A stretch of 64,000 bases of DNA from Anthostomella pinea (Eukaryota > Ascomycota > Sordariomycetes > Xylariales > Xylariaceae): contig CAUWAG010000007.1 in NCBI GenBank assembly GCA_963556695.1, positions 3,844,001 through 3,908,000 of the forward strand, written 5' to 3'. Below are positions 1-64,000 of this stretch, in pieces. The notes under the pieces were generated by a model. That model did not search any database. It had not been told where the DNA came from and saw only the letters and a list, made by a program, of their open reading frames with translations. The stretch's first letter is position 1. Each line of letters begins with the position of its first letter. Both the position numbers and the translations under genes were made by a program.

Positions 1-1046
1 CCGTTGGTCCTATCGCTGGTGGCTATGTCACGCAGCGTCTTAGTTGGCGCTGGACGTTTTGGCTCACCGGTATCCTCACCGGCGTCGTTGAGCTGGCCAT
101 GCTTTTTGTCTTCCGGGAGACATACCTGCCGCGCATCCTTCGTCAACGGGAGAAAAAGACGAAGGTCCGTTCCAGGGCTGTGGCTGCGCCGGCGACAGCG
201 GAAGCCAGAGTGCCTGTATATTTGCTGCCTTTGGCTGGACTACGCTTTGTCCTCCAGCCGTTTGTCATTCTCTTTGGATCTCGAGCCGCCACGGTCGTTG
301 CGCTATACTTATCCATCATTTACTCGTATCTCTTTCTGCTTGCGGCAACGCTTGCCAGCGTTTTCCAAGAGATATATCTCTTCTCCGAAGCAGGCTCGGG
401 TCTCATCTATCTAGGGCTAGGTTAGTCCCCTCTATCCTATCATCCTTCAGGCCTCTTGCTTCCGATGCTCCCCCCACCCACTTCACACAACTCTGGCTAA
501 TACTGTATGCCCTGTACAGCCGTTGGCATGTTCATTGGAACGTTGTTCTGCCGCTTCACGCTAGATCGGTCCATCGTCGGCTCGGCAGATTCACAAGACC
601 ACGGCAGTCACTCGTCGGCCACGGTCACAATTCAATCAGAGAAAAGACTGTTGCCGGCTATCCCAGGCATGGTGATTCTGCCCGCAGCGCTGTTCACGTA
701 CGGCTGGACCCTAGACGCGCGGGTTCACTGGTCGGTACCGACCATGGCGACTGCGCTGGCAGGATTCTGCCTTTCAACGACTACCATTCCCGTCATGAAC
801 TACCTCGTCGACATTTTTGGCGACCTTTCCGCATCGGCCATTGCTGCAGTGTTGCCGCTGCGCTACGTCATCGGTACTTTCCTACCTGTTGCTGCCCCTT
901 ACATGTATGCCCGGCTTGGCTATGGTTGGGCCAACTCGCTGCTCGCTTTCGTTCTATTGTTGTGCTTGCCGGCCCCCCTGCTGCTCATCGTCTCGCTCAA
1001 GAAAAACTCTGCCCTAGCAAAACTTTCTCATCTGGTTGGGGGTTAA
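1..1046 (+). CDS. MFS transporter, C-terminal part (5' end outside window)
   Basis: The frame runs in from the window edge and reads through GPxxGG and a WRWTFW segment, as in the motif-C region of drug:H+ antiporter (DHA) MFS proteins. An intron at 421-519 (GT-AG, with a CTAAT-like branch site) joins it to a second exon ending at 1046. The second exon carries several hydrophobic helices, including the conserved MNYLVD and PLRYVIGTFLPVAAPYMYARLG-type segment near the end. The role would be proton-driven export of small molecules at the plasma membrane; the substrate is unknown. No stop or frameshift is seen in the visible part. The nearest recognisable gene is the O-methyltransferase 3.7 kb away, so a secondary-metabolite cluster edge is possible but not shown. 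Confidence 0.85.
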
Positions 1047-4000
1047 GCTGCGGCTTCAGAAGTGGAGATCAATCAGGATCGTGATAGGTTATGAGTGACA
1101 AGGGGGCCCTGCCCCTGCAACATCATAGACACCTCTGTATCTCACTGCATTAATGCGTCCCATAATGTCAATTAATTTGTACTTGCCCAACTGCGCAAGA
1201 CGCGTCCTGTTAACTCCCCTGCCAAACCATAGAACACAAGGCATCCGAGGCGACGGTCAATCTGACTTGAAGAAGCGCAGTGACTAGTCACCATGCATGC
1301 CTGCACAAGGTGTTACACCGGAAGAAGTCATCATGGTTCATTAACTTTGCCTAGCATGCAGAATGGTATGCGTGACACGCAGAATGGTATGCGTGACACG
1401 CAGCAGCAAACGAGGTATTGATTGAAACCAGGTCGCTTGTCAACTGACAACACGAAGCACTGTATACAACCTACCGGTACTGTAACGCTGTTGCTTTGCT
1501 CTACCATTTACATTATCCGATGGTTGGGGGCTGAAAAATCGTCAGGGTTGAAATAAGCGTTGCACGTCCACTGAACCCGGACGTGCGTAAAACCCCGCAC
1601 TATATTTTTGCAATCCTGCGGCTAGGGCTAGGCTTACCATGATGTGGCTCTATCCGGGTAAGGTAGCAAGGGTAACGGGCAGGTTGGAGAGTTGGAAGGA
1701 GTCGGTCCGGACTTAACTATGGCGGGCCGGCGATCGTGCTTTGCGACTACCAATCAGAAGATTGAGTCACCACACCCATATGTAGGTCCAAGACTCACTT
1801 CCAAAGGGAAAATGCATTCTCCACTCACCCATGTAGCTTTTTCGCGACGCTGGACGACCAATCAATCGAACCGGGCTTACCTGCCTCATCAAAGCCCTTA
1901 GGAAGGGAAAGCGTAATCCCCCGGATGCCGTACTATCGCAACGGAGGCTTGCTGTGCGGAAATTACAGGCCTCATTTTCACAGACCGGTGACATAGGCCT
2001 GGAGGAGATGCGACTGATCACATTTCCAAATGGTGGCAGGCTCTTTATTTTGCACGTCCGGGCCATGTACAATCGTTCCTTATATTCCAAATCTCATTAT
2101 AGCGATATTACAAAGCCATTATATATCTAAGTGCACGTCGATGAGGACGCTGGGACGTCTCGCCGGGTTTGCCCATCCCAGGTGCTTACCCCTCGCACGC
2201 CCTCACCCCTAAGCTTGACCTCAACACCAGACCTAATGCCATCCACTGAAGACCTCGCCAACGCGGCTAGAGGCACCGAATACCTCGCAATCGTAGCTGG
2301 AGGCACAACCCATCAGTGTGAGATCGGATCGGGGATCAAGACCACGATGGGACCCGAAGGACCCGTGTGTATCGACCATTATTGGCACGAGGTTCAAGTC
2401 ACGCTCAGGAGAGAGCGGTATCCTCCGAGTCGATGGAGGCGTCACGGCCCGACTAGCCAGACCAACGGAACGGATGAGATCTCGACGGAGGCATCCATCC
2501 ATGACTCAAGAAGTATATCATCTCAAAGACTACCAATATATGCATGTCAGATCGCATATGTGTGCCATATCTACTATTAGTTTGACCTGGAGTGATGGCG
2601 TCCAACGTAAGACCGTACCGTATTGCTATGACCTGGTCCCTGAGGCTGCGTGTAGCTTGAGAAGGATGAGCGAGCCTTACAAGAGCCTGAAGCCACATAG
2701 CTCCATACACCAACGAGACAGGCGACATGTATCACAACGAGGAGGTCTGATGGTCCCATATTCCAGAAATGATCACATCAGTCCATACAGGTTTTCCGAC
2801 CTCATGTCAGAGCCATACTAGGAAATTCTAAGCGAAGTCAAACATATCTGTTGCACCCGTTGGATCGCCAGAAGTACCCAAGTACCCGATCGAGGCTGGT
2901 GGGAAGACCGGCGAAGCACCCGAAAGCGTCCAAAGAAACATACGTCAATATTGACTGAGTTTGCCAGTTGCATGGATACCGTTTCATCACAACCAGCACT
3001 CTGCTTTTGAGACGACGTGGCTGATCTGTTCGCTAGTAGGCGGTATGCTGCTGGGAGTTGAGCCGAGATGATCATATGCAGCACGTTGACACTCTTCGAT
3101 GGGGATACATCCCCTCGATCGCACCGACACGGCACATCCCTCGGCATTGTGCTGTTGGTGCAGGGTGGTCATCAGAAGGGTTTCAATGTGATCAAAATGG
3201 GAATCAACAGTCCCAGCCCCGGTCCTTCAACTGTGATGGAACACCGGTGCACTCGACCAAACCTTGCCTCCCGTGATACCCTCTGATGGATCGTCGGGTG
3301 GTAGCTAGGTTGCACGGAGAGAAACATTGATCATACATCGATACCACACTGTCGTCCAAACAGTTGTATCGTGGCGCCAGTGCTAGAACCACCCCTTCTT
3401 CGTACAAATTGAAATCTGATTTAGGTTGGTCGACCTCGGGGCTACCCCAATCTTCTGCAGCACGCGGTAGGCTCTCCTATTTACATGCTTTAGTTTAGGC
3501 AATGGTCGCCGACGTTGTACTGATGGCCACTCGGACGTCTGAACCGCGAGCTGTGTCACACCATCCAGGACTTGGTATGACATCGGAGGACGTTCGTGTT
3601 GGTAAGGCTCGCAGGCCTCGGTAGCATCCGTACATGCCCGGAGCCTCAATCACATACACTCATTTGCTCACATGCTTCTTGACGTGACATTACAATTCTG
3701 CAAAGGATTCGTACCAGGGGAGCCCGCCTGGAATCACATGAATCTGACCAATTAGGTTTGCAGTACGAGCAGGCGATGAATCACCGGCATCCATCCGTGG
3801 CATGCAGGAGGTCGTTGGACAATTTGGAGACAATTGTTGTTGGTACAGGGCAGCAATGAGCGCGGATGCATTGACGGCACCCGGCCCGACCGAGGTTGTT
3901 GGTCCATTCCGCAACTTGGCTGTTGCCGGCGGTTACATCGAACCAATGCCACTGTAGAGCAACCTTAGGCATGCACAAACTTGTCAGAACTGTGGCGCAG

Positions 4001-4721
4001 TGCATCGGCTACTTGGATGCCCGGCCGTCATGTTTAGAAGTACATTCACAGTGTCACGTTGGTGCAGATGTCTGGACATGACACCCGATTTGATTGGGTA
4101 GACCAGGTATCTAGGCATAGGTATGTGACCACAACCTGACCCAGCATGTGCAATGTGTGAAGTATGCATCTTGATCAGGCGATGGTTACCTTACCAAAGT
4201 TTGAACGGGAATGACGGCAAAATGGTGCCGTCGGATACCACGCCTTAACGTTACAGATGGCCCGCGTGGGTCATGAATCCCAAACATGTTCTAGGATTCT
4301 CAAGCCACTGATGTCTCGTGGCTGGTTAGACAAGCCGTTGCATCCTCAATTGTCTCGATGCTGTATGCTATTTCAGTTCTTCCGATTTGTTGGAGCCCAA
4401 TGAAACCCCTTGGCGATGAAAGTCCTGGCAAGGGGTAAATCAAATGACGCTCATTGGTGACTACAGTACCTAGCTTCGATGGAATATGAGTTGTGGCTTC
4501 TTGCATTCATAGGCTCCAACTCAAAGTCATTTCATTACCTCTGACACAAGAGAGCGAGATGATACTCTGGAACTGATATTCATTATGTATGATCGAGAGT
4601 ATCTCTACATCCAAGCAAGTCACTGGACAGTAATCGGACCGCATGCCCTGCTTGTTACCTGGACAATCCTCAACACAGACGCTGGTGCATCGACCGCGCA
4701 AGTTGCTGGCTCATTCATCCA
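1047..4721. other. Long stretch without a recognisable gene
   Basis: About 3.7 kb with only short unrelated open frames on both strands and no protein family I recognise. Base composition is ordinary, so this is not an AT-rich RIP block. It may hold heavily decayed sequence. One short tandem repeat (1358-1399) is the only structure noted. Confidence 0.5.
1358..1399. repeat. Tandem duplication of a 21-bp unit
   Basis: A 21-bp unit beginning GCAGAATGGTATGC occurs twice in perfect direct tandem (1358-1378 and 1379-1399), followed by the first four bases of a third copy. Confidence 0.9.
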
Positions 4722-6390
4722 TCAACTTGGCTTCCATTCGGCTACCATTAGCCACAGGTTCGCGCCGGCAGGCTGTCTACCCCACTGGAACTCAAAGCGA
4801 GGGTCAGCGAGCTTGAAAAGCTTCGCCCAAGCGCCTAGCTCTCGTTCGTGGGAATTCTGGATCTCGGTCATCGTGAGATCCATTGAACTAGGAAATCGTA
4901 TGTTAGCATGCGTGCGACTGGTGCATGGGGGGTGGGGGGGACGTACCGAAGGCGGTTCTCCTGCCACCTAGACAAGACCCCTGGCTTAGGCAGGACATTA
5001 TCATTCAATACGATCTTGGCCCCTGGTTTGAGCGCAGGAATGAGGCTCTGCAAGATCTTGATACAGTATTTGTCTGACCAATTGTGCAAGATCCATCGAA
5101 AGAAGTAGACGTCAGCTCCTTTGATGGGTTGCTCAGTGAGAAAATCGTGTCCCATGTACTTGATGCGAGAAGCCAGTTCGGGTGGGACTTGTTCCTGGGC
5201 ACCCACGATGACGGCCTCCAGATCTTGGACCACAAACGACAGGGACGGAAACTTGTGGGCAATGGCCATGCAAGCAAACCCCTGCGAGCCACCAACCTAA
5301 CTGTAGTGTCAGGAGATTCTTCACATGCGAAAGTACACAAAGAGGGAGCGCCCAAATGATCAGGTAGAGAGATGGTGTGAGCCAAGGGGATACTTACGTC
5401 CACAACCATTCCGTCCTTGACCTCTCCCCATGAAAAGTTCTCCACAACATGACTCAGCTCGAAACCGGTGCCCTCAGTGAAGGAGCGCATGGCATTCCCA
5501 AATCTGCGTGCGCGGCTTGGGAATTGGGAAAACTCCTCGTAGATGTTCCTATCGGTCTGGTTCGCGAGTGCAAAGCCCTGCACGCTAGGTTGTTAGCGTC
5601 ACTGACGAAGGTCCTGCCGCTCATTGCGTCCTAGTACGTACTGTTTCATTACTTTCCTGCGAGCCTGGAAATTTCTCCAGTGCGTTGCATGTCTGAGCAG
5701 CACCCTGCCACTGTTATCATAGCTTGGGTTAGCCTTGGCTCATCAAAGATTCTACTCATATGACAGAGGGAGTCACTCCTGGTGCGTGGAACAACGTCAC
5801 GCGGCGGAACAATTCCTGATATTGCCTACCAGATCATCTGTACTCGCGCCAACCCAGTCGTAAATGACTTGATCTTCGGCGAGCAAGCGCGACACTGCAT
5901 TGTGAGCGACAAAGCCGGGACGTGGCTCGACAAAAATGTCCTTCACGATGGCGTGGCGAATGAATTGTTGCACATTGGTCTCGTTGAGACTAGATGCCGC
6001 AGCGATGTCCGAGAAGGAAGCCTCGCTCCCGACGGCGAAAGCATGAGTGAGGCCAAATCGCGTAATTGCTTGTTAACTAATAAGCTCATCGTGCTGGAAT
6101 GCAGTCAGGAATTTGGTCTCTATGTATTTCAGGCTGAGGTGGAGACTGACTGTATAGCTCATAAGGTACTCCCGAGGCCCAAGGACCAGGCGCCTCAGCT
6201 CCTGGGTGTCATCGATGATCGCAACACGGGCTGCTTCGATGTCGAGTTCGTTCTTCGGGACCAAAGTGTCCGAAGGTCCATCAATGTCAAATGACGGCGA
6301 AGGCAGGCCATTGGCCACCAGGTAACCGTTGAGCTTCGAGGTGTTGGTTGCGATGTTGTCGGCCAACTCTGCGATGCGGGAAGTCGCCAT
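4722..6390 (-). pseudogene. SAM-dependent O-methyltransferase with one premature stop
   Basis: Six exons (6390-6151, 6093-5830, 5710-5642, 5577-5398, 5296-4947, 4887-4722) give 423 codons in one consistent frame, a normal length for fungal caffeate-type O-methyltransferases. The N-terminal dimerisation helices come first, then the SAM-binding DVGGSQGFA joined across the 5297-5397 intron, then the FRWILHNWSD region with the catalytic-base His. These enzymes transfer methyl from SAM to a hydroxyl on small aromatic or polyketide substrates in the cytosol. The start at 6390 is the only ATG giving the usual N-terminus. Codon 87 is TAA (6073-6075), just after HDELIS, where the family keeps reading. 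No alternative intron removes it. It could be a young pseudogene or a population allele. Confidence 0.8.
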
Positions 6391-7407
6391 AATGGACAAG
6401 CGGGGATGAGACTGGCTACCTAAGCAGATGGGCTTAGACAGAATGGCCTGACTCAAATATGATCCGAGGTTCAACTCGACAAGATGATAATGAGAGAGAT
6501 CGATCACAGCAACGCATCGGGGTTCAATGGAAGCTGAGATTATGATGGAACTGACAATGGAGCAAAGCGTGGGTGAGGCGAAAACCCCGAAGCTCAGTGT
6601 GAGGTCAGAGGCGGAGAATGAGAGACGGGCCGAGGGTGGCAGAAGGGCAGTGTAACGTCAAGCAGGCTACCAACGTACATAAAATCGAGGTGCGGTAGGC
6701 GGAGGACAATGTAACATCAGGCAGGCTACCCAAAGTACCTACATAGGCGCCACTTGCCAACCGTGGAACATGATAGGCCGTATGTGATTGTTGGAGTAGG
6801 TAACTTGTACCTACTCCATGCATCCAGGATCAAACGGTACTACATACCTAACCTAGTAGGTATCGGCCATCTACGTGACCGGTCAAATGCAATCTGCGCC
6901 GGATGCTACCCCGCGGGCCGCGGATGCCACCCCGTCCGGGAGGAAGAGGCTCACTGGGAGGGGTTCGCGGAAGTTGTGTGGACGGTGCGGAGATCCAGAG
7001 GTTGTTCATGTTTACGGTGTTAGGACTTCCCCTTTCGGTCGTTAATTTGCTCCAAGGTTGCGGCAGAGCCTGGATTGATTCCACAACGTGGATCAGCATC
7101 GATATCATCTCTTGATCTGTTTGGTTGGGAGCACGAAGTCACCTTTCGGTTGATTCAATCATGAGAGAGTGGGAATAATGAATGTAAATCTGAGCCAGAG
7201 GAAATGCAGCTTATAGTATAATGAACGCAGTTTGGCTCTCAACAGCCTACGATAATCGACAGGAAACACCGGAGTTCAAATGAGCAACGGCAGAAATCGA
7301 CCCGACCTGACGTCAACGACAATACATACTGTATGTCCCCGCCCCATATTTGACTGCAAGCAGCAACAGCCTGATTGAAACCCACCCCCCAAAAGCGCGG
7401 GAGTGGC
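6391..7407. other. Intergenic region between OMT promoter and rhodopsin-domain gene 3' end
   Basis: No gene recognised. It contains the upstream region of the O-methyltransferase. An imperfect 22-bp direct repeat (about 6652-6672 and 6709-6730, sharing GCAGGCTACC) is the only pattern noted. Confidence 0.5.
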
Positions 7408-8581
7408 TTATACCCGTCGCTCATGCTCAGACTGATGGGTCTCTTTCTGCACGACAATACCAGGCTGCTGTCGGAGCTCGATCTCAATTGGCAAGTTCTC
7501 GGAACTTGCCAAACGCACAGCTTCACACCTGTTCACGAACCGCGCAGCCGAAGACTCACTGCCATTTGGCAACGAGTGATCCCACTTGCCGATGCTGCCC
7601 GCGTGACTGTTGCCTGATGACTTGGTGCTGCTGCGGATTGAGAGCCTGCTGGCAAACTCATGCAGGAACGTCTCCAGCGAGAGCCCAGAAAAAAGGGGTC
7701 GCAGAGTTGGTAGACAGGCACTGACAATAGCGATGCTCGCTTCCAGTTCAGTCCAGTAGAGATTCGGTGCAATGTTGACTGCATGTAATCAGTAAATAGA
7801 AATAACTTCACACTCAAATGCAGCACATACCAGTTATGTCCAAAGCATTCGCATAGCTGTCGGTAGATTGATAGAAGAAATATATCCTTGCAATAGAGAT
7901 TCCGATGACGCTATGCCAGTGTCAGCGTGAAAGGATGGTCACGTTCTGTGAAGGTCGGGTCGACTCACAAGGCACCTAGGAGGAAGATACTGCTGACAGC
8001 CAACTTCTGTCTTGTAGACATATTCAAGCGCCACACGAAGGGCATTGGGAGCGTCAAAATAGTGATATCCATGATCATGTTCGTAATGGCCGTGGCGATG
8101 AACATCGGGATGTAATTGTAACAGGACTTCTTGTCAGATATCATAACAGTGGCGTACTTAGCCTTGTTATGATGTCGTCCTGTGGAATCACATGTTAGCT
8201 GTCAGAGGTCCCTTTCCTACCTATTTAAGTAGGATGGTACCCCCATCAGCTATCCCTTCTTTCCCTTCTAATACAGAACGGTTTGAAATCTCACACTTCT
8301 CATGCTGAGGCGTCCCAAACAAAGACTTCCATGTTTCTCCGATAGGCGTACATTCGAAGAGGGTGGCGAAGAAGAACGAGACTCCCCAAACCACTATGAA
8401 CCCAATAAGGACCCAGCTGGTTATAGAAAATCGTGGGCCCCGGAAAATTCGCCAGTAGAAGAAGACAATCGACAGCTTGGTGAAGACTAGTGACAGAACG
8501 GAGAGTAATTGAGTCGCGAACTCCGTCTGAGATTGAAGTAAGCCAACCATCTCAATGCATAGGTTTCTTGGAATCTCTGAC
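7408..8581 (-). CDS. Fungal rhodopsin-domain integral membrane protein, 5' part missing
   Basis: Four exons (8581-8241, 8179-7969, 7910-7831, 7778-7408) give 333 residues and a stop, with all phases agreeing. Motifs of the fungal rhodopsin-like family (PF20684 type) are clear: FTKLSIVFFYWRIF, FFFATLFECTP, then TNMIMDITILTLPMPFVWRL, FLLGAFVIGISIARIYFFY and the IVSACLPTLRPLF end, followed by a polar cytoplasmic tail. The family has seven membrane helices; the first two, on earlier exons, are not found. A good 3' splice site (CTTGCAG, 8582-8588) lies only about 13 bp from the start of a LINE tail, so the LINE seems to have landed in the upstream intron. Residues just before the 8180-8240 intron are coded by a dispersed repeat also found at 14611. 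The ligand and function of such proteins are mostly unknown. Confidence 0.75.
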
Positions 8582-8600
8582 CTGCAAGAAGATGGACAAG

Positions 8601-10440
8601 GTTTAGTTTAGTTTAGTTTATTTAACGCCGTAGGGGCTCTAGGCTCCAGATCCTTGTGGACATTCGGTGTGCAGGTGACTATCTCAGGGGCTACTATACA
8701 AGCCTTACTGTAAGGGAAAAGGGGCATGACTCCCTATTTCCCAAGATAACCTGCAAATCAAACCTCGAGGGCACACATGTTATTCCGTCAGTTTCCGTTG
8801 GCCCCGCCATTTGGGCTCGTGCTCTGTGATATCTGGTTCGTAGTTGGTAGTCCGAATAGCGTCGAGGAGCTCCGATCGCTTTGACATGGTAGTGCCTTGC
8901 GTCTGAAAGGCTGTAGGCTAGAAGAAAATGAAAACATAAGGAAAGATGGTAAAAGTAGTAGAAGAAAGATGTGGTAACAGCCGCAGTCACGCGTGGTTGT
9001 CGATGAACTGATGTTCTGTAACTCTGGGACAGACTTTCGTGTAGAATTTTGTCCACTTGTAGAAGTCTCCGAATTTCTTTGGGTGCGTTATTAGCCATTT
9101 CTAATAGGCCCTCCCTTCTGGTTCGGGTTCTCCGTTATCTCCGCGGTTCCGTCGTAGCCACCTAGACCGTTTTGCAAGGGCTCTGTCCGTTTTAATTCTC
9201 CCGCAAGAGCAGTTGTAGTGTTCTTCGTGCTTGAACCTCCTATGGTACCAGGAAAAGTCTCCGTGGCCAGTTCTAGATGCGATAAGCCTGTGAAGCGTTG
9301 GCCTGTCGAGCTTGAGCTCTTCTGGGCACTTGAGCGTAGTTTTCTGAAGGCCGAGACTTTTGTATTTGTCGGTGATGTTCTCGTCCCACCATTGCTGGTG
9401 TTCGCTTCGAATCCTTTCGTTCAGAAGGCCTAAAACGCCTGCAAACGTAGGTTTGGCCGCGGTAGGGATTGGCAAGGTAGTACCTTCTTTTGCCTTTATG
9501 TCGGCCTCTTCGTTGCCTTGAATGTCCATATGCCCTGGCACCCACCGGACCTGTACGTCGGCGTACTTGTCTGAAATTCGTGAAATTCTAGGAAAGCTTC
9601 TTGGGAGCTCCGAGCTGGTTCCCCCCGCAGTCCGGAGATCACTGCTGTATAATCCAGGCACACGTGGATGGGAGCGCCACTACTGAGCCTCAGAGCCTGC
9701 CTGAGTGCGTGGCGGGCCCCTTCGGCCTCACCGTCAAAGACCTCTGCCGCGTGGCCCAGTCTGCCACAGCCCGAGGCTATGTTTGTCTGGCCTCTGTAGA
9801 TCACGTATCCATAGCCGACCGCCCCCTCCAGGGATTTCGAGCCATCGGAATAGGCGACTATGTGTGTAGGTGGTAGCGATTTTAGCCAGTCTGTGAAGAC
9901 TTTGGCTTCCTCGGCTTTGCTTCTTGTTATAACGGCTTTGCCAGCGTTCGTTGCATACCTTGGTTCCGTTAGGATCGGTCTTGGGAAATCCGGTGTGAGT
10001 TCATACGTCCTCTGGAGCCGTGTCCTTGCGGTTATCCTGACCAGACCCCTCAGGCCTCTGCTCACGGTAGGGTTCCGGGCTGTAATACATCGGACTAACG
10101 GATGTATGTTATCCATAGCTCTGATTCTCAGGCTGAACCGCATCCAGATCTTGCTGAGTATGGTTTGTACCGTTGGTAGGCCTGATTCTTTGAAGAGTAC
10201 CTTCTTTGGTGTGGTTCTCCAAACCGGGAGAATCCCTCTAATGGCCTCTGTGAGGACTCTTTCGAGGTCGTCTGTGTAGCCGTTCTGGCGGGTGCTCATG
10301 TCGCGGGCCTGACCGTTTCCTGCTCTCTTGTAGTCCCCAGCCCCCCAGACCTCTGCCCCATAGGTCATGGTAGGAATCACGCATGCGATTACCGCCTTCC
10401 GGGCGAAGAATGATCGGCCAAAGCCTTGTTAATTCCTCTG
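8601..10440 (-). mobile_element. Tad-type LINE, 5'-truncated, RT C-terminus and RNase H
   Basis: Minus-strand frames 10380-9496 and 9661-9101 cover the end of a reverse transcriptase (TYGAEVW, LPVWRTTP) and an RNase H with the expected acidic residues (SDGSK, FDGEAEG, LDYTAV) and WVPGHMDIQGNEEAD. The CSCG zinc-binding start and the C-terminal WTKFYTKVCPR signature of fungal Tad-like ORF2 follow in a third frame near 9020-9080. The frame change near 9560-9600 and the later one show it is dead. The 3' end is a short (TAAAC)n tail, read on the plus strand as repeated TTTAG from 8601, preceded by a conserved ACGCCGTAGGGGC box that recurs at 55.6 kb. The 5' limit is approximate. Confidence 0.85.
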
Positions 10441-11090
10441 CTCGCGCCTCTTCTTCACTGGCCGATACAATTGCAAGAGCCCAGGGGTTTGGCTTTGGGT
10501 GTTGTTCCGAACCTTTTTCTTAGACGAGTGCACCCTCCAGAATTCACCCAATAGTCTGGGGGACTGGGTCATCCGCTTCTCAACTAAACAATACCGTGGG
10601 GATCTCGTGAAATCTCAGAGTCACGGGAGACCCCGGATATTGATAATGGTGTGGTCCATGATATGGCTACGTGGCGGAGAAGTTGGCCTTGGGAAATTGG
10701 TCTTCTGCGAGCCCGATCCGGACGCTCTTCGCGGAGGAGTATTTTCAGCTTCGTATTAACAGTTCCTCTAGGAAGGGCTCCTTCCTTTCTAGGAGGCTGG
10801 GGACCTTTTCATGCAAGATAACGCGAGAATTCACAATTAAGGCGGCGCTCCCGAGTGTGTCGAGAGCCATGGTATCTGGAAGATCCACTGGCCGGCTCAC
10901 AGCCCTCCTATAGTAGTAGGCGAAAGGCTGACTATCCACCCCGTACAAGAGCCGCAAGGCAGCGAGAAAGAGCCGGCACTGCGGTGCCTAAGGGTGTGGT
11001 TTGACCGGAAGTTTACCCTGAAGAGACACGTTGCTGAACGTGTGTGCAAGACAACGCATCTTTGCAGGCACATACGCAACCTAGCTAATA
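10441..11090. other. Unassigned sequence between two LINE fragments
   Basis: Short open frames on both strands, for example minus 10957-10745, match no family I know. The segment could be further LINE or other transposon debris. The missing first exons of the rhodopsin-domain gene were looked for here and not found. Confidence 0.4.
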
Positions 11091-12200
11091 TGAAAAACTA
11101 ACCACCAGCGTCCGGGCTACGAAAGGCTGTGATTACCTGTGTCATCCTAATAGCGCTATACAGCATGGAGGCATAGTATGGCGGACGGAAAAAGCCCGCA
11201 AACAACGCTTCCTCGGCAGGAAAGGCGGAAGTCAGTGCCCGTGTGGGAGGGCACATTGTCATGATACAGCGAGCCCTCACCATGGCAGCGCGTGCGGTGC
11301 TCCCTGTATGGCGGACCACCCCCACCTACACGGTCTACAGAGACGCCGGACTCCTAACGGCAGAGACAGCTCTGGACCAGGCCCTGTGGCGCTTTGCGTA
11401 CAGGCTTCGAACTGTGGACAAGCTACACCCTCTTACGAGGCGAATCGACTTACCGTCCATCACACGGGGCCGGGGTGCGGGCAGGTTTGAGCGACCCAAG
11501 ACCAAAGTCCAGGTGGTAGCAGGCATGCTGCCCCAAGTGCAGCGGCCCCTGCTGGTGCCCCCAAGATTCACGAGGGGCTGCAGGGTTGATCCAACGAGAG
11601 GTCAAACTAAAGAGCAGGCGGCAGAGTCCTTCAAGGCATGGTTTCGAACACTGCCCCTAGGGGATCTGGTAGTGTTCTCGGACGGATCAAAGGACAGAAC
11701 ATGCATAGAATACGACTATGCGGTTTACCAAGGCGGGCAGCTCCTCGCCTCAAATAAGGGCCGCCTACACCCGTACTCCATCATATTCGATGCGGAAGTA
11801 GTAGGAGCCTGGAAAGGGCTCCAGTACGTGTCCAAGGCCCCTCCGGAGCTGAGCCAGCGCCGGATCTGGGTATTCGTGGATAACACAGGAGCGACCTGGG
11901 GGCTCCGCGGCAACGCCGCGCTCTCCTGCCAGTGGGCCTACCTAAAGTTCCACGCTGCGGCGGGAATCCGGGACGTTAGTGTCAAGTGGTGTCCCGGCCA
12001 CTGCAACATCTAAAGCAACGAGCTTGCAGACAAGCCGAGTTGGAGGCCTTTCTTAAGAGCGGGTCTACTTCAGACTCCTTGACCAATAAATGCAGCTTTG
12101 TTGAAACGATAAGTGCGAAAAAATCCTGTCGCCTACTTGTTCTCACTGATTGCAGCAAAGATAAAGTGGTAGCTTGTGCCAAAGGTTCGGCTTGAAGGGA
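11091..12200 (+). mobile_element. Second LINE fragment (RT end and RNase H), opposite orientation
   Basis: The plus frame reads ALYSMEA-stop-YGG, then LPVWRTTPTYTVYRDAGLL, and an RNase H with FSDGSK, IFDAEVVG and VFVDNTG, ending WCPGHCNI-stop-SNELAD. It is homologous in layout to the minus-strand LINE but clearly divergent, so it is a different family. Two in-frame stops are seen: TAG at 11174-11176, where Trp is expected, and TAA at 12011-12013. Both ends are approximate. Confidence 0.8.
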
Positions 12201-12752
12201 GAATCAAGTAGCGAGTTAGTTAGACCTCAGGCGAATGTCATCTAGGGTTAGGTGGTGGTTTGATGGGATTTTAGGTAATCTATAAAAGAGAAGTTCCAAA
12301 ACGGAGTGGAAGAACGAATTGGCACCCTTAGCTCCCCTTATAAAAGGTGATCGGCGTGCGATCTGATTAGTGCGGAAACTTTCAATCCCGCTCCGGCGCT
12401 AGACCGTGTATGGTAGCGGGACTGGCTGGCTCTCTAGGGGCTCCTGGCCGGCTGGCAACGCACGGATCAACCTTCGCGTCATGAACTTCTCTTCCACCTC
12501 CTGGGTGCGCCGCCACATAGAAACTTGAATGCTGATCGGGTCTCTGACTTGATTCGCTCACGGTGAATGCATGTGCTACTCGACGAATTACCTATTGCTG
12601 CCGCCTTACCAGCCAATGAAAGGCGGCCAATTGGCCGCTCGGGCCACCCTCGTGGTTGAAAAGGGGCTCGCCCCCTGGACTGGCATGGGGGTCACTGACG
12701 CGATAGCATGAACGATGCGACGAGCATAGAGGAGAAAAGGACTGTATCGGAT
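12201..12752. other. Intergenic, nothing recognised
   Basis: About 550 bp with no convincing open frame. It lies 3' of both the LINE fragment and the minus-strand acidic protein gene. Confidence 0.5.
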
Positions 12753-13586
12753 TTACCAAGTGACTATTAGAATCTGATTTGGATGGCGTATAAGCTGCTT
12801 CATGTCCTCACAGCTCACAAGCAGATCTCGCTCCTCAATAGGGTCAAAGCCAACAAACTTCCCAACAACGTCCTCGTTCTCTCGCCCACCCTCAAATCGA
12901 AACTCAAGTGTCTCCCCTTCCCCGTTAACTCGCACATGCACTGAGAGGAACTCGCGTACCTCCCACAATGTCGCCGAGATACTAGGGTCGACGTCCTCTT
13001 GCCGCAGCCCCTCCCGGGCAAGAAGCCCATCTATATCCAAGTCATCGCATGCCCAATGTCGCCTATTGATATAAAACGTGTAGGCCTCATCGTCCATATC
13101 TACTTCGACACGCTGGATGCGTAGCGTAGCTTGGCGATCATATGGCGGTGCTTCGGGCACCTGGTCTCGGGGCTCTAGAGTGTGCTCCCTCTCTAGGGCA
13201 ATAGTGAGGTTGATTGGGTTGTTGCGACTCCTATGGGGGTGTGCTGTAGGAGTTGTCCACTCTTCCAGGAATAATTCCCAGACACGCTCATCAGAGTCCA
13301 TCTCGTCAAGAGAGGGGTGGTCGTTGAACAGATCGGATGGTTCGTCCATTTCCATTGAGCATTCGTCGTTGAACAGATCGGATAGGTCGTCAATGGCGTT
13401 CCATGAATCAGAGGCAGCAGTGTTGGGAGCTCCGTCTAGGCTCATTGTAGGGTCGTCAGGAATGAGGTTCCAGAAATCAGGGTTGCGGCGATCGTCGGGG
13501 TCAGCGTCGAACAGGTCCCATGGGAAGGCAGGGTCCCCTGAGAAGGCAGGGTCCCAGGAGATATTCTGGTGTCGGACTTGACTCAT
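12753..13586 (-). CDS. Acidic hypothetical protein, single exon
   Basis: An uninterrupted 277-residue frame starts at ATG 13586. The N-terminal half is very acidic and low in complexity, with internal repeats (GDPAF twice, SDLFND twice). The C-terminal half looks folded: a basic-aromatic YTFYINRRHW segment, then LSVHVRVNGE, a KFVGFDPIEERDLLV segment and a final helix ending DMKQLIRH. No named domain is recognised and I assign no function. The C-terminal pattern (LSVxVRxNGE ... GxFxGxxPI ... L) is repeated in the frame at 16995-17849, suggesting a small paralogous family. A TATA-like TATTTAAA lies about 80 bp upstream of the ATG (near 13665). It could be a nuclear acidic regulator, but that is only a guess from composition. 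Confidence 0.6.
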   Translation of the reverse strand: MSQVRHQNISWDPAFSGDPAFPWDLFDADPDDRRNPDFWNLIPDDPTMSLDGAPNTAASDSWNAIDDLSDLFNDECSMEMDEPSDLFNDHPSLDEMDSDERVWELFLEEWTTPTAHPHRSRNNPINLTIALEREHTLEPRDQVPEAPPYDRQATLRIQRVEVDMDDEAYTFYINRRHWACDDLDIDGLLAREGLRQEDVDPSISATLWEVREFLSVHVRVNGEGETLEFRFEGGRENEDVVGKFVGFDPIEERDLLVSCEDMKQLIRHPNQILIVTW

Positions 13587-14969
13587 AGCGGTTCAAGTGG
13601 GTGGTCGTGTGAAAAGTGAGGGTAAGGAGGGAGAGTTCATGCAGCGAGGAGAGGGGGGATTTTCGGGTTTAAATACCACTCTGTAGCCCCTGGCTCGGGG
13701 GCATCCTTCTAACGCTGTCCCCGTGGGGCACATGGCTGTCGCACTCAGTCATTGGTAATTCCGCCTAGCGCCTCTGAGAGGGAGCTGCCCCTGAGACGTG
13801 AACTTCGGAACCAGTTAGGGATGACAGGTGCTCCCCTGATAGCTCATCGAGAGTTCCAAGACCAACAAGTAGATGGAGGAGGATCTCCACCCTTGCGCAT
13901 CTTGGTTGCTGAAGCACTTCAGACATGAGACAGACATCCTCGGGAGCTTTGCCAAGGAACCCGTCAAATATCTCCATTGCAAACAGAACGCGCTCGGAGT
14001 AAGTTCTCCGGTCAAGTCTCGAGAGACGGTCTGTGATATCTCCCTACCAACAGGCACGAGGCCGTGGTCAGGCTGTTCGCAAAGAAAACCAATTCTGATT
14101 CTACTGAAACTACTGGACCGGCTGCACTCCAATAAGCAGCACATAATCAGCACGATGCAGTCGAACACCTACAGCTTGATGGTGGTGTCTTTTATTCCGT
14201 ATGTGGTCTGTGGGGCTACATATGCAATTTCGGCGCAACCACAGTCAGGCCACTCAACCTGCCATCTTCAACAACCTATTCACGCGCAAATTTGTCGCCA
14301 GAAATCCCTTTCACCCGCCCACAGGCTATTGTACTTACTAGAAGGAGGGATACCAAGGAAGGCGTTGGTTAATTGCTTGTTTATTTGTTTTTCAAATCTC
14401 TGGGGCCTCCTAGATGATAGCTACTCTCACTGCCACATCTAACGGCCGTAGCCCCTGAATCCTGTCCGACGGCACGGATTATAGGGGCTTCTAGAATGCC
14501 GTGCTCTAACCCTAGGGCTTGGCTGTAGCTACCTTCTAGACCAGTGCTCTTGCCGCCAATTATATGCCATATGATCTCCCACGAGATTCTCCCTGTTTGC
14601 TGTGAAGATTTGTGAGATTTGAAACCGTTCTATATTAGAAGAGGGAAGAGAAGAAGAACTCTGGGGGAGAAGCCCCCATATATGTGTACAGGTGTGCCAT
14701 CAGGGTGACCAGATTACCATGTGAGAATCACGCCATTTGAATGGCCTGAAGCTTAAGCCAATTAGCGCATTCAGCCCCCAAAGCTTAAGCCGGGTATGAT
14801 ATCCAACAAGATTACTCATAGATCAACATGTCCATGGCCTTTCGCTGCTTTCACCGAATGACTAGATTGACTAATACAAAAACTCCCTTAGTAGTTTGAC
14901 TTTAGTAATATGTAGTCAAAGTAAATGACCCAGAGTCTTTAAGAAGTTTCACACAAAGACTTCACCAAT
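13587..14969. other. Intergenic with repeat debris
   Basis: No gene is recognised. A plus open frame at 13873-14442 lacks any family signal. A small hairpin-like inverted repeat (AGCCCCTgaATCC against GGATtATAGGGGCT) lies at about 14451-14492, and a dispersed repeat starts at 14611. Confidence 0.5.
14611..14648 (+). repeat. Dispersed repeat, second copy at 8261-8296
   Basis: The sequence beginning TGTGAGATTTGAAACCG matches the complement of about 8261-8296 at all but about two of the first 31 bases, then diverges into an A/G-rich run. It could be the start of an unclassified LTR or MITE family. Confidence 0.6.
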
Positions 14970-16407
14970 ATGACTAGCACCACCGTCCTGCGTTGGCCAA
15001 CGCCTAGCGATGAAGAGAAACATGCAAGTGGTCGGCCTGCTACACTATTACACAAGTACTCTCAGGCACTTCGGCAGAAGGAGTCGTCATCCATCGGAGA
15101 GATATCCCACCAGTGGGCCGCTCGCTTTCCAAAGCTAAGACGTCGACTCATAGAGGCCCTTGAAGACACCCTTATGCCCGACAGTCGGGCATCGCGCCAT
15201 GTTGTGGGACCGTGTGATATGTTCCATTTCGAAGTCGCCCTGGACCTATATGCCGGCTCTACATTCCCTAACGGCTCCAAGCTTCGAGGCATAGTCGACC
15301 TCGCCACTTGCCAGCCACGGCTGTATGACCATAGCTGGAGATCTGTAACGTTGGTGTTAGGACCAAGAGAGCTGCACATCTCCCAGTCCGAGCCGGAATT
15401 TTGGGACCACGGTGAGCGGGTGGAAGCCTTCGCATCTCCAGTCACCCCAGCCCCTCTCTACCTATCGCGATCAGTACCATACAATCCGTGTGCCGTTTCC
15501 AGATGACAACTGGGAAGAGACGTTCGCTGGTCTAGCTGAACATATCGCTACGAAGCATATAAAGGACCAGAAGCGCACAGCCCACAAGGCCCCGGAAGCG
15601 CGTCAGGATGCTCACCCTCATACGTCAGGGGGCTGCAGGGTCCCAAGCGCCATGCAACTCTTATCGAACGTTGCCATGTACCAGGAAGTCTGGTCAGCTC
15701 AGAATGACGGTAGCGGAATCTCTGAGGGATGCTGGACGCGGCGGGCCGTGATCGTGTGGACTTTCGCCCCTGTCCACCAGCGTCGAATTGAAAATGGCAA
15801 GGCCATGACTGGGGCGCCTGGCACTACGTGGCAGTTCCTGACAGAATTGGATCCATTATCGCAATACTATCAGCAGCATGCGTATCGTTCACGCTCGTTG
15901 ACCGGGGCGGGCGGCATGATTACTTCACGGCAGCAATACGTGCCTCCATTTCACACCGAACAAAGCCCCAGCACGACCTGCGCTGTTGCACAGGAACAGC
16001 CAGAGCCCCAACCTCCCGACGAGTTCGCCAGCGTAGAAACCCAAGCGCTCCTTTACCCCTGTGGTCCAAGCCACTTCCTAATCTTCAATGACGACAGCTT
16101 TCCTACGGGCTTTTCGGACACGTACATTCCAGATATCAGCGCTGCCATGCCGTGGAATAACGGTCGCAACCCTGTCTGGGATTGGGATCCACTGCTGGAT
16201 GCGACCCTGGGACTAGGTGTCCCGTGGTGTTCTGGATACAACAGTGAGGCGAATCTGACCATGGCCGACAGCACGGGGCTCATAGCGTCATATATCCAAG
16301 CGCAGAGCCAGGGGCAGAAGAGGATGAGCAAAGAGCATGATGCGGAAACGACTATACGAAACGGTATGGGTGCGAAACGGATACACCTCGTCCTTTCAAT
16401 GCCGTGA
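14970..16407 (+). CDS. Protein resembling the C-terminal region of AbaA/TEA factors, TEA domain absent
   Basis: Two exons, 14970-15411 and 15503-16407, join by a GTGAGC...TTTCCAG intron in matching phase to give 448 residues. The segment MFHFEVALDLYAGSTFPNGSKL, followed by a Trp- and Tyr-containing stretch, DDNWEETFAGLAEHI, and later AVIVWTF with TTWQFLTELDP, resembles the order of conserved blocks downstream of the TEA DNA-binding domain in AbaA-type developmental regulators. The TEA helix motif itself is not present here or just upstream. If related, it would bind partners but not DNA through a TEA fold. The comparison rests on memory of the family, so the assignment is tentative; the gene model is better supported. 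Confidence 0.5.
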
Positions 16408-16994
16408 GGTCAGCCAGCTGGTGCCCATCAGCGCGAGGCATAGGACGGACACCGCCTCGGCCAGTTTCAAATCCGCCACGCTCCTGCCTACATCTATGCG
16501 AACGACTCCAGGTGCCATATTCGCATCTCGTAGAGCCCACCCGCGTCACGCTGAAGTGGCAGAGAGGCGTCTCTGCCAATGGCCGCGCGTATGGGCGGCC
16601 TCTGTGAGACACCCTTTGTAGCCCAGAAAGCTACAAGGCATGCCCTGACCCAGTCTTGCTGATCATGACTCCAGGGGAGTCACGAGTCGGCATGAATTGA
16701 GAGGGAGAATCTCACCCAAGCTGTAGTTTCAACCACCAAATTGTTAGGAGCCCAACCTCGCTTATATTGCAATGGACCGAGGCCTAGGACCTAGGCGCAG
16801 GGCCCTTCGGAATCAGCACCTCTCTTCCCGCCCCGTATTTACGATGGGCAGAGAATATGCACATATTAGGCGTGGTACGTGGAAGCGTCAGTATTTAAGG
16901 TCGGCCGTCATCCTCTTTGGCCGGGCCTGAACCTTACCTTTTCCTTCCCACTTCTTCCTGTCTTCATGCTTTCGCCCCTTCCCATCTGACAGCC
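16408..16994. other. Intergenic, upstream of the interrupted acidic ORF
   Basis: Short frames without recognisable products. The last 100 bp are pyrimidine-rich, as in fungal promoters and leaders. Confidence 0.4.
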
Positions 16995-17849
16995 ATGGAT
17001 GTGATGTCTGAGTCTCAACAAATACCCGCCGACGCCTTCTGAGATAGCGTAGCCGACGATGGCAATGCCCATGACTTCTGGGGTATTGCGGTCAATAATG
17101 ACAACCATGGCGGTCTTATTGCGCCATCTCTTGTCGACGTTACTCCTTGGGATGCGATCTTCATTACGATATTTACAGAAGTTTCTGAAGAAGAATCAAC
17201 AGACTTCTTCCGTTCAAACAAACCTACCGACCACGGGCTTGAGCACGGGCGTGAGACAACTCCGGCCTCCCTTACGCCCGCGCCTGTTATTATTGATCTT
17301 ACCAACGACGCGAGTTTTGACAAGCTTCGAGACGAGACAAAGGTACCTCAGACATACTAGAAGTCTGAACCTTTGAGCCAGGCACTACCAACAGTCCTAG
17401 CTAAGCAGAAGGAACATCCAGGGCGCCTTTCACCTCAGAGCATTTCACGGAAGAGGCCAAAGCTTAGTTCTGAAGTAAATGTCAGAGCATCACGAGTACT
17501 TATACCACTCGACAGTCCGGAGAGCTTCTGGGAGTATACGTGGAAGCGGGCGAATGATGGCCAGAAAGGTTGGGTCAGGGAACTTGGAGGAGGCAAGAAG
17601 GAGATCGTCGATGGAAGATATCTGCTCTGTTTCTCTGACCGACTGTCCATCGAGATTCGAGCCAATGGTGATTGGCTGCCGATCATGCTACAATGGGATG
17701 AAGAGGAGGGGGTGTTTCAAGGACTGAAACCTATCGATGGCAAGACCTTACGAGTGGCCCCTGAGACTATGATCGACATGCTGTGTAGAGGTGCAGGCGA
17801 ACAGGTGGGCTATGTACATAAAGATGCCGGTTTAGTTGGGCATATGTGA
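16995..17849 (+). pseudogene. Acidic hypothetical protein, one frame with two in-frame stops
   Basis: From ATG 16995 a single frame of 285 codons reaches TGA at 17847, interrupted by TGA at 17040-17042 (codon 16) and TAG at 17358-17360. Reading continues sensibly on both sides: an acidic N-terminal half with DSVADDGNAHDFWG, then SFWEYTWKR, LSIEIRANGDW, GVFQGLKPIDGKTLRV and a closing helix. The layout matches the intact protein at 12753-13586. Both stops are one transition from Arg (CGA) and Gln (CAG). No intron with GT-AG ends removes either. Function unknown. Confidence 0.55.
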
Positions 17850-19365
17850 CATATATAGGAGACCTCGCCCTCTTATTCTTATATCATTGATATGATTTGC
17901 TACATGCTACGATATTGTCTTGATAGTCGACCTGATCTTAGCCTATGATGACTTGAAGACTGCGATTATCATTGAGCTCAATGAGTCTCGCTACGATTGC
18001 AATGAATAGCGGTGTGGTCACTTTGTTTCCGGGACGATGCCTGAGTCTGGCGAACTGCCCAGGAGTTACCAAATGAGAGATGATCTTGGGAACCCGGCGC
18101 GGTGAGAGCACAGTCTTCCACCTCGGGAGGACAAATGTCCTTGCGCAGCTGACGGTACAGCCAGCGGTACAGACGGCGGATGACCTGTGGTGGTTTCTGG
18201 GAGGAGATCGTCATCAAACGAGAGGTATCGCACTAGGTTCTTGATGGAGTTCAGGTTTTGGATCGTCTCGATGGGACGGGTGGACCGACGGAGAGTGATA
18301 TGGTAGACTTGATGAAGTTTAGCGTCAGTTTAGAGGACGGCGGCCGGGCCGCAGCTTGTTTCAATCGAGACAGTCAGGCGTCTCGATATCAAGTCAGGGT
18401 CATATTGCCCTTGTTTGTGTCTTTGTCATATGCCTCCATTGTTATATCTATCATTTATCTCTGGCTCAAGCCCCTTTGTAGATAAGACTGTGGCTAGAGC
18501 CAGTCATCTTGATCGCCTGGTCATCGCGGTACAAAGAATACATGATTATCATTATTGTCCTTGTTGTCTATACCTGGGCGTAGCTCTTGGTTGTCGATAT
18601 GGCTGCCATTGGCAATCAAGCTTGCGCCTCTTTGGAGGTTGTTGGCAGCGTGGAGGTGCCGTGAACAATGTTGTTATTGTTTCGTCCTACTACAGCTGAC
18701 AGCTACGCGGAAGGCCTGATCTAGTTACAGGGCACGGACCACGTGACCTCCAACAGAGATCGATGTAGGGACAGAAGAAGACAACACCGCCGCTGGTCGG
18801 TACATAGCTGGCGCGGGTGGCATAAGCTCCATACCACTGGTGTTGATTGAGGTGCGAGGTGTTGGGGGTGCTCTTCCTTTCACTGCTGTGTTGCTGGCGG
18901 CTAGAGCCTGTCCTCGCAGGCTCTTGAGACCCAAGCAGCCACAACGGGATCTTTGTAGTGTGCAAGTAAAGGTCCGCCTAGTTAAAAGTAAAAGTGACAA
19001 GGACTACGCACTGCAGTCCGAGTATGATCTAACGGTAAGGGGCATTTGAAATGGTGAGAGAGATCTGCTGTTAACAAAGATAGATTGAACCTATAATGTT
19101 ACAGGTCCAGCTAAGGGTGACTACGCCACACTCACACAGTGTTATTGAGAACTGATGTGGCTGTAAGCGTGGCACAGGCCTCATTACCCACATCGGGGTT
19201 AGGCAGCGGGGTTAGGTGGCAAGGCAGCATTCCCAAAGTCGAGCCTCTTTGCACTTCCCCGCACCACATAAAAATGATCTCACGTTTCCACCTTTCTCAT
19301 GCCCAACTCTAGGTGACTTACCTCAACATGTATTTCGACAGTTCGCTTATATAAATGATTTAACC
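17850..19365. other. Intergenic, no recognised gene
   Basis: About 1.5 kb with several short frames (for example minus 18965-18690) but no family signal. The last 150 bp form the leader of the HET gene and include TATATAAATG shortly before its ATG. Confidence 0.5.
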
Positions 19366-22300
19366 ATGCGCCTTTTAAAACCTAACAACTCCGGCGGCTT
19401 TAGCCTTACAGAAGATCTGGTTGGCGACAGAATTCCCCAATACGCGATTCTTTCACATCGATGGGGTCCAGAAGAGGTCACCTTCAGAGACCTAAAGGAC
19501 GAACCTGGTCTGAGAGACCTGCAGAACGGAGCTAGGCCGAGCAAGCACGGTTACGACAAGATCCAGTTCTGCGGTAACCAAGCCCAACGTGATGGCTTGG
19601 TGCACTTCTGGGTAGACACATGCTGTATTGATAAGTCCAGCAGTGCCGAACTCACTAAGTCCATTAACTCCATGTTCAAGTGGTACCGCAATGCGGCTAG
19701 ATGTTACGTCTACCTGGACGATGTTTCGAAACCCACCTTGCAAACCGGGGACGAATCCAACGACCCACTCTGGGGTACAGGATTCCGCGACAGTCAGTGG
19801 TTTCGTCGGGGATGGACTCTTCAAGAGCTTCTAGCACCAGCTTCGGTCGAGTTCTTCTCTAGAGAGGGCGCTCGACTAGGAACCAAGAGATCTCTAGAAC
19901 TGCCTATCTCCGATATCACAGGAATCCCGGTCAAGGTGCTTCGAGGCTTTCCTCTTCCCGATTGCACTGTCCCCGAGCGCTTCGCATGGGCCGAATCCCG
20001 GCAGACCACAGAGGACGAAGATTAGGCATATTCGCTTTTAGGTATATTTGATGTCCAAATGCCTCTGATCTACGGTGAAGGGAAAGCGAAGGCAGTCCAG
20101 CGGCTCCGAGAAGAGATCAACAAAGCCTCTAAAGGTAAGTCACTGTCTCCTTGTTCAGAAACTAAGTTCACAGTCGACATAGGTGTTCAACTTGAAGATT
20201 TCGCAGTAACCTTCAGCCTCACGGGTGTCCCTGAAATTGAAGACTTTGTGGCCAGAAAACAAGAGCTTGCACAAATGCGCGAGCAACTCCGAAGCAACGG
20301 CAGTCGTCGGACAGTTGTCGTCAACGGCTTTGGTGGGGTCGGCAAGACCCAGTTAGCTATTGCGTATGCGAAACTATACAAGGACAGCTACTCGGCTGTG
20401 TTCTGGATGAACATCAAGGATGAAGACTCTCTGAAACAGAGTTTTGTTAGGGCAGCTCAACAGATCCTTCGAGACCATCCCTCTGCCCCTCGCGTTAGCA
20501 GCATCGATACGAAGGATCTTGACGAAGTGATCGCTTCTGTCAAGGCATGGCTGAGTCTCCCAAACAACACGCGTTGGCTACTAATCTACGACAACTACGA
20601 CAACCCGAAGCTGCCAAGCAATTCAGACCACGCAGCAGTAGATGTCCATGAGTTTCTTCCCGAAGCGCACCAAGGCTTTATCATTATCACCACCCGGTCA
20701 ACAGAGGTTAAAATTGGCCATGATATTCGAGTTAGAAAGATGGAGGATGTGCTCGATAGTATCGAGATTTTGTCAAATGCATCAAACCGAAAAGACCTGA
20801 TACATGGTAAGAACTTTCGAAAGTTTTGCACCTTGATCTAACTGGAATGACAGACACCGACGCCCTGAGCCTTGTCCAAGTGCTAGACGGCCTCCCCCTT
20901 GCACTTGCTACGGCTGGGGCATACCTTGACCAGACTACAACCAGTTTTGCGGAGTATCTTGATCTTTACAAGGAATCGTGGGCAAGACTTCAAAAGGCTA
21001 GTCCACAACTAGGTTCATATGAAGACCGAACACTTCACTCCACATGGCAACTATCATTTGACCATATCCAGAAACAGAACGAGGTTTCCGCCAAGTTTCT
21101 CTGCTTGTGGGGATACTTCGATAATCAAGATATCTGGCTTGAACTTCTCCAACACGACGACGTGGACAACCCATCATGGCTCAACCAAATCACCAAGGAC
21201 AGGATAAGCTTTGATAGCACAGTTCGAGTGTTGAGTAACTACGGGCTGGTAGAGGTTCATTCATCTTCCGACGAACAGATCGAGTCAAAAGGGTACAGCA
21301 TTCATAGCTGTGTTCACCAGTGGATAGTGCACATTCTAAACCATGAAACGGACAACGACCTAGCAAGACTAGCTATAACACATGTGGCATCACATGTTCC
21401 TGGCAGCAAATCAGAAAAATGGTGGCTTATTCAACGACGGCTTCTTCAGCATGCATCAAGGAGTTCCTTTGCCGTTCTGAAGAAGTCGATTACAATGGAT
21501 GAGCTAGAAGTGGCATACCATAACCTAGGCCTTCTTTACTCGGACCAAGGCAAGTTGAATGAGGCAGAAGAGATGTACCAGCGGGCTCTGCAGGGAAAAG
21601 AGAAATTGCTTGGGCCTAACCACATCTCAACTCTTGACACAGTCAACAACCTAGGCAACCTCTACTCAGACCAAGACAGGCTAAAGGAGGCAGAAGAGAT
21701 GTACCAGCGGGCGCTGAAAGGCTATAAGAAGGCGCTTGGGCCCAACCACACCTCAACTCTCGACACAGTCAACAACCTAGGCAACCTCTACTCGGATCAA
21801 GGCGAGCTGAAGGAGGCAGAGAAGATGTATCACCGGGCGCTGCAGGAGAAAGAGCAAGCGCTTGGGCCCGACCACACCTTGACTCTCGATACAGTTCACA
21901 ACCTAGCCAACCTCTACTCGGATCAAGGCAAGCTAAAGAAGGCAGAGGAGATGTACCAGCGGGCGCTGGAAGGGAAAGAGAAGGCGCTTGGGCCTGACCA
22001 CACCTCAACTCTCGACACAGTTCATAACCTAGCCAACCTCTACTCGGATCAAGACAAGTTGAAGGAGGCAGAAGAGATGTACCAGCGGGCGTTAAGGGGC
22101 TTCAAGAAGGCGCTTGGGCCCGACCACACCTCGACTCTTGGCACAATTAACAACCTAGGCCTTCTCTACTCAAATCAAAACAAGCTGAAAGAGGCAGAAG
22201 AGATGTACCAGCGGGCGCTGCGGGGCTATGAGAAGGTGCTTGGGCCCAACCACACCTCAACGCTTGACACAGTCAACCACCTAGGCCTTCTCTACTCAGA

Positions 22301-22727
22301 CCAAGACAAGCTGGAGGAGGCAGAGAAGATGTACCAGCGGGCGCTGCCAGGCTTTAAGAAGGCGCTTGGGCCCGACCACACCTCAACTCTCAACATAGTC
22401 CACAACCTAGGCAACCTCTATTCAGACCGAGGCGAGCTGAAGGAGGCAGAGAAGATGTACCAGCAGGCGCTAAAGGGCTATGAAAAGGCGCTTGGGCCCG
22501 ACCACACCTCAACTCTCAACACAGTCCATAACCTGGGCCTTCTCTATAAAGACCGAGGCGAGCTGAAGGAGGCAGAAGAGATGTACCAGCGGGCGCTAAA
22601 GGGTTACGAGAAGGCGCTTGGGCCCGACCACAACTCAACACTCGACACAGTTAACAACCTTGGCAACCTCTACTCGGATCAAGGCAAGCTGAAGGAGGCA
22701 GAAGAGATGTATCAGTGGGCGCTATAG
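19366..22727 (+). pseudogene. NLR: HET - NB-ARC - TPR, HET domain cut by a stop
   Basis: Start chosen at ATG 19366, giving the standard HET N-terminus (MRLLKP ... YAILSHRWG). The HET block (residues 1 to about 230) includes WVDTCCIDK, YRNAARCYVYLDD and WFRRGWTLQELLAP. TAG at 20023-20025 falls inside the conserved AYSLLGIFDVQMPLIYGEG end; the same frame then continues. NB-ARC follows with Walker A GFGGVGKTQ and Walker B WLLIYDN. An intron at 20807-20853 restores phase, then a winged-helix-like segment leads to ten kinesin-light-chain-type TPRs. The frame stops at TAG 22725, but repeat-like codons (GKIKALRPDH) continue beyond. Such proteins sense non-self and trigger heterokaryon incompatibility or cell death through HET. 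As it stands it could yield a HET-only protein and a separate NB-ARC-TPR, or nothing. Confidence 0.85.
21520..22727 (+). repeat. Ten-unit 126-bp TPR-coding tandem array
   Basis: Ten consecutive 42-residue units of the form NNLGNLYSDQGKLKEAEEMY..., each coded by 126 bp with high DNA identity. The variable positions cluster at Q/D-K/E-L, the QGKEK/KGYEK patch and the HNL/NNL start. High repeat identity allows unequal exchange, known for fungal NLR repeat domains. Confidence 0.9.
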
Positions 22728-23381
22728 GGGAAAATAAAGGCACTTAGGCCTGACCACCAAAAGAGCATCCAAGCTCAACACAACCGACGGTGAGGAAAAG
22801 CTTCATGGAGGATCCGGCATCTCATAGCAACTTCAGGGTGTAGCTATGCCACATCGTTTGGAACCCCAACCGGAAAATCTGGAACCTTGGCCGGCGGGGC
22901 TGGAATCTCAGCCGAGGGGGGTTATGTCCGGTCAGCCTAGTCATATAAGTCCTTGTGTTAAGAAATATTCCGCTTCCATTGCCATTAAGGTTCCCTTATC
23001 AAAGAAATGCGGCGCCGCAACAGGAAGACTATAAGACTCTGAGCCAGGTTTCATATATTGTTAGCTGATTACAGCCAATGTTTCGAGATGCTCTTACATG
23101 CGCGTTTACTAAAGCATGCCGTCCGAGTAGGCTCCCGTTTTGTCCTTTATGTGAATCTGTACATCACGATCCACGCTGCGCCGGCCTGGCAGGGCCACGA
23201 GGTGGTTTATAGATTCATCACGTTGCCTTGCGAGATGTTTCCTCCGTGGATTGTGTAATCGCCACTGAAAGTCGAGCCAAGCTGGATAGCGCGCAGCGGA
23301 GCTCTCTGCTTAGATATTGGGGCTGCGGGAGCTCAATATAGGTCAGCACAATACTGACGTGCCTTAGCGGGAAAGCCTGGA
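22728..23381. other. Convergent intergenic region
   Basis: It lies between the 3' ends of the HET-NLR and the minus-strand SesB-like gene. The first 60 bp are decayed TPR codons; the rest holds no recognised gene. Confidence 0.6.
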
Positions 23382-24862
23382 TCACCTACGGTCCACGGTC
23401 CAAGACGCCGCGCCCGACACCAGACTCTTGATCCGCTCTTTCACCACAATATACGCATCGTCGCGCCGGGACACAAATTTGACGAGACCCGAGTGGTCAG
23501 CATCCAACGGCACGATGTCTTCCTCGGGCACCGCGGTCAGGCCGGTGCTGGTCGCCGACTTCCTCGTGACCATCAGAACGGGCGGGCCCGACTTCCGTAG
23601 CGTACCGTCAGGTTGCCTCTAGACAGATGATGAGCAGGAATGAACCAGCGCAAATTTGGGATGACTGGGCGAGACGTACCGCAACAGTCGCGCTCAGCCG
23701 GCGCTCGTAGAAGGCAACTACGCGCAGCCGGTCTTGGAAACACCGCGCAAAGTCGTCCGCCATGCGGGCCAGGAAGTCGGACGGTTCCGACTCGTTATCC
23801 ACGACCAGAGCGCGAATAAGAGCCTGATTTGGCCGCCCTTTTACCATGGAGGCGAGCTTCTCGTTTCGCAGACCTAGCTGCGGTACCCCGAAGAACAGCA
23901 GGCCGCAGCAGGTTTGCGAGAGGAGCTGGTGCGTCGGGCTGCTAGCGGGGCTCCTAAAAGCGTGGACGAGTGCCTGCGACAGGTCAGCATCGACCGGCGC
24001 AAGGGACCTGGCAAACCTGCCTCTTTAATAAGAAGGCCGCCCAGACTGTGGCCTAGTAGGATAATCGGACGACGCTCGGTCTGCGGTGTTGTTAGCCAGC
24101 CCCATGTCGACGGACGACGAACACACCTCGTCGCTCGTCCGGAACGCCGTCAGGCTTTCGAGAAACCGCCGGCCCAAGTCTTCTATGGAGGACTTGGCGT
24201 TGCTCTTCAGCAATGTCGTGTCGTATCCGTACAGGAGCACACGGATGTTCGGGATGTCGCCTGAGAGCCAATCGCGTAGCCAGAGATCGTTCCTGCCCGG
24301 CGATTTCCACGAGCCGATTACATGGCTCGCCAGGCCCGACACGGCGATTACACTGCGAACGTATAGGACAATCAGCTAGAAGGACGACGCTGGGTGGGAA
24401 GCGAGGTGCATACTCGCAGTAGGCGCCGGCTGGGTCTTTGTAGAGCGGCGTGATGCCGTAGAACGTGCAGTCGAAGCGGTACTGGGATGCTTTATGAGCA
24501 TGCTGGAGGAGAGCCAGCAGCTGGTCCTCTGGAAGCACCGTCTTGGCCGTCGCAGTCGCGCAGGCGCAAGTACGGTCTCTCGGCGCAAGGGAGCGCACGA
24601 CCAAGCCGTCGAGCTGACCTTGTAAATCCGGACTTGCAGCAACGACCGACTGCAGCTCATGTTCCAGCTCCGCAGCAGTTGTTCCCATAGAAACCTCGTC
24701 CACGCGTAGCGTCAATTCGCGGAAACGCGGCTGGCCGAGTGTGTCGCTACCTGGCTCAGGTCTCTGCTGTGGGGAACGCGCTCCCCAAAACAGCTGGTAG
24801 AGACAAGCGGCCAGGAGAGCCACCACGCTCGTCCCAACAAGGAGCTGGCCGGGAGGTTCCAT
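23382..24862 (-). CDS. SesB-like alpha/beta hydrolase, stand-alone
   Basis: Five exons (24862-24414, 24352-24127, 24080-24021, 23973-23680, 23618-23382) give 421 residues with every phase in agreement. An N-terminal membrane segment (LLVGTSVVALLAACLYQLF) and a roughly 120-residue linker precede the hydrolase core: VIAVSGLASH, a WLRDWL block, YGYDTTLL, the nucleophile elbow GHSLGG, and a late DADHSGLVKF carrying the likely catalytic His. SesB-type serine hydrolases act as effectors of fungal NLRs. The intron after LLIKE has a GC donor (AG|GCAGGT, 23974-24020), where the paralog at 30970 has GT. Exon sizes 226 and 60 nt are identical in that paralog. It lies just downstream, on the same strand, of the NACHT-WD40 gene, suggesting a receptor-effector pair. 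No stops are seen. Confidence 0.85.
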
Positions 24863-25428
24863 GGCGTTGATTCTCGAGGACGTTTGCGTCGCGAAACATG
24901 ATTCTGCAGAGACATAAGCACTGGAGAACTGAGGTGATCCTCCCTGAATTTCGTCACAGCTGCATAGCCGAGAGGCGCCAAGGCACACACACGCCAGACA
25001 TCAGCTGACCCGCCAGCTGGGCTGACACGCGTCCGACGAGCAGGCCATTACATGCAAATTAGATGGGTTTCCGTGAAAGCTTCGCTCGCCTGCCCCAGTT
25101 CTTTCTCCTGCTATGTCCTGCATCGAGGTTTACGTCGTGATGTCTGCTACGGTCCGGGATACGGTGCAAGGTGCGCCGGACAGCGTACCTTCGATTGTTC
25201 ACCATAATTGGAAGGCCCAACACAATCAATGAGAGTCTGCTACAGAGTTCAACCGCATTTGTTCCGGTAGAATACACGCGATCCTTTGCTAGCAATTTAT
25301 AGAGTGTCCTCATTCTCGAATGTTTCGCTACGACGGTGCGAGCGTTATAAATTGTTCATGCCCCCTAGAACCCTCGTTTTGCAAAGAAAGTAAAGAAAGA
25401 CGAGAGGGTTAAATGGATCAAAAATGTT
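24863..25428. other. Intergenic between NACHT-WD40 and SesB-like genes
   Basis: About 570 bp, same-strand spacing. It must hold the promoter of the SesB-like gene and the 3' end of the NACHT-WD40 gene. No coding signal seen. Confidence 0.5.
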
Positions 25429-27770
25429 TTAGAAACGTGACAAATGAAAGAAGTAGACCCGACCGGACGAGCAACCGAGAACAAGGTTCGTGCCTCGCTC
25501 TGTTGTAAACACGGCAGACTCAGTTGGCCGGTACTCGGGAGGGAGCCAGAGGACCTCCTTGGAATGCTGTAAAATCCAAGCCCGATCGGGACTAAGAACG
25601 TAATCTCCCTGTTGCGCAGGCTTTTGGGGATGCGTATCGATATCCAAGGAAATCGACTCCTCTATGCAAATGTCGCCCGCGTCGGTATGGATCAGGGTGC
25701 CGGTCAGATCGAACGAAACGGTGGAGGTGTAGCCGACCTCATATGAAGAAAGGCACGCGCCCGAGGCCGCATCCCAGAGCCGGACGGTCTCGTCGTCAGA
25801 CGCCGAGACGACGCGCCGCCCGTCGGCCGAGAAGGCCGCCAAGAAGACGGGAGAGGTATGGCCCTCGAGGATCGCTTCGCACGCGCTCCATTGTTCCGCT
25901 AACTCTGTTTTGCACTTGACCCATCGTGGTGCCTCGTGCACGAATAGACCTCGCATTAAGCTCTGCGTTGAACTGAACACGAATGGTGAGGTGTACGCTT
26001 GAAGCGGCCGGCTCTCAATTGCCGGCCTGAAGGTTTGTAACAGACGGTAGGCGTCTTTTACGAGCGCCTGAAGTCCAGACGCCCCCGACCGCCCCTTTAT
26101 ACTATTAGCTCTGTAAGGCCGTGTAGCAGAAAGTATTGACTTACCTGCAAATGCCGTATTAGCCTCTCTAATGCGAGCATCCCTTCCGACATGCTCCGGA
26201 GTAGACTCAACGACTCGATCCAGTAGAGACCCTTTCCCCGCAGGAACCTGTCTGCCGCCCCGTACTCTTGTACGCTGTCGTCCCTACCCGGAGCCTTGCT
26301 AGCATCAATCAAGTGGTTGACCCAGTAGACACAGGAGTATCCTATCACCGCCAGTGGGTCTGGGTCAGGTCTCCGTCGAGGGACATCCTCAATAGGGAAG
26401 CCCGGGTCGTGCAGTCCGTATATGTCACGTTTCAGTGTCTGGGATACGGCCTCGATCGACCTGGAGAAGATTTGGCCATGGACGGCTACTTGCTGTTCGG
26501 GGGAAAGGATGACCGTTTTCTCTTTCGTTAAGAAGTCCTTTGCCGACTGGTGGACGAAGTAGACTATGTCCTCGCGAATAGTAAGGAACGAGCCACAGAG
26601 ACTGACAATCTCCTTTAGCGACTCGGCATCTCCTACCGTGCTGCCGTCTTCTTTGATGAACGTGGTGGACTCGGCAAGTGAGGGTGGGCGATAGGTCGTT
26701 GCTACGAGAGCAAGCACCTGCGTGCAAAGCTCGGCGTCTTCCGATTTGTGGATTTGATCTATCATCCGTCGATAGAGGGAATCGAGACCCGACGGGAAAG
26801 ACTTGACTTTCTGTAAAGCATTCCCTTGGCGTGTCTTCGCAAGTTCCTGGCAGACCAAGGCGACCCAGAGAAAAGTGCCGTCAGCGTTTGACGACAAGTA
26901 CTGGCGTACTTCGTCGGCGGTGTTGTCTCGATAGCTCTTCCGTTGTACAAGTTAGGACACCTTGTGCAAGATGTAGCTGTCCACAGCCGCTGCGACCGGC
27001 TTCGCATTGACTTTGAGTGATAGCCTGTGCGCCACGTTAAACAGCTCTTCTTCAATCTGCGGCCAGTTGCGGCTTGAGACGAGCCACTTAGCGCAAGTTG
27101 CTTGCGAGGTCTCGACAATCAACTCGAGCAGCTGCGGTAGGCCACCTATACACTCGTCCAGTGCGTCGACAACGAGGCAGACGACGTGCAGCTTCGGGTC
27201 GCGGAGCATATTCGTGAATATCTTGGATAACGCATACCAAGCATTATCGCCCTGGAACAGCCCCTCGCCAGCAACATCGTACTTCTTCTTCATATGCGAT
27301 ACGAGGGAGGCGTCTTGGTCGAGTAGCATGTATATCAAGCCGCGCAGCACGGCCGTCGCATTGTTGATGCGCTCGTCGGTAGCTTGGCAGAAGAAGTACG
27401 CTAGGCGGCTTCCTTGGGCGAGCCTCGTTTCGAGATGATCGACAATGCCACACAGGAGCATGGTCTTGCCCTTTCCCGGGTCGCCCTTGACCCAGAGCAG
27501 CCGCTGGTCCTCGTGGTCGCGCCATTGGCGGAAGTCAGGGTTGCCGAGCATCCAGACGTACGAGTCCGCGAGCAGGCTGCCCTTGGTGTCCTGGACGCGC
27601 TTCTTGTCATGGCGCGGGTCGGTGACGCGGAGGTCGATGAGGCATCGGTTGGCCGTCTGCTGGATGTTGACGATATTGCCTTGGTGGAAGGGTCCTCCAT
27701 GCACGGTGACATTCCCGCTGTAGGACGATCCGCCTTGGTATATGGATGGATCTAGGCCGTCATTCGCCAT
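25429..27770 (-). pseudogene. NLR: NACHT - WD40, one in-frame TAA
   Basis: Exon 27770-26145, an intron at 26068-26144 (GTAAGT...TTCAG) and exon 26067-25429 give 780 codons in total, but TAA at 26952-26954 interrupts after HKVS, where this family normally has Gln. The first 40 residues are Gly/Asn-rich (VTVHGGPFHQGNIVNI), followed by the NACHT lead-in DLRVTDPRHDKKR, Walker A GDPGKGKT, Walker B CLVVDALDEC and the downstream VYFVHQSAKDFLT helix region. The second exon has one clear WD repeat (SADGRRVVSASDDETVRLWD) and little more, so the sensor end is short compared with HET-E/NWD proteins. Likely role: a cytosolic receptor that switches on a partner, plausibly the SesB-like protein next door. 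Function depends on whether the stop is real and fixed. Confidence 0.85.
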
Positions 27771-28413
27771 TGTGGAAGACCTGACGTTTGCTCTTAGAAA
27801 ACACGAGTCTGGGATTTACGCGCCCGAGAGAAGCTAGGTGAGCTGCGCTGGCTTCCTTCAGAGTTGCGCAGCCGAGAGGCACAGGCACGCTCCAGAAGCA
27901 GGCTGGCCTGCAGGCTAGGCTGGAATGCGTCCGACTCCCCGAGCAGATAGCCTTGTGAACTCTTGGAAATACCCTGTTGTATGGACGAATAACCGCTGCG
28001 GAAAAGCCGGTGTGCCGTGCCGATGGCGGTTATGCGATGCGTCCTGGGCCCAACTTAAACCGGCTCGCTATGGGCCTCGAGACTGTGTGCGCCTCGCCAA
28101 GCAGAAAGATATCATACTGGGCTGCCAGTCTTTTAGAAATCGCACCAGGAACTGCCTTGGATAGTAGAAAGCTCACCGCATGATCTCAAAGCAGCATGGT
28201 GGGACAGCGTAACAAGCAGCTATTTCCGAGCAGAGCCTCTGGTTCTGCCGTCGCCAGCCGCTCTGAAACCCGTTTTACAGCTTGATTGCGGTGGTAGGAA
28301 AAGGGCATTGTCATTGTCAGCTAGTGAGATGCTTTCCGGTACCTGGTACTGAGAGAGCCTTACGTCTTGGCTTTATTTCAATAGCAACGGGCTTACTGCC
28401 TCATTGAAACCGG
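27771..28413. other. Intergenic, upstream of NACHT-WD40 gene
   Basis: No gene recognised. A stretch around 27840-27900 (AGCCGAGAGGCAC...) partly resembles the leader of the SesB-like gene near 24965 (AGCCGAGAGGCGCCAAGGCACAC), hinting at a shared or duplicated promoter. Confidence 0.4.
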
Positions 28414-28608
28414 CTATAACCCAGTAGATTTCCACCCGATGTGATATTTGAAGCTGACATAGCAGTCGGACATCTGGTCCGTCGAGCCTATCGCATGGTC
28501 CGAGACTAGGAGCCGGTCCGCGTCCAGGACGGCAAAGCTAATGCGCCAGGACGGCCCGTTGACCTCGATCAGCGGGAGCATCAGCGAGCCGCTGAACGGC
28601 TGCTTCTG
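28414..28608 (-). pseudogene. Fragment resembling the C-terminus of a fungal PD-(D/E)XK nuclease-like protein
   Basis: After a CTGACAG acceptor-like site the minus frame reads SLMLPLIEVNGPSWRISFAV, then IGSTDQMSDCY and ends at TAG 28414. The pattern of 'L-P-L-I-x-V-x-G-x-x-W-x-x-x-F-A' followed by 'IG-S/D-T' resembles the C-terminal strands of the large fungal PD-(D/E)XK nuclease-like family. No upstream catalytic region is present, so at best it is a relic. Recognition is weak. Confidence 0.3.
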
Positions 28609-29002
28609 TCAGATGCAAACGATTTCAGATTAGTCAGGTTGTCAGGTGTGTTCTGTTGTTCTTTTGCTTCACCCCTTGAGCGTGCAGAAATTGATGATCT
28701 ATCTTCTAGGTGGGTCAAATGCCCTGTACGTCTTTGGGTAAGGACGGGAGAATAGGCTGGCAACCGCTGCAGGAACCGCCTGGATGCCGCTTGCGCTTAG
28801 CACTGCAGCCATATCTTACAGGTTAGCACCAATCATCTGTTGAGTGCCAACAGTCTTGGGGGGTCTCGGGTTTGTCTGTACTAACCCCGCTTCCCCAGAC
28901 GATCCACTGGGGCGGCTAGCTAGCTTTAGCACTGTCCGCCCAATTCATGCCTGGCCCCGTGTGGCCGCATACGCACGCGCCACGAACCTTCATATGTATC
29001 AA

Positions 29003-29974
29003 CTATCCCAAACGCTTTGCCCGTCCCTCCTCTAGCAACTGAAGCCGGTCTCGAATCACAAACTTCCACTCCTTTCCCACTTTATATACCAAGAGAGTGC
29101 ATAGATACAAAAGCATACCACAGCTGCATAAAATCATGGTTAAGCTCACCCAGAAAGCCACAGTTGAGAGCAACTGATTATTCTCCTTATCGGGATGACC
29201 TTGATCGACAGCAATGGCAACCTGTAGCCCACTCAGAATAAGTGACACCGCGCCAATAACGAATAAAACCGGCCCATAAAACCGAGCAAAGTATGTCCCG
29301 TATTGATAATCAACACGCTGGAAGTACGCCTTTCGAAGTAGGAATGGAGCGTAGAAGTTAAGCCTCGTCAATCGAATCTCGCCATAGGTATAGCGTGTAG
29401 GGACGTCGTGGTCGGCAATCGTGGTCAGATCGGATACAAAACGGCAGAACTGGTCCCATGTGATGTCGGGCGGGATGAGGTGCAGGCTGGGGTCTTGGGC
29501 GATGCGAAAGTCGGACTCGTACCTCACCAGGTACAGCCATGTACGGAGATAGCCCAAGGCTGCCCTGCGGATATCGTGGGCATCTTCCCCATCGCCACCC
29601 ATGTAGTCCCGCCAGAATGCATACGAGACGATGTACCGGGGCAGCGGCTTGATGAAGATTCGATTGTGGATCCAGACTAGATGCAGCTTGGGATCTTTGG
29701 TGACGATGACGGCGCGCTGTTTAACCAGTTGCCGGTGGAGCGGGGAGATGTTGGCGCTGTCTTGTTTTGACATCCATCACAGCCTGCTCGCCATCTGGGT
29801 TAGGTCCTTCGAGCAAAATTCCTGGTCAAGGAACTCCCACAGCTTGCGTCGATCCTGGAGCAGGATACAAGGGTAGCCGGGCAAACATTGGGTGAGAGGT
29901 CCGTTGTTGTCCAGGTCCCAGTTCAGCTGGTGCTCTGATGCAAAGGGCGGCCCGGCAGCGGGTGGTGGGCACAT
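29003..29974 (-). pseudogene. DUF6601 membrane protein with one TGA
   Basis: ATG 29974 opens a 324-codon frame broken only by TGA at 29777-29779, directly before a TGG codon (L-stop-WMSKQDS), where the family normally has two Trp. The rest is typical of DUF6601: HRQLVKQRAVIVT, HLVWIHNRIFIKPLPRYI, FW, ALGYLRTWLYLVRYESDF, DITWDQF, and two C-terminal membrane segments (VLFVIGAVSLILSGLQVAIAV; WVSLTMILCSCGMLLYLCTLLVY). Molecular function is unknown. Its place among NLR genes may be chance; DUF6601 genes are widespread. The TGA is one G-to-A change from Trp and could be undone by A-to-I editing. Confidence 0.8.
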
Positions 29975-30969
29975 TATTGTTGCAGAATGGAGTACCTAGA
30001 ACCTGGGGGTGGTAGGTAAGGCCTGGTCGGGTTCAGGCTTGAAACTCTTCGCTTATATAGTCTGGGGTGACAACCGTCTGTATATACACACTGGCTGCCT
30101 CAATGGTCTTCGCCTGTCTGCCTTGCCCTCTCTGCCTTGCCCTTACCCCTCACCGATCTCACAGCAATATACTCTGCCTTGATTGATCGACACCAAGCTT
30201 CTGCAGATTGAACAACTCTTTGCCGCAACCCTCTCGGTCTCTGAAGGGTCCAGATCCCCTCAGTCCGAGATGACATGACTAGGCCAGACTTGTACTGTTC
30301 TCGATACGCGCCTAGAAGGGGAAGACTCAGGGTACTCAAGGTAACCCGGTGAAAGCGATTTGGGGTACCTGCGCCGAACATACCTTGGCGCTGTCCTCTG
30401 CTCACGCGTCCTCATTGTATTTCGATCTTTCTTGCGCGACATCCCTTTTTGCAGACAGCATGTACCACTGGACCGTGATATCTGCGATCTCACACTAGTT
30501 GAAACAGGTGCACATGTATAATGCATAGCCGGTTCTAGGATCTGCCTTTCGAGTTGATAAAGGGCTTGGCTTACCTCGTACTGATACTCTAATAGTTGCC
30601 ATCCAATAACTATGCAGGCCCATGCTAGACAAGAGCCCTAGTGCACCGGCCGGTGCGAAAGGCGAGAAAGCCTCGGGGGCTATGCTGGAATAGTAGGCCA
30701 CATATTGGCCCTGTTCAGCCGCTTATATAGACGTATTAAGACGCAGCCCGCAAGGCTGAGCGCGCATATACTTACCTATGCTTACCTATGCTTGCCTACC
30801 TACCCCTTACCCCTCCTGGCTTTCCTGTCGTAGCCTTTCTGTCTTTAGCATCAGCAAATCTCTCTCTCTCTCCACTATCGCTTGTTGCATTTTCATACCA
30901 TCGAACCTACCGACCGAGGCAGCTTCGGTCACCGCCTGCCCCACACGTTGTTCTGCACAGATTGCCATT
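29975..30969. other. Divergent intergenic region
   Basis: Promoter space between DUF6601 (minus) and the SesB-NACHT-ankyrin gene (plus). A doubled CTTACCTATG occurs at about 30771-30790 and the 150 bp before the ATG at 30970 are C/T-rich, as in fungal leaders. No further gene recognised. Confidence 0.5.
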
Positions 30970-33900
30970 ATGGTTGGCGTCCTTGACCGACAAGATGTTC
31001 TGGCTGGGCGCGCCTGGCCGCTCGCAGTGGCCGCTATTGCCATCTTCCTAACTTCGGCCCTTTATCGCTACACGTTGTCTTTTAAGGAAATGCCGCCTAC
31101 AGAAAGACCTTTCCGATATCTGACCCTGCGTATCGACGAAATCCCGATCGACACATCCGATGCAGCCCTGGACAGCGAACTGAGGGCGATAATTACACAA
31201 GCCCCAGGCTTGCGGGACACCGTTCGCAGCGTCAGCCGCATCGCTCTAGCTCCTATGGACAGCCGCTGGGCCTGCGCTACTGCCACTTTCCACACATCAA
31301 TCCCAGTAATCGAGTTGGTGCGCCGCCTACAACAGGCCAGCGGAGAGCGGAAGTACAAGTACGACTCAGACTTCTACAACATCACACCGCTTTATATGGG
31401 CGTAACCCGAGTCGACGTCGAGTGAGACTACCTACAATCATCACTTGACTGCCGTTTCAATTGCTGACTTGTCGTGTCTCACCACCAGCATCGTTGCAGT
31501 GCCCGGCCTTGCAAGCCACGCGTTCGGGTTGTGGAAGTCTCCTAGCAGCAACGACATCTGGCTGCGAGATTACCTGCCCGCGGATATACCCAATGCGCGA
31601 GTACTCATCTACGGCTATGACACGAAGCTGTTGAAGAGCGATTCCAGGAAGTCGATCGAGAACATGGGGTCATCTTTTCTCGAGGAACTTGTAGCATTCC
31701 GAACCAGTAGCGAGGTATGTACGTCCGAGCCTAGATCTACGGTACAGTGCTCATCTCAAGGTAGAGTACCTGCCGTCCTATAATCTTCATTGGACATAGC
31801 CTGGGCGGACTCCTTGTCAAAGAAGTAAGCCGATCGTTACGGGACGCCCGATCGCCCGGCTAATTGCGACTAGGCATTACTATACGCCCAGAAGAAATCG
31901 TCCATCGAAGCCAATCTCGAACTGACCCGCGCATGCTGTGGATTACTCTTTTTTGGTGTTCTAAATCTCGGGCTTAGAAATGAGCAGCTACAGAGTCTTG
32001 TTTATGGCCAACCTAACGAGAAGCTAATTCACGCACTACTCGTTGATCGCGACTCCGAGCCCTCTGATTATCTGGCGAGAATTTCTGGTGATTTTTCCAA
32101 TCAGTGCAAAGGAAAGTACCGAGTCATCTCCTTTTTCGAGACAAAGTACACCCGGACTGTGCAGGTAAGATCTACGCAGTTACCCCTATTGGTAAAATGC
32201 TCAAAGTTATCTAGATACAGGCTGATGGTCGCATCACGAAAACCGGTCCGCAGATGCTGCTGGTGACAAAGAAGTCCGCTACAAGCACAGGCTTGACAGC
32301 GGAAGCTGACGAAGACAATGTCAGCCTGGACGCTGATCACTCAGGGCTTGAAAAATATGACTCAAAAATCCGTGGCATGTATCTCGTTGTGCGGCAAAGG
32401 CTTGAGACGATTGTGGCCAAAGATGTACCTTGCGTGGCAAGAAGCTTTCGTGATAGTACGCATAGTACATCCCCAGAGCAATACCTTCTTATCTCCCTTT
32501 GCTCTTTTGCTGATAATAATCACACGCAGTAGATACCAAACTAGAAGGTGAGTCGGCCCTTTGACTCGGATGAAACGGCCTAGCTAACTGGTGTAAAAGA
32601 TGTTCTGGCCGAAAATCCACGAGCTGAAAAATGTCACTCCGATCTTTTCGAAACGGATCCTTTCGAGAATATGAAATCTCTGCAACGCAAGAAGGGTGAC
32701 CGCGCCAAAGGCACTTGCAAATGGATAATCGAGACAGAAGAGCTCGCTTCCTGGCTCGGCCCTGAGCACGCGGTGGTATCGACTAATGTTCTCTGGCTGC
32801 ATGGGAACCCAGGGACTGGGAAGTCCACTATGGCCATTTGCCTTGCCGAGGTACTCCGGGAGCAGTTCCGCCACTCAGACCAGAAAACCCTTTCCTGTTT
32901 CTTCTGCGATTCCAGTTTCGACACCCGTAGGTCAGTAACGTCAGTGGTCCAAGGGCTTATCCTGCAGCTCATCCAACAACATCCGCGACTTCTCCTCGAC
33001 TACCTCCTGCCAAGATACCTCGAGCGCGGAAAGAAGATCTTTGATTCATTTGACGCTTTGTGGACTGTTTTGCACAAAATGGCCGCCGATGAAGCTACCG
33101 GCCATAAATTCTTCATTATCGATGCCTTGGATGAGTGTGATCAAGAATCGCAGCAGATTCTCATGAAGCAACTGCAGCAAGATTTCCAACACAAGAGCTC
33201 TGCAACCAACATCCAGCTACTCGTCACAAGCCGACCTTATACAGAAATTCAAGAAGGTTTAAAGGCGTTTTGCAACAAGGACCTAGCCTCATTCCCCGAG
33301 TCAAAGAAAGATATTGATCGCTTTATTAGCGAAAAGGTTATAGAGCTTGCGGCCAGAAAGCAGTACACGGACAGCGTAAAGAAGCAGGTCACAGATATCT
33401 TGGAAGAAAAATCCGAGAGCACTTTCCTCTGGGTCGGCTTGGCATGCGGGGAGCTAGACCAGGTTCCTTCGAAAAGTGCGGTCGACCACCTGAAGAAGAT
33501 GCCGTCTGGGCTGAATGCCTTGTACAAAAGACTACTTGACAATGCTCTTAACGCTCCTTGGCAAAACGCCAAAGTCAAACAAATTCTAGGTCTCGTCGCG
33601 GTATCGTTTCGGCCACTCAGCGTCTCAGAGTTAGCTGCAGCTTGCCAGACTTACCTTGACGAGGACCAAGAGACCCGCATTCAATTCACTCGGGATGACA
33701 TTACTACCTGCCGGCTTCTGGTCGTCATTCAGGATCAGAAGGTTCTTTTACTGCACCAGTCGGTAAAGGATTTTCTCCGTGACAGTGCGCAACCGCTTGT
33801 TCAGAAAGCAGATTCCCATGCGGAAATGGCATACAAGTGCGTGGATCAGCTTATCCGAGATTCTGAGCTGGTTAAGGATCGACCACAGTGGGAAGAAGAG

Positions 33901-36666
33901 TTCTCACCTTACGCATCTGATTACTGGTACTCGCACGCTCGCCTCGCAGGAGACGTATTCGAAGTCAAACAACCGCAAGCGACTTTTTTCGAAGTCATGT
34001 CTCTATCTAGAGACGCTTGGCTTCATCGAGCCAGTGGCCGGTACAGGGTTCATTTGACACTCCCAAGCCGAGCCTCAATTTTACACATCGCAGGATACTG
34101 TGGCATCCCGGCCATTTTTTACTACGTATATAACAGTCCACATCAGCAGATGGCTTCCGATATTATGGCAATATTAGAGTCGGACGATAGTCGCAACAAA
34201 ACTCCACTGAGTGCGGCAGCCATTGGTGGGAATGAGATTGTAATCACACAATTACTAGAGTACAAGGCACAGATGAGTATCAAAGTGGCCAAGGCGGCAG
34301 CAAGGAACGAAGAGAATGGCATGGAGGTGATGGCGCTGCTTCTTGACCGACGAGGAGACGAGGTCCCCGTCACAGAAGAAGTGGTCAAGGCGGCAGCAGG
34401 GAACAAGAGGCATGGCAAGGAGGTGATGGCGCTGCTTCTTGACCGACGAGGGAAAGATGTCCCTATTACGGAAGCAGCAGTTTCTACTATTGCCCGAGGC
34501 TTCAATAAGGAAAGAATGGCGCTGCTTCTTGACCGACGAGGCGACGAGGTTCCCGTCACAGAAGAAGTGGTCAAGGCGGCAGCAGGGAACGAGAGGCATG
34601 GTAAGGAGGTGATGGCGCTGCTTCTTGACCGACGAGGAGACGAGGTCCCCGTCACAGAAGAAGTGGTCAAGGCGGCAGCAGGGAACAGAGGCAATGGCAA
34701 GGAGGTGATGGCGCTGCTTCTTGACCGACGAGGGAAAGGTGTCCCTATCACGGAAGCAGTAGTTTCTACTATTGCCCAAAGCTTCAATAAGGAGATAATG
34801 GCGCTGCTTCTTGACCGACGAGGAGACGAGGTCCCCATCACACCAGAAGTGGTCAAGGCGGCAGTAAGGAATACAGAGCATGGCAAGGAGGTGATGGCGC
34901 TGCTTCTTGACCGACGAGGAGACGAGGTTTCCATCACAGAAGAAGTGGTCAAGGCGGCAGCATGGAACGGAGGCAATGGCAAGAAGGTGATGGCGCTGCT
35001 TCTTGACCGACGAGGAGACGAGGTTCCCGTCACAGAAGAAGTGGTCAAGGCGGCAGCAGGGAACGAGAGGAATGGCAAGGAGGTGATGGCGCTGCTTCTT
35101 AACCGACGAGGAGACGAGGTCCCCGTCACTGAAGAAGTGGTCGAGGCGGCAGCATGGAACAGAGGCAATAGCAAGGAGGTGATGGCGCTGCTTCTTGACC
35201 GACGAGGGAAAGATGTCCCTATCACGGAAGCAGTAGTTTCTACTATTGCCCACAGCTTCAATACGGAGATAATGGCGCTGCTTCTTGACCGACGAGGGAA
35301 AGATGTCCCTATCACGGAAGCAGTAGTTTCTACTATTGCCCAAAGCTTCAATAAGGAGATAATGGCGCTGCTTCTTGACCGACGAGGCGACGAGGTCTCC
35401 ATCACAGAGGAAGTGGTCAAGGCGGCAGCAGGGAACAGAGACAATGGCAAGGAGGTGATGGCGCTGCTTCTTGACCGACGAGGAGACGAGGTTCCCGTCA
35501 CAGAAGAAGTGGTCAAGGCGGCAGCAGGGAACTATTGGTATGGCAAGGAGGTGATGGCGCTGCTTCTTGACCGACGAGGGAAAGGTGTCCCTATCACGGA
35601 AGCAGTAGTTTCTACTATTGCCCAAAGCTTCAATAAGGAGATAATGGCGCTGCTTCTTGACCGACGAGGCGACGAGGTCCCTGTCACAGAAGAAGTGGTC
35701 AAGGCGGCAGCTGGGAACGAGAGGCATGACAAGGAGGTGATGGCGCTGCTTCTTGACCGACGAGGGAAAGATGTCCCTATTATGGAAGCAGTAGTTTCTA
35801 TTATTGCCCAAAGCTTCAATAAAGAGATAATGGCGCTGCTTCTTGACCGACGAGGAGACGAGGTCCCCGTCACAGAAGAAGTGGTCAAGGCGGCAGCAGG
35901 GAACGAGAGGCATGGTAAGGAGGTGATGGCGCTGCTTCTTGACCGACGAGGAGACGAGGTCTCCATCACAGAGGAAGTGGTCAAGGCGGCAGCAGGGAAC
36001 TATTGGTATGGCAAGGAGGTGATGGCGCTGCTTCTTGACCGACGAGGAGACGAGGTCTCCATCACAGAGGAAGTGGTCAAGGCGGCAGCAGGGAACACAG
36101 GCAATGGCAAGAAGGTGATGGCGCTGCTTCTTGACCGACGAGGAGACGAGGTTCCCGTTACAGAAGAAGTGGTCAAGGCGGCAGCAGGGAACGAAGGAAA
36201 TGGCAAGGAGGTGATGGCGCTACTTCTTGACCGAAGCCTACTGACCAGATCGTTTATCTCTAGTGCTGTTTTACGTATTGCTGCTGCTTATGGCCAACTC
36301 GACATTCTTCGCTTCCTGTCCCGCCAAGCCTGCATCGTCACTGTTCAATAGGAGGACTTTGCCATCGCCAGACTGTATAACGCGGCAGCATCAGGAACTA
36401 CAACCACAGTGAAAAAGCTTCTCCAGACCGGAACACCACCTGATATACAGAACATATGGGGCATGACACCATTGTGGATCGCAGCGGCACATGGTCATGA
36501 ACAGGTAGTCCGCCTACTCCTGACTACGGACAAAGTCAGCGTTATCTCGGAAACAACTATCCGAGATGCACCTTATACTCAGCCGTCTTACGACCCAGGG
36601 GACACTGCTCTTATGGTAGCGAGAAAGAATGGGCACAACAGAATCGCTGAGATTCTTGAACAGTGA
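30970..36666 (+). pseudogene. NLR: SesB-like hydrolase - NACHT - ankyrin-type repeats, late TAG
   Basis: Exons 30970-31421, 31489-31714, 31765-31824, 31874-32164, 32221-32455, 32530-32547 (18 nt) and 32600 onward agree in phase and give 1677 residues to TAG 36349-36351. The same frame continues with ankyrin repeats (WGMTPLWIAAAHGHEQVVRLLL) to 36666, so the TAG looks premature (one change from CAG or TGG). Order: N-terminal membrane segment, SesB-like hydrolase (GHSLGG, DADHSGLEKY), NACHT (Walker A HGNPGTGKST, Walker B FIIDALDECD), helical region with LLLHQSVKDFLRD, then about 20 near-identical MALLLDRRG repeats and terminal ankyrins. In fungal NLRs the repeat end senses and the hydrolase is the output domain. 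Even if the TAG ends translation, only the last roughly 100 residues are lost, so it may still work. Confidence 0.88.
34320..36230 (+). repeat. About 20-unit ankyrin-type tandem array of 90-96 bp, two subtypes
   Basis: Units start with MALLLDRRG. Subtype A (32 residues) continues DEVPVTEEVVKAAAGN-xxx-GKEV; subtype B (30 residues) continues KDVPITEAVVSTIAQSFNKEI. Subtype B occurs at units 2, 5, 10, 11, 14 and 16, the others being A. Variation in A is concentrated at the three residues after GN (KRH, ERH, RGN, TEH, GGN, YWY, TGN, EGN) and at EVPV/EVSI. Confidence 0.92.
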
Positions 36667-37842
36667 CTGTTTCTGAGTTTAGAAACTCGACTTCCTTAAT
36701 AAAAAGTGTCAGATGGTCGGGAAGCAAGGAAAACGACCATAACGTCATACATAAGTATTGCAGTGCGTGTTTAAAACGAGCGGCTTGCGGGCTGTTCGTG
36801 CTTGACGTTTAGAACAGCATAGGCGACAATGGCACCTTATCCCTTCCTGCCTGTCGACCTCTTAACTTGTGGGCCGGGTTACAGAGCGCAGTGCTTGACG
36901 ATGTGAAGAGCACCGCATTTGCTAATACATTTTACTCTGTTGCTGTCACCATTCCATGCCACGAATGCCATCATCTAAATGCTGACAGCTGCCATAGGAT
37001 CGCCACTGTCGTTGTCCATGATCCACCAGGTGATCCGGTTACAGCCAGTGTGATGGGCCGTCTCTTGCAAGACCCATTCTGCCTCGTCCCGAACGATGAA
37101 GCAGCCAATGCCATTGCCTCGTCCATGCCGACCTCTTGGGCTTCGAATGCCATCAGCAGTCTGGCCAGCAGCCGAGGGACGTCATCCGCAAGCCCATCGC
37201 GGAAGGCAACTGCTGTCAATCGAATGTTCTGCAGGGTCGCGCGTATGGCAATATGGTTGTGGCGGGTACTGTTGTATGGACTAACGGTCTCTTCGTCGTT
37301 GGCGTATAGGAAATGATGCTATCAAGGGCTGCGTGCTGGGTCGTACTTCTTGCCATAGCTCAAACAGCAAGCCAAAGCGGCAACCTTAACTCTTGCCGTT
37401 TGATAGCTAGCAGTGTCCATATTGAACAGTGGCGGAGTTTTAGATGTAACGTAGATGGCGGTAGTATCAAGGGTGTCGGAGGGCAGGTCCGTAGGTAACG
37501 CGTCGCGTGGATTCGGTTTGATAGAGAAGGATATTTGGAGCCAAGTCTCTATGCGCACATCCAGTTAGTAGTTGTAACATCAAGGGAGGAAAGGAGCAAA
37601 GGAGCTGAGACCAAAACAAAAACATGTTGACAAGACCGGCTGATCTGAAAACCTAGCTGCCAAAGGTGATTATGATGAAATGGGTAGCGGAGGGGTCGAA
37701 GGCAGGTAGTGAACCCAAAGGAATAGGCCTCCCCTCGATATTCTGCTTATGTCGTGGAATCTGCGCTGACAAATACGTACCTTTTCTGCCAAACCCCACC
37801 AAGGTACGTACCGATTCTGCCACACCTAGCCGTAGGTACATG
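36667..37842. other. Unassigned region 3' of the large NLR
   Basis: Frames at plus 36867-37316 and minus 37219-36971 overlap; neither belongs to a family I recognise, and I do not call either as a gene. Confidence 0.4.
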
Positions 37843-38003
37843 CCTTTTCTGCCCATCTTATTCTGCCCATCTTATTCTGCCCATCTCATTCTGCCCATCT
37901 TATTCTGCCGGGCATAATGACAGTACGTACCTTTTCTGCCCATCTTATTCTGCCGGCATGACGACGGTATGTATCCTTTCTGCCGGTCTTATTCTGCCAG
38001 GGC
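37843..38003. repeat. Minisatellite based on CCCATCTTATTCTG
   Basis: A 14-bp unit (CCCATCTTATTCTG, one copy with CTC) occurs four times in near-perfect tandem at about 37852-37912, with degenerate TTTTCTGCC/ATTCTGCC units spread to about 38003 and before it from 37780. Confidence 0.85.
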
Positions 38004-38204
38004 CTGCCATATGGCCTATGACATCAATCTACTGACTTGTCTTTCCCAATAAAGTCACGCTGATTAAACCTGTATAACATGGAATACACACTGCATAATG
38101 CCAACATCTATCAAACAAAAGCGCCATTCAAACTCTAAGAAAACGCAACAAAGACACATGAAATGCCTTATGAACAAGCCTTTGACAAGACACTGTTCAC
38201 CCCG

Positions 38205-40069
38205 TTATACCTCCCAGCCTCCTTTTAGCATAATAGCCCAATGCTGTGAGACAGCCCCCTCGCTTCGGCCCAACCTGTGCGCAATCCATGGCCATCCCTT
38301 CTCTTCTATTACCCAGGCCCGTAGTTGTCGTTCTTCAAGTTCTGTCCATCGACTTCTCTTGACCACTGTGTCGTCCTCTTCTTCTGAACCGGCACTTTCG
38401 TCCGGGACAGAGTCATAGCTACCTGCCTGGCTTCCTGCATCGCTATCGCTCTTGTCGCTTTTGATGCGTCCGTTTCGCATGCTGTTTAGAGGTATTGGCG
38501 TCATGGAAGGAATAACAGAGGGCCTGCGAGCCACACCGTTATGGGAGCGGTTCATATCTGCAGCCTGCCCGCCTTGTGTGGCAAGTGTCTGGGTGGCATG
38601 GTTGCAAATGAAACCAATAACCAGCTGCATTATGGTCATACTGTTCTCCGTTTTATGTATAACTTCAACCAAATTGCATAACTCGAGGATATACCCAGCG
38701 GAAAAGCCACCAGTGTTACAACTTGCCGCAAGTGGTTCTGGGACTGCAACAGTAGGAGAGGCAAGTTCTCTTAAGCTCGGTACTTCGTGACCAGGCCTGC
38801 CACTACTTCGAGTGCTTGCATGAAGGTTGTCGTATTGTAGATTTCGGCTTTGAAATTCACGTGACTGAACTCGCTCGGTATCTGCTACGCCCTCCGAGAT
38901 AGGCGTTCTCTGTTTGGTTCGGTCACGGAGGAATCGGCCACTGGCTCGTCGCTTCTCTATCGGTAGGTTTGCGGGCGGACTTTCTGCACGCCGCTTTCGA
39001 GTACCGGATGACCGCTTGGTTTGGCTGGGGGCATGATGACTGATCGACCCGCCCAGCTTGCCTACTGGCATTCGAGAAGGCAGCAAGCGCAAGCTTCTTG
39101 GCGGTGTTGCCCTTTCTGTAATAGAGGAGGGGGCCGTCGGTAGATCAACAGATGATTCAGCCCGAGGGTGTATTTTGGTTCCTTCAATGTATTCCTTTGT
39201 CTGACTAGAGCTCAAGACAAGGTTATCAGAGGACCTCTCTCTATCAGATTCTGGATGGTTGTCACGAGACCTTATGCGGCGGGGTCGGGAAATGTCGTTC
39301 AGAACGGGCTCGGAAGCATCGGGGTTCGGCATTAGAGCACCACTGCTAGGGTCGGCAGCCAAGGGTTTTTGGCACAGTTGAGGAGATGGACCTTCGGAGA
39401 AAGAGGTGACCGGTATATCTGCAGATAGTTTGGCCGCTGGAGAACGGGCTTCAACATCCTCGAGGTCGTTTGTGCAGTCCAGGCTCGACGCAGGTGTGGC
39501 TTGAGACCAGGTAGAGTCGTCGGGGTTGGCATTCTCCGGGCTGCTATAATTATTGTTACAATCTTCAATACCTGCTATTGGGTAACAAGATCAGTCAAAG
39601 CTTTCTCGTGATAAGTATATTACTTACACATATCCACAATGTGATTAATGTCATGGCACGCTGGTGGCTGTTCCGTAGAAGCAGCGGCTTGGCAAAGGCT
39701 GATAGTACTGTCGTCCAAGTCTGTACCACCAGCATTTCCAAGGAATGCGCTGGGCTGGCTTAAAATGCGTGCCGGGTCTTTATTGGATGGTTTCCCGTGA
39801 CTCAAAGCTCCAGTGTCCTGTTCTAATAGGGTTTGAACAGTGAAACCTCCCCAAGGGGACCGCTGGACCCTCTGGGTCTGAAGGCAGTTGAGTGCCTCAT
39901 TGTCGACTGGAGGGCCAAGATTGCTGTGGATTGAAGGCATCTGGAGGAAGTTCATATGCTGATGAGGGTTTGTTGTTGATGTAAGATCAGCACTTGTTCG
40001 CTTCTGCTTCGGCTTCCGCTTCGGCTTCGGCTTTGGTGGCTCCCATGCCTTGAATTGCAGAGTAGACAT
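38205..40069 (-). CDS. SANT/Myb-like domain protein, intact
   Basis: ATG 40069, exon to 39628, an intron of about 56 bp (39572-39627; acceptor could be 3 bp earlier), then exon to TAA 38205, giving about 602 residues with no stops. The N-terminus is basic and Pro/Lys-rich (PPKPKPKRKPKQKR, a likely nuclear signal), the middle is low in complexity, and the C-terminus after an acidic run (EEEDDTVV) carries one SANT/Myb-type helix set with spaced Trp (SRWTELEERQLRAW, KGWPWIAHRLGRSEGAVSQHW). Such single C-terminal SANT domains are common in fungal genomes. SANT/Myb genes are also reported as accessory genes of Starship transposons, notable here given nearby DUF3435 and NLR genes. A broken copy of its last exon lies at 54980-55260. 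Confidence 0.75.
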
Positions 40070-42060
40070 TTGGACAAGATAAAGCAAGACTGAGTCAGAA
40101 CACTTTCCCCTCAAGTGATTGAGGAAAGATAACTTATATACTTTACACCCTGCCAAAAAAACCAGCTCTCATTACATGTTAGTAGCAATGCCTGATTATC
40201 ATCATCTACCCGGGGTTGCCGAGATAAGCTGAGGTGTTTGACGTCTAGAATATGTTATAGCTCTCAGGAAGGCGGTATATGACCATCTGCCACGTCTCCG
40301 CCCCTTTCCAATCCTTGACCATCTCAAAATGGCAATACCAGCGAAATATCATACGATAGTCTGTAGCCACATCTGATTCCATTTCGCCAAGATCGTCAAG
40401 AGCGGGTCAACGTCAGCCTCACGGGTTCTCCGGCGGTAAGACCCTTTCTGCAGATGGTTGTGAAGGAGTATACGACCTTTCAGAAATATTGACCTGGGCT
40501 AATCGGGAGGCCCGTTAAGGGCTGGCTAGCCGGAGAGTCACATCCGGCAAGGTTGAAAAGGGGTCACCAGCCATTCCTCTCAGAGGTGCCTTAGCATAAG
40601 GATACGGGGCACAGGAATAAGATACCTTGTCCATGGCAGACGAGGCGTTTACTCACGCTTACATAGCCTAATACGCTCCACCTTGATTGTGGGTGATCCT
40701 GGCCTTTGGTCCAGCTCGTCATTAGCTGAGAACAAGCATAAGCAGATGATGGCGAGGCTGAGAGCAGGCGTGGGGAATGGTGCCAAGTCTGTTGCATTGG
40801 TCCATTGTATCTTGCGCAGCTTTCGCCCAGGTACTATAGCTTCGCGAAGACCTGGAAAGTTTCTCAAAGCAGGAGGTGGTTCCGACTGCCTACCACGACA
40901 AGGGTTGCAGGGTTGTAGGCAGCAACAATGGATAGCTGGGTCAAATTGGCAGGTACCAGTCGAGGAGCATCCATCTGCTCGATGGCTTAACCCTGACAGC
41001 TTCAAGGGTTATACAACAAGGATACAGATACTGCCAGTCCAGGTGGCACCATGGTCGGCATTTTGGTGCACGACTCTATAAGCAGGGGCACGCCACTTTG
41101 CGTTTGTGAGCCCTCGGTAATTAGCATCAGCTTGACGGAGACAAGAAGGCATAATGGAATACATAATTCCCTGAAGAGGCAGTCTTGTTGGCATTGTAAC
41201 CCTCGTGAGCATGCGTTGATACGTCGTATTGCTTCCATGGAAGAACCCAATGCTAATGTTGAAAATCGAGACCAGAAACTGTTTCTAATAGATGGGTACC
41301 CCGTTTGAGATGACTATTGCCTTCCACTAAGCTCCATCGCCGCTGTGACATGCTGCAGGTATCGGGGGAGCCGCTGACCCTTCGGCCTTGTCCGGCTGGA
41401 TGTTGGCTCAAATTATGACCTGAATAGTTGCCCGATGAGGAAAACCTGCTGCCATTTCTCGCTTCTGGCATCACAAGCTGGTGGATTAGGATTTCATGCC
41501 CCTTGTGGTTCGGAGAAGGCCGTAATGAGGTGACGGCGCAAACCTTTGTGCCGTTTCTCACTAGGCAGGTTTAGAGTCTGGCCAGACCATGACGTGAGTT
41601 TTTATTACAGATCTGGTTACTTCTTCCATTAGTACTCATGTAAGTGCCCAAGTGGACTGCGACGAGTTGACTGTTTGGCCCATTCGGTGACTTATGAGGC
41701 AACTACAGCGCGCAAGTTCAAAGGCCAAGGATAAGTCACAAGCAATATTATAATAACACATGCGATGAAAAAGCCATATGCTAATTGCAGGGTGTAAATA
41801 TGCTGGAGGTTACTGATGCCAGTGATGAATAAAGGTTATTTGGAATGCAGACAGGGCCGTGACGGAGTCGGGGCGTAGCGTAGTCTGAGCTGAGCAAAGG
41901 AAAGAAGAGGTACAAGTGGACTTGGGAGGTACATGTGGGTTAATCCCATTTCTGGGTTTGAGAAAAGCAGCGAGAGGTTGCATGGCCGAGAATTACCCGA
42001 CAGGGCAGGTGCCCGAAATGGCATGTTCGAGCCATCATTTCCGGAAGCGGCCTCGCCGTC
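40070..42060. other. Intergenic, nothing recognised
   Basis: About 2 kb upstream of the SANT gene. Several overlapping short frames on both strands (40.6-41.5 kb) lack any family signal; I leave them uncalled. Confidence 0.45.
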
Positions 42061-43790
42061 TCTTTTTATACTATAATTATTGATAAGGGAAGAATTTTAA
42101 ACTTTATAAACTAAAAGTGCCTTAAAATAAAATAACACTTTAAACTTTAACATCAAAGAACTCAACCTACTTTTAATAAAAAACGTAAAAGAATTCGCAA
42201 AATTATTAAACATTATAACACTTAAATAGCTAATATTATTATAAATAATAAAAATATATAGGGAAAGCCTTCTTATAACCAAACCTGAGCCTTGATTTTT
42301 AATAATAAAATTTTTATATATAAACTAGTTTATTAGAATCTTAGATACATTTTTAAAAACAAATACCCAAATTTTAAAAAGGCCGGAATTAATTTCTTTA
42401 AAGGCCGTAAAGGCTTTAACGTTCAAAAGCTTGTTAAAAAGTTTAGACTTATAAAACGAAATACCTATTTAAAAAAACAGTATTTAATTTCGGAGTTAGG
42501 AACTAATACGTAGAGAAAATACCCTTTGATTTTTTGATATAAAATTTAAAAGGTAACCCCGTTTAACTCATAATATGATAGTTATTAACGGATCATTTCT
42601 TTGGATAAGATAATTTATAAATATAAATATGAATATTTATTTAGATATAAATTTGAAATCTATAATAGAATATTTAAGATTTAAGATATTTTAATATTAA
42701 TGAAATTAAAGGATTTAAAACAGCTTGAACCACAAATTTAATGATAAAGCAATATAGTCAGTTAATATAAGCTTTAAAATATAATTTTACGTTTAAAGTT
42801 GTATAATTTACAACGTTTTACTACTTGTAAAAACTATAAAATACGACATTATAATTAGAAACCAATTTTTACCGTTATTATAACGTACTCATAAATTTTT
42901 TGAAGTAAAACTTTTCTTTCTTTTAAATTAGAAGTTTAGCTACTAAGCTGGTAAAGAGATTTCTCTAAACAAAGCTAGAAATTTTCTTAAAAACCTATCC
43001 TTTAACTAAAATAATAAAAAATCAAAATAACTAATATAAAAAAGATAATCGTCGTAAAAATTTTCTATCTAAAAGCATTTTAAAAAATACAAATTGTTAA
43101 AAACATCCGTTTATTTTACTTTAAATCTTTTTAACTAGCATAATAAAAAAAGTATAAAAAGGTTATTTAAGAGTATTAATCTTTATTAATAATAAAAAAT
43201 AAGACACTTATTAATCTTTTTTTCACTATTTAAAAACTTTTTAAAACCTACATATATACCAATAAAGTTTTTAAAGGAACCCCGATTATAATTTTATAAC
43301 AATACTTATAATGTTTAATCAGATCGTGTTTTAGTAACATAAAATAAGCTTTTGATTAAAAATAACTTAAAGATTTCTATTACTACCCTTCTTCTATAAA
43401 GATATTTATAATTATTTTTAATTCTCCTAAATAAATTATTTAAAAGAAAGAGAATGTGATATTGATAATTGTTGGAACAGGCTTAAACGATCAATCATAA
43501 TACTCGAGTATGGGGTCAAGGTCATGATGTTGCTGATGGTTGGATTGAGAGGAATCTAGCTGGACTCAAAGGTCTGGCCAAGTGCCCTCTCAATCCACTA
43601 TCTTATCTTATCTAATATACATTTGGGTCCTGGTATAGATGGTTTGCAGTCTGGAATCGCATGGATCCAACACTTAGTAGCGTTTTTTTTAAAAGAACCT
43701 TGTAAAAAGTAAAACTAAACTATAATATTTACAATAAAAATTTACCGCTATTATAAAAACATCACTACCTTAAACAAAGAGACGGCTAGT
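42061..43790. repeat. AT-rich, RIP-like block
   Basis: Base composition drops abruptly to mostly A and T, with runs such as TTTAAAA and TATAATAAA and no open frames, apart from an embedded normal-GC segment at 43470-43672. This is the usual look of a repeat destroyed by repeat-induced point mutation. No ancestral protein can be read. Confidence 0.8.
43470..43672. mobile_element. Candidate solo LTR inside the AT-rich block
   Basis: A 203-bp normal-GC segment begins TGTTGGA and ends TCCAACA, perfect 7-bp inverted ends with TG...CA, as in copia-type LTRs. The five bases on each side do not match, so a target-site duplication is not supported; mutation of the flanks could explain that. Confidence 0.5.
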
Positions 43791-44200
43791 GTGCTGCCTA
43801 TTCCGGCATGTTCTGCATCCAAGTCCGGCAGTGCATTTGCCAGCGATCTGTCGCCGCTTTAAGCTGCGTACCCTACTATGCACCACCATGCCCATGGGCC
43901 TTGTACTTCGATGTATCGTTCAAAGTACTCATTTCCCCAATCACGACACAAATCCTGGACTCTTATTCAGTTCAGTATCTGGCACCGATGCTGTGTTCTT
44001 TCCCTTCCCTTGCTTGCTCGGCCTGTCAGCAGCATAACCAGGGATGGCTCATATATTCCTTTTAATACCAGGTCTCTTGCTCCTATTGGTTAACAATGTT
44101 TTTGCGTTTTCTCTTCCTCATTACCTCCAGTTGAGTGAGCGCAACCTTTTCTGATAAACTGCACTTATTATGATCGAGTATCCCTTCCAGCTTTGTTAAC

Positions 44201-46655
44201 ATGGCCCGCCAACGCGTACACGATGACCCATGCAACTCACAAGTCATCGACAACCTGTACGACACAGACGCATCTTTCTTCGCAGTAAGGGATGCGGATA
44301 CTGACAACCTCCTTGATATAGACGAGGATGTATCCAGCTCAGAGAGCGGCGCGACGGACTTAGAGGACTTTAGTGACAACGATTCTAACATTACGGATCA
44401 AGTCCACCTCTTTGTAGGGAATGTTCATCCGCTGGATTACTACCAGAAGGCGCTACGAGAGTTCAACGAGAGTGCTTCTAACGGCGGAGATTACAGTCCT
44501 GGAAGCACAGTGCTACTTGACGTAATCGAGAAGCAGTGGCGGACGTAAGTCATTCTAGTGCTTTATTTCTTCTCATGCTAACAATATTTTTCTGGCAGGT
44601 TCTGCACCGACGTAGTGGGACGGGATCCCAAGACTTGCTTTGAGTCTATTGATATCCGTCTCCTCTACAACTTTTTCGATTGGTCCTTGAACCAAATGGT
44701 TGGTAAGAATGGACAGAAAAAAAGGGGAACGAAGAAGAGCAGTTCACTAAGAACAAATTGGAAGGTCTTTCGTCTTGTGTATGAGACGGCTATGGGTGCG
44801 AAGCTTGATCCAAAATTGAATCGCAACATGCATAAGGTAAATAGGCATTTGATAACTTACCAAAGACCTATCTTTAATATTTACTTTTAGGTCTTGAGAT
44901 CACTAGCAAAGAAGTACAAATTGAGCGACCAAAAGAGGGAAAACCGCTCTATGACCATTGACGACCTCAAAGCGCAGATTGAGACGACACTGAGCACGAC
45001 GAGGAAGTCGTTTGGCCTTGGTGAGCTCCGGATTCTTACCGTTTTATTTCTTTTCTTCCTGGCACCTGCCGGCTCGCGTTTAAAATCCATCTTACGGCTC
45101 TGATTTGGAGACATCCGGGTTGTATTAGCGCGAGACCCCGACGGCGGGCCACACAAGCTTTTGATCAAGTTTACTCTCGAGTTTATTAAGACGTACCTTG
45201 GGACAAAAGATGCGTAAGTGTTTTATCCTAGCAACTTAAGGCTCTTTGATATTGATACCACGGGTGTTTTAGTAAGACCTTCACGATCCCCGAAACCATA
45301 TTTGATCCATCTTTGTTTCTCAGCCCTTATGTCTTCCTTCTTGGCATCTTGTTCCAACATCAAGCTTTCTGGGCTCCTAGTCTTGTCTCTCCTCGCCATC
45401 TAGACGATCTTGATATCTACCCCGGCGAGAATGAGTTGCCTTTGCCACTCAGAGACGACCTCAAAGGCGTATACATATTCCGCCGAGCCATTACAACCTC
45501 TATCGAGCTACAGATATCACCGGCAGAACCCATCACCTATGAAATGATGCCAGGATGAATTAAAAGGATTGGAGAGATTCTAGGCCTTCAATACCCAATC
45601 ATCGCATATTCATTGCGCTATAATACAGGCAATGAATTGGACCAGAGCCATACGTTCTACCTGTACTTCTAAGGAATCTATTGTGCTGATGTTCTAATGC
45701 AGCCGATGTTAGTGAAGCACTCCGTAACCTGACGCTAGACCACGCTAACTCGATCCCTTTTCAAAAGCATTACCTCGGTCGTGCTGTTTGCGCAGACCTA
45801 TGGGGAATCCTTCGCGGCCAGAAGCCGCAACAAGTACTATTGAAATAATATTATAGTATTGGTCATTTGATGAGCAAGCGACGTCCAGCAGATCTTACTC
45901 CTGAGCAAGCGGCGTCTGTTAATGCAGATCCCAACGTGAGGCGGCTTACAAGACAACTCGAGAACCTACAACTAGGGACGAAACAGCAGATCGACACGTA
46001 GCGGGAGCTTCGAAATCTAAAACAGAGGCTGAAGAGGTTGCTCCTCCAAAAGATCCGAGAAGACTGGACAGACGAGCAGGCTATAGATGACATCGAACAC
46101 CAATTGCAGGGCGTCGCATTCACCAAGCCCGTACCGGTGGACATAGCCCATCGTCCGCAACTTCCAGCGCAGAAACGACTAGTCACGGCCCTGACTGCGC
46201 CTGTCGACCCTATTCTCAAAGGCCAATATTGACCAAGGGATGATGCCATCAATGCAATCATTACCTATTCTAGCGTTAAGGAAGGACGAACTTCACGTCG
46301 CAAATTCACCTTGCCGACCAAGGAAGCATGATCCAAACCTATGCATGGGCCCCCGAAGGATAACCCCGTGTCTATTGCTAGGCTGTCTGTATTTGTCCAC
46401 AATAACAAAGAAAGACCTAGGAGATGCTTCCTATGCATTGTAGCCGCGCTCCCTCTGGAGCCTGATGACCCTCGTGTAGAAGATCTCACGTATGAATACT
46501 ACACCCCCGGAGATCTGACGAAGCACTTTAAACGGAAACATTTATCCCTTTTGGCGCAAGATTCGATACCAGAATGTGAAGTCTGCGATTTCATACTGTC
46601 TTCTAAGATACATCTACAAAACCATGCCTTGCGGGTTCACGGCACTATGTCATAG
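44201..46655 (+). pseudogene. DUF3435 (captain-related tyrosine-recombinase family) with C2H2 fingers, decayed
   Basis: ATG 44201; introns at 44545-44598 and 44836-44890 and one near 45213-45271 fit well. The product matches the DUF3435 / 'FluG domain' family (PF11917): LLYNFFDWSLNQMVGKNG, FLAPAGSR, FGDIRVVLARDPDGGPH, IFDPSLFLSPYVFLLGILF, YIFRRAITT, AYSLRYNTGNE, DHANSIPFQKHYLGR, then two C2H2-type fingers (RCFLCI ... HFKRKH; CEVCDF ... HALRVH). In-frame stops include TGA 45101 (Arg expected), TGA 45556 (Trp expected), TAA near 45847, TAG near 46000 and TGA near 46229, with small frame breaks. It cannot give a full protein. DUF3435 includes Starship captains, which are DNA-cutting recombinases; whether this branch is active in transposition is not known to me. 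Confidence 0.8.
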
Positions 46656-46897
46656 GGCCTTTCATGTATCCAAGTGTAGTAAAGCTGGGAAATAGGTAAT
46701 GGGGACATAGAGGTGATATGGGGTCTTAGAAACAGCGGATAATAACTTGAATTTATTAATCGAAGTGCTTTTACTAGATATAGTCCTATAGAACGGTTTT
46801 ATAAATATATTTTAATATGTATGTGCCAGGTTCTTTGTTAATCCTGTGTTTTGTATCTGTATGCTGATAGCTCGGTCTACCTGACCTGCCTCGTCTG

Positions 46898-47190
46898 ACA
46901 CCGCCTACCCGATCAAGACGCCTGTTCAATCCAGATACCGCGCACCGCATGCCTGTTCCAGACACCGCCTGCTTAACTCAGACACCGCCTGCTTAAATCG
47001 GACACCGCCTTGGAATCAGGTGGGTGGGGGTAGACAAATTCAGTAGGCGGTAAGCAAAACAGTTAGGCGGTGAATGAGCTGAGCAAGCGGTAAGTAAGAG
47101 GGCAGGCGGTAAGATAAACAAGCAGGCGGTGAGCAAAATGGGTAAGCGGTAAGAGAAAAAAGCAGGCGGTGAGCTGTAGGGATATAGGGC
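46898..47190. repeat. Clustered inverted GC-rich motifs (ACACCGCCTGCTTA / its complement)
   Basis: Forward ACACCGCCT-type motifs occur four to five times up to about 47015, then their complement (AGGCGGT, often GCAGGCGGTGAGC or AAGCGGTAAG) about seven times to 47170. One more forward copy is at 47530. The spacing is irregular, 15-25 bp. It resembles subterminal binding-site arrays of DNA transposons. Confidence 0.75.
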
Positions 47191-47594
47191 GGGGTTTAGG
47201 TAACTGGCGACACCGACTTAATGGGAGTGGCCTATGCTTTATCTGCTCTGTGCTTAAGCTAGTGCGGGACCAATTCTCTTGGTCGACATTCCGCCGCAGT
47301 CTCGGTCAACTACATCTTCTCCCACATACAACCAACTCGAGTTGCGTGCTATCACTCTTGCATGTGATCGCCTTTACGCGTGTAGCTGTCCCTCTTGTAT
47401 CCTTCAGAGTCCTCGGCTGGATACTGCCTAGTAGGTATACTTTCCGATAAAGTACATCCTCCTCACATGCCTTCCATCATCCATATCTTCGTCTTCGTAC
47501 GTCATACCGACCAGCTACCAGCACACTCGACACCGCCTTCTGTACCGATTCAACGCCGTCTGTCTCACCGATCCAATACCGCGCATATTCTATC

Positions 47595-48350
47595 ATGAGC
47601 GCCGCGAACCACCGAGTTGCACAAGTCAATGTTGCAGCATTGGCCCGCTGCCCTGGATGCGCGAAGGACCATGCCCTTGCCGGCCAGTTCGTCTGGGTGA
47701 ATTGCGCAGAACAGAACAAGCTCTAGATCAGTTTGTTCTTGGGGGGCCTTTTTGTATGTCGTGACGTCCGTGGCAGCTACTCTCATGACTAATTGGATTC
47801 CAGCCCCCAACAGTTGCAGACCTTCGATCTGTACAACAAGCTCGACGTTGCGCTTCCGTTCAGTGTTACCGCTGAAATCGAGATTGCGGGAGGAAGTGTT
47901 AGCAATGGCCTCTTCCTATACTTCGACCACGAACATTGTGTTGGCCCCTGGGACGAACGAGTCCACGATTGCGAGAGTCTCTTAGTAGACGACAGCTTAC
48001 GAGCCATCCAAGTTGCTTCGGCTGCGTTTCATAACGGCCTCCACATCAACGCTGGTCCCCCGATTTAAGCAAAGTTACTATTGGCTGTCGAGAAGCAGAA
48101 TAAAAGCCTGGATACCATCATGGCACTCGCTGCAGCACGTCGTCTAGATGAAGCAGGTTGGGCCACACGAATTCAATGCCGCCTCGCCGGTCTCGAGCGC
48201 CAGACCTGGCGGGTTCAGGAGGACGACGAAAACCTTTCACTGTCTGGCAAACAGCTGCGCAACCTACTCCAAGCGCTGCTTTCTGTCCTCGCCGCGTGGC
48301 GACGTCTCTGTGCTTCTCGTTCTGGATGGACTACCCGGTGTGTTGCAGGT
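47595..48350 (+). pseudogene. Unrecognised decayed reading frame
   Basis: From ATG 47595 a frame with a CPGC zinc-like pair (RCPGCAKDHALAGQFVW) reaches a stop at AACAAGCTCTAG, where a one-base shift would keep it open. After a possible intron ending near 47811 (GATTCCAG), frame 0 continues to TAA 48066 and then on through a Leu/Arg-rich helical segment (IMALAAARRLDEAGWATRIQ) to 48353. I recognise no family. It may be the upstream part of the DUF3435 gene behind it or a separate gene. Confidence 0.35.
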
Positions 48351-48396
48351 TTCTAAGAGATATAGTGGCGACTGTACCCGCTTTGGTTGGAACTAG

Positions 48397-50218
48397 ATGT
48401 ATGCTCATTTTCTTCGTTCTTCCCGCAACGATGCTGATATCGATAATAACACTAAGGAACAGGCCATGGCGAAACAGAGATGCTGACAGGCACGTCTCAA
48501 CCATTCGTGAAACCTGTGGCTGCTGGGCAAAAAACGACAGGACGTAAGTTTCGCTGAAGTGAGAGTAGACGTATTCCAGTGGAGAGAGCAAGGCGTCGCA
48601 CTGTGACGTGTAGCTGATCGACGTCAGCACTTCCGGTCTTTACGGTATGAGGTCATCACGTACTCGTCGGGTTTGATGTTAATGTGCTTTGGAAATGCGT
48701 GACAGACAATCTTTCCTGCCTCTGCCTTCCAAAGCGGCGTCTCGAGTCGGGACCGTAGAAGTTCTGACCTGATGACATCGCCCTGTTTCTCGACACGCTC
48801 TGGACCCGTGCTGCCGATATCCGTCTTACGCCCACCAAGTGAATCGCCTTCCACACATATTTCTTGGTGACTGGCCTCGCTGGCTTTCGAAACGGCTCGG
48901 TGCTCAGGTTGCCTTACGAACAGGTCCAATTCGGATTGGCACGAGGTCCCCATGACCCGGCGGCTCTGAAACTGGTCGCTCATATTTTGATCTTTCAGAA
49001 CAGGCGCAAGAAGGACACGATACAACGCAATCAGGATGAAAAGTAAGCCTCCCCCCCCCCAAGACCTGCGGTGGGCTAACCTCTCTGCACGATAGGGTTG
49101 CGTTCAGCATTAGCGTTGTTCCAGCCCACACCTTTTGCCTCTTGAGCCTCCTTGTCGGTCGCGCCCTAGCCGATGATGCTTTCGAGGCGGAGTACCGGAC
49201 TCTTGACGAGCTGCTTGACAGGCCACGTCTGGAACCGGGTATCGGCTATCTAAATATGCCGCTCAAACAGGACATGGGGAAGATACCAGCCATTTTATTA
49301 ACGCAAGAGAAGCTGAATGAGATATGGAGTCGTGTCTGTCTCGTCTCTGAAATGCGACAGTACAGAGCCTTATATGATGCGTGTCGGTGCTGCCGGGAGG
49401 TTGAACGGTACGTAACGAGACTGACCTGGCGCGTCTTTTTACTAACGAGATTCAGGTGCACTTGAGCCCTCCCTACGTGACTACACCTTGTTGCACTTTT
49501 CGACCATGTTCCAACGGAGCTACCAGCCTCAACGCCTGAAAGAAGATCTAGCAGGGATCTCTTTTGGAAGCCTGGGTGGCAGCAGTGGCGACGAGAAGTT
49601 AATCCACGTTCTGCGTAATGCATCTCTCACTCGCGATGAGCGGGCCCATGTTAACCCAACTGCGGAAGATATGGCCGAATTCGAGCAGCAAAAGGACATC
49701 TGAGAACTGCGTTAGGAGCTTCACAGAACCGTCGACTCCGCTACTCGAACCAATATTGGACATCAAATATCTAGCATCATCAAGTCGCTATCTAAACTGC
49801 GTGTGAAACAGCTCCGGCAGGAATATTTCATAGCGGCCGATAGGAGGCGAGGCGATGGACTGTCGACGGATGACCTCGCTCGGGCGCGGATGATCTCGCT
49901 CGGGCGCCGGCGGATGTGCAGACGCCAGTGACGCGTGTCGGCCAATTTCTGCGCCTCGAATGTAAGCAGCAACGGGACCCCAGGCGCTTGCGTGCAGACT
50001 ACGCAGGACTTGTATCTCCTCGAAAAGCCTGTTCCTGCCAGTCGCGGACGATCTTTATCATGTACTGAGGTCTGGAAAGTGATCGGGTCATCGTGGATCC
50101 CATGGGACGAGATGGACGGGAAAGACGGGAAAGACTCTCCGTCAGAAAGTCTCCCAGACGTGGAGGCCTGCCGAGGATGAAGGACGATGGCAAAATGTCT
50201 AGGAACATGTCAACTTGA
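48397..50218 (+). pseudogene. Second DUF3435 gene, decayed
   Basis: Pieces in order match a different DUF3435 subfamily from the copy at 44201: YAHFLRSSRNDADID at 48400; LDTLWTRAADIRLTP, GLAGFRNGSVLRLPYEQVQFGLARGP at 48800-48960; an intron at about 49042-49095; VAFSISVVPAHTFCL, LVGRALADDAFEAEY at 49096-49220; then FGSLGGSSGDEKLIHVLRNASLTRDERA and ADRRRGDGLSTDDL at 49560-49890. The Arg of GFRxGSxLRL corresponds to the first catalytic Arg region of the recombinase fold. Several stops and frame changes occur, among them TGA/TAG near 49700-49715. The 3' end is approximate. Confidence 0.75.
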
Positions 50219-51471
50219 TGTGAACTCTGTCTATAGTGAACCCTTGCTGCAAGACGTCGCGGCGCGGCTATACTGGGTTGCGGTTTGGATAAGTTGCGGA
50301 TTTAGCTCATGGTTTAGGTTGACTTAATGATATTTTCTTAGCGACATCGAGCAGGTTGGCTGCGGGACTCGGGTCTTGATGGGGCATCCGCTATCTTGTC
50401 TGGTATATTGGATTGGTCTACTTCGTAGCAGAATCATCTTCCGAGTTCTGTGGTACATATCCAGGAGAGTGACTCTTAATGGAGTGTCATGGCGGCGCAT
50501 GGTACAACATAGGCAAGTTGCCTTGTTTTCCTGGCCGCCCGTCGGGATACGTCCTAGTATTCACACATGTCAGCGTCCTTCGCTTATTCTAAAGGAGTCC
50601 CGCATCAAGCGTCCCGTCTACAGATCCTCTAGTTCAGGTATCTCGATCGATACGTGACAGAGCCTGGACGGCACGGGGTAGCTACGGTCTTGTACACCGA
50701 GATCCGTAACCCGACAAGGTCCAGCCTTGCCCCTAACAGTGTTCCTACCTCATCACCACTCATACGTTGCCCTTGTGCCTCGCTACTTTGGACAGTCTCT
50801 TCACGCAGCTGTGATGTAGGTAAGAATATCCAAGACAGTATCCGCAAATATTGCCATACTAGTGTTGCTATCGGCCATGGTTATTACCTAATAGAGCATG
50901 CAGTCAAAGACTCATAGGCCTGTCTATCTGTCAGGCGTGAAGGGAGGCCCGGTAGTCGCCGTCGAGCCAAACCCCGATCATGTCACGGGCACCACAAGTG
51001 CATCAAGCCGTCAAGGCCCAAGTCGCGAAAGGTACATCAATCAAAGAAATGCCTACATAGTACGCGTTGCCGAACCCTTCCATGTAAATAGCACGAAAAT
51101 ACTGCATCAACGCCACTAGGCGACAACCCCTTAACCTCTCATTAACTGACTCGATGGCTTGGTCATGGTCTAAACACACAATGCTTACTTCATATTGATA
51201 CTTCGAAACAGTTGATACAAATGGAGGTTTATGGCGGTTCAATTTGTGTTTGGTTGCTGCTAATTCTGCATATGTATCCCTTGAACAGATGCTATGGTTC
51301 GGGGTCTACACGACTCCCATACTTGCTTTCCCGGAGTTCTCGTCATTTCTCTCAGCTTGCTGGGCAAGATTTGCAATCTCTACATCTATTTCCTTCTGAT
51401 AATGACAGTGTCCCGAGCGTTTTCTCCATCCTCCCACCTCTATTGCTACCTCCCTTTGCAACAATCCCATG
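50219..51471. other. Unassigned region between DUF3435 gene and effector gene
   Basis: Short frames (plus 50376-50657, plus 50898-51119, minus 51242-51003) without recognised families. A third partner of the effector-receptor pair was sought here and not found. Confidence 0.4.
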
Positions 51472-52374
51472 TCATCCAAACATGCGAGCGAAGGAAGCCG
51501 CATCTATCTGCCCTTGGAATCCCCTGCTGTTGTTTTGTGCCGACAGCTTTCCGAATGACTGATCCATACCCTCTTGAGCTTCGCCCACTATCCCTTGCAT
51601 AGCAAAAGACTGATTTATCTGCAGGTCTCCAAAGTTCTGGCCGGTCTGCTCTGCTTGAGTGGCTTTCAGAGTAGCTTCGTAGGCTTTTTGCAGGGTTGCA
51701 AACCGCCGGAGGCTAGCTTGTTCGTCACCACCCACGGTGTTTGGCACAGTAGTATCTCCTTCCGGAGTAGCGGACTTATTGGATAGCTCCGTAGCTAAGG
51801 TGGATAGAACCTGTTCCTGGGCTTGGAACCGTATGTTTAACCTTTCAACACTGTCCGAGGTGTTATGAGAGACGATCCTGGAATAAGCAAGCCTCATTAA
51901 TATTGATCAACTGTGATTTAAGAGTGGTAAGACGTACAATATGATCGTCTCTATAACCAAGGAGATGGTTCTTTGACAACTGCTTGATTCATTGTTGAAT
52001 TGGGCAATCTGTGATTCGTGCAAGTTTACAAGGCACCTATCACGGATACTGAATCTCGAATTGGTCGAATGGCTCGTGTATTTCGTGATTGTCGTACTGA
52101 ATCTGTCACATAGCTCTTGGGTAGAGGTTAACGTCTTATCAAGTTCAATTGATTACAAAACAGAGCCAAACCTGGCCTGCAAGTCTTGATTTGTCGACAG
52201 TGTTCCTATGAGGGTGTCCAATGACTCTGGTGTCCCTGCGACAAGGGTCTTCGAGTTGGCGATAGCTTGCAGTGCCTCGGCTAAGCCATCGATCACCTTG
52301 TAAACGGCTTGAGCGCTCTGTGTGGCAAGGCCAGCAACGGCAATTACACTCGCGGTGATGCTTAACGGATCCAT
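51472..52374 (-). pseudogene. HeLo-like (PF17111-type) effector with C-terminal motif, one TAA
   Basis: ATG 52374, exon to 51938, intron 51878-51937 (GTACGT...TTCCAG), exon to 51472: 281 codons. The start MDPLSITASVIAVAGLATQS is the signature of the fungal STAND N-terminal / HeLo-like domain, an all-helical membrane-targeting cell-death module. TAA at 52153-52155 falls after GSVL, one transition from CAA. The C-terminus carries two related copies of a short motif: FGDLQINQSFAMQGIVGE, then FGKLSAQNNSRGFQGQI. The second closely resembles the N-terminus of the divergent NLR at 52694. By analogy with HET-S and NWD2, the C-terminal motif would be the amyloid-forming signal receiver. With the stop in place only the first 73 residues would be made. 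Confidence 0.75.
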
Positions 52375-52693
52375 GGAATTGACGATTATGCGCTATGGTA
52401 AGCGCGGGCAAGGAGAGTGTCTTTGTATGTCGACTGTGAGAATTAATATTCAGCCGCAAAACCCGGTGGCACTCTGATTCGCTGGTACTAAGGACACGTG
52501 ATTTTCTCCGCATAGGGTCATTGTTAACAGAAGGCTGCCGAGAATCTATTATATCCTATAAGACCATTTTATCTTTAAAGGCGCTTTTTTATAGACTTTA
52601 TAAACTCTATATGACAATTGCAATAGTCGAAATATCTCCTAGTCGAACCCAGACACAAATCAGCCCACTTATTAGACGTCTACTAGGTCCACC
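52375..52693. promoter_or_regulatory. Shared divergent promoter of effector and NLR
   Basis: 319 bp separate the two start codons. The middle is AT-rich (TATATCCTATAAG, TTTATAAACTC) and contains no open frame, consistent with a bidirectional promoter. Confidence 0.5.
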
Positions 52694-54755
52694 ATGTCAG
52701 AAGCGGTGCGGGAGCGATCGGCAATAAGCCAGCAGTTTGGCAGCACTACAGCGAGCGACGGAAGCCGCGTATTTCAGGGGAACATCCAAGGAGATTTTTA
52801 TCTGCACCGTAGGTTGCCATAATTCATCCCAAAAAAAAACAGAAAAAAAAAACAGTCATGTTTTCCACCCGCTTTATTCTAACTGATAACGCTCTAGGTA
52901 GGTTGCCACTACTCCCCATCCAGGCGACACTAACGCTAGGTTCAAACCAGAGCCCCTAGAACCCCTAGAGCGACTAGAAACCCCACTGAACCCGACCGCC
53001 GTCATTCCTTTCAATCAAGACAAAGACTTCGTCCAACGGGACACAATCCACGACCAGGTTCACCGCTTATGCAGCGAGCCAGCCTTGCGAACTGCACTAG
53101 TTGGCTTGGGCGGAGTCGGCAAGTCGCAGATCGCCATCAAATATGCCTATCAAATCTAAGAACAATCGCCCGAGACATGGGTTTTTTGGGTCCACGCGAG
53201 TAGCGCACCTCGTTACAAACAGAGTTTCCGAGACATTGCAGACTACCTCAAGCTACCCGGCCGGACGAGTCCTTAAAATAACATCTTCTAACTGCTATAT
53301 AACTGGCTACACGGCGAGAAGAGTGGGAAATGGGTTCTTATGCTCGATAATATCGATGTAACAAGCTTTTTACTTGATAACACGGCCGATCAGAGTCAGC
53401 CGCTCGTTTTATACCTTCCTCTCTACCAATACGGCTCCCTCCTTATGACAAGCAGAAACAGAGATGTGGCGTCTAAGCTAGTCGAACTGCGTAATACCAT
53501 TACGGTCGAGCCTATGAATCGGGCAGATGCGTTCACCTTAGTGGAGAAGAAGCTGGGAACTCTGGATAAGCAGGATGACATTAAGACTGCAGAATCGCTC
53601 GTCAAGACACTCGGATACATGCCGTTAGTAATTGTCTAAGCGACAGCCTACATCACGCATAGAGCTCCGCATTATTTTATGCGACAATATGTCGACAAGT
53701 TTACACAGAGCGACCGGAAGAAAGCAACTCTTCTTGACTACGAAGCCGGGTAATTACGGCGGGACCGAGAGGCCAAAAACTCGATCATCATCACGTGGCA
53801 AATCTCATTTGACCACATCTGTCAAACCACACTATCTGCAGCCGACCTACTTTCGCTCATGAGCTTCTATGATCGCCAAGGTATTCCTGAGAACCTCTTA
53901 CAGAGTCTGGACGAGAAAGAAGGCCCCATAAGTATACCAAAGCGACACCAACAGAGCCTTGCTTTGTACGATTGGGCCAGCGACCAAGAACCAAGCGACG
54001 AAAACGTTGAATCGGATTCTACCATGGATAATCAGTTCAAAAAGGATGTCTCGACTTTGCGCGATTACTTGTTTATCTCTGTAGTTAAAGACAGAAAGAC
54101 ATTTGAAATGCATAACTTGGTTCAGCTGGCTACGAGACAATGGCTTGAAGCCGCGGGACGGCAGGAGCAGTGAAAGTCTCAATTTATCCGTTGCCTCGAC
54201 ACCCGGCTCCCAACCGGAGCATATGAGAACTGGGCAATATGCCGGGCGCTTTTGCCGCACACCGTATCGGCGGCAGCACAGCGGCTGAAAGACAGAGTGT
54301 CATTAGAGGTATGGACTTTGGTTCTTTATAAAGCTGTATGGTATTTTATAATAATAGGCCAGGGATCTAAGGCGCAAATCATGGCAGAGGATGCAATGAA
54401 GTACAGAACAAAGATACTTGGGAGGATGCACGAGGAAAGTCTTGCTGCTATCAAGATAGTAGGCCAAGTGTGTAACCTAAGAGGCCAATGGAGCCCAGCG
54501 GAGAAGCTGTTTCGGGAAGTGATAGAGACTCGCAAGCTGAAGCTCGGGCCGGATCATACTTCCACGCTGACCAGCATGGCCAACCTGGCGTCGACGTACA
54601 GGAATCAAGGCCAACTACCAGAAGCTCTTGGTTTGATACGGGAATGTGTACGGGTTGGGCGAACTGTCTTGGGCGCTCAGCATCCACATTATCTATCTTT
54701 CCTGGGAACATTACATACCTTGGAGCTCAGGTATGCTGGCGTCGGTGCCAATTAA
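52694..54755 (+). pseudogene. NLR: N-terminal signalling motif - NB-ARC - TPR, multiple stops
   Basis: ATG 52694; exon 1 ends 52808, intron 52809-52923, then one long exon. Residues 16-37 contain SDGSRVFQGNIQGD, matching the effector next door. NB-ARC follows: DFVQRDTIHDQV, Walker A GLGGVGKSQ, WVFWVHASS, Walker B KWVLMLDNID, then LLMTSRNRDVASKLV. The C-terminus has TPRs (RKLKLGPDHTSTLTSMANLASTYRNQG). In-frame stops: TAA 53157, 53274, 53289, 53637 and 53752, TGA 54171; at five of these the family residue is Gln (TAA) or Trp (TGA). A one-base insertion in a T run at about 53700 and a loss near 53760 offset each other. It is a dead receptor, recently intact by its sequence conservation. Confidence 0.82.
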
Positions 54756-54979
54756 TGGCTAGAGAAGCGTGTTTGAACTACAGAATATTTGGTAAGGACT
54801 TAGCCATCTAGTAATTGATTTCATTATTATTCTATTTAATTATTCGAATTCTTAAGTGATAACATGTATCTATTTATTGTTTAAGAGGCAGAGGATCATA
54901 ACCGCTACCTTAATGGCATGGCTTGCAGCCCCTTCATTGTCACTTTTATAACGCTAGCATCTAAAAACAGCATGTAAAA

Positions 54980-55260
54980 CAAACGATTCGAAAGCGTCGA
55001 GAGTAATAGCGATACAGAAAGCCAGACAAGTAACTGTGACTCTATCCCATATAAAAGTGTTAGTCCGGAAGAAGAGGACGACACAGTGGTTCAACAAAGT
55101 CGATGGACAGAGCTTGAAGAACGCCAACTACGGGGCTGGGTAATATAAGAGAAGGGATGCCCATGAATTGCGCACTGGTTGGGCCGAAGCAAGGGGGCTG
55201 TCTCACAGCATTGGGCTATTATGCTAAAGGGAGGCTGGGCGAGATAACGGGTGAACAGTG
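54980..55260 (+). pseudogene. Broken duplicate of the SANT gene C-terminus
   Basis: The plus frame reads EEEDDTVVQQSRWTELEERQLRGWVI, a TAA, then a second stop (TGA for a Trp codon) and GAVSQHWAIMLKGGW. This is nearly the complement of 38205-38440, with similarity continuing past the stop codon into the 3' flank (GGGTGAACAGTGTC). It begins near 54985 in the Ser/Asp-rich part. A duplicated and mutated copy of a piece of the 38.2-kb gene. Confidence 0.85.
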
Positions 55261-55573
55261 TCTATTTGTCGAGGTCTTATGTCTCGGACAGCATTCAAGT
55301 TTTAAACCTTTAGGTCCGGAGCCTTGTACTACCGGTTGTCTTCAGATACGGCTTGGCCTTCGAGATTCGGACTTTATCGCGGACCACAGAATGCTGTGGC
55401 GCTGATCGACGGTGACCAGAGGCCGTTCGTATGACTTTGGGTGGTACTATTTGCCATCGATTGTACGCTTTATCTTTATCACCGTTGCACAATGACGTGC
55501 GGATATCTGCCAACGCAACACAATGTTCTCCTTTCAACGGTCAACGGGTGGGAGGCATAGTTGTTGGAGTGTA

Positions 55574-55748
55574 GCAGCCAGCTCAGGATCGTAGAGTTGA
55601 GTTGAGTTGAGTTTATTTCACGCCGTAGGGGCTCTAGGCCTCAGATCCTCACCTGCACGCCAAATGTCTACAAGGATCTGAGGCCTAGAGCCCCTACGGC
55701 GTTAAATAAACTCAACTCAACTCAACTCTACGACCCTGAGCTGGCTGC
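55574..55748. repeat. Near-perfect 76-bp-arm palindrome on a LINE 3' tail
   Basis: The arms 55574-55649 and 55673-55748 are inverted copies with two mismatches and a 23-bp loop. Each arm holds (TCAAC)n tail units, TAAATAAA, and the CCCCTACGGCG box also seen at the end of the LINE at 8601, plus about 21 bp of flanking sequence outside the LINE tail (GCAGCCAGCTCAGG). The loop plus right arm also matches the plus-oriented LINE end. Confidence 0.92.
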
Positions 55749-58700
55749 GTCCCTCCCCCGCGGCCGCAGTCAGCAAGCAGCAGATTCGATCACACCCCTC
55801 AATGACCCCTTCGATGACGAGGTTCTCCCACTTTATGGCGAGTCTGATGAAGAATATGACTCGGAAACTTGGAAGGAGATTCAAGAAGATCAGGGAGAGC
55901 GTAGGAGTCGACAACCACACAGCAACAGTCTCACTACCCAAGCAATCGAAGTTATCCTAGACGAGGTTGTCCAGCGTTACGAAGCTGAATGGTGGGAAGA
56001 GAAGGAGGACGACCTACGGCACAAGGCACTCAAGACATGGCGTAGCCTCCGGGAGGGTCCCTATCGCCAATCTCTTTACAAGATATTCGAGGAGCTGCGG
56101 CATATCGACGAGCGCATTGCTGCCTTGTGGCGTCAGACTGCCACATGCCCATAGAGCACAAAAATCGAACTGGTATGTGGCGCCGCGAACCTGAAGCCTT
56201 CGGTCTGAGATCGACTCCGAGCCAGATGGCTCCAAGACCTAGCAAACCAGAAACACAAACCCAGTCGCGCAGTAGCGCTGCCACCGCGGCGCACGGGGAA
56301 AGCTGCCAGCACCAGTTTTGAGGACCATAGCACCGACACTGGTAAAGACCTAACGAGCGACTCCGAGGGGATGGTACAAACACATCGCAGAAATACAGCT
56401 TCCTGTGCTCCCAAGACGCGAAGTGCTGCTGAGCCTATAAAGCTAGCGCCTCGGGAAGTGGTTTACATTAGTAGTGACGACGAATCTGACGATGATCAGT
56501 CCTCACCCGCATCTCCCGACGGAAATGCCATACCGATCGATAACATAGATGATAACGCCAACGAGGAGGGACACCAAGACGAGATCGAAAATCTTGGCGG
56601 GCAGTTTGCCAATCGCACTATCTCTGCAAAAAACTGGACAAGCCTATGCCGCCTGTTTCAGTGCCGAGAGAATATCACTGAGCACAGACCGGTTGACTTT
56701 AAGCTGACTATCTCCGCCTACCAACTTTACGCCGTCTGGTGGCTGGTGACACAGTTTCCAATACGGGGTGTGCCGGGCGGCTGCCTTGGTGACGAAATGG
56801 GTCTAGGCAAGACGATCGAGGTGCTTGCCGCCTTTGTTATATTCGCTCTCATCAAGGCGAATCATGTAGAAGTACAAGACTTTTAGACGGCAGGTCGCAC
56901 CGTCGATGGCCGTACACATCTGTCCCAGGACCAAAAGAAAATGATGGACTCCGTCTGCCTTAGCCAGCGCGTCTCACCTTATGGTCTACTTTGTCCTTGT
57001 GTTAAATCCGGACAGACATACCTGGTGGCCACCATGCTGGCGTCGCTGCCCACCATATGCTTCGTCCCTCCGAGCTCGATCCACGGCTGGCATTAAGAGT
57101 TTAAAAAGCTTATCGACGCAGGCCATCCTATCATGCAGCATCTCCACTTCTCCATTCTGTATAACGACTTCAAAGGAGATGAAACATATCATCACACCAG
57201 CGACCATGTTCGGCAGACCATGGCCAAGGCCACAAGGTGCTACGTCAACCAACGAAACCAACAACTTGAATGTCATCTCGAAGGCTGAGAGGGGCTTAGC
57301 AACTGGTTCTTGTTGGTCAGTTCGTCTGGGGCACCGGGGCTACACAAAGCTTATAACGTCAAAGGTGTCAGGTACAAAGCCAAGGATGATACAGACCACA
57401 AGGGCAAGGTGTTTATTACTAATGGTCTTGCTGCATTTTTTGTCTTTTTTGACGAGGCGCATACCTACTGCAGCTCTCTATCAAGTCCGACTCAGCCGTT
57501 CGCCCTGCTAAAAACTATCACCGAAAAGTCCTAGGATCCCACGGTCGCCTTCGCCATCTCGGGCTCCATCTCGGGCGGTGGTCCTGGCCAACTGACTAAC
57601 ATCATTGACCACATTCTTCGAGTCAAGGGTGAACAACAAGAAGGCAAGCCCAGCATCGACGGTGTTACCAACGTAACTAAGCTTGAAGATAAGAAAATTA
57701 ACTGGGACTACCTGCTGCAAAAACACTATATTATAAGCAACCAAAAGACCAAGGATGAGGTGAACAAACTCAAGAAATCAATCAGCGAGTTAATAAAGAA
57801 CCTTGTCCCCCATGTACTCATGGCCCGTCGCAATATGGACACCTTTCGCGGCCAGACTATTGGCGATGCCAGACGAGAAATTGTCGTACAATGCGTCGAG
57901 TGCAATATAGTTAATGGGGCTGGCCGCAACGCATTTTACAAGCTGACTGCCAACGTCCAGGCATATGTTAGAAAAGCTTTTGACGAGAGGCACAATGCTT
58001 GGACAGTCGACGGAAGGCGGGGTCCTGAACCTACCTAGCACAGCGTTGAACTCGAGTTCTTTGGTGGAGAGGGTGCCGCAGCGATGAAACTGGGCAGAAA
58101 AGGTGGTGATATCTGGACCCAGCTGCTTCGCGCGAACGTCTACCCCAAAGTCGCTCGCCTTTATCTGGACAAGCTCGTTATAGAGGAGGAACTTAAATGC
58201 AATAGCATCAATCGCCATAGAGATGAGGCCTCCTTGCTTGTAAGTATTGATGCCAGCAAAAACGACGTGCAGCGGCAGTTGGCCATATCCCCGTTCTGGC
58301 CATATCGCACACAGCTCATGAAGCAATCTTTAAAATTTGCCCAGCTCTGCCAATATATAAACGACATGATGGCATACAGGGACCGCCGGCCCGGCGCCGG
58401 TAATGATCCTGGCCCTGCTGATGGCACGAACATCCGACACATGATTGTCTTGTCTGACACGCCTGTCTCCAGCTACATCACCTTCATGTTACTGTGCGTC
58501 AAGTATCCGAAAGCCAAGGTGATGCTGATCAACGCACGCACACGCAAGGTGGCCACTGAGAAGACACCTGGATACGGGCGCAGAGAAATGATCGAAGACT
58601 TGATGTCCGACTGCACGAATCAGTCGCGCAATAAGATCATTGTCTCCACCTACCGTATCTATGAGACGGCGCTAAACATGCAACGCGCAAATTACTGCGT

Positions 58701-58947
58701 ATTGTTAGAGCCTGTTTGCGATGCTAAAGAAAAAGCCCAAGCGGCTGCTCGCGTCAACCAACGGGGCCAGTGTATGCGGCCTATCACTGTGCGATTGCAT
58801 GATGAACGTAACCTTTCCAAAACACTGAAACGCTCTCGTCATCAGAACCAAGACGACATGGAGAACTGGCAAGAGCAGGGCATTCCTTAGGATAACTTCC
58901 TGTAGTATCTTGACATAGGCCGTCGAAATTTGCTGTATCCAGCATGA
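55729..58947 (+). pseudogene. SNF2/DEAD-like helicase, one frame with many stops, 5'-truncated
   Basis: One frame can be followed from 55729, inside the palindrome arm, to TGA 58945. Stops within it: TAG 56152, TGA 56206, TAG 56884, TAA 57094, TGA 57286, TAG 57532, TAG 58036, TAG 58888 and TAG 58903. Helicase motifs are clear: an acidic linker, LTISAYQLYAVWWL, motif I GDEMGLGKT, motif II as DEAH in FVFFDEAHTY, then a C-terminal lobe with HMIVLSDTPVSSYI, KIIVSTYRIYETALNM and the ARVNQRGQ motif VI. It would have been a nuclear Swi2/Snf2-type ATPase; the substrate is unknown. The N-terminal end is cut by the LINE-tail palindrome. No net frameshift in over 3 kb, despite nine stops, is notable. 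Confidence 0.8.
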
Positions 58948-59238
58948 CAAAGGTTCAGAAGTTGATGTTTGTTCTGAAAAGGAAGAAATGGTATACTGTT
59001 CAGGTAGTTAAAGAGAAGACATGTTGCTGATGAGAAAATCTCCTAGTTAGAGTTGCTTGAAATGTATTAGTCTTTGAAAGAATAACGAAGAATAAAATGT
59101 TTCTGCTTCCAGATACTAGATAGTTGTCGAGGTGTTTACCGCTCGTTTGGTATTCTGACTACTTACGATGTTTAGACTAAATGTAGACTTGAACTGGCTT
59201 CCTGCTTCCAATTAAATCCCCGCCTCTAGGACCCAGGC
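58948..59238. other. Short intergenic, nothing seen
   Basis: About 290 bp of AT-leaning sequence between the helicase and HNH relics. Confidence 0.5.
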
Positions 59239-60390
59239 ATGGTTCCGCTTGCCGTTCGAACAGACGAAATGCTCAATGAAGTGCTTGTCTTTGGTGTTAC
59301 GAACCAACAATGCCACGGCCCGGTGGCAGGCCAGGAGGACCCTACAGAAGGCCAATAGGACAGAGGACACCGGAACGGGACAAGAAGACACCACGGATTA
59401 CATGATATGTGTCACGTAATCAAGACGGATCACGGAGTAGACCAGGGGGCATCACCGAATCACGAAGTGAACGAGCGTCACCCCAAGGAAGCAGTGCACA
59501 CCTCATCAGTGAGGAAGAGATTGGATATATAAGGATAGACATTTCCTAGCTAGAACAGGTAGACAGTCTCTACCTCAGTGATCAATCTAAGCATCTTAGC
59601 CAACACTAAGGTGGGAGAAACCTCCTTACGACTCGACTACAGTGAACCCAGTTCCGATTAAGCCCAGCACCTCAGTGTCTTCTAGTTGACAGAAGCCTCT
59701 ATCGTCTTTTGTGTTGACTTACCTCAGAACATAAACCCTATAGAACCCTTTAGCCTTATAGGTTAGACGGCTCGTCACACTTGTCTTTGGGCATATTCCA
59801 GCACAGGAGACAGTCTAGAGGCCGAGACAAGGGACTTAAAAACGCGTATTGCAATCGCAGCTGTCGCATCACAGGCTACTTCGAAAACACTGAAGTGGTC
59901 TATCTGGTCCCTTTTGCCGACAAAAAGTGGTTCGAGAGTAACAATATGGCCGAGTACTGCTGGCGGTAGGACGTTGTTAATACCATCGGTAACGAGTGCA
60001 GGTTGCTCTTGCGCCAGGATATCCACAGCCTCATGGACAAAAACCGCCTTGTCCTTGTGCCCAAACCGGCGGTCTCTCGTCGTCCCCTGGTGCACTACCA
60101 ATACTCGTCGTCCATGTCATGTTTCCCAAGGGCAGTCTCGAGACTGCACAACTCTACCATAACCGACTACTACAGTCGCTAACAAAGGGCATCGGTCGTG
60201 AGTTTCTGCTGGCTCGCCTCGCGCGGGGAACTAATCATGAATGTCTCGTTCGTTGATATTCACGAGTACCACATGGGTCTTCGCAGCTTAGACTCGGCAG
60301 AAAAGCATCCGACCACCCACAGTGATGAGCCTGCTCACTTTGACCACCTGCACAATCTAGAGCATAGTGTGGCTACGCAAGCTGTCTAGG
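59239..60390 (+). pseudogene. HNH endonuclease-like gene split by an insertion
   Basis: ATG 59239 opens MVPLAVRTDEMLNEVLVFG, cut at 59294 by a 485-bp insertion; the frame resumes after the repeated target as HIPAQETV, then TAG. Shifted by one, CRITGYFENTEVVYLVPFADKKWF, a TAG after WR (59968), then NTIGNECRLLLRQDIHSLMDKNRLVLVPK form the fungal HNH_2-type core, where the first His is replaced by Tyr or Val in 'VYLVP' (family: AHIVP). A further shift near 60100 gives MFPKGSLETAQLYHNRLL. The nuclease is certainly broken. This HNH family is common in fungal genomes, of unknown role. Confidence 0.65.
59295..59779 (+). mobile_element. 485-bp LTR-like insertion bounded by 11-bp direct repeats
   Basis: The element starts TGTTACGA and ends TCGTCACA (inverted ends, 7 of 8 match, TG...CA) and has a TATATAAGG box near 59527. 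It is bounded on both sides by a perfect CTTGTCTTTGG (59284-59294 and 59780-59790). It interrupts the HNH reading frame. Structure suggests a solo LTR, but LTR elements normally leave 4-6 bp duplications. Confidence 0.75.
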
Positions 60391-61137
60391 ATTACTCGCA
60401 GAAATGAAAGAAAGGTGCGTCAAACACACGTGATCCTGACTTTATGTCACCTCCCTGCGAATTGGGTTCTGCTAGCAATAATTCCTGCTTCAAAGGAATC
60501 TTGTAACGCTAATAGCTCTGGCTTCTCTAGTATACACTCTTCTACCAAAATCCGCACATCCGTCTATTTTCTAGATGAGCCGACAAGACCAGAGCTGCCA
60601 GCCAATGCGATTTACTCATCTCCAATCATCTACGAACCGGTTCCACTGCGAGCGGGCGACTTCCTCGTACTAAAAGAGGCATCGGCCAGGCGGCGGGTTG
60701 GCGTCGCTATCACGCGCATGCTTGGTCTTCATGGCAATGGCCCAAGGTCGGCTGACGTCCAACCATATTATCTTTGAGGAGGGCATTTTAGGCGTAGAAC
60801 AGAGTGGCGATACGAACATCCGTCCTATTGGCTCCAAACTTAGCATACGGGGCAGTTGATAAGGGTAAGTCTTAGTTGCTCCCTCTATTACCGCTGTGGT
60901 GGCGTTGATAAACTCTGTATGAACTAAAACACTAGAAAGTTTGACATATGCTCGACACGGTTGGCGTGACTGCCATTGGTAATCTAATAGATGGTGACAA
61001 AGGTGTAAAAGCAAGGTGGCCTGGTATAGATTTATACATGCATTTATTGCTACGCAAGACAGCATCAAAACGCGCGCAGGCTTACAGGAGGCCATCCGGA
61101 TCCTCTATAATGCGGGAGGGAGAGAGAAGCACATGCT
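60391..61137. other. Unassigned region
   Basis: A plus frame to 60777 (PANAIYSSPIIYEPVPLRAGDFLVLKE) reads like the tail of a real protein but I cannot place it; it may belong to the HNH relic's neighbour. Nothing else recognised. Confidence 0.35.
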
Positions 61138-63296
61138 CTATCTAAACATCCTCTCGGCATGTGTATCATACCTCTGCTCGTTCTCATTTCCATTCTGTCC
61201 CTTAACCCTACAAGTCTCGCAGAGGCAACCGTCACCATAGTGATTTGGCCCGTAACTGACGGTGATTTCTGTACCATCCCCAATGTGCCTTGTGAATACA
61301 ACTCCAACGACGTAACAGCCCAACACTTTTAACTGCCTGAGACAAGCCAACGGATAGCAGTCGTGGTTTAGAAGCCTGAAGCAGTTGCTGAACTCGCCGC
61401 AGTCAAGTTGGCAAACGACGGGCTCCCCAGCGATATCAGGCCTCATGAAGTCTATAACCCTGTCATTACTCTTGGTGTTAATAGGCAAGATCTTTCCAAA
61501 CAGCCATCCGATTGTTGAACTCTTGGAGTAAACGATTTCTCCGTGGGTTCGCCCAACAGCCTGAAGGCTGAAACACTTCTCCCCGTAATGCTTGATACTC
61601 GGCCTTGTTTGTCGAGGCATATTAATGCAATGGCAATTAGCCTGGTCACAAAGGTCGCATCCAGCAATACCTTCGGACGTTGGGTTGGCAGGCCACGGCC
61701 AATCTTCCGGCCAGCCTGGCGGCCGGGGCCAGCTCTCAATTGATAGATAGATATTCTCTGTGACCGGCTGGACCAGCTGGAGGAAAAGAAGCAGTTTCTG
61801 TTCCGTTAAGGACGCCAAGTTAGACAAGCATCCGGGTATGGTTTCCTATTTGAATTCGAGACCGTCGAAGTCTGCTAAGGATTCTTGAAAAGCCTTGCCG
61901 ACCTTACAGATAAACTGGGTATAAGTATCGTCCAAAAGGCGGTAAAGCCTTGAGGGATCCTGTAGTTCCTTGTAACTCTGAGGGGCAATATCAAAGCCAT
62001 TCTGCCGTGATAGAAAGATAAAACACAAGAGGCCATCAAACTTGCCACAGACCGTATTCCACTTTCGGCCCTCGGCAAGGTGGGCATGGAACGGCTTTTT
62101 CCCAAGTCCAAGTTCTTCCATCGCCTTGCTTATCACTGCCGGATCTGCTCGGATGGCGCCCATTTTGGTGGAATCAATCTGGGCTATAAGCTGGCATTAG
62201 CTGAGACGCAAGATGAATTTCGCAAAGATCGAGATGCTACTAGCGTTTTTGAGAGAGGTAGCAATGCGCTGGACAGAGTCTTGTATAGAATTAAAGCGAA
62301 AGCTGTTGTCCGGGGCCCGCCTGCTTGCTACAAGCAAGATAAATTGCTTGATCGCTTCCCTGCTGCGAACTGCCGATGCCAAGAGAAGTACATCAGGACT
62401 AGGGGGGTCGTCTGCAGGACTAGGGGGGTTGTCTGCAGGACATGTAGGGATGTTGCAGAGCTTATCCACCGATCTGATCTGTGATACCGTCTGTGCCAGT
62501 TCAGGATTTGCTGGTAACCGCCCTGTCTTTGGAATCTTCGATGCTTTCTCAGGCTTTGCGTTATTGCCGGGCCTTTTCCGTGAAGGAAGGAGTGTTTTCT
62601 GCGGGCGAATGGCCACATGGCAACCTTCTCCTCTGGACTCCTTTCCGCCTTTGTGCTCGCCTTTATTCTCTCCCTTATCTCTGCCATCCTTGTCGTTTTT
62701 GGGTTCGTTCTTGTCTTCCCTGAATTGAGACTTATCTGGGCGATAAGACACATGAGAGTCTTCCGGTCCAGCGTCTTTGGATCGATACGCGATATCACTA
62801 TCCTTAGACACGGCTACCCAGCAGGTAAATTATCATCCTTTTTCCCAGTTGTATGGTGCCCACCAGCAATTTCTGTGAGTTCTTTGATTCTCCCATCGTC
62901 GGGCCCAGAGGGTGGCGACGATGCGTCACTGGCTGATACGTCGCTGGCCGGTAATAGAGCCGAAGTAGAAGAGCTGCTTGTCCTGCTCGCACGCTTCTCA
63001 AGCGGGCGTCCTGCAGTCGCTGAAGCAAGCTGGCTATCTTGCTCTAGGAGGGGCCTATCCTGAATCACAGTGCCTGTTACGTCCTTGCCACTAAGAGCGG
63101 CATCGGTCGCAACCTGTGACGCACTTTGCCCGTGCTGGAAAAAATCTCGTTTGATCTCCTCAATGAGGCTCTTTTTTAGGACCTCTATATGTTTCTTAAG
63201 GAGAATGTCGATGCTGGTGCGGATACTAGACCTAGCTGGTGTCAGGTGATTAAAAACATCTTCATGAAATGCTGTCAGAGACAGATACAAAAACAA
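61138..63296 (-). pseudogene. SET-domain protein, two in-frame stops and one frameshift
   Basis: One frame from about 62811 to TGA 61138 carries stops TAA 62197-62199 (RLS-stop-CQLIAQ) and TAG 61846-61848 (EFK-stop-ETIPG). Upstream, 63296-62814 continues the protein after a one-base frame change near 62815. The C-terminus is a SET core: GEIVYSKSSTIGWLF, FSNCFRLLNHDCYPL (NHxCxP SAM/substrate motif), DGTEITVSYG and the post-SET CLCETC. The long N-terminal part is charged (Lys/Glu/Asp-rich) with a Ser-rich segment. SET proteins methylate lysines, usually in chromatin. The 5' start is uncertain: no ATG in the upstream frame, so an earlier exon may be missing. Divergent from the small gene at 63415. 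Confidence 0.7.
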
Positions 63297-63414
63297 CTAT
63301 TTTTCTTGGCGCCCCGCTGTTAGTGCGCAACCTCTATATCTGCACTAAAACAGGCATTTATTTCAGTACCTGACTATCCTTGCCAAGGTGCAGAAAAATT
63401 TTCTCACAAGCTGG

Positions 63415-63927
63415 ATGGCACCCCTTCACCATAGGCCACCAAATACGCCAGTGGCCGTCCCAAAGACGACTACTGGCGGCGTGCTCAAATCCCCGGTCCC
63501 TAAAAGAACATATGGCCCGGCAACCCCAAGCAAGCTCCGCCAGGCACTGCTCGACGACATCAACAGCAGCCCGTCACAGGTCTCTGAGGCTGACTTCACC
63601 ATTGTTTCCCCTCTGAAAGGAAAATCCCGAAATATTAATACTAGCAGCATCATTGATATGGAAGTACCTCAATCAAACGAAATCTCTACAGACCAAGCTA
63701 TTGGAGGCGATACAGGGAACAAGGTCTCTTCCTCAAAGTGCCAGGACCAAGTTGCCAAAATACTGGCTAAAGACAAGCATCTCTATGAAGCCAGGATAAC
63801 AATGTTTCAGGAGTGTGCTGCAGCAGTTGATAAGACACTTGAGAAAGCTGGAACCGAACTATACTCTCATGCCAAGGAGTTCAGCGCTTTCTTCTCCAAA
63901 TGTCTGAATGAGTGGCTGGAAACCTGA
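63415..63927 (+). CDS. Small hypothetical protein
   Basis: A 170-residue frame from ATG 63415 to TGA 63925. The frame is open further upstream to an acceptor-like TTTCAG at 63361-63366, so an earlier exon is possible. The N-terminal half is Pro/Ser/Thr-rich (PVAVPKTTTGGVLKSPVPKR), the C-terminal half a likely coiled coil (KDKHLYEARITMFQECAAAVDKTLEKAG ends with HAKEFSAFFSKCL). No family recognised. It is divergent from the decayed SET gene across about 120 bp and may be its former partner. Confidence 0.5.
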   Translation: MAPLHHRPPNTPVAVPKTTTGGVLKSPVPKRTYGPATPSKLRQALLDDINSSPSQVSEADFTIVSPLKGKSRNINTSSIIDMEVPQSNEISTDQAIGGDTGNKVSSSKCQDQVAKILAKDKHLYEARITMFQECAAAVDKTLEKAGTELYSHAKEFSAFFSKCLNEWLET

Positions 63928-64000
63928 GATCTGACCACAAGAAAGGCCACTTCTGGGGGGGATAGAAATAGGGAAGCCCATCATGACCTTCGCCCAAGCT

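Follow-up and report, generated by a model that had tools for sequence, protein, structure and literature searches.

Two divergent and damaged genes of Anthostomella pinea, one for a HeLo-like effector and the other for an NB-ARC-TPR receptor, have a short motif in common, and this raises the question of whether they are what is left of an amyloid signalling pair and, if so, of which class. The genome searched comprises 53,736,082 bases on 16 contigs, and the window (that is, the whole stretch of 64,000 nucleotides that was analysed) is C5:3844001-3908000; A. pinea strain F5 is reported to come from a lichen thallus (PMC10763133). We conclude, with a probability of roughly 0.93, that the window pair is a decayed, duplicated copy of an NLR amyloid signalosome of the HELLF/FNT1 type. 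This reading builds on homology, on the architecture and layout of the two genes, on their adjacency here and in annotated pairs elsewhere, on the conservation of the motif and on the decay of the copies, each of which is observed directly. In the open-licence PMC literature, we found no publication on HELLF in Anthostomella and likewise none combining Xylariales with HET-s, NLR and amyloid.

The effector is a homologue of HELLF

The pair comprises the following features, given in window coordinates.

51472..52374, minus strand: HeLo-like effector pseudogene (HELLF homologue), exon 1 at 51938-52374 and exon 2 at 51472-51877
51505..51561, minus strand: second amyloid-motif repeat r2, from the 6EKA alignment, shuffles and profile
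51577..51639, minus strand: first amyloid-motif repeat r1, aligning to PDB 6EKA together with r2
51878..51937, minus strand: effector intron, 60 nt, GT..AG, containing the second apparent stop; frame kept after its removal
51910..52374, minus strand: HeLo-like domain PF17111 (current Pfam name PigL_N), from Pfam
52375..52693, no strand: divergent intergenic region of 319 bp between the two start codons
52694..54755, plus strand: NB-ARC/DUF7779/TPR receptor pseudogene, ATG at 52694, divergent from the effector
52730..52786, plus strand: N-terminal amyloid motif r0, one copy, from shuffles and profile
52809..52923, plus strand: presumed receptor intron of 115 nt, containing the N-terminal stops
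52902..53156, plus strand: P-loop piece (GLGGVGKS) overlapping the intron end, read from the sequence, without a Pfam match
53292..53636, plus strand: NB-ARC part at 19.2 bits (cut-off 23.5, not reached) and E = 7.9e-4
53754..54170, plus strand: DUF7779 (winged-helix-like part), 35.7 bits, cut-off 27
54174..54752, plus strand: last open piece with tetratricopeptide repeats near its end, TPR_10 E = 2.5e-21, clearly exceeding the Pfam cut-off

A preliminary description of the locus had reported stops in both genes. For the receptor this stands (six in-frame stops, that is, one TGA and five TAA); in the effector, which reads on the minus strand from a start codon at 52374, there is a single true in-frame stop (TAA at 52153-52155), the other apparent stop being intronic, and the intron has an identical place and identical ends in two paralogues on the same chromosome (L021 and L022). 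The piece before the effector stop matches PF17111 at 21 bits, below the cut-off of 27.2, and the piece after it at 31.4 bits, above the cut-off. Using the open effector of L021 (280 residues), we found 57 homologues at E <= 0.001, including, at 46% identity over the full length, Podospora PODANS_3_9900, which is the gene hellf (Pa_3_9900; PMC7885112). None of the 57 is by name an A. pinea protein; the effectors of L021 and L022 (C5, approximately 3.568 and 3.704 Mb) are open, spliceable and of HELLF type, and may lack an entry in the public gene set.

The tail of the effector carries the main evidence on class. Residues 79-143 of a 144-residue piece align to PDB 6EKA with E = 9.1e-18, covering both repeats, and a profile of the effector family does so with E = 1.4e-31; by its title, this entry is a structure of HELLF prion amyloid fibrils determined by solid-state NMR. 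The preliminary description had left it undecided whether the motif belongs to a known HRAM class or to a new one, and this match decides for the former: the class of the pair is already known, and the pair is a degenerate further example of it. We regard a new amyloid signalling class, outside HRAM, PP, sigma and PUASM, as highly improbable. It would fit with the lack of any Pfam amyloid-motif match for r0 or the effector tail at E <= 10 (for r0 this includes the sigma motif, such short models missing much); however, the match to the solved HELLF prion domain refutes it for the tail, HELLF itself is filed as an HRAM (PMC7885112, PMC7889193), and Pfam misses most HRAMs, the reported share matching the HET-s signature being 38 of 155 (PMC4518210). 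Sigma, PP and PUASM were themselves set aside as the class of the motif once the tail had matched PDB 6EKA.

As to the number of the HRAM class, the text and Table 1 of a 2015 study place the Podospora HeLo-like protein in HRAM4, with Q at position 18 (PMC4518210), a 2017 review gives a P. anserina pair as its example of HRAM5 (PMC5485727), and the 2021 papers assign HELLF to HRAM5 (PMC7885112, PMC7889193). HRAMs are described in the 2015 study by G19, a positive residue (R/K) at 15 and hydrophobic residues at 5, 8, 10 and 16, with Q18 for HRAM4 (PMC4518210); by inspection, r2 of the window agrees at these positions (G19, R/K15, hydrophobic 5, 8, 10 and 16), its position 16 being G.

The preliminary description had also proposed a weaker second copy of the motif just before r2. 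Within the window sequence this claim finds no support, as the score of r1 against r2 is not significant (reached by 1,576 of 20,000 shuffles), and it is the family that rescues it: r1 is supported as a repeat because r1 and r2 align jointly to 6EKA and the pattern of r1 is present in 37 of the 45 homologues (among the 57) that were examined. The r2 pattern fits 41 of the same 45. As F5, S14, F17, Q18 and G19 are set by this pattern (and the same five by that used for r0), their constancy adds no evidence; among the positions free to vary, Q3 is found in 41 of 41 and G6 in 40 of 41, and position 15, at which R, K, Q or E was allowed, is R in 37 and K in 4 of the 41. An AlphaFold2 model of the orthologue P0002 predicts three strands per repeat and an all-helical N-domain. 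Foldseek, run with this model, gave 6eka the top probability (0.90) among the best 50 rows, but with E = 0.22 and a TMt of 0.42, and the predictor may have learnt 6EKA; no HeLo/MLKL fold, including HET-S HeLo or MLKL, was among the best 50 rows of either structure-search list.

The receptor carries the same motif

The pattern FG-x(3)-A-x(3)-SR-x-FQG-x-I, proposed at the outset as common to the effector C-terminus and the receptor N-terminus, is indeed present in both, in r2 (51505-51561, minus strand) and in r0 (52730-52786, plus strand). Its places were given correctly and its exact termini were not: 10 residues follow r2, and r0 begins at residue 13 counted from the ATG at 52694. A chance likeness of two unrelated, decayed neighbouring genes would be compatible with both window copies being broken and with r1 being weak here, yet shuffling, which the preliminary description had named as a check, speaks strongly against it, since, in sets of 20,000 shuffles each, 2 shuffled versions of r0 and 5 of the tail attained the local BLOSUM62 score of r0 against the tail. 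It is further opposed by an independent profile, an HMM of r2 built from 41 effectors of other species, which ranked 2,035 six-frame stop-to-stop pieces of the window with the effector at the top (E = 6.2e-12), followed by the receptor N-terminus (E = 0.0029) and then by a piece at E = 1.6; the value for r0 is modest, and the same HMM scores r0 of several other-species receptors weakly. Finally, the same pair occurs at two further places on the chromosome and in other species (see below), and this recurrence refutes coincidence, to which we assign a next to negligible probability.

With an effector homologous to HELLF and a receptor of the architecture described for FNT1, the earlier comparison of the pair with HET-S/NWD2 holds. 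The r0 pattern fits 19 receptors in addition to that of the window, with Q3 in 20 of 20. At position 15, 10 of the 20 have R, 9 have Q and 1 has L; this position counts against the class fit, as R or K is reported there for effector motifs.

Sequences following the receptor were also noted. Just 3' of it, 54886-55251 is an 80% inverted copy of 38201-38566, at the end of the open reading frame 38205-39590, and parts of this stretch follow the ends of NLR genes in L022 and in two further loci (L023 and L024). Approximately 0.8 kb downstream of the receptor, 55566-55756 forms a near-perfect inverted repeat of 84 nt with a 23-nt spacer, a third, partial copy of which is at 8601-8688.

Adjacent pairs recur in other species

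A search of other genomes for adjacent pairs, suggested in the preliminary description, returned at least five annotated pairs whose locus tags follow one another, four in Apiospora (PG995_004599/004600, PG995_006314/006315, PG999_004428/004427 and PG990_015306/015307) and one in Pestalotiopsis (PFICI_10698/10699). Among the receptors of these five pairs, two (P0060 and P0062, that is, PG995_004600 and PG995_006315) have DUF7779 and TPRs listed, without an NB-ARC match. By eye, r2 of the adjacent pairs is too conserved for covariation between r0 and r2 to show.

Beyond strict adjacency, we used contigs of the same size as a proxy for a shared contig. Of the 121 receptors gathered, 15 lie on contigs of the same size as one with an effector, and 13 of these contain r0, compared with 6 of the 106 others (p = 2.6e-11). 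Conversely, among the 39 effectors that come from named genomes, at least 13 have an r0 partner on a same-sized contig; that a partner was unseen for the other 26 means little, because a proxy was used and 120 of 782 receptor matches were listed. The HELLF/FNT1 pathway is thus placed in Anthostomella (Xylariaceae), Apiospora and Pestalotiopsis contribute annotated adjacent pairs, and other Xylariaceae, Stachybotrys and Microdochium contribute pairs that are probably on one contig.

The cassette was duplicated and its receptors decayed

Two further copies of the pair lie on C5, at approximately 3.567 Mb (L021) and 3.704 Mb (L022), with effector tails 95% and 93% identical to that of the window and with DNA identities of 92-95% across several kilobases. 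Window positions 48979-54889 form a segmental duplication with these two loci on the one chromosome, the number of TPRs varying among the copies. In L021 and L022 the effectors are open once spliced and the receptors have 5 and 3 stops, respectively; the cassette has accordingly been duplicated as a unit in which the receptor is broken in all three copies and two of the three full-length effectors are open. Lesser remains comprise a truncated effector head to head with a truncated r0 (L027, C9), a similar effector N-terminus (C7:256416), a broken r0 (L026, C7) and a 104-bp relict of an effector end (L025, C16), and these counts from genome searches are lower bounds.

To characterize the decay, we took private changes across 51401-54500 by a two-of-three vote among the window, L021 and L022 copies. 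In the window copy, 107 of 130 such changes are C>T or G>A, with CpG (44) and CpA (36) sites making up most of them; the corresponding figures are 42 of 67 for L021 and 66 of 114 for L022. The window substitutions appear RIP-like, a pattern that repeat-induced point mutation would leave. The window copy itself is very probably dead. Genome searches with P0001 and P0064 revealed no r0 receptor that is intact, those recovered being broken or truncated, so that in the A. pinea genome the pathway is probably headless or dead, though two of three full-length effector copies remain open.

Related receptors carry a PP-type motif

Two further loci in the genome, L023 (C9) and L024 (C7), each have a HeLo-like effector gene of two exons, both open, divergent from a receptor whose TPR frame is long and open. 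In L023 the effector lies at 5092-5949 (plus strand) and the receptor starts near 4811 (minus strand), L024 being likewise arranged; the receptor of L024 is annotated as P0098, with 1,074 residues. The L023 effector matches PF17111 (E = 5.8e-20), and its tail matches Pfam Ses_B with E = 5.9e-4 and 20.1 bits, below the cut-off of 23.2. In both loci the effector tail and the receptor N-terminus have FGxxNSGFQAG, a motif of PP type, in common, and we take them to be two HELLP/PNT1-like pairs. Their receptors are 79-80% identical to that of the window in the winged-helix piece and 41% identical in the second NB-ARC piece. Of the 121 related receptors, 70 contain NxGxQxG within the first 80 residues (shuffled mean, 0.1), 19 contain r0 and none contains both; as the two occur on related receptors and never together, related backbones carry different amyloid motifs, and a single genome offers HRAM and PP pairs on such backbones. 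Tentatively, one winged-helix/TPR sensing half might be common to the HRAM NLRs (broken in the copies found) and the PP NLRs (open, and beside an open PP effector), with sensor halves exchanged between amyloid pathways and with the HRAM receptors having decayed in a RIP-like manner while two HELLF-type effectors stayed open; we consider this possible, if somewhat less than even.

The open effectors also bear on whether the pathway is headless. Conceivably, the two open HELLF-type effectors are still used, through another receptor (for example, a PP-type NLR with the winged-helix/TPR half in common) or a non-NLR trigger, as two of the three full-length copies are open and the searches that yielded no intact r0 receptor did reveal two receptors with open frames and a PP-like N-terminus. 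Yet cross-seeding is reported to be absent even between HET-s and HELLF (PMC7885112), and open effectors may merely have escaped mutation so far, so that we judge continued use to be improbable and retain the reading of a decayed HELLF/FNT1-type pair.

Other genes of the window were noted as well. At 19216-22727 (plus strand), a HET domain (PF06985), NB-ARC and TPRs lie in adjoining open frames and mark a further NLR-like gene. At 25429-27815 (minus strand) there are NACHT (NPHP3_N) and WD40 pieces with a glycine-rich N-terminal stretch ending in HQGNIVNIQQT, which might be another short signalling motif. At 32584-36351 (plus strand), a single open frame of 1,255 residues encodes a NACHT (NPHP3_N) protein with 19 DUF7104 stretches.

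Proposed mechanism

For Podospora, the papers cited here establish that the receptor templates the amyloid of the effector and that cell death ensues. By analogy, in the A. pinea lineage the NB-ARC/TPR receptor would have oligomerized upon sensing a ligand, after which r0 would have adopted an amyloid beta-solenoid fold and templated the HeLo-like effector at its two homologous repeats near the C-terminus; the templated effector would then have moved to the membrane and killed the cell. Ligand sensing, templating and killing in this lineage would thus presumably follow the same mechanism as in Podospora, and amyloid behaviour of the sequence in the window copy is suggested by its likeness to the HELLF prion domain. 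No principle is changed by the present locus, the mechanism being already established in Podospora.

Comparison with known systems

The closest known system is HELLF/FNT1 of Podospora anserina, which likewise joins a HeLo-like effector with two C-terminal repeats to a neighbouring NB-ARC-TPR receptor that bears a single repeat at its N-terminus. FNT1 has been described as an NLR of NB-ARC-TPR type, the N-terminal R0 of which is homologous to R1 and R2 of HELLF, and its N-terminus is reported to form fibrils and to induce the HELLF prion (PMC7885112); the amyloid structure of the HELLF prion domain has been solved (PMC7885112, PMC7889193). The window pair differs in being duplicated on one chromosome and decayed, and FNT1, which is absent from the 120 receptor matches listed, is likened to its receptor by published description. 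HELLP/PNT1 (PP motif; Podospora and Chaetomium) also places a HeLo-like effector beside an NLR of NB-ARC-TPR type, but PP is a single RHIM-like motif with an NxGxQxG core, which by inspection is absent from r0, r1 and r2 of the window pair. HET-S/NWD2 (P. anserina, HRAM1) resembles the pair in having two effector repeats, one NLR repeat and adjacent genes (PMC9815663), whereas NWD2 is a NACHT-WD40 protein and the HET-S domain is HeLo, not HeLo-like; the repeats of HELLF and HET-s are reported to be only 17% identical and not to cross-seed (PMC7885112, PMC7889193).
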